Virus record (IMG/VR): IMGVR_UViG_3300004369_000667 | Span: 1-36,839 of that record | Strand: one strand, 5' to 3' | DNA from: a virus | Length of the DNA stretch: 36,839 nt | Shown: piece by piece, positions 1 to 36,839 of the stretch | Layout of the letters: the number at the start of each line of letters is the position of its first letter | Position numbering within the stretch: position 1 is the first letter of the stretch | Notes under the pieces: model-generated | Told to the model about the DNA's origin: nothing | Databases searched by the model: none | Seen by the model: the letters and a program-made list of their open reading frames with translations, nothing else | Program-made: the position numbers and the translations under genes

Positions 1-29
1 ATATACTTTATCAATTTTATTATCTTGCA

Positions 30-47
30 AGAAAAGAATTCTTTTCT
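30..47. repeat. 18-bp perfect palindrome
   Basis: AGAAAAGAATTCTTTTCT is its own reverse complement, and it overlaps a second 8-bp palindrome, CTTGCAAG, at 24-31. It lies just downstream (minus strand) of a late-type promoter box and so probably falls in the 5' leader of a minus-strand gene that starts beyond the left edge. It has no loop and no T-run, so it does not look like a terminator. No function is assigned. Confidence 0.45.
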
Positions 48-51
48 ACAT

Positions 52-59
52 CTATTTAT
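52..59 (-). promoter_or_regulatory. T4-type late promoter box
   Basis: The minus strand reads TATAAATA, the T4 late-promoter -10 consensus. It lies beyond the 3' end of the S8 protease gene and points off the left edge. It therefore probably serves the next minus-strand gene outside the window. No complete gene is visible in bases 1-114. Confidence 0.55.
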
Positions 60-114
60 AATATAATTTCCTTTCAAAACCAATAAACTCAATATTTATT
101 TTATATATAAATTT

Positions 115-1809
115 CTATACAACCTCTGACGATGTTTGGCTGAATGGTCTCTGCCCATTCATTGGAAAATATGCTATTCTGTTTGGTCCTCCATGTATAG
201 TAGAACTTACTTGATAATCGTTATTGACACCAGTATTACGCATATTAGCAACTGCATTGTTTTCGAAATATGATTTAACTTGTCCTGGAGTCCAATCAGG
301 ATGTGCTTGTAATAAACAAGCAATCATACCTACCATTTGTGGAGCCGCCATTGACGTACCTGAATATTTTGCTTGTCGCCAACTTGAATCATAGGAATAA
401 GTCTGCCCCATGCCATTTGGTTGGGCACTTATAACATATTTTCCAACAGCATAAATGTTTACCATTGGACCTGATTGACTAAATGATGTTTTGTTATCTA
501 CGTAATTACTCCCGGATAATGTCGCTGTATTGTCAACAGCACCTACATAAAATCCTTCATTGATATCGCCTGCTGGTTCATCTTCTGGTGGACTTACTGA
601 AGGACCTAAAAATACACTACCACCTTCTACAGTAGATGGTGTTCCGCCTCTATGATAATACATATAATATGTTTGTCCTGAAGAAGTAAATGTCAAATAG
701 TTGTCATAATCTAAACCACCCGGAACGTCACATTTCATACTGTCATTACCTGCGGCACAACATACATGAATCCCGCTGTTAATAAGTGCTTCAACATCTG
801 CATCGTTTGATGCAATCTTTCTTGGAAATCCGTATAATGTTCCGCCTTGGTATTCACCATTAATACCATGTTGTCTTAGAGTAGAGTAGGTTGTGTCTGT
901 ATGGGTAACACCTCTGTAACGTCCGCCAGTGATGTCGTAACCTGTACCACCGCTTGACAATTTAATTTGATTCGGAGATGTGCTTGTGTCTATATACCAT
1001 ACATAACCAAAACTCATATTAACTACTGTTGGTCTTCCTGTGTATGCCGCATCGTCAACATTATTTTTCTTAGTGTGCCAAGCAGTCATAATATCAATCA
1101 TGTCATCCCAACCTATATTGTTAGCATTTCCATACAGTGTAAAATTATAAATGTCAGCATTCTTTCCCCAGCCAAAGTTTTTACCTGCCATTGTGCCAAT
1201 GCAGTGTGTGCCGTGGCCATTTGTGTCTGTGTAAAAGTTTGCAGGTTGGGTACCTAATATTCCACTGAGGCTATACCAATTAACTTGTTTTAATCTTGAC
1301 ACTTCGTTTGCATCTTCCCATTCGGGGTGTCCTACCTGGATACCTGTATCAATAATAACAACATCAACACCAGTTCCATCAAGAACATAATCATAAGTTC
1401 CACCAGGATCAATTGTATCGTTTAGATAAACATTTGTTTCGTTTACGTGACGTAGTAAACCCCAGTTATCATGTGTTCCAAAACCTGAACTGGTTCTATT
1501 GAATTGTCCTTCTTGAAATGCTCTTGGCTGAATTTCTGGAATTGTTTCTACAGCAAGAACATCAATAATTCTTGGGTCTTGTCTTAGTTTACGTGCCTCT
1601 GTTTCTGTTAGGTGGTAATGAGTGTTCCTTGGATTGTTAGGTCTTTCTTTGCAACATTCACAGGACCTATCAGGAATTATATTTGAATCAACTGAGTTGT
1701 CAGTTGATGTATCATTAGTTAAATCAGCGTGAACATCTCTCCAGTTAACGCCTTTCTTAACTGTTACAATATATTCTCTTTGTGTATCTAAATCTGTAAT
1801 TATATCCAT
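115..1809 (-). CDS. Subtilisin-like (S8 family) serine protease, probably virion-associated
   Basis: A 564-residue protein with a complete subtilase catalytic set: Asp154 in VVIIDTGIQVGHPEW, His199 in NGHGTHCIGTMAG, oxyanion Asn355 in CCAAGNDS, and Ser486 in SGTSMAAPQMVG. Residues 1-95 resemble an I9-type inhibitory propeptide (YIVTVKKGVNW near the start, then NTHYHLTETEARKLRQDPR), which usually acts as chaperone and is removed on maturation. No signal peptide or membrane segment is evident, which fits a phage particle protein better than a secreted bacterial enzyme. The gene follows the collagen-like fibre gene by only 6 nt on the same strand, so the two are probably co-transcribed late. The protease may process the fibre, another tail protein or a host surface protein. 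The family call is firm; the substrate is inferred. Confidence 0.93.
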   Translation of the reverse strand: MDIITDLDTQREYIVTVKKGVNWRDVHADLTNDTSTDNSVDSNIIPDRSCECCKERPNNPRNTHYHLTETEARKLRQDPRIIDVLAVETIPEIQPRAFQEGQFNRTSSGFGTHDNWGLLRHVNETNVYLNDTIDPGGTYDYVLDGTGVDVVIIDTGIQVGHPEWEDANEVSRLKQVNWYSLSGILGTQPANFYTDTNGHGTHCIGTMAGKNFGWGKNADIYNFTLYGNANNIGWDDMIDIMTAWHTKKNNVDDAAYTGRPTVVNMSFGYVWYIDTSTSPNQIKLSSGGTGYDITGGRYRGVTHTDTTYSTLRQHGINGEYQGGTLYGFPRKIASNDADVEALINSGIHVCCAAGNDSMKCDVPGGLDYDNYLTFTSSGQTYYMYYHRGGTPSTVEGGSVFLGPSVSPPEDEPAGDINEGFYVGAVDNTATLSGSNYVDNKTSFSQSGPMVNIYAVGKYVISAQPNGMGQTYSYDSSWRQAKYSGTSMAAPQMVGMIACLLQAHPDWTPGQVKSYFENNAVANMRNTGVNNDYQVSSTIHGGPNRIAYFPMNGQRPFSQTSSEVV

Positions 1810-1815
1810 TATACA

Positions 1816-4107
1816 TTAAGAGACAATGGCTCTGTCAGTGACTCTTCTCCAATTAGTTCCATCATAAAACGCTGGAACAGCACCACCAGTTTCGTCTGTA
1901 ACAAATACTATTGCTCCAGTAGACGATACTAGACTGCTCAATTGAGTAACTGTTTTATTCACCAATTTCATTGGTGCATCGTTTATAATTTCACTTACAG
2001 GGTCCAACGTAATTGTAGTCGGAGACGATATTGTATAAGTTCCTAACAGTGTGCTTGGTGCTTGGACAGTTTCTACCTCAATGTTTTTAACAAATAATGT
2101 GTCAGTGGTTTTGTTGAAAGTGAATGTGGTGTCGCCACCTAATGAACCACCATCGTTGAACTGTACTTGAGTGTCTGCTCCACCAGGACTTTGTGAACCA
2201 GTGTAACCAATATCACCTTTTGAACCTGAAAAACCTATATCACCTTGTGAACCAGTATAGCCAAGTGAACCAGTGTAACCAATATCACCTTTTGAACCTG
2301 TGTAACCAATTATTGTTGACGCTGATCCTGTAAATCCTACAATACCTTGGTTAGCTAATTCTACCCATTGATCGCTATTGCCATCGTTCATCCAAAAGTA
2401 TTGAACACCTGTTGCGTCATCAATCCAAATGTCACCATAACCTGCTGAACCAGGAGGAATGCTTGTTACTGAAATATCTAAATTTCCTTCTGAACCCGAA
2501 TATCCTAAATCTCCTTTTGAGCCTGAATAACCTATATCACCTTGTGAGCCTGAATAACCTATATCACCTTGTGAGCCAGTATAACCAAGTGAACCTGAAT
2601 ATCCTAAATCTCCTTTTGAGCCTGAATAACCTAAATCTCCTTTTGAGCCAGTATAGCCAAGTGAACCAGTGTAACCAATATCACCTTGTGAGCCAGAAAA
2701 ACCTATATCACCTTGTGAGCCAGTATAACCAAGTGAACCTGAATATCCTAAATCTCCTTTTGAGCCTGAATAACCTATATCACCTTGTGAGCCAGTATAG
2801 CCAAGTGAGCCAGAGAAACCAATATCACCTTGTGAGCCAGAATATCCTAAACCACCTATTGAACCTGAAAAACCAATTTCTCCTTGTGAACCTGAATATC
2901 CTAAATCTCCTTTTGAGCCAGAATATCCTAAACCACCTATTGAACCTGAAAAACCTATATCACCTTGTGAACCTGAATATCCTAAATCTCCTTTTGAACC
3001 TGAGTATCCTAAACCACCTATTGAACCTGAAAAACCTATATCACCTTGTGAGCCAGTATAGCCAAGTGAACCTGAATATCCTAAACTACCTAATGAACCT
3101 GTAAAACCAATTTCTCCTTGTGAGCCAGTATAGCCAAGTGAACCTGAATATCCTAAACTACCTAATGAACCAGTAAATCCTGAATTACCTTGTGAACCAG
3201 AAAAACCTATAGTACCTGATAAATCAGAAACAAAATTATATGTTGAACCATTCCATAAATAGATTTTTGAATTGTCTATATCATTTGGATCAACTGTTGT
3301 AATAATAGCAAATTCTCCAGCAACAATTCCTGATGGTGAAGTATCTGCTTCTAAAGCAGCTACTGTCGCATATGTTTTAGGTATATTAAATCCTAGACCT
3401 GCGTCTCCTTTAGAACCTGAAAAACCAATTTCTCCTTGTGAACCTGAATATCCTAAATCTCCTTTTGAACCTGAATATCCTAAACTACCTACTGAACCTG
3501 AAAAACCAATTTCTCCTTGTGAACCAGAAAAACCAATTTCTCCTTGTGAACCTGAATATCCTAAACTACCTACTGAACCTGCAAAACCTACATCACCTTG
3601 TGAACCAGAAAAACCAATTTCTCCTTGTGAACCTGAATATCCTAAACTACCTACTGAACCTGAAAAACCTATATCACCTTGTGAACCAGTATAGCCAAGT
3701 GAACCAGTGTAACCAATATCACCTTGTGAACCTGAAAAACCAATTTCTCCTTGTGAACCTGAAAAACCAATTTCTCCTTGTGAACCTGAATATCCTAAAT
3801 CTCCTTTTGAGCCTGAAAAACCTATATCACCTTGTGAACCTGAGTATCCTAAACTACCTACTGAACCTGCAAAACCTACACCACCTTGTGAGCCAGTATA
3901 GCCAAGTGAACCTGAATACCCTAAATCTCCTTTTGAGCCTGCAAAACCGGTTGATCCTGTGTAACCTTGTGAACCTGCATAACCTCCAGGCGATCCTTCA
4001 ATTCCTGGTTCTCCTTTAGAACCTGTAAAACCTATCGGACCTTCTGATCCTGAATAACCGCTACGTCCTAAGCCTACACGGACACCAGCGTTTCTGATTA
4101 TTGGCAT
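1816..4107 (-). CDS. Collagen-like repeat tail-fibre-type protein
   Basis: A 763-residue protein dominated by Gly-x-x repeats in units such as GYTGSQGDIGFSGS and GYSGSKGDL. Repeat blocks cover about residues 17-234, 298-541 and 590-640. Two short non-repetitive modules interrupt them, at 236-297 and 542-589; both carry aromatic patches (IYLWNGSTYNFV; IWIDDATGVQYFWMN). Residues 641-763 are a non-repeat C-terminal region starting GGADTQVQFNDGGSLGG and ending near FYDGTNWRRVTDRAIV, a style common in phage fibres. Collagen-like segments in phages form elongated trimers. Almost every unit has several Ser/Thr residues, so it would be a rich O-glycan acceptor. An AGAGGGA element lies upstream but about 16 nt from the ATG, further than usual. 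The role as a host-contact or decoration fibre is inferred from composition and its place beside the S8 protease. Confidence 0.85.
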   Translation of the reverse strand: MPIIRNAGVRVGLGRSGYSGSEGPIGFTGSKGEPGIEGSPGGYAGSQGYTGSTGFAGSKGDLGYSGSLGYTGSQGGVGFAGSVGSLGYSGSQGDIGFSGSKGDLGYSGSQGEIGFSGSQGEIGFSGSQGDIGYTGSLGYTGSQGDIGFSGSVGSLGYSGSQGEIGFSGSQGDVGFAGSVGSLGYSGSQGEIGFSGSQGEIGFSGSVGSLGYSGSKGDLGYSGSQGEIGFSGSKGDAGLGFNIPKTYATVAALEADTSPSGIVAGEFAIITTVDPNDIDNSKIYLWNGSTYNFVSDLSGTIGFSGSQGNSGFTGSLGSLGYSGSLGYTGSQGEIGFTGSLGSLGYSGSLGYTGSQGDIGFSGSIGGLGYSGSKGDLGYSGSQGDIGFSGSIGGLGYSGSKGDLGYSGSQGEIGFSGSIGGLGYSGSQGDIGFSGSLGYTGSQGDIGYSGSKGDLGYSGSLGYTGSQGDIGFSGSQGDIGYTGSLGYTGSKGDLGYSGSKGDLGYSGSLGYTGSQGDIGYSGSQGDIGYSGSKGDLGYSGSEGNLDISVTSIPPGSAGYGDIWIDDATGVQYFWMNDGNSDQWVELANQGIVGFTGSASTIIGYTGSKGDIGYTGSLGYTGSQGDIGFSGSKGDIGYTGSQSPGGADTQVQFNDGGSLGGDTTFTFNKTTDTLFVKNIEVETVQAPSTLLGTYTISSPTTITLDPVSEIINDAPMKLVNKTVTQLSSLVSSTGAIVFVTDETGGAVPAFYDGTNWRRVTDRAIVS
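2188..4059 (-). repeat. Collagen-like Gly-x-x coding repeats
   Basis: Degenerate tandem repeats encode GxxG[FY][ST]GS units with KGDL, QGDI, QGEI, LGYT, VGSL or IGGL linkers. Two unique inserts (about 3217-3402 and 2341-2484) break the array. Near-identical units could recombine to change fibre length. The periodicity also keeps the opposite strand open over long stretches; those antisense frames are low-complexity artefacts. Confidence 0.9.
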
Positions 4108-4152
4108 ATTACGATATTGTTTCCCTCTTAATATTTTGATAATGTCCAGTCA

Positions 4153-4181
4153 TTGACATTATTGAATAAATCTGTTATAGT
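4153..4181 (+). promoter_or_regulatory. Sigma70-type promoter for the plus-strand island
   Basis: A perfect TTGACA (4153-4158) is separated by 17 nt from TATAGT (4176-4181), which matches five of six bases of the -10 consensus. It points to the glycosyltransferase gene starting at 4223, with a leader of about 35 nt. Spacing and sequence are near-ideal for a host housekeeping sigma factor, implying early or host-driven transcription of the island. Confidence 0.75.
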
Positions 4182-4182
4182 A

Positions 4183-4194
4183 TATTTATAAATA
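4183..4194. promoter_or_regulatory. Bidirectional overlapping late promoter box
   Basis: The 12-bp palindrome TATTTATAAATA contains TATAAATA on the minus strand (4183-4190), facing the collagen-like gene, and on the plus strand (4187-4194), facing the glycosyltransferase gene. It starts one base after the sigma70-type -10 box. One site could fire late transcription in both directions, joining fibre and glycosyltransferase expression. Confidence 0.6.
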
Positions 4195-4222
4195 AAAGTA
4201 GTTAATTAATGAAATAATTTAA

Positions 4223-6253
4223 ATGATTTCTATTGCATTCTTAGATATAATTGGTCTTCCATATGACGGTGACACTTTAAATAAAAGAGGTCTTGGAGGC
4301 AGTGAATCTGCAACCATATTGATGGCGAAAGAATTAACAAAATTAGGCTTCAAAGTAACTATTTTTAATAATTGTAATAGAGACACAAATCTTGCAAAAG
4401 AAGGAATTTACGATGGTGTAGAATATCTCGATAATAGTATTTTTGATTATAAACACGATTATAAATTTGATATTGTAATTTCATTAAGAACAATTATTCC
4501 TTTTCTAACGCCTAATCTATACAAACAATTTCAACACTATAATCCTCAAAGGTATTCTGCAATTTCAAGTAATGCAAAACATAAAATTGTTTGGATGCAC
4601 GATACGTTTGCAAACGGCGATCTTATATTAGAAGAACTTTTAGTTAGTGGACATATAAATGAAATATTTACTTTGTCTGATTTTCATTCAACATATGTAA
4701 TGAATTGTGATCATGGTAAAAGAAGAAATATGGAAGTATTAAAACACAAATTTTTTCAAACTAGAAATGGAATAGTAATTTATAAAGACGAAGTTGATGT
4801 AAGAAAGAAAGATCCTCACTTATACGTTTTCAATGCAGCTTTTACAAAAGGTATGGCACCTTTAGTTAACGATATATGGCCAAAAATAAAAGCAAAAATA
4901 CCCGAAGCAAAATTGATATGTATAGGTGGATTTTATGTTTTTCCAGGCCAAAAAATGGATGCTCAAGGAGAAGAATGGACCAAAATGTCAAATGATCCTA
5001 AAAATAAAAATTTAAGTATAGAGTTTACAGGTGTTATAAAACAATCTGAAATAGCAGATATCTTAGAAAGAGCAAGTTTTAAATTATTTCCAGGTGCTTT
5101 TCCTGAAACATTTGGTATATCATCTTTAGAAGCAATAGCATATAATACTCCTTTAATTACTACACGGTTCGGTGCTCTAGAAGAAACAGCGGTAGACCAA
5201 GCTTGTTATTTAATAGATTATGCAATAGAACCAAATTCTTTGTTTCAATTTATTTCAAAACCAAAACAGGTAGATAGATTTGTTAATACTGTATTAAAGG
5301 CTAATCATAATAGATATCTACATCAACAAAAACAATATGCTTGTAATTTAATTAAAGGCATTGTTAGTTGGGACACTGTAGCCTTACAATGGAAACAACA
5401 TTTATATAGAGTATTGGGTGAATATTTATCGGTGCATGAATATAGAAAAGTATGTCATATTAATTCTAGAGTTAGAAAAGTATTTGGTAGAAGATTCTCA
5501 AATATAGAAGAAAATTATTTACCTAGAAAGAAAGAGCAAAAAATAGTTATTATAACGCCAACATATAACTCTGCTAAATATATTGGCAAATGTATCGAAT
5601 CGGTTGCCACACAAGATTATGATAATTATGAAATGATTGTAATTGATGACGCTTCGTCAGATGATACTCATAACATTGCCGAAAAATGGAAAAGTGATAA
5701 AATAAAAGTAATTCGTAATGAAGAAAATAAAGGAGCTGTTAGAAATCAAATAGAGTCTATAAGAAAATATTGTAAAGAAGATGACATTGTTATGTTTTTA
5801 GATGGTGACGATTCTTTTGTAAATGATAATCAGATACTTCAATATTATAATAATCTTTATGACGGAACTACCGAATTTACTTATGGGTCTTGTTTTTCAA
5901 TGGTAGATAAAATACCTTTAGTAGCACAAAACTATCCAAATGAAATAAAACAAAAAAGAGAATATAGAAAATACAGATTTAATTGGAACATGCCGTATAC
6001 ACACTTAAGAACATTTAAAGCAGAGCTTTTAAATGGTATTGATGACAGTAATTTTCAAGATGAAAATAAAAATTGGTATAAAGCTGGCGGAGACGGTTCA
6101 ATATTTTACTCTCTTATAGAGAAAGCTAATCCAGACAAAATCAAGGTAGTATCAGATATAGTATATAATTATAATGATATAAATCCTTTGAATGATTATA
6201 AAATTAACGGAGACGAACAAACAAAAAATGCAAATAGGATAATTAACCGATGA
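4223..6253 (+). CDS. Two-domain glycosyltransferase (GT4-like + GT2)
   Basis: A 676-residue fusion. Residues 1 to about 410 look like a GT-B fold family 4 enzyme: a glycine-rich GLGGSES near residue 23 and a C-terminal donor-site pattern around 293-315 (FPETFGISSLEA then GALEETA). Residues from about 439 are a GT-A fold family 2 domain: KIVIITPTYNSAKYIGKCIE, IDDASSDDTHNI, and a metal-binding FLDGDDSF near 526. No membrane segment is seen, so it is probably cytoplasmic. Two GT modules on one chain suggest addition of two successive sugars, but donors and acceptor cannot be read. It is the first gene of the plus-strand island and overlaps the next by 4 nt (ATGA), implying translational coupling. 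Confidence 0.88.
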   Translation: MISIAFLDIIGLPYDGDTLNKRGLGGSESATILMAKELTKLGFKVTIFNNCNRDTNLAKEGIYDGVEYLDNSIFDYKHDYKFDIVISLRTIIPFLTPNLYKQFQHYNPQRYSAISSNAKHKIVWMHDTFANGDLILEELLVSGHINEIFTLSDFHSTYVMNCDHGKRRNMEVLKHKFFQTRNGIVIYKDEVDVRKKDPHLYVFNAAFTKGMAPLVNDIWPKIKAKIPEAKLICIGGFYVFPGQKMDAQGEEWTKMSNDPKNKNLSIEFTGVIKQSEIADILERASFKLFPGAFPETFGISSLEAIAYNTPLITTRFGALEETAVDQACYLIDYAIEPNSLFQFISKPKQVDRFVNTVLKANHNRYLHQQKQYACNLIKGIVSWDTVALQWKQHLYRVLGEYLSVHEYRKVCHINSRVRKVFGRRFSNIEENYLPRKKEQKIVIITPTYNSAKYIGKCIESVATQDYDNYEMIVIDDASSDDTHNIAEKWKSDKIKVIRNEENKGAVRNQIESIRKYCKEDDIVMFLDGDDSFVNDNQILQYYNNLYDGTTEFTYGSCFSMVDKIPLVAQNYPNEIKQKREYRKYRFNWNMPYTHLRTFKAELLNGIDDSNFQDENKNWYKAGGDGSIFYSLIEKANPDKIKVVSDIVYNYNDINPLNDYKINGDEQTKNANRIINR

Positions 6254-7662
6254 AAAAAATACTAATAGCTATACCAACAAATAAGTATATAGAACCAGAA
6301 ACATATAAATCAATATACGATCTTACTGTTCCGGAAGGATATGAATTTGATTTTCAATTTTTCTTTGGATATCAAATAGATCAAATAAGAAATTTAATTG
6401 CTCATTGGGCAATACGTTACGATTACTTGTTTTCGGTAGACAGTGATATATCTTTTGAAAAAGATACACTAGTTAAAATGTTAAAACATAATGTAGATAT
6501 CGTATCAGGTCTTTACATTCAAAGAATACCTGGAACACACTCGTTAGAAATCTACGAAGCTTCTAATACTGGTGGATGTAAACGCATTTCGTGGGAAAAA
6601 ATTAAAGATATCCCTTTTTTGGAAATAGTAGCATGTGGTATGGGTTGCGCTCTTATTAAAAGTAAAGTGTTAGTAGACGTAGGTTATCCTTATTATACGT
6701 ATCATTCAGCACTTGATCATAACAATACATTATCCGAAGACGTTGATTTTTGTAGAAAAGCAAAACAAAAAGGATTTAAAATATTTGCTGACACCACAAT
6801 ACATTGTAAACATACAGGCAATAGTACATTTGTGGTAGGACAAATTATGGGTAATCGTGATATATTTTCTAAAGAAGCAACATCAAGCCGTGTAAGCAAT
6901 TGGTCTAAAACCGGGGGATTATATAAAAGTATGACGATAACAGAAAAAAATACAAGATTTGATGACAGCACATCTAAAATGGTAAAAAGAGTTTATCCAG
7001 GTATTGATCCTGAAACTGGAAAATATTCATTAGAGGTAAGTGAAGGCTCAAAATTTACAGGTGATAGTATAGAATATACATCATTAGCAGAAGCGGTAGA
7101 AAGATTAAAAAATCCTATTGGTGCTAGTATAGAGATTGGCGTTAGATTAGGATTAGGAAGTAAAACTATTATAGACGCATATAGACATTATCATCCTAAC
7201 GTTAAATTAAATCATTTAGGTATTGATCCATACGGTAATATTGACTATGCAACTTCAGATATGAACAATTCTGAAGGTGTATTTAAACGAAAATTCAACT
7301 ATGATAATTTAATGAAAAAAACAACTCTTATAAACTTTGCCGAAGAATATCCAGAGTTTCATCTTGTAAATCTTGAAGATACAGAATTTATGCAAAGTTT
7401 TGATAAAGGTTATCCCGTTTATGATGAACACAAAAAATTAATAACGAAATATGAAATGATACACTTTGATGGTCCACATGATACAAAAAGTGTTTTAAAA
7501 GAAGTATCATTTTTTAATCTTCGAAAAGCGGATCAAACTGTATGGGTTTTTGATGATATATCCGGACTAAACTTTGACGCTTTATCTAATGTTTTAAGTT
7601 TGATGAAATTTGACTTGATAAGTAAAGGAAGCAATAAAGCTATATTTGAATATATTGCTTAA
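6250..7662 (+). CDS. GT2-like glycosyltransferase fused to a methyltransferase-like domain
   Basis: A 470-residue protein in two parts. The N-terminal part (about 1-215) is GT-A like: it opens with KKILIAIPT, has a DSD metal/nucleotide motif at 64-66 (FSVDSDISFE), then VSGLYIQR and SEDVDFCRKAKQKG, typical of family 2 acceptor regions. The C-terminal part (about 285-470) resembles a class I SAM methyltransferase of the Methyltransf_24 style: GASIEIGVRLGLGSKTI, LGIDPYG, then MIHFDGPHDTKSVLKEV and WVFDDIS. A bifunctional transferase that adds a sugar and methylates it, or methylates the chain end, is a plausible inference. Its last 4 nt overlap the end of the convergent minus-strand gene at 7659. 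Confidence 0.78.
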   Translation: MKKILIAIPTNKYIEPETYKSIYDLTVPEGYEFDFQFFFGYQIDQIRNLIAHWAIRYDYLFSVDSDISFEKDTLVKMLKHNVDIVSGLYIQRIPGTHSLEIYEASNTGGCKRISWEKIKDIPFLEIVACGMGCALIKSKVLVDVGYPYYTYHSALDHNNTLSEDVDFCRKAKQKGFKIFADTTIHCKHTGNSTFVVGQIMGNRDIFSKEATSSRVSNWSKTGGLYKSMTITEKNTRFDDSTSKMVKRVYPGIDPETGKYSLEVSEGSKFTGDSIEYTSLAEAVERLKNPIGASIEIGVRLGLGSKTIIDAYRHYHPNVKLNHLGIDPYGNIDYATSDMNNSEGVFKRKFNYDNLMKKTTLINFAEEYPEFHLVNLEDTEFMQSFDKGYPVYDEHKKLITKYEMIHFDGPHDTKSVLKEVSFFNLRKADQTVWVFDDISGLNFDALSNVLSLMKFDLISKGSNKAIFEYIA

Positions 7663-8000
7663 AAATCTCTTACTACAGACGGAGTTACAATAGCAATTCC
7701 TTCTAGTAAACGAGTGACAGTACTATCAGCGTGAGTAGCAACAACGTCAAATACCCAACGACCTGCAGTTAATGCTTTTGTTTGCTCTGCAATTAAACTT
7801 ACAGTTATCACACCATCTGTTGGTTCAGTAACAGTACAAGTTAATGTTGTCCTAGGATATGTGGTAGAATATCCTTGTGCCATTTTAGCCACCATTGTAA
7901 ATCCAGTAAGATCATAAGGTGAACCGTCAGTATCCGTAACTGATAAATCGTATGTAAAGTCAGAACCTTGGTCTATTTGTAAGTTTGCTATGCCCGCCAT
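7659..8000 (-). CDS. Small Ig-like virion-type protein
   Basis: A 113-residue beta-rich protein (IDQGSDFTYDLSVTDTDGSP, then YDLTGFTMVAKM, ending LLEGIAIVTPSV). The DLTGF..-AKM pattern and length are those of small Ig-like or BppU-N-like domains found with phage tail and baseplate proteins. This is pattern recognition, not a search. It is the only minus-strand gene inside the plus-strand island and has its own late promoter box 5 nt before the ATG, so it is probably expressed with the virion genes. It converges on the gene ending at 7662. Confidence 0.72.
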   Translation of the reverse strand: MAGIANLQIDQGSDFTYDLSVTDTDGSPYDLTGFTMVAKMAQGYSTTYPRTTLTCTVTEPTDGVITVSLIAEQTKALTAGRWVFDVVATHADSTVTRLLEGIAIVTPSVVRDF

Positions 8001-8005
8001 GTATC

Positions 8006-8013
8006 TATTTATA
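8006..8013 (-). promoter_or_regulatory. T4-type late promoter box
   Basis: The minus strand reads TATAAATA, with only GATAC between it and the ATG at 8000. If initiation follows the T4 late pattern, the transcript would start at or within a few bases of the start codon. Confidence 0.65.
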
Positions 8014-8042
8014 ACACATAAATATTAATGTATTAAGTTAAG

Positions 8043-8071
8043 TAACATTGACTTTTTTATTTTAATATGAT
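8043..8071 (+). promoter_or_regulatory. Possible sigma70-type promoter for second island operon
   Basis: GTAACA (8043-8048, four of six consensus bases), 17 nt, then TATGAT (8066-8071, five of six), upstream of the plus-strand gene at 8082. An overlapping TTGACT at 8048-8053 is a better -35 but lacks a well-spaced -10. The 81-nt gap is the natural place for a promoter because the upstream neighbour is on the other strand. In such AT-rich DNA the match alone is weak. Confidence 0.4.
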
Positions 8072-8081
8072 ACCATAATAC

Positions 8082-8948
8082 ATGACTAAGTTAAATATAA
8101 TAGTAACCAGTAAACCAGGCGATGGTTTAATGCATTATAGCTTTGAACAAGCACAATATCTAAATGATTTAGGTATCAATGCAAAACTTATAATCATACC
8201 TCACTACAGATTTACCAAAGAAACTTATATAGAGGCCTTAACAGAAAAGTATATACATATGAAAAATGTATACTTTGATTATGAAGAAGCTGATGTAAAT
8301 TTAATTATGGGTAGAAGTATGATAACTCTAGCATATAAGAGTATCAAAGATTATGATAAAGATACACAATTAACTTTACGTTTGTTATTTAAGAAACCTC
8401 TTATATCAGTATATTCAGAAAACCACCCAAAAGAATATCCTTTAGCACTAGAATTTTTTAAACCAGAAAAAGTAATTGACTTATGCGACCATGAGGTATA
8501 TGTTAATGGTATAGGTAGACAATTTGAAAAGATTATTAATTACAGTGTATATAAACCTATAGTTAAAGATGTTAAGTTTAAGTATTTATTTTTAGGTACA
8601 AACGAAAGTTATTATACTGAACTAAAAAAACATATTCACAAGTACCAAAATCATGGTATCTTGGCATACAAAGATAAGTACATAGACCATAATTTGAATC
8701 ATGTATTTGTACCTGTAAAGAATTTATTAGGTATGTTTGATACTTACGTTTATACTAAACACACATTTGATCCGGCACCAAGATTAATGCAGGAGTGTCG
8801 TTTTTTTGGAATGAATTTTATATATGCAAGAGATAAAAATATTAAAGACGGAGGACCTGTTTATTATAAAAGGCCGGCAAACTGTTTAACGGACCCGATA
8901 AATAAAAGTAATATAAATACACTTATAGAAGCTATAAATCAATTATAA
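8082..8948 (+). CDS. Putative GT-B type glycosyltransferase
   Basis: A 288-residue soluble protein. The start (LNIIVTSKPGDGLMHYSFEQ then AQYLNDLGINAKLIII) resembles the N-terminal Rossmann domain of GT-B glycosyltransferases. Near the C-terminus, FDPAPRLMQECRFFGMNF occupies the place where these enzymes bind donor nucleotide-sugar. At under 300 residues it is shorter than most GT-B enzymes (350-400), and the classical EX7E motif is not clear. It starts the second plus-strand run. The call is moderate; another nucleotide-binding transferase is possible. Confidence 0.6.
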   Translation: MTKLNIIVTSKPGDGLMHYSFEQAQYLNDLGINAKLIIIPHYRFTKETYIEALTEKYIHMKNVYFDYEEADVNLIMGRSMITLAYKSIKDYDKDTQLTLRLLFKKPLISVYSENHPKEYPLALEFFKPEKVIDLCDHEVYVNGIGRQFEKIINYSVYKPIVKDVKFKYLFLGTNESYYTELKKHIHKYQNHGILAYKDKYIDHNLNHVFVPVKNLLGMFDTYVYTKHTFDPAPRLMQECRFFGMNFIYARDKNIKDGGPVYYKRPANCLTDPINKSNINTLIEAINQL

Positions 8949-8975
8949 TGTCATATTTTAAAAAAAGAAGATAAA

Positions 8976-9035
8976 ATGAAAATAGAAACTCACTTTTCAG
9001 CTGAAGGTAAAAAAATAATGGAAGAAATAAAATAA
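8976..9035 (+). CDS. Possible 19-residue leader ORF before the aminotransferase
   Basis: An ATG preceded by AAAGAAGATAAA opens MKIETHFSAEGKKIMEEIK and stops in TAATG, sharing one base with the aminotransferase start. The tight overlap suggests translational coupling. It could be a leader peptide, a remnant of a longer protein or chance. Confidence 0.3.
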   Translation: MKIETHFSAEGKKIMEEIK

Positions 9036-10087
9036 TGGACTCATGGTTTAAAGAATATGCACTAAACAAAGATGACTATAACAAGCTCTTTGACGAAAGC
9101 ATGCAAGAAAAACAAGAACAAGATATAGAGTTTTTCGAAAATACAATAACAAACACAATAGGAAGAAAGTATGCCGTTGCTTGTCAAAGCGCTACAGACG
9201 CCTTAATGTTTTCTTTAATAACGTTAGGCATAAAACCAGGCGATGAAGTATTAACAACCAACTTCTCCTGGATAGCAACAGCTTCTTGTATATCCATGGT
9301 AGGCGCAACACCAGTATTTTGCGATATAGATAAAGAAACGTATCATATGTCATTAGATAGCATAAAGAAAATGTATTCAGATAAAGTAAAAGCAATTGTT
9401 TATCCTCATTTATTTGGTAATATGTCCGACACCACAAAAATACTAGAATTTTGTAAAGAAAAAAATATATTTTTTGTTGAAGACGCAGCTCAGTCCATAG
9501 GGTCTAGTTTTGGTGGAGTAAAAGCAGGTACACTAGGAGATTTAAGCGCTATAAGTTTTAATGCAAATAAAACTATTAGTGGTATTGCTGGTGGCGGAGC
9601 TGTAGTAACAAATAATAAAGAATATGCTGATACTATAGTCAAATTAAGAAAACATGGTAACAACGAAATGTTAGGCTACAATTCTAAAATGTTATTCTTT
9701 AATGCTAAGTTTATTGACTATAGATTGAAAAAATTAAATGAATATATTGAAAAGAAACAAGCAATAGCTAAAAAGTATGACGAACAACTAAAAGATGAAG
9801 TTATTATACAATCAACTTCAAATGGCGTGAATCACACGTATCATAAATATATCATAAGATTTAAAAATAAAGAAACAAGAAATAGAGTAAAAGAAAGGCT
9901 AAACGCAGATGTACACTATGAAAAACCTATATCTGAATTGCCTATGTATAAGAATATACCATATAGAAGTGATGACTGTATTAATTGCAAACATACAGGT
10001 AACACAATTTTAACATTACCTATTGACCCTTATTTAACAGATAAAGAAATAAATGATGTATGTAATATAATATTATCCTCACTATGA
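9035..10087 (+). CDS. DegT/DnrJ/EryC1-type PLP-dependent sugar aminotransferase
   Basis: A 350-residue fold-type I aminotransferase. Visible landmarks: ACQSATDALMFSLITLGIKP (49-68), GDEVLTTNFSWIATASCI (69-86), the cofactor-contacting FVEDAAQS with Asp150, and the expected Schiff-base Lys179 in SFNANKTISGIAGGGAV; KLRKHG and GYNSKM follow. Members transfer an amino group to a nucleotide-linked keto-sugar. It is slightly shorter than the usual 370-400 residues. In the cluster it could act on a keto-sugar supplied by the host, since no 4,6-dehydratase is seen. It overlaps the next gene by 4 nt (ATGA). Confidence 0.9.
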   Translation: MDSWFKEYALNKDDYNKLFDESMQEKQEQDIEFFENTITNTIGRKYAVACQSATDALMFSLITLGIKPGDEVLTTNFSWIATASCISMVGATPVFCDIDKETYHMSLDSIKKMYSDKVKAIVYPHLFGNMSDTTKILEFCKEKNIFFVEDAAQSIGSSFGGVKAGTLGDLSAISFNANKTISGIAGGGAVVTNNKEYADTIVKLRKHGNNEMLGYNSKMLFFNAKFIDYRLKKLNEYIEKKQAIAKKYDEQLKDEVIIQSTSNGVNHTYHKYIIRFKNKETRNRVKERLNADVHYEKPISELPMYKNIPYRSDDCINCKHTGNTILTLPIDPYLTDKEINDVCNIILSSL

Positions 10088-10884
10088 TAGAAATAATAAC
10101 AAATTCAAGTTTAGATCAAATTAGTTATATTGACAGTAATGGAAATCCTGTTACTATAATCGATCAAAAGCTTATTGAGACTTGTAAAATGATGAAAAGG
10201 CTATTAGGTGTAAATGATATATTTGACGAAAGTTTAATTAACGAATACAATGAACCAGTTTATGAATACATAGTTGAAAAAACTTATACATCTCCAGAAT
10301 ATGATTATGGACCATTAAACTTTAAAGAAGGACCTAAACAAAAGATGAAGATTGCATTTAATAAATTATTTTATAAAAAAATTAAACTTTCTTCAACAAA
10401 AGAGATATTAATTAATTACATTAAAAATTTAAACATTTTAAATTCAAATTCTGAAATCACAATATTAGGTGGAGAGTATGCCAGCATTTTAATACCTGCA
10501 TTTCAGTTTGTTAAAAGAATAACGCTGATTGATATTGATAAGAATGTTATCACTGTTGCAAAAAACAGATTATTTAATCAATATAAAAATGTTGATTGTA
10601 TTAATAGTGACATATTTGATAAAGAAAGATATGATAGAATAAGGGATGCTAACTTAATTATTAATACTTGTTGCGAACATATGAAACCAATGAAAGAATT
10701 ATATTTAGATATTTCTAACGATAGGATTTCAAGAGGTAAGATTCCAAGAATTCCAAAAGGACATTTTGCGTTTCAATCTAATAAAGAATTTAAAGAACAA
10801 TTACCAGAAGGAGCTAATGTATTAATAGAAGATACAGTATCAGATGAACGTGGAACAAGATTTATGTTAATAGGTAAATTGTGA
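10084..10884 (+). CDS. Methyltransferase-like Rossmann protein, copy A
   Basis: A 266-residue protein. Residues 120-200 look like a class I SAM-binding fold (ITILGGEYASILIPAF, then LIDIDKNVITVAKNRLF), but motif I reads GGEYA where the paralogue at 16068 has GCWYG. The last glycine is replaced, so SAM binding may be altered. Residues 1-105 form an N-terminal region absent from the paralogue. The C-terminal half is almost identical at DNA level to the paralogue except for a 15-codon gap after AFQSN (residue 233). Substrate unknown; sugar or lipid methylation is inferred from context. Confidence 0.65.
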   Translation: MIEIITNSSLDQISYIDSNGNPVTIIDQKLIETCKMMKRLLGVNDIFDESLINEYNEPVYEYIVEKTYTSPEYDYGPLNFKEGPKQKMKIAFNKLFYKKIKLSSTKEILINYIKNLNILNSNSEITILGGEYASILIPAFQFVKRITLIDIDKNVITVAKNRLFNQYKNVDCINSDIFDKERYDRIRDANLIINTCCEHMKPMKELYLDISNDRISRGKIPRIPKGHFAFQSNKEFKEQLPEGANVLIEDTVSDERGTRFMLIGKL

Positions 10885-10903
10885 TTAGTAAAGAAAGAAA
10901 TAT
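10885..10903 (+). repeat. 19-nt repeat before a radical SAM gene, copy 1
   Basis: TTAGTAAAGAAAGAAATAT recurs exactly at 11997-12015, both times directly upstream of a radical SAM start codon. Here it ends 2 nt before the ATG at 10906 and supplies only a weak purine-rich ribosome-binding stretch. It probably reflects duplication of an upstream region. Confidence 0.6.
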
Positions 10904-10905
10904 AA

Positions 10906-11601
10906 ATGTTTAATATGAAAACAAAAGAAAACATAGATAATGCGCTTAATATTCTTTTTAATAGAAAGAAGTTAAACATAGATATAAGTTTTAGATGTGC
11001 ATTAGAATGTATGAGATGTGCAAGAACTAGAATCAAAAGCCTAGGCAAAAAAGTACCAGGTGAAGATATGTCCTTAAAAGACTTTGAAAAGGTTGCAAAA
11101 CATTTTGAACAAATTAATTTTTGTGGTCAATATTCAGATCCTGTTCATCATCCTAATTTTATAGAAATATTAAAAATGTGTCATCAATATGATGTAAAAG
11201 CAATAGTGCATAATGCTTCTTCTACAAAATCTAAAGATTGGTATATAAAAGCTTTTAAAGCTAACGTTAATGTAAAATGGATATTTGGTATTGATGGTTT
11301 ACCTGAAAAAAGTTGTTTGTATAGAGTAAATCAGGACGGCGTGAAATTATTTAATATAATGTTAGAATCTAAAAAATATTTAAATCAAATGCCAGTATGG
11401 CAAATAATAGCTTTCAGTTTTAATGAAAATGACATAGATAAATGTAAAAAAATAGCTGATGATAATGAAATTCTTTTAAAAATAATACAATCATCCAGGT
11501 GGATAGATGGCCATGACCCATTAGCGCCTACAAGCGAGTTATACAAAATGAAGCGGCTTCCGGATGTAAAGCATTTGGTAGAAGATTCTCAAATAGAGTA
11601 A
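10906..11601 (+). CDS. Radical SAM enzyme core, copy A (no SPASM domain in the chain)
   Basis: A 231-residue protein with the canonical CX3CX2C iron-sulfur motif at Cys31, Cys35 and Cys38 (FRCALECMRC), preceded by KLNIDIS. A distinctive block, NFCGQYSDPVHHPNFIEIL, follows, then VHNASS, WIFGIDGLP and RVNQDG, all shared with the paralogue at 19251. The chain ends soon after the barrel region (QSSRW). The Cys-rich auxiliary domain expected at the C-terminus is on the next gene, 20 nt downstream in another frame. The reaction is unknown; sugar epimerisation, dehydration or peptide modification are all possible for the superfamily. Confidence 0.85.
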   Translation: MFNMKTKENIDNALNILFNRKKLNIDISFRCALECMRCARTRIKSLGKKVPGEDMSLKDFEKVAKHFEQINFCGQYSDPVHHPNFIEILKMCHQYDVKAIVHNASSTKSKDWYIKAFKANVNVKWIFGIDGLPEKSCLYRVNQDGVKLFNIMLESKKYLNQMPVWQIIAFSFNENDIDKCKKIADDNEILLKIIQSSRWIDGHDPLAPTSELYKMKRLPDVKHLVEDSQIE

Positions 11602-11621
11602 CAATAGATGAAGAAAAAAAC

Positions 11622-11981
11622 ATGACAAAAAAAGAAGAATTAGAACCACAATGTCTAAAAAATGACTCACGAGAAGAAGTGATGCAAGCAGCCATAGATA
11701 ATAGAGGTCATTTAATACCGTGTTGTTATTGTGATACTGTTGAAAATGGAAAAGACATTAATTACCAAAAACTTTTAAAAGTAAGTAAAATCAGCGATTA
11801 TGAAAATATTGAGGAAATATACCTAAATAAAGAATGGACAGAATTTGTAGAAAATTTGAAAAATAATATAGGATTTCACGCTTGCTATGTAACTTGTCGT
11901 AAAAATAAAGACCCTAATAACATTACAAAAAAAGAACGTACATATTCTAAAGGTGAACTGCTTTACCGGAAAGATGTTTAA
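11622..11981 (+). CDS. SPASM/twitch-like iron-sulfur domain protein, copy A
   Basis: A 119-residue protein with Cys11, then RGHLIPCCYC (Cys34, Cys35, Cys37) and a CX3C pair at Cys88/Cys92 (ACYVTC). The CX17GX4C spacing at the front resembles the first half of SPASM/twitch domains, which bind auxiliary [4Fe-4S] clusters in radical SAM enzymes. It follows the radical SAM core gene at 10906 and probably works as its separate subunit. The same arrangement recurs at 19251/19961. Confidence 0.7.
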   Translation: MTKKEELEPQCLKNDSREEVMQAAIDNRGHLIPCCYCDTVENGKDINYQKLLKVSKISDYENIEEIYLNKEWTEFVENLKNNIGFHACYVTCRKNKDPNNITKKERTYSKGELLYRKDV

Positions 11982-11996
11982 ATGAAAATTAAAAAA

Positions 11997-12015
11997 TTAG
12001 TAAAGAAAGAAATAT
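11997..12015 (+). repeat. 19-nt repeat before a radical SAM gene, copy 2
   Basis: An exact second copy of the element at 10885-10903. Its last two bases (AT) belong to the ATG at 12014. At the matching place in copy 1 the sequence reads ATA, and the start lies a few bases further on. Confidence 0.6.
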
Positions 12016-12874
12016 GAAATTTGATTTAACATATGCACAAAAAAATTACTTAGCAATAGATTTTTTTCTATCAATGTCTTGTAATAAAGATTGTCACTAT
12101 TGTACAAGTTATACTTTGGAAATGAGAAACTTAACAGTAGATTTAATTTTTTTAAGAGAAACACTAGAAGCTTTAAAAAAATATAAAGTTAGAATATGTT
12201 TACTTGGTGGAGAGCCAGGCTTAATTAAGAACTTGCGTGAAGTAATATCAATGATAAAAGAATATCCTAATTTTATCTGTCAAGTTTTATCCAACTCTTT
12301 TGTAAGAAAAAGATATCCTGAAATACTAGAAGACCCTGAAATATTATATGCAGAACACTTAATATTAGATTTTTATCCAAACGAAATAAAGAAATTAGGT
12401 AACTATGATTTTTTACAATCTAATGATTTGAATAACTATAACGTAGTGCTTAAAACACCTAATTACTTTAAATATATGGCAAATTATCCAGAAGAAATAG
12501 AAAAATTAAATCACAAAAATACTATGTGGAAAGATTTTAACGGCAGAACACCAGTTAAAGATGATGTAGAAAAAGCACATTATAACCTTTCCGAAACAGT
12601 TAAACAGGCGGCCGAAATAGATCGTAAGATGTGCGCCGCTTTTCCTATGGTGCCTGTTATAAATTTTGAACAAAAACACATAGTACATTGTAGTAAAAAA
12701 TTTGCTAACAATAGTGAATTGTCTAGGACGTTTCCTATGACAAAAGAAAATATTGATAAGATGATGAATTTTCAATTATTTAAATATGAAAAGTACTGCG
12801 TAACATGTAAAGAATGGGTACAACCAAAAGGTCATTTTCCTATTGAGAAGTATGGCAATATATTAAATGAGTAA
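12014..12874 (+). CDS. Radical SAM enzyme, different subtype
   Basis: A 286-residue protein with CX3CX2C at Cys23, Cys27 and Cys30 (SCNKDCHYC) and the SAM-contacting GGEP motif at 65-68 (LLGGEPGL). The C-terminal third is Cys-bearing (KMCAAFP, IVHCSKK, KYCVTCKEW), suggesting a built-in twitch-like auxiliary cluster. It lacks the SDPVHHP block of the other two radical SAM proteins and is not a close copy of them. Substrate unknown. It is preceded by the exact 19-nt repeat found before the gene at 10906. Confidence 0.82.
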   Translation: MKFDLTYAQKNYLAIDFFLSMSCNKDCHYCTSYTLEMRNLTVDLIFLRETLEALKKYKVRICLLGGEPGLIKNLREVISMIKEYPNFICQVLSNSFVRKRYPEILEDPEILYAEHLILDFYPNEIKKLGNYDFLQSNDLNNYNVVLKTPNYFKYMANYPEEIEKLNHKNTMWKDFNGRTPVKDDVEKAHYNLSETVKQAAEIDRKMCAAFPMVPVINFEQKHIVHCSKKFANNSELSRTFPMTKENIDKMMNFQLFKYEKYCVTCKEWVQPKGHFPIEKYGNILNE

Positions 12875-12903
12875 AACTATTTTTTTTAATAAAAGGGTAT
12901 CAA

Positions 12904-13767
12904 ATGTATCAAAAAATAACATGGTTCAATGATTCCAATACGCTCCCTTTATCTTGGCATAGAGCCAAACAACAATCATTAAAAATGAAAAAAATATTAT
13001 TAGTTAGTGGTTGTAGTTGGAGTGATTTAGAATTTAACTCTATTTTTCATTCAGATTTAGATTCCTCTTGGCCCAAATGGCCTGAATTACTAGCAGATAA
13101 ACTTAATATGAATTGTATTAATTTAAGTAAATGTGGGGCAGGACAAGAATATATCTATTACAGTTTAATAGAAAAAATAATGTCAATGAATAAAGATGAT
13201 ATAGGATTAATTATTCCAGGGTGGTCTAGGGCACCAAGGAGAGATCATCAAACTGTTGTTGATGAAAAACTTACATGGAAAAATGCTAGTTGGGATAATA
13301 GAGGAGATATGTGTTATTTTATTGAAAAAACTTTAAGATATTATTATATGTTTCAAATTTTTTGTGAGAGATTTAATTTACCATATAAACAAGTACAAAT
13401 GATAGAATTATTTGAAGCACCTGTTTTTAATGAAGAAATTCAGATGTATATAAAAAACTCTGAATTTCATTCACAAAAAATTTTTGAAGATGATAGTAGT
13501 AAGAGTAAAGGAATAGTTAGTAAAGAAATTGCTTTAAAGTCTATGATAAATAGTTTATATTTTAATTTAATAAATGAAAAAAACTTTATTGGTTGGCCAG
13601 TAGAGACTAACAAATGGTTTAGAAAATTGGATAAAGAGACTAAAGTAGGCGGTTACGCCATATATAATAAATTAGACCAAGATAAGCATTTTATATCTAA
13701 GTTAGACAGACACCCAAATGCTGAAGGTCAGAAACTAATTGCTGAAACAATTTATAAAAATCTATAA
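12904..13767 (+). CDS. SGNH/GDSL-like hydrolase, tandem copy 1
   Basis: A 287-residue protein with block-I-like LLVSGCSWSD (candidate nucleophile Ser38), a KCGAGQEYI block near 77-85, and DRHPNAEGQKLIAET at the C-terminus (candidate Asp268/His270). SGNH enzymes hydrolyse or transfer acyl groups, often O-acetyls on sugars. The Asp-to-His spacing is one residue shorter than the usual DxxH, so activity is not certain. The start at 12904 is chosen because AAAAGGG lies 6 nt upstream. However, an ATG at 12985 (MKKILLVSGC) matches the start of the tandem paralogue exactly, so the first 27 residues may be an added leader. It shares one base with the next gene (TAATG). Confidence 0.7.
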   Translation: MYQKITWFNDSNTLPLSWHRAKQQSLKMKKILLVSGCSWSDLEFNSIFHSDLDSSWPKWPELLADKLNMNCINLSKCGAGQEYIYYSLIEKIMSMNKDDIGLIIPGWSRAPRRDHQTVVDEKLTWKNASWDNRGDMCYFIEKTLRYYYMFQIFCERFNLPYKQVQMIELFEAPVFNEEIQMYIKNSEFHSQKIFEDDSSKSKGIVSKEIALKSMINSLYFNLINEKNFIGWPVETNKWFRKLDKETKVGGYAIYNKLDQDKHFISKLDRHPNAEGQKLIAETIYKNL

Positions 13768-14486
13768 TGAAAAAAATATTATTAGTTAGTGGATGTAGTT
13801 ATGCTGACAAAAATTTTAAATCTACATTTTATCCTAATTTAGATACAAGTTGGGATAAGTGGCCTGAAATACTAGCTAAAAAATTAAATATGGATTGTGT
13901 TAATTTAGGATATTGTGGTTCAGGTAATGATTATGTTTATTCTTCTTTAATAGATTACATTGTTCAAAATAATAACAATTTAGAGTTAGTTATATCTGGA
14001 TGGACAAAAGCTGCAAGACGTAGTTATACGAAAGTGGATTACTTTGGCAATGAAGTTAATTTTAATTTACGTTTGGACACTCACGGTGATATGGATTACT
14101 TTATAAAAAGATCATTAAGATATTATTATTCATTTCAACAGGTTTGTAAAAGTTTGAATATACCTTTTAAACAAGTACATATATTAAACCCTACGAGAGC
14201 TGCAATTTGGGATGAAAAAAGAAAAAATGGATATGAATATACTACTAAAAAAGAAGCTCTAGCAATAGAGGCTCAAGCAATCAAAATGTTTATATCAAAT
14301 TCTTATTTCGATAAAATAGATGAAAAACATTTTATTGGTTGGCCAGTAGAACCTAAATTAGGTGGGTTTTCTATGGAGGATAAATTAGACAAAGACAAAC
14401 ATTTTATATCTGAACAAGATACACACCCAAATGCTGAAGGTCACAAACTAATAGCTGAAACAATTTATGAAAATCTTAATTTATGA
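13767..14486 (+). CDS. SGNH/GDSL-like hydrolase, tandem copy 2
   Basis: A 239-residue paralogue of the preceding gene. It shares MKKILLVSGCS (Ser11), WPE(I/L)LA, the GxGxxY(I/V)Y block, SGWTKAARR versus PGWSRAPRR, IGWPVE and DTHPNAEGHKLIAET (Asp218/His220). Copy 1 carries an extra internal segment around residues 175-190. Likely role is sugar or lipid O-acyl hydrolysis or transfer in the island, inferred from family and context. It overlaps the carbamoyltransferase start by 4 nt (ATGA). Confidence 0.7.
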   Translation: MKKILLVSGCSYADKNFKSTFYPNLDTSWDKWPEILAKKLNMDCVNLGYCGSGNDYVYSSLIDYIVQNNNNLELVISGWTKAARRSYTKVDYFGNEVNFNLRLDTHGDMDYFIKRSLRYYYSFQQVCKSLNIPFKQVHILNPTRAAIWDEKRKNGYEYTTKKEALAIEAQAIKMFISNSYFDKIDEKHFIGWPVEPKLGGFSMEDKLDKDKHFISEQDTHPNAEGHKLIAETIYENLNL

Positions 14487-16042
14487 AAATCTTTAGTGTT
14501 GCAATAAACTTACACGATCATAATACCTACGATGGTATGTATCACAATCAAAGAGAACGACACACAAGATTTAAACATAATCTACCTTATCACGCTGAAG
14601 CATACGCTCATCAATCTGATATATTAAATCCTGGAGACTATACTTTGAACGATCAATTCATAAAAGAATACTTAAAAAAACCAGAAGATGGTGTTTTAGC
14701 ATTTACATATACTTTTGGTGGTATAAGAAAATCAAAAGAACAATTATTTAATAATATATTTCAAGGTCATAATGAGATTTTAGAGTATGAACCTAAAAAA
14801 TTATGGGACAGACATTATAAAGACGGCATTTATTATATTGATCACCATCAATCACACGCCACATACGCATTTTTAAATTCGGGCTATAAACAAAGTGATA
14901 TACTTGCAATAGATGGTATTGGTTCAAGATATAGATGTTTATTCTTTGATAAGGAAGGAATCATAACTGATTTATCAAATAAATTACCTATTGGGTGGTT
15001 ATGGAATCACATGTCTAATCTTACAGGTTTTGGAACATTAGGTGCAAGTAAACTTATGGGTAAAGTTGGTTATGGAAAACATAGTGATTACTATTATGAT
15101 GTATTAAACACTATATTAGAAGGACCTATTTTAGAAAGAAAGTATCCAGAATTTGAACAAATACGAATTGGACAATATGGTATAGACGATTTAGCATATA
15201 CACTACAAGAAATTACTATGGAAAAAATTAAAGAATATGTTTATCCGTTAAAGAGTTGCGATAACTTATGTATAGCAGGTGGCGTTGCTTACAATGGATA
15301 TATGAATGAAGAATTTACCAAACATTATAAAAATGTGTTTGTACCACCTGCTGTAGGCGATGAAGGCCAAGCATTAGGTACTTATCAACACGCTGACTAT
15401 GTATTGAATAACAATATACATATAACAGAAACATTTGCTGGTAAAGAATATAAGTATAATAAAGAAGAAAACATCAATTTGATGGCCTCTATATATGTTA
15501 TGTATAATGGTAAATTTGAAAAAGTGAATTATAAAGAAGTTGCACAGGCTATAGCAAAAGGTTGCATAGTTGGTTGGTTTCAAGGTAAATCTGAAAGTGG
15601 CAATCGTGCATTAGGCAATCGTAGTATATTAGCAGACCCACGTAATCCTAATATCAAAGATATTATTAATCAAACAATTAAAAAGAGAGAAGATTTTAGG
15701 CCATTTGCACCAGCCGTATTAGAAGAGCATTATAAAGAATACTTTGATACAAGACTACCTAGTCCATATATGAGTAGAATATGTAAAGTTAAATCTGATA
15801 AAGTACCAGGCATTACACACGTTGATGGTACAGCTAGAATACAAACAGTTAATAAAGAATTTAACGAAAAGTTTTATAATGTTATAAATGAGTTTTATAA
15901 GATAACAGGAATTCCAATGCTATTAAATACAAGTTTTAATTGTCAGGAACCTATTGTAGAAACACCAGAGGACGCAATTAGAACTTTTAATAAAACCCGT
16001 TTAGAGTTATTAGTTATTAACGATTGTATAATAAGAAAATAA
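14483..16042 (+). CDS. NodU/CmcH-family O-carbamoyltransferase
   Basis: A 519-residue protein with both halves of the family. The N-terminal domain has DHHQSHATYA (metal-binding His residues at 121-125), LAIDGIGSR, LMGKVGYGK and IAGGVAYNG. The C-terminal domain has GWFQGKSESGNRALGNRSIL (364-383), ADPRNP, FRPFAPAVL, HVDGTARIQTV and LLNTSFNCQEP. Such enzymes use carbamoyl phosphate and ATP to put a carbamoyl group on a sugar or antibiotic hydroxyl. Length is near the family norm (550-600). It sits among sugar-modifying genes, so a sugar substrate is the natural inference. This is one of the firmest calls in the island. Confidence 0.93.
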   Translation: MKIFSVAINLHDHNTYDGMYHNQRERHTRFKHNLPYHAEAYAHQSDILNPGDYTLNDQFIKEYLKKPEDGVLAFTYTFGGIRKSKEQLFNNIFQGHNEILEYEPKKLWDRHYKDGIYYIDHHQSHATYAFLNSGYKQSDILAIDGIGSRYRCLFFDKEGIITDLSNKLPIGWLWNHMSNLTGFGTLGASKLMGKVGYGKHSDYYYDVLNTILEGPILERKYPEFEQIRIGQYGIDDLAYTLQEITMEKIKEYVYPLKSCDNLCIAGGVAYNGYMNEEFTKHYKNVFVPPAVGDEGQALGTYQHADYVLNNNIHITETFAGKEYKYNKEENINLMASIYVMYNGKFEKVNYKEVAQAIAKGCIVGWFQGKSESGNRALGNRSILADPRNPNIKDIINQTIKKREDFRPFAPAVLEEHYKEYFDTRLPSPYMSRICKVKSDKVPGITHVDGTARIQTVNKEFNEKFYNVINEFYKITGIPMLLNTSFNCQEPIVETPEDAIRTFNKTRLELLVINDCIIRK

Positions 16043-16055
16043 ATATAAGTATAAC

Positions 16056-16063
16056 AAAGGAGA
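16056..16063 (+). promoter_or_regulatory. Strong ribosome binding site
   Basis: AAAGGAGA lies 4 nt before the ATG at 16068. It is one of the few strong Shine-Dalgarno sequences in the island, and it follows a 25-nt gap rather than an overlap, so the gene starts a new translational unit. Confidence 0.7.
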
Positions 16064-16067
16064 AGAA

Positions 16068-16697
16068 ATGATAGACATAGATTACCAATTATTTAAAAAT
16101 GTGATAACGGAAGGCCGAAACAATCCTGATTTATTAGATTCATACAGTGAAAATCAATTCAAAGCAAAAGAACTTTTAGTTAAACATATAGAAAGTTTAA
16201 ACATATTAAATGAAAATTCAGAAGTTGTAATATTAGGATGTTGGTATGGTAGTTTATTAATACCTGCATTTAAAAATGTTAAAAGAATTACAGCCATAGA
16301 TGCTAATGAAAATGTAATTAGTATAGCTAAAAACAGATTATTTAATCACTATAAAAATGTAGATTTTGTTATTAGTGATGTATTTGATAGAATTAGATAT
16401 GATAGAATAAGGGATGCTAACTTAATTATTAATCATTCGTGTGAACATATGAAAAATATGAAAGAATTATATTTAAATATGTATAACGATAGGATTTCAA
16501 GAGGTAAGATTCCAAGAATTCCAAAAGGACATTTTGCGTTTCAATCTAATAATATGTTTGATGTACATAAACATATTAATTGTGTCAATAATGTAAATGA
16601 GTTTAAAGAACAATTACCAGAAGGAGCTAATGTATTAATAGAAGATTCAGTATCAGATGAACGTGGAACAAGATTTATGTTAATAGGTCAATTGTGA
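16068..16697 (+). CDS. Methyltransferase-like Rossmann protein, copy B
   Basis: A 209-residue protein with class I SAM methyltransferase landmarks: VVILGCWYGSLLIPAF (glycines 57 and 61), RITAIDANENVISIAKNRLF, and HSCEHM near 123-128. The C-terminal half is almost identical in DNA to the gene at 10084, apart from an extra MFDVHKHINCVNNV segment (about 163-176) that the other copy lacks. With an intact glycine motif it is the better candidate for an active methyltransferase. It overlaps the next gene by 4 nt, where the start codon is GTG (GTGA). Confidence 0.7.
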   Translation: MIDIDYQLFKNVITEGRNNPDLLDSYSENQFKAKELLVKHIESLNILNENSEVVILGCWYGSLLIPAFKNVKRITAIDANENVISIAKNRLFNHYKNVDFVISDVFDRIRYDRIRDANLIINHSCEHMKNMKELYLNMYNDRISRGKIPRIPKGHFAFQSNNMFDVHKHINCVNNVNEFKEQLPEGANVLIEDSVSDERGTRFMLIGQL

Positions 16698-17578
16698 AAA
16701 GAGTAATTTATAGTTTGTTCATAGATATACCTAAAGAAGAATTAGATTTGTTTGATACTCATATAAAAAAACCAGACGCCATACCTACAAACTATAATAC
16801 TAAAAATGAGTTTCAAAAAAACTATAAACAGTTAGTAGAGAATAAAGTCAACTATGCTAAATCAATAGGTATAGATTTTGTAATGGTAGAAAATGATACG
16901 AAGTGTGGTTCTTTAAATACTAGTTATATTGATTATTATAAATGGATGAGAGAATTTTATCCAGAAATCACAAGTTATAACATAGTTAATTTTTTTAAAA
17001 TACATTTATTATATGAGTTTAGTAAAGAGTATGATGAGGTATTATATCTAGACTTTGATGTAGTTACCAATACTACTGAAAATTTTTTTGAAGTGTGGGA
17101 CTTATCTAAAGGTGTATGTGTTTTGAATAATAATGAAAGAGTGTCTCCTATTCAAAAAATAACTGATAAAACACAAACCATAAGAAGTCCTAATGCAAAA
17201 TACTATAATGCTCAGGCTATGTTAATAGAAAAAGGTCTAAGTCCTCAAAATGATGTTATAAATACAGGTATAATAGGCATTAATAAGAAACATTTAGAAC
17301 AATTAGAATATTTTGAAGATTTCAAAGAAACAATTAAATTAATGAAAAGTCTTATAGGAGAATCAGATATATTTCCTAAAAAAATTGTTGACTTCTTTGG
17401 TTACGACAATGAAACAATATTCGCTGTCAAACTAAAAGAAAAAAAAGTACCGGTACAATGGTTAGATCAACAATGGCATTATTTTTTTGATTCACATCTG
17501 TTTATTCCATCAACAGCTAAATTTATACATGCTATTAATAAAAGATTTGATTTAATTTGGAGAAAAATTGATGCTTAA
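16694..17578 (+). CDS. GT-A type glycosyltransferase (GT8-like)
   Basis: A 294-residue protein with a DxD motif at Asp120-Asp122 in EVLYLDFDVVTNTTENFF, the metal and nucleotide-sugar site of GT-A enzymes. Further on are INTGIIGINKKH and NETIFA, typical of the acceptor half of family 8-like enzymes. No membrane segment. The start codon is GTG, inside the preceding stop; no upstream ATG fits better. The C-terminus overlaps the next gene by 8 nt. Donor and acceptor unknown. Confidence 0.78.
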   Translation: MKRVIYSLFIDIPKEELDLFDTHIKKPDAIPTNYNTKNEFQKNYKQLVENKVNYAKSIGIDFVMVENDTKCGSLNTSYIDYYKWMREFYPEITSYNIVNFFKIHLLYEFSKEYDEVLYLDFDVVTNTTENFFEVWDLSKGVCVLNNNERVSPIQKITDKTQTIRSPNAKYYNAQAMLIEKGLSPQNDVINTGIIGINKKHLEQLEYFEDFKETIKLMKSLIGESDIFPKKIVDFFGYDNETIFAVKLKEKKVPVQWLDQQWHYFFDSHLFIPSTAKFIHAINKRFDLIWRKIDA

Positions 17579-18362
17579 AATATGTACTGTATATTATAAA
17601 GGTATTTACACACCAGATTATGTTGGTAACTTTTATAAAGCTTTAAGAAAGAATAGTACTATACCTTTTATATCAGTATGTATAAGTGATGACCCTAATG
17701 TTGAAGCTGACATTGTACTACCATATAATCATCATAGTGATATTAAAAAACACTGGCATAAATTAAAATTTTTTAGTCCTTTATTTGGTGGCCAACAACC
17801 AGGTGACGATATAATAATAATGGATATAGATCAAGTTATTGTAGGTAACGTAGATGATCTTATAGGTTTTCCTGTAGGAGATAATGAATTAGTATCTTAT
17901 GGTGTTTGGTGGAATAATGATACTGACAAAATTAAAGATCCTGAAAAGTTACGTGATCATAATATTCTACCGTTAAACGGAGGTTTTTACAAGTTTAAAT
18001 CAGGCCAATTAAAGCATGTATGGGATGATTTTGTATCAAATCCTGAATATTGGCAATTGCACTATTACAATACAGGTGTAGTACATTATAAATATTACGG
18101 AGAACAAAATTATGTTGACTGGAAAATATTTGAAAAAGAAAGTAAGTTAACTTTAACGCCACCAGAGTGGTTAGGTAAATACACAGAAAATAAAGAAGAT
18201 ATGATACAATTGAACATGTTATATTCAAAAACATTTAATACAGATTATATGATATTAGATGATGTGCATGAATACATCAAAGTTGTACATTTTAATGGTG
18301 TTGGAAAAACAATACACAATAGTAATGCAAAATTTATAGAGGAGAATTGGAATGTTACCTGA
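17571..18362 (+). CDS. GT-A type glycosyltransferase
   Basis: A 263-residue protein with DIIIMDIDQVIVGNVDDL, giving a DxD motif at Asp85-Asp87, and LPLNGGFYKFKSG further on, as expected of GT-A enzymes. I start it at the ATG at 17571; a TTG one codon earlier is also possible. It overlaps both neighbours by 8-11 nt and so is probably coupled to them. It differs in sequence from the transferase just upstream, which argues for a different donor or acceptor rather than simple duplication. Confidence 0.77.
   Translation: MLKICTVYYKGIYTPDYVGNFYKALRKNSTIPFISVCISDDPNVEADIVLPYNHHSDIKKHWHKLKFFSPLFGGQQPGDDIIIMDIDQVIVGNVDDLIGFPVGDNELVSYGVWWNNDTDKIKDPEKLRDHNILPLNGGFYKFKSGQLKHVWDDFVSNPEYWQLHYYNTGVVHYKYYGEQNYVDWKIFEKESKLTLTPPEWLGKYTENKEDMIQLNMLYSKTFNTDYMILDDVHEYIKVVHFNGVGKTIHNSNAKFIEENWNVT
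18339..18344 (+). promoter_or_regulatory. Ribosome binding site inside the preceding gene
   Basis: GAGGAG lies 7 nt before the ATG at 18352, within the last codons of the glycosyltransferase gene. It supports the chosen start of the nitroreductase-like gene. Confidence 0.6.
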
Positions 18363-19254
18363 AGACGATTTCAGATCTAGATCTGAAGAAAAAACTAAAA
18401 AAATTATGGGCATGTTTTACGATTGGGACAAAGAAAGAGAAGTTTTAAATAATATACAAAAATGCCAAAGAAATTGGGATTATTCAAAATTTAATATTGA
18501 AAATATGACTCATAAAGAAATGGTAGATGAGTTATTATGGGTTGCACAAAATACGCCTACTAAACAACACGAAGGTTACTATGATATTTACTGGACAGCA
18601 AATAGAAATTTAATACAAGAAATGTCCAGATACACTTGGGGCAATACGCATAGGAGAGAACCACCTTCAACTTGGAGAAATTCACAAGCAAACGCTAGTG
18701 TATATATTTTATACATAGCAAAAGAACCTAATACACAAATGAACGCAAACGCTGATGGCACGTTAAAAGATAACAAACACCACGAAAGATGGTTAAACGC
18801 ATACGTGAGTATTGGTATTTCATTGGGGTTAACAGCAAGAGCTGCTGCTAAAATGGGATTTGCAACTGGTTTTAATAAAAATCATAATGATTTAAATGGT
18901 GATGATTTTTGGGAAAATAAACTAGGCATATTAAATGAAGTCAAAGAAGGTACAAAAAGAGTTACGTATGGTTTGGGAATAGGATATCCACAAGAAAATA
19001 AAGAGCGTTGGGAATCAGACGAAACTGAATTGATGATTGGTGCTGCTAATGGTAGTAAAATTACCTTAATCGGACAAGAAACTCATCCTAGAACAGGAAA
19101 GAAAATGAGAAAGGCCGAGATTATTGATATTAGAGGCAAAGAAAATCAAAAGATTAAAGATTTATATGGCAATGAACACAGTATACCAGAAAATTCTTCA
19201 ACAAAAATAAATTCTTTTAGAAGCCGTGGTATTAATATTATTGAAATAAAATGA
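18352..19254 (+). CDS. Nitroreductase-like flavoprotein
   Basis: A 300-residue protein with the general pattern of FMN-dependent nitroreductases: a QRNWD start of the flavin-binding region (40-43), ELLWVAQNTPTKQHEGYYDI (60-79, cf. the family xxAPSxxNxQP segment), VYILYIA (117-123), and YVSIGISLGLTARAAAKMGF (151-170), the usual helix at the dimer/flavin site. The C-terminal third (ANGSKITLIGQETHPRTGKK) is less typical. In this family members reduce nitro groups or oxidise substrates with FMN; here a redox step in sugar tailoring or reductant supply to the radical SAM enzymes is only a guess. It ends in an ATGA overlap with a radical SAM gene. Confidence 0.65.
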   Translation: MLPEDDFRSRSEEKTKKIMGMFYDWDKEREVLNNIQKCQRNWDYSKFNIENMTHKEMVDELLWVAQNTPTKQHEGYYDIYWTANRNLIQEMSRYTWGNTHRREPPSTWRNSQANASVYILYIAKEPNTQMNANADGTLKDNKHHERWLNAYVSIGISLGLTARAAAKMGFATGFNKNHNDLNGDDFWENKLGILNEVKEGTKRVTYGLGIGYPQENKERWESDETELMIGAANGSKITLIGQETHPRTGKKMRKAEIIDIRGKENQKIKDLYGNEHSIPENSSTKINSFRSRGINIIEIK

Positions 19255-19964
19255 TAGCTGATGAAAAGAAAGTACATGATGAAAAGACAGATCTGGAAAG
19301 AGGTGGTGATTTTTTTAATAGAAAAAAAGGTCTAAACATAGACATCACACATAGATGTGCTTTAGAATGTCCTAGATGCCAAAGACAGACAGCATTTAGA
19401 AATAAAGGTGATACCGTTTACGGCATTGATGTATCATTAGAAGATATAAAAAAGTTAGCCAAACATTTTAAATACTTTGATTTCTGCGGACAGTTATCAG
19501 ACCCCGTACATCACCCACAATTTATAGAAATATTAGAATATTTAAATTCTGAAAATGTAGGTGTAAGTGTGCATAATGCTTCATCTCAAAAACCTTTATC
19601 GTGGTATATTAGAGCATTTAAGGCATATCCAAATGCAAGGTGGATATTTGGTATTGATGGTCTACCAAATGAAAGTCATATCTATAGAGTTAATCAGGAT
19701 GGAGAAAAATTATTCAATGTAATGTTAGAGTCTAAAAAGTATTTAAAACAAAAACCTCATTGGCAATATATTATTTTTAAATACAACCAAGACCATGTTG
19801 ACCAAGCAAAACAAATAGTTGAAGATAATGATTTAGTTTTTATTCTATTACAATCATCAAGGTGGAATGCTACAGATGACCCATTGACACCTACAAATGA
19901 ATACAAGTTATCATATAAAGGTGCATCATATAAAGGTTCATCAAATAAAGGAGATAAAAAATGA
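19251..19964 (+). CDS. Radical SAM enzyme core, copy B (no SPASM domain in the chain)
   Basis: A 237-residue paralogue of the protein at 10906. CX3CX2C is at Cys36, Cys40 and Cys43 (HRCALECPRC), followed by FDFCGQLSDPVHHPQFIEIL, VHNASS, WIFGIDGLP, RVNQDGEKLFNVMLESKKYL and QSSRW. The C-terminus is a Ser/Lys/Gly-rich tail (SYKGASYKGSSNKGDKK) that looks like a linker. The gene ends in ATGA with the SPASM-like gene at 19961. The conserved SDPVHHP block in both copies is probably a substrate or subunit contact. Confidence 0.86.
   Translation: MIADEKKVHDEKTDLERGGDFFNRKKGLNIDITHRCALECPRCQRQTAFRNKGDTVYGIDVSLEDIKKLAKHFKYFDFCGQLSDPVHHPQFIEILEYLNSENVGVSVHNASSQKPLSWYIRAFKAYPNARWIFGIDGLPNESHIYRVNQDGEKLFNVMLESKKYLKQKPHWQYIIFKYNQDHVDQAKQIVEDNDLVFILLQSSRWNATDDPLTPTNEYKLSYKGASYKGSSNKGDKK
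19947..19954 (+). promoter_or_regulatory. Ribosome binding site for the split SPASM gene
   Basis: AAAGGAGA lies 6 nt before the ATG at 19961, inside the coding end of the radical SAM gene. A dedicated strong site shows that the SPASM-like domain is made by separate initiation, so the split is not simply a sequencing error or broken gene. A run AAAAAA just before the overlap could also allow some -1 slippage. Confidence 0.7.
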
Positions 19965-20296
19965 AGTTTCGTCCAAAATGTTTAACTAATGAAATACAAA
20001 CAGCCTTAACTAATAGAGGTCATCTTATACCTTGTTGTTATTGTGATGAAAAATGGGCACTTAATACACCTCAATTAAAAAGATTAACAGATGTAAGTAA
20101 AGTAAGCGAAGTAGAAAATATAGAAGAAATACTTTTTTCAAAACCTTGGATGAAATTTGAAGAAGATTTAAGAACTGAAAACTGGCCAGAAATACCAAAA
20201 ATATGTATTCATCATTGCCAGGAAAGAGGTGACGATAATATTAAAACAGAAACTTATTTTTATAAAGGCAAAAAAGTAGCTGAAAATAAAAGATGA
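19961..20296 (+). CDS. SPASM/twitch-like iron-sulfur domain protein, copy B
   Basis: A 111-residue paralogue of the gene at 11622: Cys7, RGHLIPCCYC (Cys25, Cys26, Cys28), VENIEEI, and CX3C at Cys82/Cys86 (ICIHHC). The opening CX12GX4C fits the SPASM/twitch consensus CX9-15GX4C. It has no radical SAM core of its own. Translation is coupled to the core gene by a 4-nt overlap and a strong internal ribosome site. It is probably the auxiliary cluster subunit of a two-chain radical SAM enzyme. Confidence 0.73.
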   Translation: MKFRPKCLTNEIQTALTNRGHLIPCCYCDEKWALNTPQLKRLTDVSKVSEVENIEEILFSKPWMKFEEDLRTENWPEIPKICIHHCQERGDDNIKTETYFYKGKKVAENKR

Positions 20297-20303
20297 AAAA
20301 GAT

Positions 20304-20885
20304 ATGAGAATAATTTGTTGTAGATTTGGTAACAAGTTTACTCAATGGCACGTTGATAACTTAAAATATATGATAGATTTTCACTCTGGAATATCTTATG
20401 ATAGTTTTGAAGTTATTGAAAATGATATTTACGGTAACTGGTACAATAAGCTTCAAATGTATGATAAATTCCGAGATGGGGAAAACCTATACTTTGATTT
20501 GGATGTTGTTATATGGAAAGAACTACCAAACCTATTCAAAAAAAACTTTACTCTATTAAATGACTTATGGTGGAGAGATATAGCTCACACACCATTAAAC
20601 TCAACTATTGTTTCGTGGACAGGTGATGTTTCTCATATATGGAATACATTTAAAAAAGATGAAAAAGTTTACCTAGAAAAATATAACAAAGGTAGTGATG
20701 AGTTTTATTATAAGGAGATAAAATACGATTGTTATGATAAAGTTTGTCCCTCTATCAAAAACCATATATATAAAATACCACCAAAAGAATTTAGTATTTG
20801 TACTCTAGGACAGATGAACCATCTTTTAGAAAAAGGTTGGAACGGCTGGTGGTCAGATTATATTATGCCTCACTATAAAGATTAA
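20304..20885 (+). CDS. Short GT-A type glycosyltransferase-like protein
   Basis: A 193-residue protein with GENLYFDLDVVIWKELPNL, giving a DxD motif at Asp65-Asp67, and NSTIVSWTGD and GWNGWWSDYIMPHY later. It resembles the DxD region of the transferase at 17571 but is short for a full GT-A enzyme, so it may be a minimal form. It is the last gene of the plus-strand island, and its last 23 nt overlap the end of the convergent minus-strand gene at 20863. Confidence 0.68.
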   Translation: MRIICCRFGNKFTQWHVDNLKYMIDFHSGISYDSFEVIENDIYGNWYNKLQMYDKFRDGENLYFDLDVVIWKELPNLFKKNFTLLNDLWWRDIAHTPLNSTIVSWTGDVSHIWNTFKKDEKVYLEKYNKGSDEFYYKEIKYDCYDKVCPSIKNHIYKIPPKEFSICTLGQMNHLLEKGWNGWWSDYIMPHYKD

Positions 20886-21381
20886 GAGCTGCTTTTAACA
20901 ATTCAATTCTGGTTTTACTTTTTCTTAGTTCTTTTTTTCCATCAATATTTTTAGAATTTTTTATTTTATCCATTTCTAATAACTTAATCTTTAAGGCAAA
21001 CATTTCATCATCCGTTGCTTCTCTAGTATTAAAAATAAAATCAAGAATCCTAGTAGGACTTGAATCATCTGTTTGTATATAACCTTCTTTTTTAGCGACG
21101 GCTAATGCAAAATTTTTAAAATCATCTCTTTGTTTTTCATTATGATGATATGTACTTTCATGTATTTTTTCTACATCGGTAACCTTCATTAGTGCTTTAA
21201 AGTATGGGTGTTTTTCGTTAAACTCGATGTGAGTTGATGTAAGACCATCTTTTTTTTCATTTGTTAATACTTCAATCCACGTTCTTTCGTTATTTGTAAA
21301 TCGGGCATCAACAAAATGTTTTAACATTTCATCGCCAAATCCTACCTCTGAATGTATGAATTTTTTTATTTCAATTTCCAT
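20863..21381 (-). CDS. Hypothetical phage protein
   Basis: A 172-residue charged, soluble protein that I do not recognise. The N-terminal half is mixed alpha/beta by eye (EIEIKKFIHSEVGFGDEML; WIEVLTNEKK); the C-terminal third is a likely helix (DDEMFALKIKLLEMDKIKNS then KKELRKSKTRIELLKAALNL). It is co-directional with the epimerase gene and overlaps its end by 11 nt, so it is probably translated from the same late transcript. It converges on the last island gene. Confidence 0.7.
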   Translation of the reverse strand: MEIEIKKFIHSEVGFGDEMLKHFVDARFTNNERTWIEVLTNEKKDGLTSTHIEFNEKHPYFKALMKVTDVEKIHESTYHHNEKQRDDFKNFALAVAKKEGYIQTDDSSPTRILDFIFNTREATDDEMFALKIKLLEMDKIKNSKNIDGKKELRKSKTRIELLKAALNLYSEA

Positions 21382-22102
21382 TTTTATTTTCCTTTATATA
21401 GTCGTATAGGTCAATCTTTGGAGACCAACCATATCTATTTATTATTTCATTATCTGCTTTATTATCTTCCCTCTCAAACTCATTTCCTATCTTTTTTTCG
21501 GTTTCAATTCCAAAATGTGTTAATAACTGCATTAAGTTATAAGAGTGTCCTTTACCTACGTCACATACTCCTTTAAAATCACTTTTCATTAAAATATCAA
21601 TAGCACTCATTATATCATTTACATGAATAAAATCTCTAGTATGATTTATATGTATAAATGGAACTTCGTTTCTTAATATTCTTGGTATTAACATATGTTC
21701 TCTTGCACCGGGTCCGTATACGGTTGTAAATCTCATACCCACACTATTTATTGGAGCTATACATTCTAAAGAATATTTACTCATAGCATAAGGATTTCTC
21801 CAAGGATCTACAGCTGTTGATGAACTCGCATATAGTATTCTTGTATTTGGAAAATAATCAAATAGTCTTTGACCTGCAATTACATTTTCTTTCCAATATT
21901 CTGTGGGTCTATCTAAACTATCTCTAACTCCTGAAAGACCAGCCAAGTGTATGACCAAATTTACATCGTATTTAAGGTCACAATTAATTAAATCGTTACC
22001 TGATAATTTGTCTATTGGGATTACTTTGTGATTGTTTTTTTCTAGATGTTTATGAAGGTGTTTACCTATAAATCCTTCACTGCCTGTTAATAATATATTC
22101 AT
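21371..22102 (-). CDS. NAD-dependent sugar epimerase/dehydratase (extended SDR)
   Basis: A 243-residue extended short-chain dehydrogenase: NAD-binding GSEGFIG at 7-13 (family GxxGxxG), IHLAGLSG at 51-58, a serine-rich YASSSTAVDP at 91-100, and the catalytic pair Tyr105/Lys109 in YAMSK, then GMRFTTVYGPG. At 243 residues it lacks part of the C-terminal substrate domain of typical 300-340 residue enzymes. Likely role is epimerising or dehydrating a nucleotide sugar. It faces away from the sugar island and has its own late promoter box 5 nt before the ATG, so its timing may differ from the island. Confidence 0.88.
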   Translation of the reverse strand: MNILLTGSEGFIGKHLHKHLEKNNHKVIPIDKLSGNDLINCDLKYDVNLVIHLAGLSGVRDSLDRPTEYWKENVIAGQRLFDYFPNTRILYASSSTAVDPWRNPYAMSKYSLECIAPINSVGMRFTTVYGPGAREHMLIPRILRNEVPFIHINHTRDFIHVNDIMSAIDILMKSDFKGVCDVGKGHSYNLMQLLTHFGIETEKKIGNEFEREDNKADNEIINRYGWSPKIDLYDYIKENKNGN

Positions 22103-22107
22103 AATCT

Positions 22108-22115
22108 TATTTATA
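22108..22115 (-). promoter_or_regulatory. T4-type late promoter box
   Basis: The minus strand reads TATAAATA, with AGATT before the epimerase ATG at 22102. The very short spacing repeats that seen at 8006-8013 and implies a leaderless or nearly leaderless transcript. Confidence 0.62.
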
Positions 22116-22135
22116 TCACCGTTAAGTGACTAGTT

Positions 22136-22660
22136 TTAAACGCCGGCGCCGTATAAAGTTTTTAAAGTAGTGCCGGAACTATCTTTAATCAATAATGTAG
22201 ATAGATTTTTTAATTCAACCGAACTTATAGCGTCATTAGCCATCATACTTTCAGTAACTTTATCTATTGAACCAGTTGTAATAATTTCTGCTGACGGGGT
22301 GGTCTCTCCATTTAAAGTGCCACTAACTGTTAAGTTTGTAATTGTTACATTTTCTGGAAAAGCAAACGTCACTGTATCTGGATTAGAAACTGTAGCCGTT
22401 ATTTGATTACTTGTACCCAAAAAAGATACTGTATTACCTGGACCCACTAACTGAGTACTAGAACTTGAGTCCATAATATAGTGACCTGAACTTGTACCTA
22501 TCTGTGAAGATAATTCCACCACAGCACCAACAACAGATGTTGCTGATATACCAGCACCCGCTAATAAATCAGGATTACCAAAATCATTAGCCGCTAAATC
22601 ATTAAATTGCGTTCTAAACGTTTCTAGTGTATCTGTTGCAAGAATATTTTTAATAGCCAT
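22136..22660 (-). CDS. Short virion/fibre-type protein
   Basis: A 174-residue protein with a phage-structural look: an opening like MAIKNILATDTLETFRTQFN, a beta-rich middle (QITATVSNPDTVTFAFPENV) and the linker SGTLNGETT. Its C-terminus, LLIKDSSGTTLKTLYGAGV, closely matches the end of the fibre-like protein at 30502. The shared tail suggests a common assembly or attachment element. The gene begins next to the stop of the small gene at 22660. Exact virion location unknown. Confidence 0.72.
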   Translation of the reverse strand: MAIKNILATDTLETFRTQFNDLAANDFGNPDLLAGAGISATSVVGAVVELSSQIGTSSGHYIMDSSSSTQLVGPGNTVSFLGTSNQITATVSNPDTVTFAFPENVTITNLTVSGTLNGETTPSAEIITTGSIDKVTESMMANDAISSVELKNLSTLLIKDSSGTTLKTLYGAGV

Positions 22661-22884
22661 TAATCTCTATCCTTTTTTATAATTTTTTTTATTTCAAATA
22701 GTTCTTTCTTTACACTATTTATCTCTTTACAAAGATTTCTTATTAAATCACTATTAGATTCTCTAGACCTAACTCTTTTCATATAATTATTATATTCTGA
22801 TCTATTAGTGTTTATTATAGCATTAGTGTTTACGTCTCTAACTAAACTATCAAATCCTTCAACTTTTAATTTTATATTAGTCAT
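22660..22884 (-). CDS. Small conserved phage protein
   Basis: A 74-residue protein. The N-terminus (KVEGFDSLVRDVNTNAIINT) resembles a small protein type I recall from marine T4-like phage structural clusters. The C-terminus (EINSVKKELFEIKKIIKK) is a likely short coiled coil. It overlaps the next gene by one base and follows the giant tail gene by 4 nt, so it belongs to the same operon. Function unknown; a small structural or assembly factor is plausible. Confidence 0.6.
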   Translation of the reverse strand: MTNIKLKVEGFDSLVRDVNTNAIINTNRSEYNNYMKRVRSRESNSDLIRNLCKEINSVKKELFEIKKIIKKDRD

Positions 22885-22888
22885 AGTT

Positions 22889-25800
22889 TTATACTGCTAA
22901 TGCAATACCTCTTAAATCTTTAATTCTAGGTGGATAAGCAGAGTTTGTTCCTAACATAACTATTTTCAATTGAAAAGTATTAAACTCATTTAATTGACTT
23001 GCACTAAATTTGTATTCTTTAAATGTTGAATCGTTAATAGATGGTGTAACTGTAACATCTTCTTCACCATCAACATTGAATGGTGTCCAACCTATTTCAG
23101 TTATATTTCTAGATTCTTCTGAAGAAGATAGTCTAAAATAGAGTTTTACACTAGAAGTAGATCTTACATTTTGTGTTAATCTTATATCTAAAGCAGTTGA
23201 TAAATTTTCTAATTCAACAGGTTTAGTTATATAAACAGCAGCTGCTGATGTTCCTGAACTTACTATATCTGAAACATAATTAGGTGTATTACCTGAAGTT
23301 GGATTGTTAATTTTATTTTGAATTACATATGCACTAACTCTTTGCAAATCTAACACTGGAGAAACTTTAGTGTTAGTAGTTGTAAATGTAATATTTACAA
23401 ATAAAGATTTGTTTGACGACATTTCATTTGCTTCATTGATTACACTAGCAACCATTTTAGGAGAAGTAAAGTGAATGTTATCATTTGCAATAACGGATAT
23501 TTCGTCATTTACCGATGTTAAACTAAATTCTGATTCTGAACCATGTACTGATTTGCCAGTAGTAGGTCTTATATTGTAAGAAATATTTGTACCCGGAACA
23601 CTTACCGTTTGTAAGTTTAAATTTAATACATCATACAATCTATTTTGTGTTGCTGTTATGGCAGTGCCTCCAATATCACCTGTAGCAGTTGCAGTCCCAG
23701 TAGTTGTAATATCGTAACTATCTAACGTAATATTTGAAATACTTGTATATGTTCCATTAATTGGATCTATAGATGTGTCAATACCATTGTAAGTACCTGC
23801 AGGAATACCTGCTATTGTAACATTGTTTGATGTGCCATGCATACCATGATTAGGATGTGAAATTGTAATTACACCAGAACCATTAGTTGTTCTAATTGCA
23901 TTTTCTTTTAATGTTCTAGTAGGCAAATTGTCGTTACATAAAGTAACTGTACCTGTAACATTTGAAAATTCTGCTCTTTTAATTTTAAATTTAATATCTT
24001 CATTTTGTTCAGCTGTCCAGGTAGAACCGTTTTGCGATTTAAACATAACACCAGCATATGGTTGTTGGGAAATTGTTCTGTCTGATCCTAATACTCTTTC
24101 TCCTAATCTTCCTACATAACAGTTGTAGTTATTACACATAGACATAATAACAAAACAATATTCTGTATTTTCTAGTAAATAAACCGGCGAATCAAAAGTA
24201 AATGTTGTAGCTGTTGTTGCATCAGTGCTTGTACTTACTGAAGCTGGATTTAAAGTTTTTTCAGAGAAAGGAACTATTCTTTTTCCTGGATAACCATTTA
24301 CAACTTCTCTAATTTGTACAGTTACCGGAATGTTAGTGTCTTTCGAGCTAAAAAATAAATCAATTGAAGTTACAAATACACCACCAATATCATCAATCAT
24401 AAATGTTTGTGATAATGGATCAGACCAACCAATTATAGTTTCGGTTCTTCTTGTTCTTGTTTGTGTTCCTCTGCTAGATGTTTCAATTGTACTTTCTCTA
24501 ACAACTAAAGGTTCTCTTGTAGAAATAATAGTTTCTTGTACAGTTTCTAAAGCACCTTTAGCAGAATAATCTGCTTCAGCTGAAGTTTCAACCGCTGTAC
24601 TTGATGCATTTGTTGATGAACTTGTTAATCTGAATACTCTTTGACCTGTTCTCCATCTAGGATTTGCGTTAACTTTTGAATCAGGAATCGTAAAAGTTCC
24701 TGAAATGGCACCGTTAATGTCTGTAACTAAATTATCTCCTAATGCACCACCGGTAGGTGTAACATAACTTATAATATCAATATTGTCGAAGAAAGGATAA
24801 ACTCTTGTTTGTGGTTTTAATCTTGTAGCACTAAAAGTTAATGTTCTACTTCTTAAAAAAGGAACTATACCTACACTAACTATTCTGTCGCCTATTGAAT
24901 TTCTTATTACATTTGGAACTATTCTTGATCTTATACCTGTTCTTGTAATTCCTATTTCACCAGTTTCAGTTATGTCATTAGCTCTAATAATTGCTCTTCC
25001 TCGCATAAGCTTAGAGCTTCTGTTTTCATTCACTGTTGGTGTTCCTGACCAAAACTCCTGCCATTCATTCCATACGGTACCTATCTCTACGTTTTGAAGA
25101 TTAGGATTTCCTAAATTTTGTACTAGTGTGTCAAAACCACCTATTCTATTAACAACTAATTCAGGTGTTCTTTCTGTTTCTTTCCATTCGTCTGACGGAG
25201 GTGTTAACGTAACACTACCAACCCAACTAAAAATATCAAATGGATTTACATTTTCAAATCTACTTGCAAATGGTTGATCAATTAAAGTTGCCTCAGTATA
25301 AGGTAATGTAATTAAATCTCCTGTTTTTGCATAATTGGCATCTACTCTATCGGCTGAAGTAATAGTACTACCGTCATTATCACTTTCAATTAATTGAACA
25401 GCATCCTCATTAAACATTGGTCTTAACTCACCTTTTGCCATATCAACTGAAGCTTTGTAGTCTAAATTTCTTACATCACCTATACTATGTCCTGTGAAAT
25501 TGTCTACTATAAATCCATTTTTAAATCTGTCAAATCCTTCTGCGTCTTGTACTTGTAAACTTTGTGCCTGCATTTCTAATAAAGAAAGTTGAGTATAATA
25601 TTCTATATTCTGTATTCTATTCTCTAATCTTCCAATATCTCTCATAGTATAACGTTTATTATCAACTCTAGTTATATCAATATCGGATGTATCAAATGTA
25701 TATGATGGAACATCTAATGTGTATAAATGCATTGCACCATCTAAATTTTTAGGTGCTTGAGGAATCAAAGCACTAGCTCCCTCTAATACTTTAAATTGAC

Positions 25801-28800
25801 CATCTTTATCTAAAAATATTTTATCTATTCTTGGTAAATAATATTCTAAATCTGAAATTATATCAGCACCTATTTTAGCAACATCTACAGTTGAAGCACC
25901 AGAACCATTGTAAAATCTGTCTATGTCTCCTGAATTAATAGTTGAATCGTCATCAACTCTAGGTCTAAAGTCCAAACAGTCTCTTAACTCATAAACTATA
26001 CCAGTCGTATCGGAAGTATGACTAGGGATATCTTCGTAGTCGAGAGCACCTGAATAACTGTCAACAGTGAAAACATCTCCTGAACCGTGGGACAAATAAT
26101 CAAAATTTATTAATAATCTTCCCGTAGGTGCAATCTCTCCTGTTTTTAATTTTATTCTGCCAATATCATAAAAATTATCTCTTTGGCCATTATCTAAAGT
26201 AAATCTATTTGTAACATCTGTATGACTTGTTGTAGCAACAGTAGAAAAATCAGGCGACATAAAAATTGAATTGATTTCGTAAATGTCTGCCTTAGCTAAA
26301 CCTATTGTACCTGATTCAATAGTTGTTTGGTCTGATATGGCAATAGTACTATTTGAGTTTAATGTTTTTGTTTTTTCTTCAACCACCGATCTAGTAACAG
26401 TTGCTAAAATTTTAATTTTATGTCCTGAATAATTAGCACCAAAATCAAGTATTAAGGATTTTCCTACTGGAGAACCACTTAATGTAAATATCGTGTTTGA
26501 TTCGTGATTGACTCCGTTTAATGCTAAAAAATTTCCTACAGCGCCTGTTGCACCGGCACCAAGTTCCATAATTGAAACTGAAAAGTCTGAATTTGATAAA
26601 GATGAAAATAATTCGTTTGTACCTGCTGTTATAGTTGCGTCACCATTTCCTCCTAAAGTTGTTGTAAAATGTCTTCTTACTTTAAAATTCGTATCACTAG
26701 CACCAGAGTTAGAAGTTGTTTTTAATGTTTTAACTGTTGCAAATGGTAATCTAAATATGGAAATATTTTTATTTACATCATTAAGTTTTGCTCTGTTTCT
26801 AGTTGCATTTGATTTAGTTGATACATCTGAACTTTCAACATTACTTGTAAATTCTAAAGAAGTATCTGATGTAATAGCTTCAATAATTTTTGTAACTGAA
26901 CTACCAGCATCTGTTGTAATACTGACTGAATCACCTATTCTCAATTCTCTATTAAATTTAGTACCAAAACCTGTAACTAAATTACTACTGTTTGCAATTG
27001 AAACTGTACCTGTAATTTCTAAACTTTCTCCGTTTGTGGCATCTAAAATTGTATCCGCTGTATATTTTGGAATAGGCGCTACTGCATCCATACCAATTTG
27101 TTTAGTAAATGAGAAATCGTATGATGTAACACCTTTAAATCCTCTAGCGTCTGCTTGAATAGTAGCAGTATTAGATGAAGTCCCGCCTGTTATAGTTTCT
27201 CCTTCTACAAATGTTCCTGATACGTTATATAATACTAAAACTGAATGATCTGCTGTACCACCACTTGTATATGCCGTAAAACCAGAACCATCTACATCTA
27301 ATTGAAAAGTTGAAGAAGTTGGATTTTTTACAGTGTATGTATTACCATTTAACTCTGTCATACCAACAACACTGTTAATTATAACTTGTTGACCATCCTG
27401 TAAAGTGTTTGTGGAACTTATCACAACAGGATTAGCCGCTGTTGCGTTTGTTATTACAAAAGAATTATTTGTTGATGATATATCAACTGTACCTTTAGCA
27501 CCCGAAGTACTACCCGTAATTTCTTCTCCTTGCGTAAATGCTTGATCTTTTGCAATATTGAGATGAGTAAACATAACAACATCAAATAAATAATGTTTGA
27601 AAACGTTTGTTGTAGCAGCAGAACTAGCATAAACACCACTAACAGCAGTGCCCGAACTATATTCAAATCCTTTAGATTTAGCACGACCTATTTGATTTAC
27701 GTTAGAACCTGACCCGGTATTTTCTGTTCCTCTTGCTGTTGCACCTACAAAACCAACAGGAGCCGTTGCTGTTTTATACAAATTAACATTTTTGAAAGCC
27801 TCAACATCGCCCGATACAAATCCAATATCTGGAGTACCGTAAACATTATTAACATTTACATAGTTTCCTACATCGAACACTACATTATTATTGTTTTGTG
27901 TATCAAAATCTCTTGCTTTGTTTACGTCAATAAAAGATGTACCAAGTGTTTCTATTTCAAATCCTCTAACGTATGCTTTACCTGGTCCCATTCCAGCCGC
28001 AACTTTAGTTTCAACACCACCATCACCTGCTGAGTAGATACCTCTATTTGTTCCTGATATTAAATGTTCTCTTAAATCTAAATCAAATTCTCTTACAGTA
28101 TAATCACCCGATTCATCAAATGTTCTTCTTGCTAATGTTTCTTCTAATACAGCATATTCTGTTGTTCTAACTTGATTTTGTATAAAACCATTTTTTAATC
28201 TTAATAATTCTACAAAGTTTGTATCGTCTGTATCAGTTAAAGATTTTTTAGTTAATGTTAAATCTATTTTAAATCTGTGAGCTCCTGGAGCATTTGTATT
28301 TGAAACTCCTTGAGCATTATCATTTAAACTTGCGTCATCGTTTTGAGTTATAAAAGATTCCACAACTAATAAACCTACTCTATAAGAAGGAGTGTTACTA
28401 TATTTTTCTAATATTAATTCTTGATTAGTTACACTAACATGATAACCATTTATGTAATAAACGCCTTCTTTAATTGAAGCTAAACTACCTGTTGCTGTAG
28501 AAGTTACTACCGCAGAGGCCGTTGTTACTGTACCTGATATAGTAGTTGTACCTGAAATTGTTTCTGAATTTGTAAATGCATTTGTAGTAAAATTTGAACC
28601 TGAATTTAAATATTTTACAAATAATGTGTTAGGGTCAGTGCCATCTGTTGCTGAAACTCCAACAACTCTTGCTATTACACCAGAAGAAGCACCTGTTAAT
28701 GTTAAACCTATAAAATCAGCTAAGGTAATGCCAACTGAAGCTGAATCTGTAAAAGAAGTTAATTTTACTGCATGGTAATTTAAATCATAAGAAATATCAC

Positions 28801-28996
28801 CAGGTATAACCATAGCGCCTTCTTCAAAGACATGGTCTGATATTCTTTCAATTTGATTTTGAAGAATAGATTGTGATTGTGTTAACTCTCTACCTTGTAC
28901 TGCAAAAGCAGGTCTAAAAAGAACTTTATGAAACTTTTTTGTTTCATTAAAGTCATCATAGTAAGGTGAAAGATTGAAGTCTGTTGGACTTGGCAT
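22889..28996 (-). CDS. Giant DUF4815-type tail/baseplate structural protein
   Basis: A 2035-residue protein. The N-terminus (FNLSPYYDDFNETKKFHKVL, then FRPAFAVQGRELTQSQSILQ) is the typical start of DUF4815 tail proteins of marine T4-like phages. It contains four copies of a short GExIxGxTSxAxxxV module (about 94-113, 141-157, 487-505, 596-614). Around 511-590 is an FCCH-like beta domain (ANPVVISSTNTLQDGQQVII, then GMTELNGNTYTV), with a related segment near the C-terminal quarter (NPINGTYTS-type). The C-terminal region has WSDPLSQTFMIDDIGGVFVT and EVVNGYPGKRIVPFSEKTL, a receptor-binding style beta domain. Probably a peripheral baseplate or fibre-anchoring protein. A GGGAGA ribosome site supports the start. 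Confidence 0.8.
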   Translation of the reverse strand: MPSPTDFNLSPYYDDFNETKKFHKVLFRPAFAVQGRELTQSQSILQNQIERISDHVFEEGAMVIPGDISYDLNYHAVKLTSFTDSASVGITLADFIGLTLTGASSGVIARVVGVSATDGTDPNTLFVKYLNSGSNFTTNAFTNSETISGTTTISGTVTTASAVVTSTATGSLASIKEGVYYINGYHVSVTNQELILEKYSNTPSYRVGLLVVESFITQNDDASLNDNAQGVSNTNAPGAHRFKIDLTLTKKSLTDTDDTNFVELLRLKNGFIQNQVRTTEYAVLEETLARRTFDESGDYTVREFDLDLREHLISGTNRGIYSAGDGGVETKVAAGMGPGKAYVRGFEIETLGTSFIDVNKARDFDTQNNNNVVFDVGNYVNVNNVYGTPDIGFVSGDVEAFKNVNLYKTATAPVGFVGATARGTENTGSGSNVNQIGRAKSKGFEYSSGTAVSGVYASSAATTNVFKHYLFDVVMFTHLNIAKDQAFTQGEEITGSTSGAKGTVDISSTNNSFVITNATAANPVVISSTNTLQDGQQVIINSVVGMTELNGNTYTVKNPTSSTFQLDVDGSGFTAYTSGGTADHSVLVLYNVSGTFVEGETITGGTSSNTATIQADARGFKGVTSYDFSFTKQIGMDAVAPIPKYTADTILDATNGESLEITGTVSIANSSNLVTGFGTKFNRELRIGDSVSITTDAGSSVTKIIEAITSDTSLEFTSNVESSDVSTKSNATRNRAKLNDVNKNISIFRLPFATVKTLKTTSNSGASDTNFKVRRHFTTTLGGNGDATITAGTNELFSSLSNSDFSVSIMELGAGATGAVGNFLALNGVNHESNTIFTLSGSPVGKSLILDFGANYSGHKIKILATVTRSVVEEKTKTLNSNSTIAISDQTTIESGTIGLAKADIYEINSIFMSPDFSTVATTSHTDVTNRFTLDNGQRDNFYDIGRIKLKTGEIAPTGRLLINFDYLSHGSGDVFTVDSYSGALDYEDIPSHTSDTTGIVYELRDCLDFRPRVDDDSTINSGDIDRFYNGSGASTVDVAKIGADIISDLEYYLPRIDKIFLDKDGQFKVLEGASALIPQAPKNLDGAMHLYTLDVPSYTFDTSDIDITRVDNKRYTMRDIGRLENRIQNIEYYTQLSLLEMQAQSLQVQDAEGFDRFKNGFIVDNFTGHSIGDVRNLDYKASVDMAKGELRPMFNEDAVQLIESDNDGSTITSADRVDANYAKTGDLITLPYTEATLIDQPFASRFENVNPFDIFSWVGSVTLTPPSDEWKETERTPELVVNRIGGFDTLVQNLGNPNLQNVEIGTVWNEWQEFWSGTPTVNENRSSKLMRGRAIIRANDITETGEIGITRTGIRSRIVPNVIRNSIGDRIVSVGIVPFLRSRTLTFSATRLKPQTRVYPFFDNIDIISYVTPTGGALGDNLVTDINGAISGTFTIPDSKVNANPRWRTGQRVFRLTSSSTNASSTAVETSAEADYSAKGALETVQETIISTREPLVVRESTIETSSRGTQTRTRRTETIIGWSDPLSQTFMIDDIGGVFVTSIDLFFSSKDTNIPVTVQIREVVNGYPGKRIVPFSEKTLNPASVSTSTDATTATTFTFDSPVYLLENTEYCFVIMSMCNNYNCYVGRLGERVLGSDRTISQQPYAGVMFKSQNGSTWTAEQNEDIKFKIKRAEFSNVTGTVTLCNDNLPTRTLKENAIRTTNGSGVITISHPNHGMHGTSNNVTIAGIPAGTYNGIDTSIDPINGTYTSISNITLDSYDITTTGTATATGDIGGTAITATQNRLYDVLNLNLQTVSVPGTNISYNIRPTTGKSVHGSESEFSLTSVNDEISVIANDNIHFTSPKMVASVINEANEMSSNKSLFVNITFTTTNTKVSPVLDLQRVSAYVIQNKINNPTSGNTPNYVSDIVSSGTSAAAVYITKPVELENLSTALDIRLTQNVRSTSSVKLYFRLSSSEESRNITEIGWTPFNVDGEEDVTVTPSINDSTFKEYKFSASQLNEFNTFQLKIVMLGTNSAYPPRIKDLRGIALAV

Positions 28997-29000
28997 AATA

Positions 29001-29006
29001 TCTCCC
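29001..29006 (-). promoter_or_regulatory. Ribosome binding site of the giant tail gene
   Basis: The minus strand reads GGGAGA, 4 nt before the ATG at 28996. It is stronger than most in the structural block and supports the chosen start. Confidence 0.55.
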
Positions 29007-29007
29007 T

Positions 29008-30474
29008 TTAAAACTCAATAACTAGTTTAATATTTTCTGTTTGATCTGTTGCTCTTTGAATAGGTGCTCTGTTTTCTATGTATAATATATCGCCAGAGTC
29101 ATGATCTATTTCAGGAGCAGAATACCCACTTGAAAATACAGCGTTGTTAACAGTTGAAGAAACAATTGTGTTCGGTGTTCCTGTAGCTGAAGATGTTTGA
29201 CCAGTGATTATGTTTGCACCAGAAAAGGCAGTTAAATTACCATTAGCGTCAAGGCCGGCATCATTATGTCTTGTTTGAATGTAATATAAAATTCTATTTA
29301 CTGAATCCCATTCTACAACTTTACCTACAGCACCAGTTGTTGCTTGATTAATTTCTTCATCATTTGTAAATGTTCCTGGTGTAGGTGAAGAGGCAAATAC
29401 AACTGCTTTAGTTGATCTTAATGTTGAAGCAGATGCTGCTGAACCACTTGATAATGGATCTCTTATTAAACAAATTTTTCTAAAATCATTTGCAGCATGA
29501 AAATCTCCAGAGTTTGCTGATTCTGATCCCTCTAAATTTACATTTAACATTACAAAAAATCCACCCAATTCTTCTACTGCATTAAAACCGTGACCACCTT
29601 TTGGAGAAATAATCACATCTAATTCTGCACCTGATAAACTTGTTGCACCAGCAGCAATAATTTCTGCGTTTGAAATTGTACCAAAAGTATAACCTGATCC
29701 AACAGCTGTCACAGTTACCGAAGAAATAATACCACCCGAAACTACTACGTCAGCAGTTGCACCTGTTCCGTCACCTTTAATAGTAACTGAATGTGTTCCG
29801 TTTGTTCCACTTGTACCTGCATTTTTAATTCTTACACAATTGATTGAACCATCAACAGCAGCTGAACTAACAGTTGAGTTAGTTGAAATTCCCATAAAGT
29901 CTGTTGATAAAAAGTTTGATTGTTGACCAGCTGACAGAGTACACATATATTTCCATCTATAATTATCAGCAGTTGTTATGATAGAATTGCCTGTTCCAGT
30001 TGGTTCAATTGTAGAATTTGTATTGTTATTGTTATCAATACATTTATAAACATTTCTGTCCGTAGTTAATACGTAATAAATAGCGTCATTTAAAGTTGTT
30101 GCACCACTATTAGCGGTTACTCTTGTAGATGTACTACCAGTAACATACTCACCATAATCATGTCTGTAAATATCAAACGTTCTTTCTGACCAGTTTATTC
30201 TTGGAACTGCAAAAGTAACATCTGAACTTGTAATTTTTTTAGCAGCAAGTAAATCGTCAAACGTATTAAATTCTCCAACAACTGAATCGCCTGGAGTTAC
30301 TGGAGCTACATCTGTTCCTTCGTAATTTGTACGAGCATCACCTCTTGTAAGTGTACCGTAAGCTTGTGGTCTTCCTAAACCAAGATAATAAACATTAGGA
30401 GAAGCTTCTGTAAAAGACTCGTGAAACTGTTCACTATTGTTTATTCTAAATTTTGTTGTTATTATTGCTGGCAT
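29008..30474 (-). CDS. 8: Baseplate wedge subunit gp8
   Basis: A 488-residue protein matching T4 gp8 at both ends and in the middle: ITTKFRINNSEQFHESF (T4 VTSKFRTEK), YYLGLGRPQAY, DSVVGEFNTFDDLL, FAVPRINWSERTFDIYRHD, VYKCIDNNN, NYRWKYMCTLS, FRKICLIRDPL, and the C-terminal DILYIENRAPIQRATDQTE (T4 MIYMENRPPIIMAMDQTE). T4 gp8 is 334 residues; the extra length lies mostly at about 200-300 and 365-440, where GTGY/GSGY-type and GExI-type beta modules are inserted. gp8 forms a dimer in each baseplate wedge. The comparison is from memory but consistent along the chain. Confidence 0.88.
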   Translation of the reverse strand: MPAIITTKFRINNSEQFHESFTEASPNVYYLGLGRPQAYGTLTRGDARTNYEGTDVAPVTPGDSVVGEFNTFDDLLAAKKITSSDVTFAVPRINWSERTFDIYRHDYGEYVTGSTSTRVTANSGATTLNDAIYYVLTTDRNVYKCIDNNNNTNSTIEPTGTGNSIITTADNYRWKYMCTLSAGQQSNFLSTDFMGISTNSTVSSAAVDGSINCVRIKNAGTSGTNGTHSVTIKGDGTGATADVVVSGGIISSVTVTAVGSGYTFGTISNAEIIAAGATSLSGAELDVIISPKGGHGFNAVEELGGFFVMLNVNLEGSESANSGDFHAANDFRKICLIRDPLSSGSAASASTLRSTKAVVFASSPTPGTFTNDEEINQATTGAVGKVVEWDSVNRILYYIQTRHNDAGLDANGNLTAFSGANIITGQTSSATGTPNTIVSSTVNNAVFSSGYSAPEIDHDSGDILYIENRAPIQRATDQTENIKLVIEF

Positions 30475-30501
30475 AATTATTATTTCTATCTATAATGTTT
30501 T

Positions 30502-31713
30502 CTATGATGTTGTTCCATAAATTGTTTTTAATGTAGCGCCTGTAGAATCTTTAATTAATAAACTTTGAGTATTGGCTAAGGTACCTAAAGTAATTGTTCC
30601 GCCAGTAATATTTACATTATTTGAGTCTTGGGTAGCTATTGTACCTGTTCCTGCTATTGCAAATGTTTGCCAAGTAATACTAGTTGTGCCCATAGTAACC
30701 ATGACAGTATTTTGAACGAAAGACGTTTCTGCATTAGCAGTACCACTTATTACGTAAACAAAATCTCCTGCTTGCACATCAGCTGCTTCATCGTAATCTG
30801 TTGCTCTTGTCCAAACTGTTGTGCTCGTTCTGGTGTAAATACCGTTTTGAAGAGCAGTAGTTTGATCTTTTACTAAAATTCTATCGCCGTTTGTTAAAGC
30901 TATATCGTCAATTGAGGTAACAGCTGAACCAAAAGTTAATGTAGCACCTACACCTGCTGTGCCGTTAGCATATGTAGCTGTTATATTTGCTGTTGTTGCT
31001 ACTTCTACCGATTCATGTACTACTAAACCAGCAGACGATGTTGCAACTTTATTATCAACATATTGTTTAGTTGCAATTCCTAAATTAACCGTTGGATCAG
31101 CAGCCACAACTATTTTACCTGTACTATCTCCACTTAACCAAGTTACTATAGAATCGCCACTAGCTTGTGATGCTACAATAAATTGGTAATCTGTTGCTAC
31201 AGCGCCAGCTGCTTGTCCTATAATTATGTTTCCTTTTTCAGTTGTAATGTCAGCACCTGCATTGTATCCTATAAAAGTATTAGTATTTCCTGAAGATACT
31301 GTTAATCCTGCACTTGCACCTATCAGAGTATTTTTATCACTTGAAACAACTTTACCTGCTTCGTTACCTATAGCGGTATTATCTGATTCGGATGTTAATG
31401 TTGATAAAGAATTAAAACCTACAGCAGTATTATTATCTCCTGAAGTTATAGCGTATAAACTATTTTTACCAACACCAACGTTTTCTGTAGCGTTGTTTAA
31501 AGTTCCTGTAGTACTATGACCAACTAATAAGGAACTTGAAAAATTTGCACCCTCTGTTTTACCTGAAATAAATCCGGAAGTTAGAGTTGAGCCATCTCCG
31601 AAAGCAGCATAAATTTCATCAAAGTTATCATTGATGATATCACCACCTGCTCTAATAGTAGAACCTGTTCCGTCGTTTGCTGTTGTTCCTATTGATATTG
31701 TTTGTTTTGCCAT
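30502..31713 (-). CDS. Fibre-like virion protein with YadA-like head repeats
   Basis: A 403-residue protein. The N-terminus (ISIGTTANDGTGSTIRAGGD then NDNFDEIYAAFGDG) is a common phage fibre start. Residues about 75-170 carry repeats of the form NTAVGFNSLSTLTSESDNTA and NTLIGASAG, like trimeric YadA-head repeats. TKQYVDNKVATSSAG (about 218) starts a second region seen in fibre proteins (HESVEVATTANITATYANG; NGDRILVKDQTTALQNGIYT). The C-terminus, LLIKDSTGATLKTIYG, is shared with the protein at 22136. It lies between gp7-like and gp8, where T4 has no gene, and is led by two or three late promoter boxes, so it may be highly expressed. Confidence 0.8.
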   Translation of the reverse strand: MAKQTISIGTTANDGTGSTIRAGGDIINDNFDEIYAAFGDGSTLTSGFISGKTEGANFSSSLLVGHSTTGTLNNATENVGVGKNSLYAITSGDNNTAVGFNSLSTLTSESDNTAIGNEAGKVVSSDKNTLIGASAGLTVSSGNTNTFIGYNAGADITTEKGNIIIGQAAGAVATDYQFIVASQASGDSIVTWLSGDSTGKIVVAADPTVNLGIATKQYVDNKVATSSAGLVVHESVEVATTANITATYANGTAGVGATLTFGSAVTSIDDIALTNGDRILVKDQTTALQNGIYTRTSTTVWTRATDYDEAADVQAGDFVYVISGTANAETSFVQNTVMVTMGTTSITWQTFAIAGTGTIATQDSNNVNITGGTITLGTLANTQSLLIKDSTGATLKTIYGTTS

Positions 31714-31725
31714 TGTTATAATAAG

Positions 31726-31733
31726 TATTTATA
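31726..31733 (-). promoter_or_regulatory. T4-type late promoter box (proximal)
   Basis: The minus strand reads TATAAATA, 12 nt before the ATG at 31713. It is the nearest of three such boxes in 66 bp. Confidence 0.6.
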
Positions 31734-31738
31734 CTTAA

Positions 31739-31746
31739 TATTTATA
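31739..31746 (-). promoter_or_regulatory. T4-type late promoter box (middle)
   Basis: The minus strand reads TATAAATA, 25 nt before the ATG at 31713. The spacing leaves room for a short leader, so this copy may be the functional one. Confidence 0.58.
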
Positions 31747-31783
31747 CGTTTATTTTCATTTCCTTTAAACTTTTTATACCTTA

Positions 31784-31791
31784 TATTTATA
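31784..31791 (-). promoter_or_regulatory. T4-type late promoter box (distal)
   Basis: The minus strand reads TATAAATA, overlapping the stop codon of the gp7-like gene and lying 70 nt before the ATG at 31713. It may be a promoter or a chance result of the AT-rich end. Confidence 0.4.
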
Positions 31792-34438
31792 CTGTTGTTT
31801 GGTCAAATGTATCAACAGTACTATCAAATAGTATATTTTCTCCACTAAATGATTCTTCTTCTGGGAATGTTATATCTGCTGGAAAAGTAAAATTAGTCTT
31901 TAATTGTCTACCAATATTACTATCATCACCAGATATCATTGTAAATAATGCTGTCGCACCATCTAAACTTGTTTTGGTTCCTGTGACTAATAACTCATTT
32001 AATCTTTCAATGGTGACACCACTCGTACCATTAATACCAGGTGTTGTTTCGTCAAATGTATTATCAATATCATCAAATCTTCGAATAGTATTACTCCATA
32101 ACCTTTCGCCAGCTGATCTGTTGGCAGTGACACCATATGCGGTAAAGATCCATTTGTTTATTGAGTTGAATCTAGGACCAACATATGCAAATCCTTGAGC
32201 TACGTTAATGTTATCTGAAACTGTAGTACCCAAAAATGTTTTTCTTAATCTTAAATTTAATGTGATATTTACAGGCGCTCTTAGTAAAGTTACCTCTCTA
32301 GTACCATCAGGATTTGGTTGAAGTGGATTTGTAGATAGGATTGTTCCATCATCGACTGTTCCTGTTTTTCTACCAAATTTAGTTTCAAATATTAATTTCA
32401 ACATTGAAACAAATGGTTCGCCAACCGTACCTGTGTTGAAACCTTCAGCTATTTTAATTTTTAAATCTAATCTAGACCTTAAGTCAACTTGACCAGTAAA
32501 ATAAAAACCTGAAGTGTGCATTGTTTTTTTAAATGCGTCTCTCCATAAATTAATAGAGTTACTTACTTTTAATACGTAAGAAAAATCTTGATAGTATAAA
32601 CTATCTTGTATTTTCATTGTAGTTTCAGAAATATGTCCTTTTTCATTTAAAAATCTACCATCTGTATCTACAACAGAGTTAACGGTTACTGTTGCTGAAG
32701 CTAAATCTTTTTTTATAACTGTTGCACTACCTGTTGGGGAAGATACTTCTTCATTTATAGCAAATGTTCCTGAAACTTCTTTTAATTTTAAAATTTTTGT
32801 ATTTGGATTCCACGATGTAACTACTCCTGTTGCATTTGAATTATCGCCAGTTACCTGTTCGTTATTAGTAAAAGAACCTGTAACACCCATAACAAATAAG
32901 TTATTTACAAATTGTAAAGTTGGTGGACTAGGACTATCTTCATAATTAATACCTAAATTTGATGTTGATATTCCTAAAAGTTTTCCTATATCTGTACCAT
33001 ACGCAAGCACACTTGCACCTGTACCTGTTGCAGATGTTACCGAAACTGTTGGTAAAGATTTATATCCTATACCACCATTTGTCAAGTATATGTCTGTAAT
33101 ATCTCCATCACCCGATTCAAGAACAACTTTATCTCCCGTCAAATGATCGCCAGCCGATGTTTGACTTTCTAATACTACATGCTCTTCATTTTCATCAACA
33201 ATTGCACCATTAACAACTGTAACCAAACCAATCGCATTAATACCAAATGTATTTGCATTATTAAAACTTAAAGTATCTCCTATTACATAACCTGTTCCAG
33301 GATTGTCTATAAATATTTGTGTTATCTCACCAGAACCAACATCACTAATTTGCATAGAAGCATCTTCGCCACCACCTACAATTTTTATAACATCATCTGT
33401 AGTGTAAAGATTACCATCGTTAGTAATTGTTTTTGTTCCTACTACACCTGTAATAGTAGCTGTGATAAAATAATCTGATTGATCGTTTTCTGTACCCTCT
33501 ATAGTTTCATCTACGACAAAACTACCAACAACACTATTTTTGTTTACAGTAAGTTCGGTAACTTCATAACCACTAACATAAAATTTATCAACACTTTCAA
33601 CCATTGCCGTTGCATTTGATGTTCTTCCTTCTATTTGTCTACCTACTAAACTTGAAGTATTTCCTTGCACAGAAAATACTCTTAAAACTGTTTGTGTATT
33701 CCATTTACCATCTGATACTTTTAATAGTTGTTCTCTAGGATAAAATGTTTCTGATTGGTCGTTAAAAAGTATTCTAAAAAATAATTCGTGACCTTTTTGT
33801 GTGCCTTTTATTTTATATAATGATCTAATGTTTTTAATTAGATTTCTTTTGTTTAATCCTGTCGCTAAATTTTCTGGTATAGTTTTGAAAAATTCATTTC
33901 TAAAATTACGTAAAAAATTTGAAATAACTTTATCAGGATCTCTAAAATTTGTTAATTGTTGAATAGTTTGAACAGGATTAGGTCTATACGTATTAATAAC
34001 TGCCGAAGCATTAGAAGTTTCTCCTAAAATAGTTTCTCCTTCTACAAATTTATCTTGTGCTGTTATGAATAATCTATTTGAATCTAAATCTTCCGCTAAT
34101 ATAATAGCAGTTGCTTTAGAAGTTTGTCCTGTAATAGTTTCTCTATACGTAAATTTACCATAAGTACTATTTTCTAATATTAACTTATCACCAATATCTA
34201 ATTGAGTATTTTCAGCACCAAGTGACCCACCATCTAATATTAAATTGTTTTGTACATCTGTTTCATTTTCTAATTTAATTCCGTCTGTATTTTCAATAGA
34301 AGTTACACCTAATTCGGCGGCTTCCATAAATTGGTAGTAAGTTTTTAAAAATTCTACAAATTTTGGGTGATCATCAACAACAAAATTTGGTAATTGTGTT
34401 GATATTAAATTGGATATTTTATTATCGAATTTAGACAT
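31787..34438 (-). CDS. 7: Baseplate wedge protein, gp7-like
   Basis: An 883-residue protein. LPNFVVDDHPKFVEFLKTYY (17-36) parallels the T4 gp7 segment with DSNFEAFCEAYIQYL. Residues about 166-235 (PDKVISNFLRNFRNEFFKTI; RNLIKNIRSLYKIKGTQKGH; FFRILFNDQSETFYPRE) parallel the T4 gp7 C-terminal third, including the SKGIEASYKFLFKVLYNEE stretch. T4 gp7 is 1032 residues; the first half of T4 gp7 seems absent, and this protein instead has beta-rich repeats (five GExI-type modules and GTGY/GIGY repeats). Its place between gp6 and gp8 matches T4. The call rests on remembered alignment plus synteny. Confidence 0.74.
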   Translation of the reverse strand: MSKFDNKISNLISTQLPNFVVDDHPKFVEFLKTYYQFMEAAELGVTSIENTDGIKLENETDVQNNLILDGGSLGAENTQLDIGDKLILENSTYGKFTYRETITGQTSKATAIILAEDLDSNRLFITAQDKFVEGETILGETSNASAVINTYRPNPVQTIQQLTNFRDPDKVISNFLRNFRNEFFKTIPENLATGLNKRNLIKNIRSLYKIKGTQKGHELFFRILFNDQSETFYPREQLLKVSDGKWNTQTVLRVFSVQGNTSSLVGRQIEGRTSNATAMVESVDKFYVSGYEVTELTVNKNSVVGSFVVDETIEGTENDQSDYFITATITGVVGTKTITNDGNLYTTDDVIKIVGGGEDASMQISDVGSGEITQIFIDNPGTGYVIGDTLSFNNANTFGINAIGLVTVVNGAIVDENEEHVVLESQTSAGDHLTGDKVVLESGDGDITDIYLTNGGIGYKSLPTVSVTSATGTGASVLAYGTDIGKLLGISTSNLGINYEDSPSPPTLQFVNNLFVMGVTGSFTNNEQVTGDNSNATGVVTSWNPNTKILKLKEVSGTFAINEEVSSPTGSATVIKKDLASATVTVNSVVDTDGRFLNEKGHISETTMKIQDSLYYQDFSYVLKVSNSINLWRDAFKKTMHTSGFYFTGQVDLRSRLDLKIKIAEGFNTGTVGEPFVSMLKLIFETKFGRKTGTVDDGTILSTNPLQPNPDGTREVTLLRAPVNITLNLRLRKTFLGTTVSDNINVAQGFAYVGPRFNSINKWIFTAYGVTANRSAGERLWSNTIRRFDDIDNTFDETTPGINGTSGVTIERLNELLVTGTKTSLDGATALFTMISGDDSNIGRQLKTNFTFPADITFPEEESFSGENILFDSTVDTFDQTTV

Positions 34439-34446
34439 TGGTTAAA

Positions 34447-36288
34447 CTAGTAACTTGTTGTTGTATTGTAACCTACACCGGCTTCAGCTGAACCACCAAC
34501 AAATGTATCTTCCTCTACGGTTATATTTGAGTTTGAAACGTCTATTTCTATCACTTGATTTCTAACTGGTACAATATCGTTTGAATTTGGTTTTGCTGTA
34601 ATTTCGATTACGGTAGATGTAGCATTTCTTATATTTGATATTGAAGATATATTTAATGAATTTAAAGTTACCTGACCTGTAGCGTAATTAATAGTGCCTT
34701 GTGTATTATTAACATAAGTTTTAACACCACTTTGTAGATAATATCTTCTAATATTACCGCTACTGTCCTCATCTAAAAACATTTCATTATCACTACCTGA
34801 AACTTTAAATCCAGTTGATGATATTAAAGACATATGACCTATATGTGGATTGTATATTGCATTTCTGAAATATATGTCATATTTTGTTGAAGAATTAATA
34901 GTAGGTGTAAAATTCTTTCTCATATTGATACTTGTTATATTAGATAATATATTTGTATCGACATCATCTATTATACCTGTTAATTTGGAAAATCTGAACA
35001 CACCGTCAAACTTTTGTAAAGTAGTTATATTATAGTTTGTAATAGCATCTATTATTTCAGATTTTAATGTGGCAGCAGACTTGTTAGTACCTTTTTTATC
35101 AAACTTAGCAGTTGATGTTAATACAATTGATGTTACTTCAGGATCTATAATTTCTGGTCTTACAGACGCCACGTTATAAGGTATTAATCCTTTTACAATA
35201 GAATTTTTTGTTGCTTGTGTTAAGGTTGAACCAGAGGCTGCTTTGATAGAAATTTTTACTACACCATAAACAGGCGTTTCATCGTCTTCACCACCCCAAA
35301 CACTAATTGATAATGCATTAGGATATAAAGTTCTAACAATTGATTCATAATCTGTTGTTGTAACTGCTCTATCTTGTGATGTATATTGTAGAGGAGCATT
35401 AAATCTAATAGAATTTTCTGTTTCAGCTTCTGCCCCGCCTTGAGCATTTGATTTAGTAGTTACAGTTACATTAGTAAAACCGCCAACTGTTGAACCTAAT
35501 TGAAAAGTGGAAGCATCGTTAGCCTCTGTTTTATTTGTGACAATATATTCTAAAATAACTATATTACCATCATCTAATTTTTTACCTACAATACCGTCAC
35601 CAAAATATACTTCAAATTTACCACTATCTGTTTCTTGTAAAAAATAAATTTTAGATTCATCATTAATGCCTCTTAAACCTGTTGCTAAAGAATAAGTTGT
35701 TAGTGTAGAATCTGAAACAGAATCTTGTATAGTGACTTTTAATGTAGATGTATCAGCATTTACATTTTGTATTAAAAATTTTTGATCTACATCTGTACTA
35801 TCTACTGTATATCTGAAAGTAGTTAAAGTTCCTTCATATAAATTTACATCTGAAAATCTATAAACACCATTTGAAGGTACAATTGTAATATCTTCGTTAG
35901 TTATAAAGTTATATCCTGTTCCGTCTATTGAAGTTGTAAATGTTGTACCCTTATTCATTAACACACTTGAACCTGAAGCATTGTTAACTAAAATATCCAC
36001 TACACTTACCGGTGCTTTAGCACTTGATGGTGTATAACCAATTGCTTTAGCTAATGCAACTATATTTTTTCTTATATCAGCAGAATCCAAATAAGATTCA
36101 TTTACAAACATATTGGCATTATAACCAAGGTAATGTGTATTGTATGCTAACGTATCTAAAAGAACAGCAAAACCCGATCCTTCAAAATTATAGTCTGAAA
36201 ATTCTGGTTGATTTTGTAAAAATGTTTTTAAGTTTGCTTTGATGTTGTCAAAGTCAAAATCTGATACTACGAGTTTATTACTTGCCAT
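34447..36288 (-). CDS. 6: Baseplate wedge subunit gp6
   Basis: A 613-residue protein whose N-terminus matches T4 gp6: FDNIKANLKTFLQNQPEFSD, then YNFEGSGFAVLLDTLAYNTH (T4 YDFEGSRLNVLCDLLAYNT), ESYLDSADIRKNIVALAK, and IGYTPSSAKAP (T4 NGYLPTSKSA). Later blocks also agree: FLQETDSGKFEVYFGDGIVG, AVTTTDYESIVRTLYPNALS and the IIDDVDTNILSN region. T4 gp6 is 660 residues, so the length is close. gp6 dimers form the inner ring joining baseplate wedges. It starts 1 nt after the gp25 stop codon region and continues into the gp7-like gene with an 8-nt gap, a typical late operon layout. Confidence 0.92.
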   Translation of the reverse strand: MASNKLVVSDFDFDNIKANLKTFLQNQPEFSDYNFEGSGFAVLLDTLAYNTHYLGYNANMFVNESYLDSADIRKNIVALAKAIGYTPSSAKAPVSVVDILVNNASGSSVLMNKGTTFTTSIDGTGYNFITNEDITIVPSNGVYRFSDVNLYEGTLTTFRYTVDSTDVDQKFLIQNVNADTSTLKVTIQDSVSDSTLTTYSLATGLRGINDESKIYFLQETDSGKFEVYFGDGIVGKKLDDGNIVILEYIVTNKTEANDASTFQLGSTVGGFTNVTVTTKSNAQGGAEAETENSIRFNAPLQYTSQDRAVTTTDYESIVRTLYPNALSISVWGGEDDETPVYGVVKISIKAASGSTLTQATKNSIVKGLIPYNVASVRPEIIDPEVTSIVLTSTAKFDKKGTNKSAATLKSEIIDAITNYNITTLQKFDGVFRFSKLTGIIDDVDTNILSNITSINMRKNFTPTINSSTKYDIYFRNAIYNPHIGHMSLISSTGFKVSGSDNEMFLDEDSSGNIRRYYLQSGVKTYVNNTQGTINYATGQVTLNSLNISSISNIRNATSTVIEITAKPNSNDIVPVRNQVIEIDVSNSNITVEEDTFVGGSAEAGVGYNTTTSY

Positions 36289-36289
36289 T

Positions 36290-36715
36290 TTATCTTAATC
36301 TTTCTAAAAATGCTTCTACAGTTACCGGTTCCGATGTGCCAATAACATAAAACATAATTGTTAAATGATAACTATTTTTATCAATTTCCGGTCTTGCCAA
36401 TATTTGAACTAATTTTATTCTTGGTTCAAAATTATTCAAAACTTCAGCAACCTTTCTTTGTAAGTTAAGTGCTGTAAGAGGTGTCATTGGTTCAAATAAC
36501 ATTCTTCTTACATCGCTACCAATTTCTGGATGAAAAGGTCTTTCAAAGTGTGAAGTATTGATTAAATTTCTAACACTTCTTTTAACAGCTTCAGCATCCG
36601 TCAATTTATTAACATCGTTGGTCACAACATTACGACCAAAATTTAAATCTAAATCTTTATAAATTCTATTTGTTCTTTTACTGTTATTTGTATTACTAGC
36701 ATCGTAATTTGGCAT
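36290..36715 (-). CDS. 25: Baseplate wedge subunit gp25 (lysozyme-like fold family)
   Basis: A 141-residue protein of the GPW/gp25 family. Visible features are RIYKDLDLNFGRN near the start, AVKRSVRNLINTSHFERPFH (43-62) continuing into PEIGSDVRRMLFEPM, where the conserved E-x-P-F-x-P-E-x-G motif runs from Glu58 to Gly66, then LQRKVAEVLNNFEPRIKL. T4 gp25 is 132 residues. gp25 binds gp6 and gp53 in the wedge core and primes sheath assembly. The gene is directly upstream of gp6 and follows the PAAR gene. A late promoter box lies 7 nt before the ATG. Confidence 0.92.
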   Translation of the reverse strand: MPNYDASNTNNSKRTNRIYKDLDLNFGRNVVTNDVNKLTDAEAVKRSVRNLINTSHFERPFHPEIGSDVRRMLFEPMTPLTALNLQRKVAEVLNNFEPRIKLVQILARPEIDKNSYHLTIMFYVIGTSEPVTVEAFLERLR

Positions 36716-36722
36716 ATGTGTA

Positions 36723-36730
36723 TATTTATA
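36723..36730 (-). promoter_or_regulatory. T4-type late promoter box
   Basis: The minus strand reads TATAAATA, between the PAAR stop codon and gp25, with ACACAT-type spacing of 7 nt before the ATG at 36715. The leader would be only a base or two if initiation is T4-like. Confidence 0.62.
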
Positions 36731-36732
36731 CG

Positions 36733-36839
36733 TTATCCAACAAAAACATTAGAAGAACCTGAAATCATTGCACCTGAATCTGCACTATCTCCTATTCTTC
36801 CTACAGCAATACTATTTACTCTTACTGTAGAAGAACCAA
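36733..36839 (-). CDS. PAAR-repeat tail-tip protein (C-terminal fragment)
   Basis: The open frame runs in from the right edge and ends at TAA (36733-36735). Its 34 visible residues, GSSTVRVNSIAVGRIGDSAD continuing SGAMISGSSNVFVG, show the PAAR pattern: a GS-S-TV-VN-x-A start, a VGRIGD turn, then a GSSNVFVG end. PAAR proteins cap the membrane-piercing spike of contractile tails. It is 17 nt upstream of gp25, in keeping with marine T4-like baseplate clusters. The N-terminal part is outside the window. Confidence 0.8.
   Translation of the reverse strand, partial: GSSTVRVNSIAVGRIGDSADSGAMISGSSNVFVG

Follow-up and report, generated by a model that had tools for sequence, protein, structure and literature searches.

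The window is the whole 36,839-nucleotide stretch of a viral record (IMGVR_UViG_3300004369_000667, positions 1–36,839). It contains two copies, A and B, of a gene pair that consists of a radical SAM core and a separate, small Cys-rich protein. These pairs were described in a first-pass annotation, and open reading frames are indeed found at all four of the positions given there. The features of the pairs and of the surrounding cassette are as follows.

9035–10087, plus strand: DegT/DnrJ aminotransferase (Pfam 9.6e-80; homologue in 39 of 64 pair loci)
10906–11601, plus strand: core A, radical SAM barrel subunit, 231 aa (open reading frame; CX3CX2C; Pfam Radical_SAM E 0.012; PHROG 21308 radical SAM E 1.3e-12)
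10996–11019, plus strand: core A CX3CX2C radical SAM cluster motif, CALECMRC, C31/C35/C38 (invariant in the 54-row core alignment A1)
11119–11154, plus strand: core A FCGQYSDPVHHP block (G, S, D and P invariant in core alignment A1)
11622–11981, plus strand: small A, predicted stand-alone twitch-like auxiliary-cluster subunit, 119 aa (open reading frame; five family-invariant Cys; SPASM sub-threshold, E 0.02)
11652–11726, plus strand: small A CX17GX4CC putative ligand segment, C11, C34, C35 (invariant columns)
11883–11897, plus strand: small A CX3C putative ligand segment, C88, C92 (invariant columns)
12014–12874, plus strand: third radical SAM protein, single chain, C207-X18-C226...C262-X2-C265, a BtrN-like twitch spacing (Pfam Radical_SAM 4.2e-7; homologue in 35 of 64 pair loci)
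14483–16042, plus strand: NodU/CmcH-type carbamoyltransferase (Pfam 5.8e-67, PHROG 1601; homologue in 29 of 64 pair loci)
16694–17578, plus strand: GT8 glycosyltransferase (Pfam 2.2e-7)
18352–19254, plus strand: nitroreductase-like gene that overlaps the core B start (Pfam E 0.072; Mosig homologue 0.0047)
19251–19964, plus strand: core B, radical SAM barrel subunit, 237 aa (open reading frame; Pfam Radical_SAM E 3.4e-4; 79% identity to Pelagibacter phage Mosig)
19356–19379, plus strand: core B CX3CX2C radical SAM cluster motif, CALECPRC, C36/C40/C43 (sequence; alignment A1)
19482–19517, plus strand: core B FCGQLSDPVHHP block (sequence; alignment A1)
19950–19953, plus strand: GGAG ribosome-binding site of small B, 7 nt 5′ of the small B ATG (sequence)
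19961–19964, plus strand: ATGA, shared by the stop codon of core B and the start codon of small B (sequence)
19961–20296, plus strand: small B, predicted stand-alone twitch-like subunit, 111 aa (open reading frame; AlphaFold2 alone pLDDT 93.5; 88% identity to a Mosig hypothetical protein)
19979–20038, plus strand: small B CX12GX4CC putative ligand segment, C7, C25, C26 (invariant columns)
20204–20218, plus strand: small B CX3C putative ligand segment, C82, C86 (invariant columns)
20304–20885, plus strand: probable glycosyltransferase with a DxD-like motif, directly 3′ of small B (homologue fused to a small chain in L079)

The two cores are 52% identical over 230 aligned positions and the two small proteins 40% over 108. 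The split and the frame offset had been said to be the same in both pairs, and this is the case: the frame of the small gene lies 2 bases (mod 3) off the core frame in A and B alike. The core stop and the small ATG are separated by 20 nt in pair A and overlap at ATGA in pair B, where small B displays its own ribosome site as previously noted. The overlap suggests that translation of core B and small B is coupled.

The CX3CX2C motif is invariant across the 54 core rows, and the FCGQYSDPVHHP block of core A would occupy the place of the GGE-type SAM-binding motif. The window cores score 16.3 and 21.3 bits against Pfam Radical_SAM, where the gathering score is 29.5, and the small proteins match Pfam SPASM weakly (E 0.02 and 0.04). 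Family-wide, Radical_SAM matches 25 of 54 cores at E 0.01 (best 9.8e-12) and SPASM matches 36 of 54 small proteins (best 1.3e-6). Searches of PHROGs and NCBIfam gave no convincing family for the small chain.

Small A displays C11-X17-G-X4-C34-C35-Y-C37 and C88-X3-C92, and small B displays C7-X12-G-X4-C25-C26-Y-C28 and C82-X3-C86. The CX12-17GX4C, CCYC and CX3C elements claimed for these proteins are thus present in both; however, the third Cys of CCYC varies across the family, and the invariant Cys number five. In BtrN, a twitch radical SAM dehydrogenase, the Cys spacing is CX17C...CX2C. Because its five invariant Cys are spaced like those of BtrN, the small chain is taken to be a stand-alone twitch domain with one predicted cluster. 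The SPASM signature is CX9-15GX4C-gap-CX2CX5CX3C-gap-C with seven Cys (PMC6231123), and this motif is absent from the small chain, which has only CX12-17GX4C and CX3C. On its Cys pattern the small chain is therefore of the twitch type and not a full SPASM domain.

Split cores and small chains occur in marine phages related to a SAR11 virus, and the pair is also present in the genome of an isolate, Pelagibacter phage Mosig. A first set gave 106 core/small pairs, none of them fused, of which 97 are core-first and nine small-first; a different gene sits between core and small in L116, L118, L132 and L133. In a larger set of 186 loci, 222 of 250 core open reading frames adjoin a separate small open reading frame. 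The others are distant or fused relatives, lie at contig ends or have a gene in between; the high-scoring lone cores either sit at a contig end or are parted from their small gene by another gene of the locus. Three loci (two arrangements) have an extra small gene with no core of its own. The pair is rare in bacterial chromosomes, being found in 2 of 200 genomes for one family; a second set of 195 genomes gave a split-type match in the starting genome only, together with one distant match.

A mirror-tree comparison of the core and small families gives r = 0.77 for 75 pairs (shuffled maximum 0.20), thus the two families have a common evolutionary history. At loci with two pairs, the core and the small chain of a pair track together in 14 of 15 cases (r 0.78 in the window). 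Copies A and B are old paralogues, each nearer to genes of other phages than to the other copy. They fall in different subclades, and the fission therefore predates the duplication. The earlier proposal of a two-chain enzyme conserved through duplication is supported by these comparisons; it is amended in that the small chain is twitch and not SPASM, and in that the fission is the older event.

SPASM and twitch domains usually reside on the same chain as the barrel, as had been assumed, and in known members the auxiliary domain is a C-terminal extension (PMC10470005, PMC6231123). Here this placement is confined to relatives (L172, L093 and L095 among them), whereas the window pairs and their clade have separate genes. 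L172 lies inside the clade and joins core and small (330 and 124 bits) in one chain of 335 aa. A search for fused homologues with the FCGQxSDPVHHP-type block had been suggested, and L172 is such a homologue: it carries the FCGQLSDPVHHP block of core B. Its second half keeps an in-frame Met-Lys-Lys start, so the fusion may have arisen recently or be an error. L093, L094 and L095, which are outside the clade, are natural fusions with the core first and the small second. In a distant sister clade the enzyme is likewise a single chain, and its Cys register is identical. Alignment A6, in which rows were carried past the core stop by a four-base step, was used only for the Cys register and for a PDB profile search. 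Of the Cys columns common to split and fused rows, C222 is present in 43 of 44 rows and C248, C249, C302 and C306 in 44 of 44. BtrN is the second-best match by sequence among solved structures (E 2.4e-5); a PDB search with the small-chain profile A3 gave nothing credible.

An AlphaFold2 model of L172, built from natural window and locus rows only, has a pLDDT of 87.7 and a pTM of 0.86. It matches solved enzymes over both domains: SuiB (Z 18.3), DesII (17.9), SkfB (17.7), MoaA (17.6), BlsE (17.4) and BtrN (15.6). For the window cores a partial TIM barrel is predicted by way of this relative (PDB matches at Z 15–18), and the core–small interface as modelled would be that of the L172 fusion, a single metagenomic contig. 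A lack of cluster-like Cys geometry had been named as evidence against a two-chain enzyme; the arrangement in the L172 model is cluster-domain-like. A twitch domain is a shortened SPASM fold whose ligand Cys flank the beta-hairpin on both sides and come again behind helix 2′. The model of small B alone shows a beta-hairpin followed by helices, with C7, C25/26, C82 and C86 as the matching twitch features, and aligns with the BtrN twitch domain at weak Z: VIA matches are only to BtrN residues 163–249 (Z 2.6–2.9). Foldseek with the small model alone gave nothing at E below 1.

The cassette around the pairs encodes a DegT aminotransferase, a carbamoyltransferase, methyltransferases and glycosyltransferases. 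The nitroreductase-like gene also adjoins pairs in L034, L169 and L174, and its product is a possible flavin electron donor. Tail genes lie on the flanks of the cassette. In pelagimyophages, radical SAM cassettes and glycosyltransferases sit in the host-recognition cluster (PMC7029224). Judged by these neighbors, the best guess for the substrate is a sugar-type compound used in surface-glycan synthesis.

Two-chain architecture, Cys register, co-inheritance and predicted fold are computational results, and each pair is very probably one two-chain radical SAM enzyme whose small chain is a detached twitch domain. For cluster content, complex formation, substrate and reaction we infer the following scheme. 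The small-chain Cys C11, C34, C35, C88 and C92 (copy A numbering) would bind one auxiliary cluster, and the small chain would dock on the barrel at the site that the C-terminal extension occupies in single-chain enzymes. Overlapping start and stop codons may couple translation so that both chains are made together. The enzyme would cleave SAM, and the 5′-deoxyadenosyl radical would abstract hydrogen from a sugar- or cyclitol-like substrate. The second electron would go to the auxiliary cluster, as proposed for BtrN. The cassette's DegT aminotransferase could then act on the resulting ketone, after which methyl, carbamoyl and glycosyl transfer would build a host-surface or virion glycan. A single split of a single-chain ancestor probably occurred at the base of the clade, the direction being suggested because the sister clade is single-chain, and the split form would then have been duplicated and spread among marine phages.

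It is somewhat unlikely that the substrate of these enzymes is a ribosomal peptide or a structural protein of the phage and not a sugar. Same-fold single-chain relatives do include peptide modifiers. SuiB and SkfB are among the top structural matches, these and the related SPASM/twitch enzymes EpeE and PqqE act on peptides, and the tail genes border the cassette. However, the sugar and cyclitol enzymes BtrN, DesII and BlsE match as well, the window cores are too short for an added RiPP recognition domain, and the conserved partners are the aminotransferase, the NodU-type carbamoyltransferase, methyltransferases and glycosyltransferases.

The small protein could also be an independent Fe/S or zinc protein (an electron donor, chaperone or substrate) and not the auxiliary-cluster domain of the core. 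Its size, the variable third Cys of CCYC, the weak Pfam scores of the window copies, the core-less extra small genes and the fusion of a small chain to a glycosyltransferase-like domain in L079 are in keeping with this. The reading is nevertheless quite improbable, as SPASM is matched by two-thirds of the members (36/54), the Cys register is identical to that of the C-terminal domain of single-chain relatives, the order and spacing are those of the fused L172, L093 and L095, and the fold model resembles single-chain twitch/SPASM enzymes across both domains.

It is hardly credible that the split arises from an error or from programmed frameshifting, with a single-chain enzyme really made from both frames. 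In favor of this, the frames differ and often overlap, L172 is a single-chain form within the family and core B ends in AAA AAA TGA with GGAG upstream. However, no single-base error accounts for the two splits, the split recurs in hundreds of independent contigs and in the isolate Mosig, and the small-frame offsets include both +1 and +2. Slippery heptamers in frame and close to the stop are not enriched (8 of 68 pairs, where 7.3 are expected), on which count programmed frameshifting was rejected, and the reversed order or intervening gene at some loci rules it out.

With the two-chain twitch enzyme as the preferred reading, a further, unlikely idea is that the subunit with the auxiliary cluster is interchangeable. 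A given core would work with several small chains, or the reverse, altering the reaction or electron path, and such combinatorial enzymes would make new carbamoylated amino sugars on infected cells.

What auxiliary clusters do in radical SAM enzymes is still debated (PMC10470005, PMC9012708), in part because removal of the domain from a single chain harms the barrel. The natural separation across a large viral family, together with the single-chain relatives, means that the domain can be omitted, mutated, reconstituted in another cluster state or swapped between paralogues, and it offers biochemists a route to probe what the auxiliary cluster does. Marine phages would carry dedicated oxygen-sensitive radical chemistry alongside glycan-type genes, and genes labelled as hypothetical or as molybdenum cofactor enzymes gain a meaning.

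A search of the open-access literature found no description of a stand-alone SPASM or twitch subunit. The closest known genes are Mosig_00084 and Mosig_00085 of Pelagibacter phage Mosig EXVC030M, an orthologous split pair (79% and 88% identical) in a similar neighborhood. That record labels them "putative molybdenum cofactor biosynthesis enzyme" and "hypothetical protein", and the split goes unremarked. The radical SAM modules of Campylobacter phage CP220 are distant relatives (29% identity), likewise in a phage cassette with transferases (PMC2853527); however, they are single-chain, and the cassette and host are unlike those here. N_Twi_rSAM (NCBIfam NF033640), a radical SAM family with a non-canonical twitch location, is present in the same phage cassettes (L116). 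It is a single chain with an N-terminal twitch domain, whereas the present family has two chains; with E values up to 1 allowed, the NF033640 model matches neither the cores nor the small chains of the window. The two-domain arrangement of the SuiB, SkfB, MoaA, anSME, DesII and BlsE class superposes on the L172 model (Z 17–18). BtrN (PDB 4M7T) produces a ketone by oxidizing a cyclitol or sugar alcohol. It likewise has a partial barrel and a one-cluster twitch domain, and its spacing is close to the CX17-22C...CX3C seen here. It differs in being one chain of about 250 aa with 11–15% identity to the family in structural alignments, whereas here there are two genes and the small chain has an extra Cys (CC).

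Two gene pairs are present in the window, each consisting of a radical SAM barrel chain (core) and a separate Cys-rich chain (small protein). An open reading frame check finds all four where the first-pass annotation had placed them:

10906–11601, + strand, core A, 231 aa
11622–11981, + strand, small A, 119 aa
19251–19964, + strand, core B, 237 aa
19961–20296, + strand, small B, 111 aa

The cores display 52% mutual identity and the small proteins 40%. Each core has one CX3CX2C motif, and both small proteins have CX12–17GX4CC and CX3C. A 20-nt gap separates the genes of pair A, and those of pair B share an ATGA overlap. As had been described, both pairs have the same frame offset and copy B has its own ribosome site at the overlap; the offset of small relative to core is 2 bases (mod 3), and the ribosome site is GGAG. 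Pfam scores of the window copies are weak; among relatives, 25 of 54 core family members match Radical_SAM and 36 of 54 small family members match SPASM.

The pairs belong to a family, widespread in marine phages, of radical SAM/twitch enzymes made naturally as two chains. A separate small open reading frame adjoins 222 of 250 core open reading frames (186 loci), and a first set of 106 core/small pairs comprises 97 core-first, nine small-first and no fused arrangements. Lone cores with a high score are at contig ends or in four loci (L116, L118, L132 and L133) where a gene of 516–521 aa, which in L116 is N_Twi_rSAM, parts the core from the small gene. In most cases the small gene begins before the core stop, with an overlap of 4 to about 30 nt, and the small frame in the first set is offset by +1 or +2, never 0. 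There is no enrichment of in-frame slippery heptamers close to the junction (8 observed, 7.3 expected). Programmed frameshifting is therefore rejected, as is sequencing error, including the single-base error that the annotation had named as a refutation; the split recurs across too many loci.

Core and small distance matrices show a correlation of 0.77 over 75 non-redundant pairs (shuffled maximum, 0.20). Where a locus has two pairs, the way the two cores differ in position is mirrored by their own small chains in 14 of 15 cases; the value is 0.78 in the window, the weakest positive is 0.28 and L077 gives 0.01. Fused homologues, which the annotation had proposed as a check, were found. The in-family example, L172:3983–4987, is a single protein of 335 aa (core half 330 bits, small half 124 bits) whose joint still shows the old start codon, and L093, L094 and L095, which are distantly related, are single chains with the same domain order.

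In a maximum-likelihood tree of 73 cores, the split forms make up a single 62-row clade (support 100/100) with L172 nested inside as a fusion, and the sister clade comprises single-chain forms and one separate fission. The two window copies are old paralogues, as core A clusters with L101 and core B with L003/L004. Fission came earlier and duplication later. L095 shows a distant-clade split pair directly before a single-chain relative (3758–4384, 4356–4724 and 4627–5646), an independent fission with a neighboring fused form.

The closest isolate relative found for this 36.8 kb viral record is Pelagibacter phage Mosig EXVC030M. Its orthologous pair (79% core and 88% small identity to pair B) carries the annotations molybdenum cofactor enzyme and hypothetical protein, and lies among nitroreductase-like, carbamoyltransferase, methyltransferase, epimerase and VrlC genes. 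Scanning viral contigs with core B gave 126 relatives; at least 537 came from a wider scan. Cellular genomes seldom carry split pairs. One pair (L089:4965–5914), on a 174 kb Hyphomicrobiales MAG contig, is found among ordinary chromosomal-type genes (glycine cleavage T protein, short-chain dehydrogenase, TauD), thus the family is not only viral. Searches of Pfam, PHROGs and NCBIfam gave no name for the family, and searches of the open literature no description of it. Glycosyltransferases and radical SAM cassettes that can be exchanged are described in the host-recognition cluster of pelagimyophages (PMC7029224), and one recorded contig of a T4-like ocean virus has 12 radical SAM genes (PMC5332604).

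Homologues of window genes were counted in the neighborhoods of 64 pair loci: DegT aminotransferase (39), the 8082 gene, probably GT-B-like by our own reading of its sequence (36), single-chain radical SAM (35), carbamoyltransferase (29) and SGNH hydrolase (24). In L079:4599–5501 a small twitch chain is joined to a glycosyltransferase-like domain, a homologue of window 20304–20885 (the gene after small B), and L116:3846–6710 fuses N_Twi_rSAM (NF033640) to a NodU-type carbamoyltransferase, by domain match. These recurrent partners and the two fusions point to sugar-type chemistry for the pairs. The L116 type of fusion also appears, judged by length and BLAST, in L132:2645–5524 and L133:3982–6897; all three are about 955–972 aa and on marine viral contigs. 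Extra small twitch genes without their own core lie beside a carbamoyltransferase gene (L148:5044–5499, L153:5044–5499, L127:6555–7010). BtrN oxidizes a cyclitol alcohol, and its twitch domain probably accepts the electron (PMC9012708); a ketone from BtrN-like oxidation could be aminated by a DegT-type enzyme. A nitroreductase-like gene (18352–19254) overlaps core B by 4 nt. It may encode a dedicated flavin reductase that passes electrons to the radical SAM enzyme, given that enzymes of this type can be reduced with FMN and NADPH (PMC10470005).

The whole cassette grows through duplication, as seen from paralogues inside the window. Methyltransferase genes 10084–10884 and 16068–16697 have a common 161-aa block (77% protein identity; DNA 77% over 540 bp), and SGNH/GDSL genes 12904–13767 and 13767–14486 are tandem paralogues (52%).

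The AlphaFold2 model of L172, run on natural window and locus rows (pLDDT 87.7, pTM 0.86), aligns across both domains with PDB enzymes: SuiB (Z 18.3, 3.8 Å over 263 residues), DesII (17.9), SkfB (17.7), MoaA (17.6), BlsE (17.4), anSME (17.2) and BtrN (15.6, 3.3 Å over 217). If the fusion reports the geometry of the split enzymes, the small half would thus be placed like known twitch/SPASM extensions. Small B modeled alone (pLDDT 93.5) gave nothing at E < 1 in Foldseek, and a second-look aligner matched only BtrN, at twitch residues 163–249, with low Z (2.9 and 2.6).

By definition SPASM carries seven Cys and two clusters, and twitch, a truncated form, a single cluster (PMC6231123; PMC9012708). 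The small chain has five invariant Cys, and the CX2CX5CX3C part of the SPASM motif is absent from it. Among 44 aligned full-length rows, the small-chain Cys columns C248, C249, C302 and C306 are filled in 44/44 and C222 in 43/44, which bears on whether the two chains belong together. The single-chain radical SAM of the same cassette (12014–12874) has CX18C and CX2C. In BtrN the spacing is CX17C, then CX2C. The small-chain spacing resembles this, therefore twitch fits better than the SPASM label first given, and one auxiliary cluster is predicted per small chain. The full-length profile alignment is consistent with the likeness to BtrN, which is matched at E = 2.4e-5, second only to tetraether synthase.
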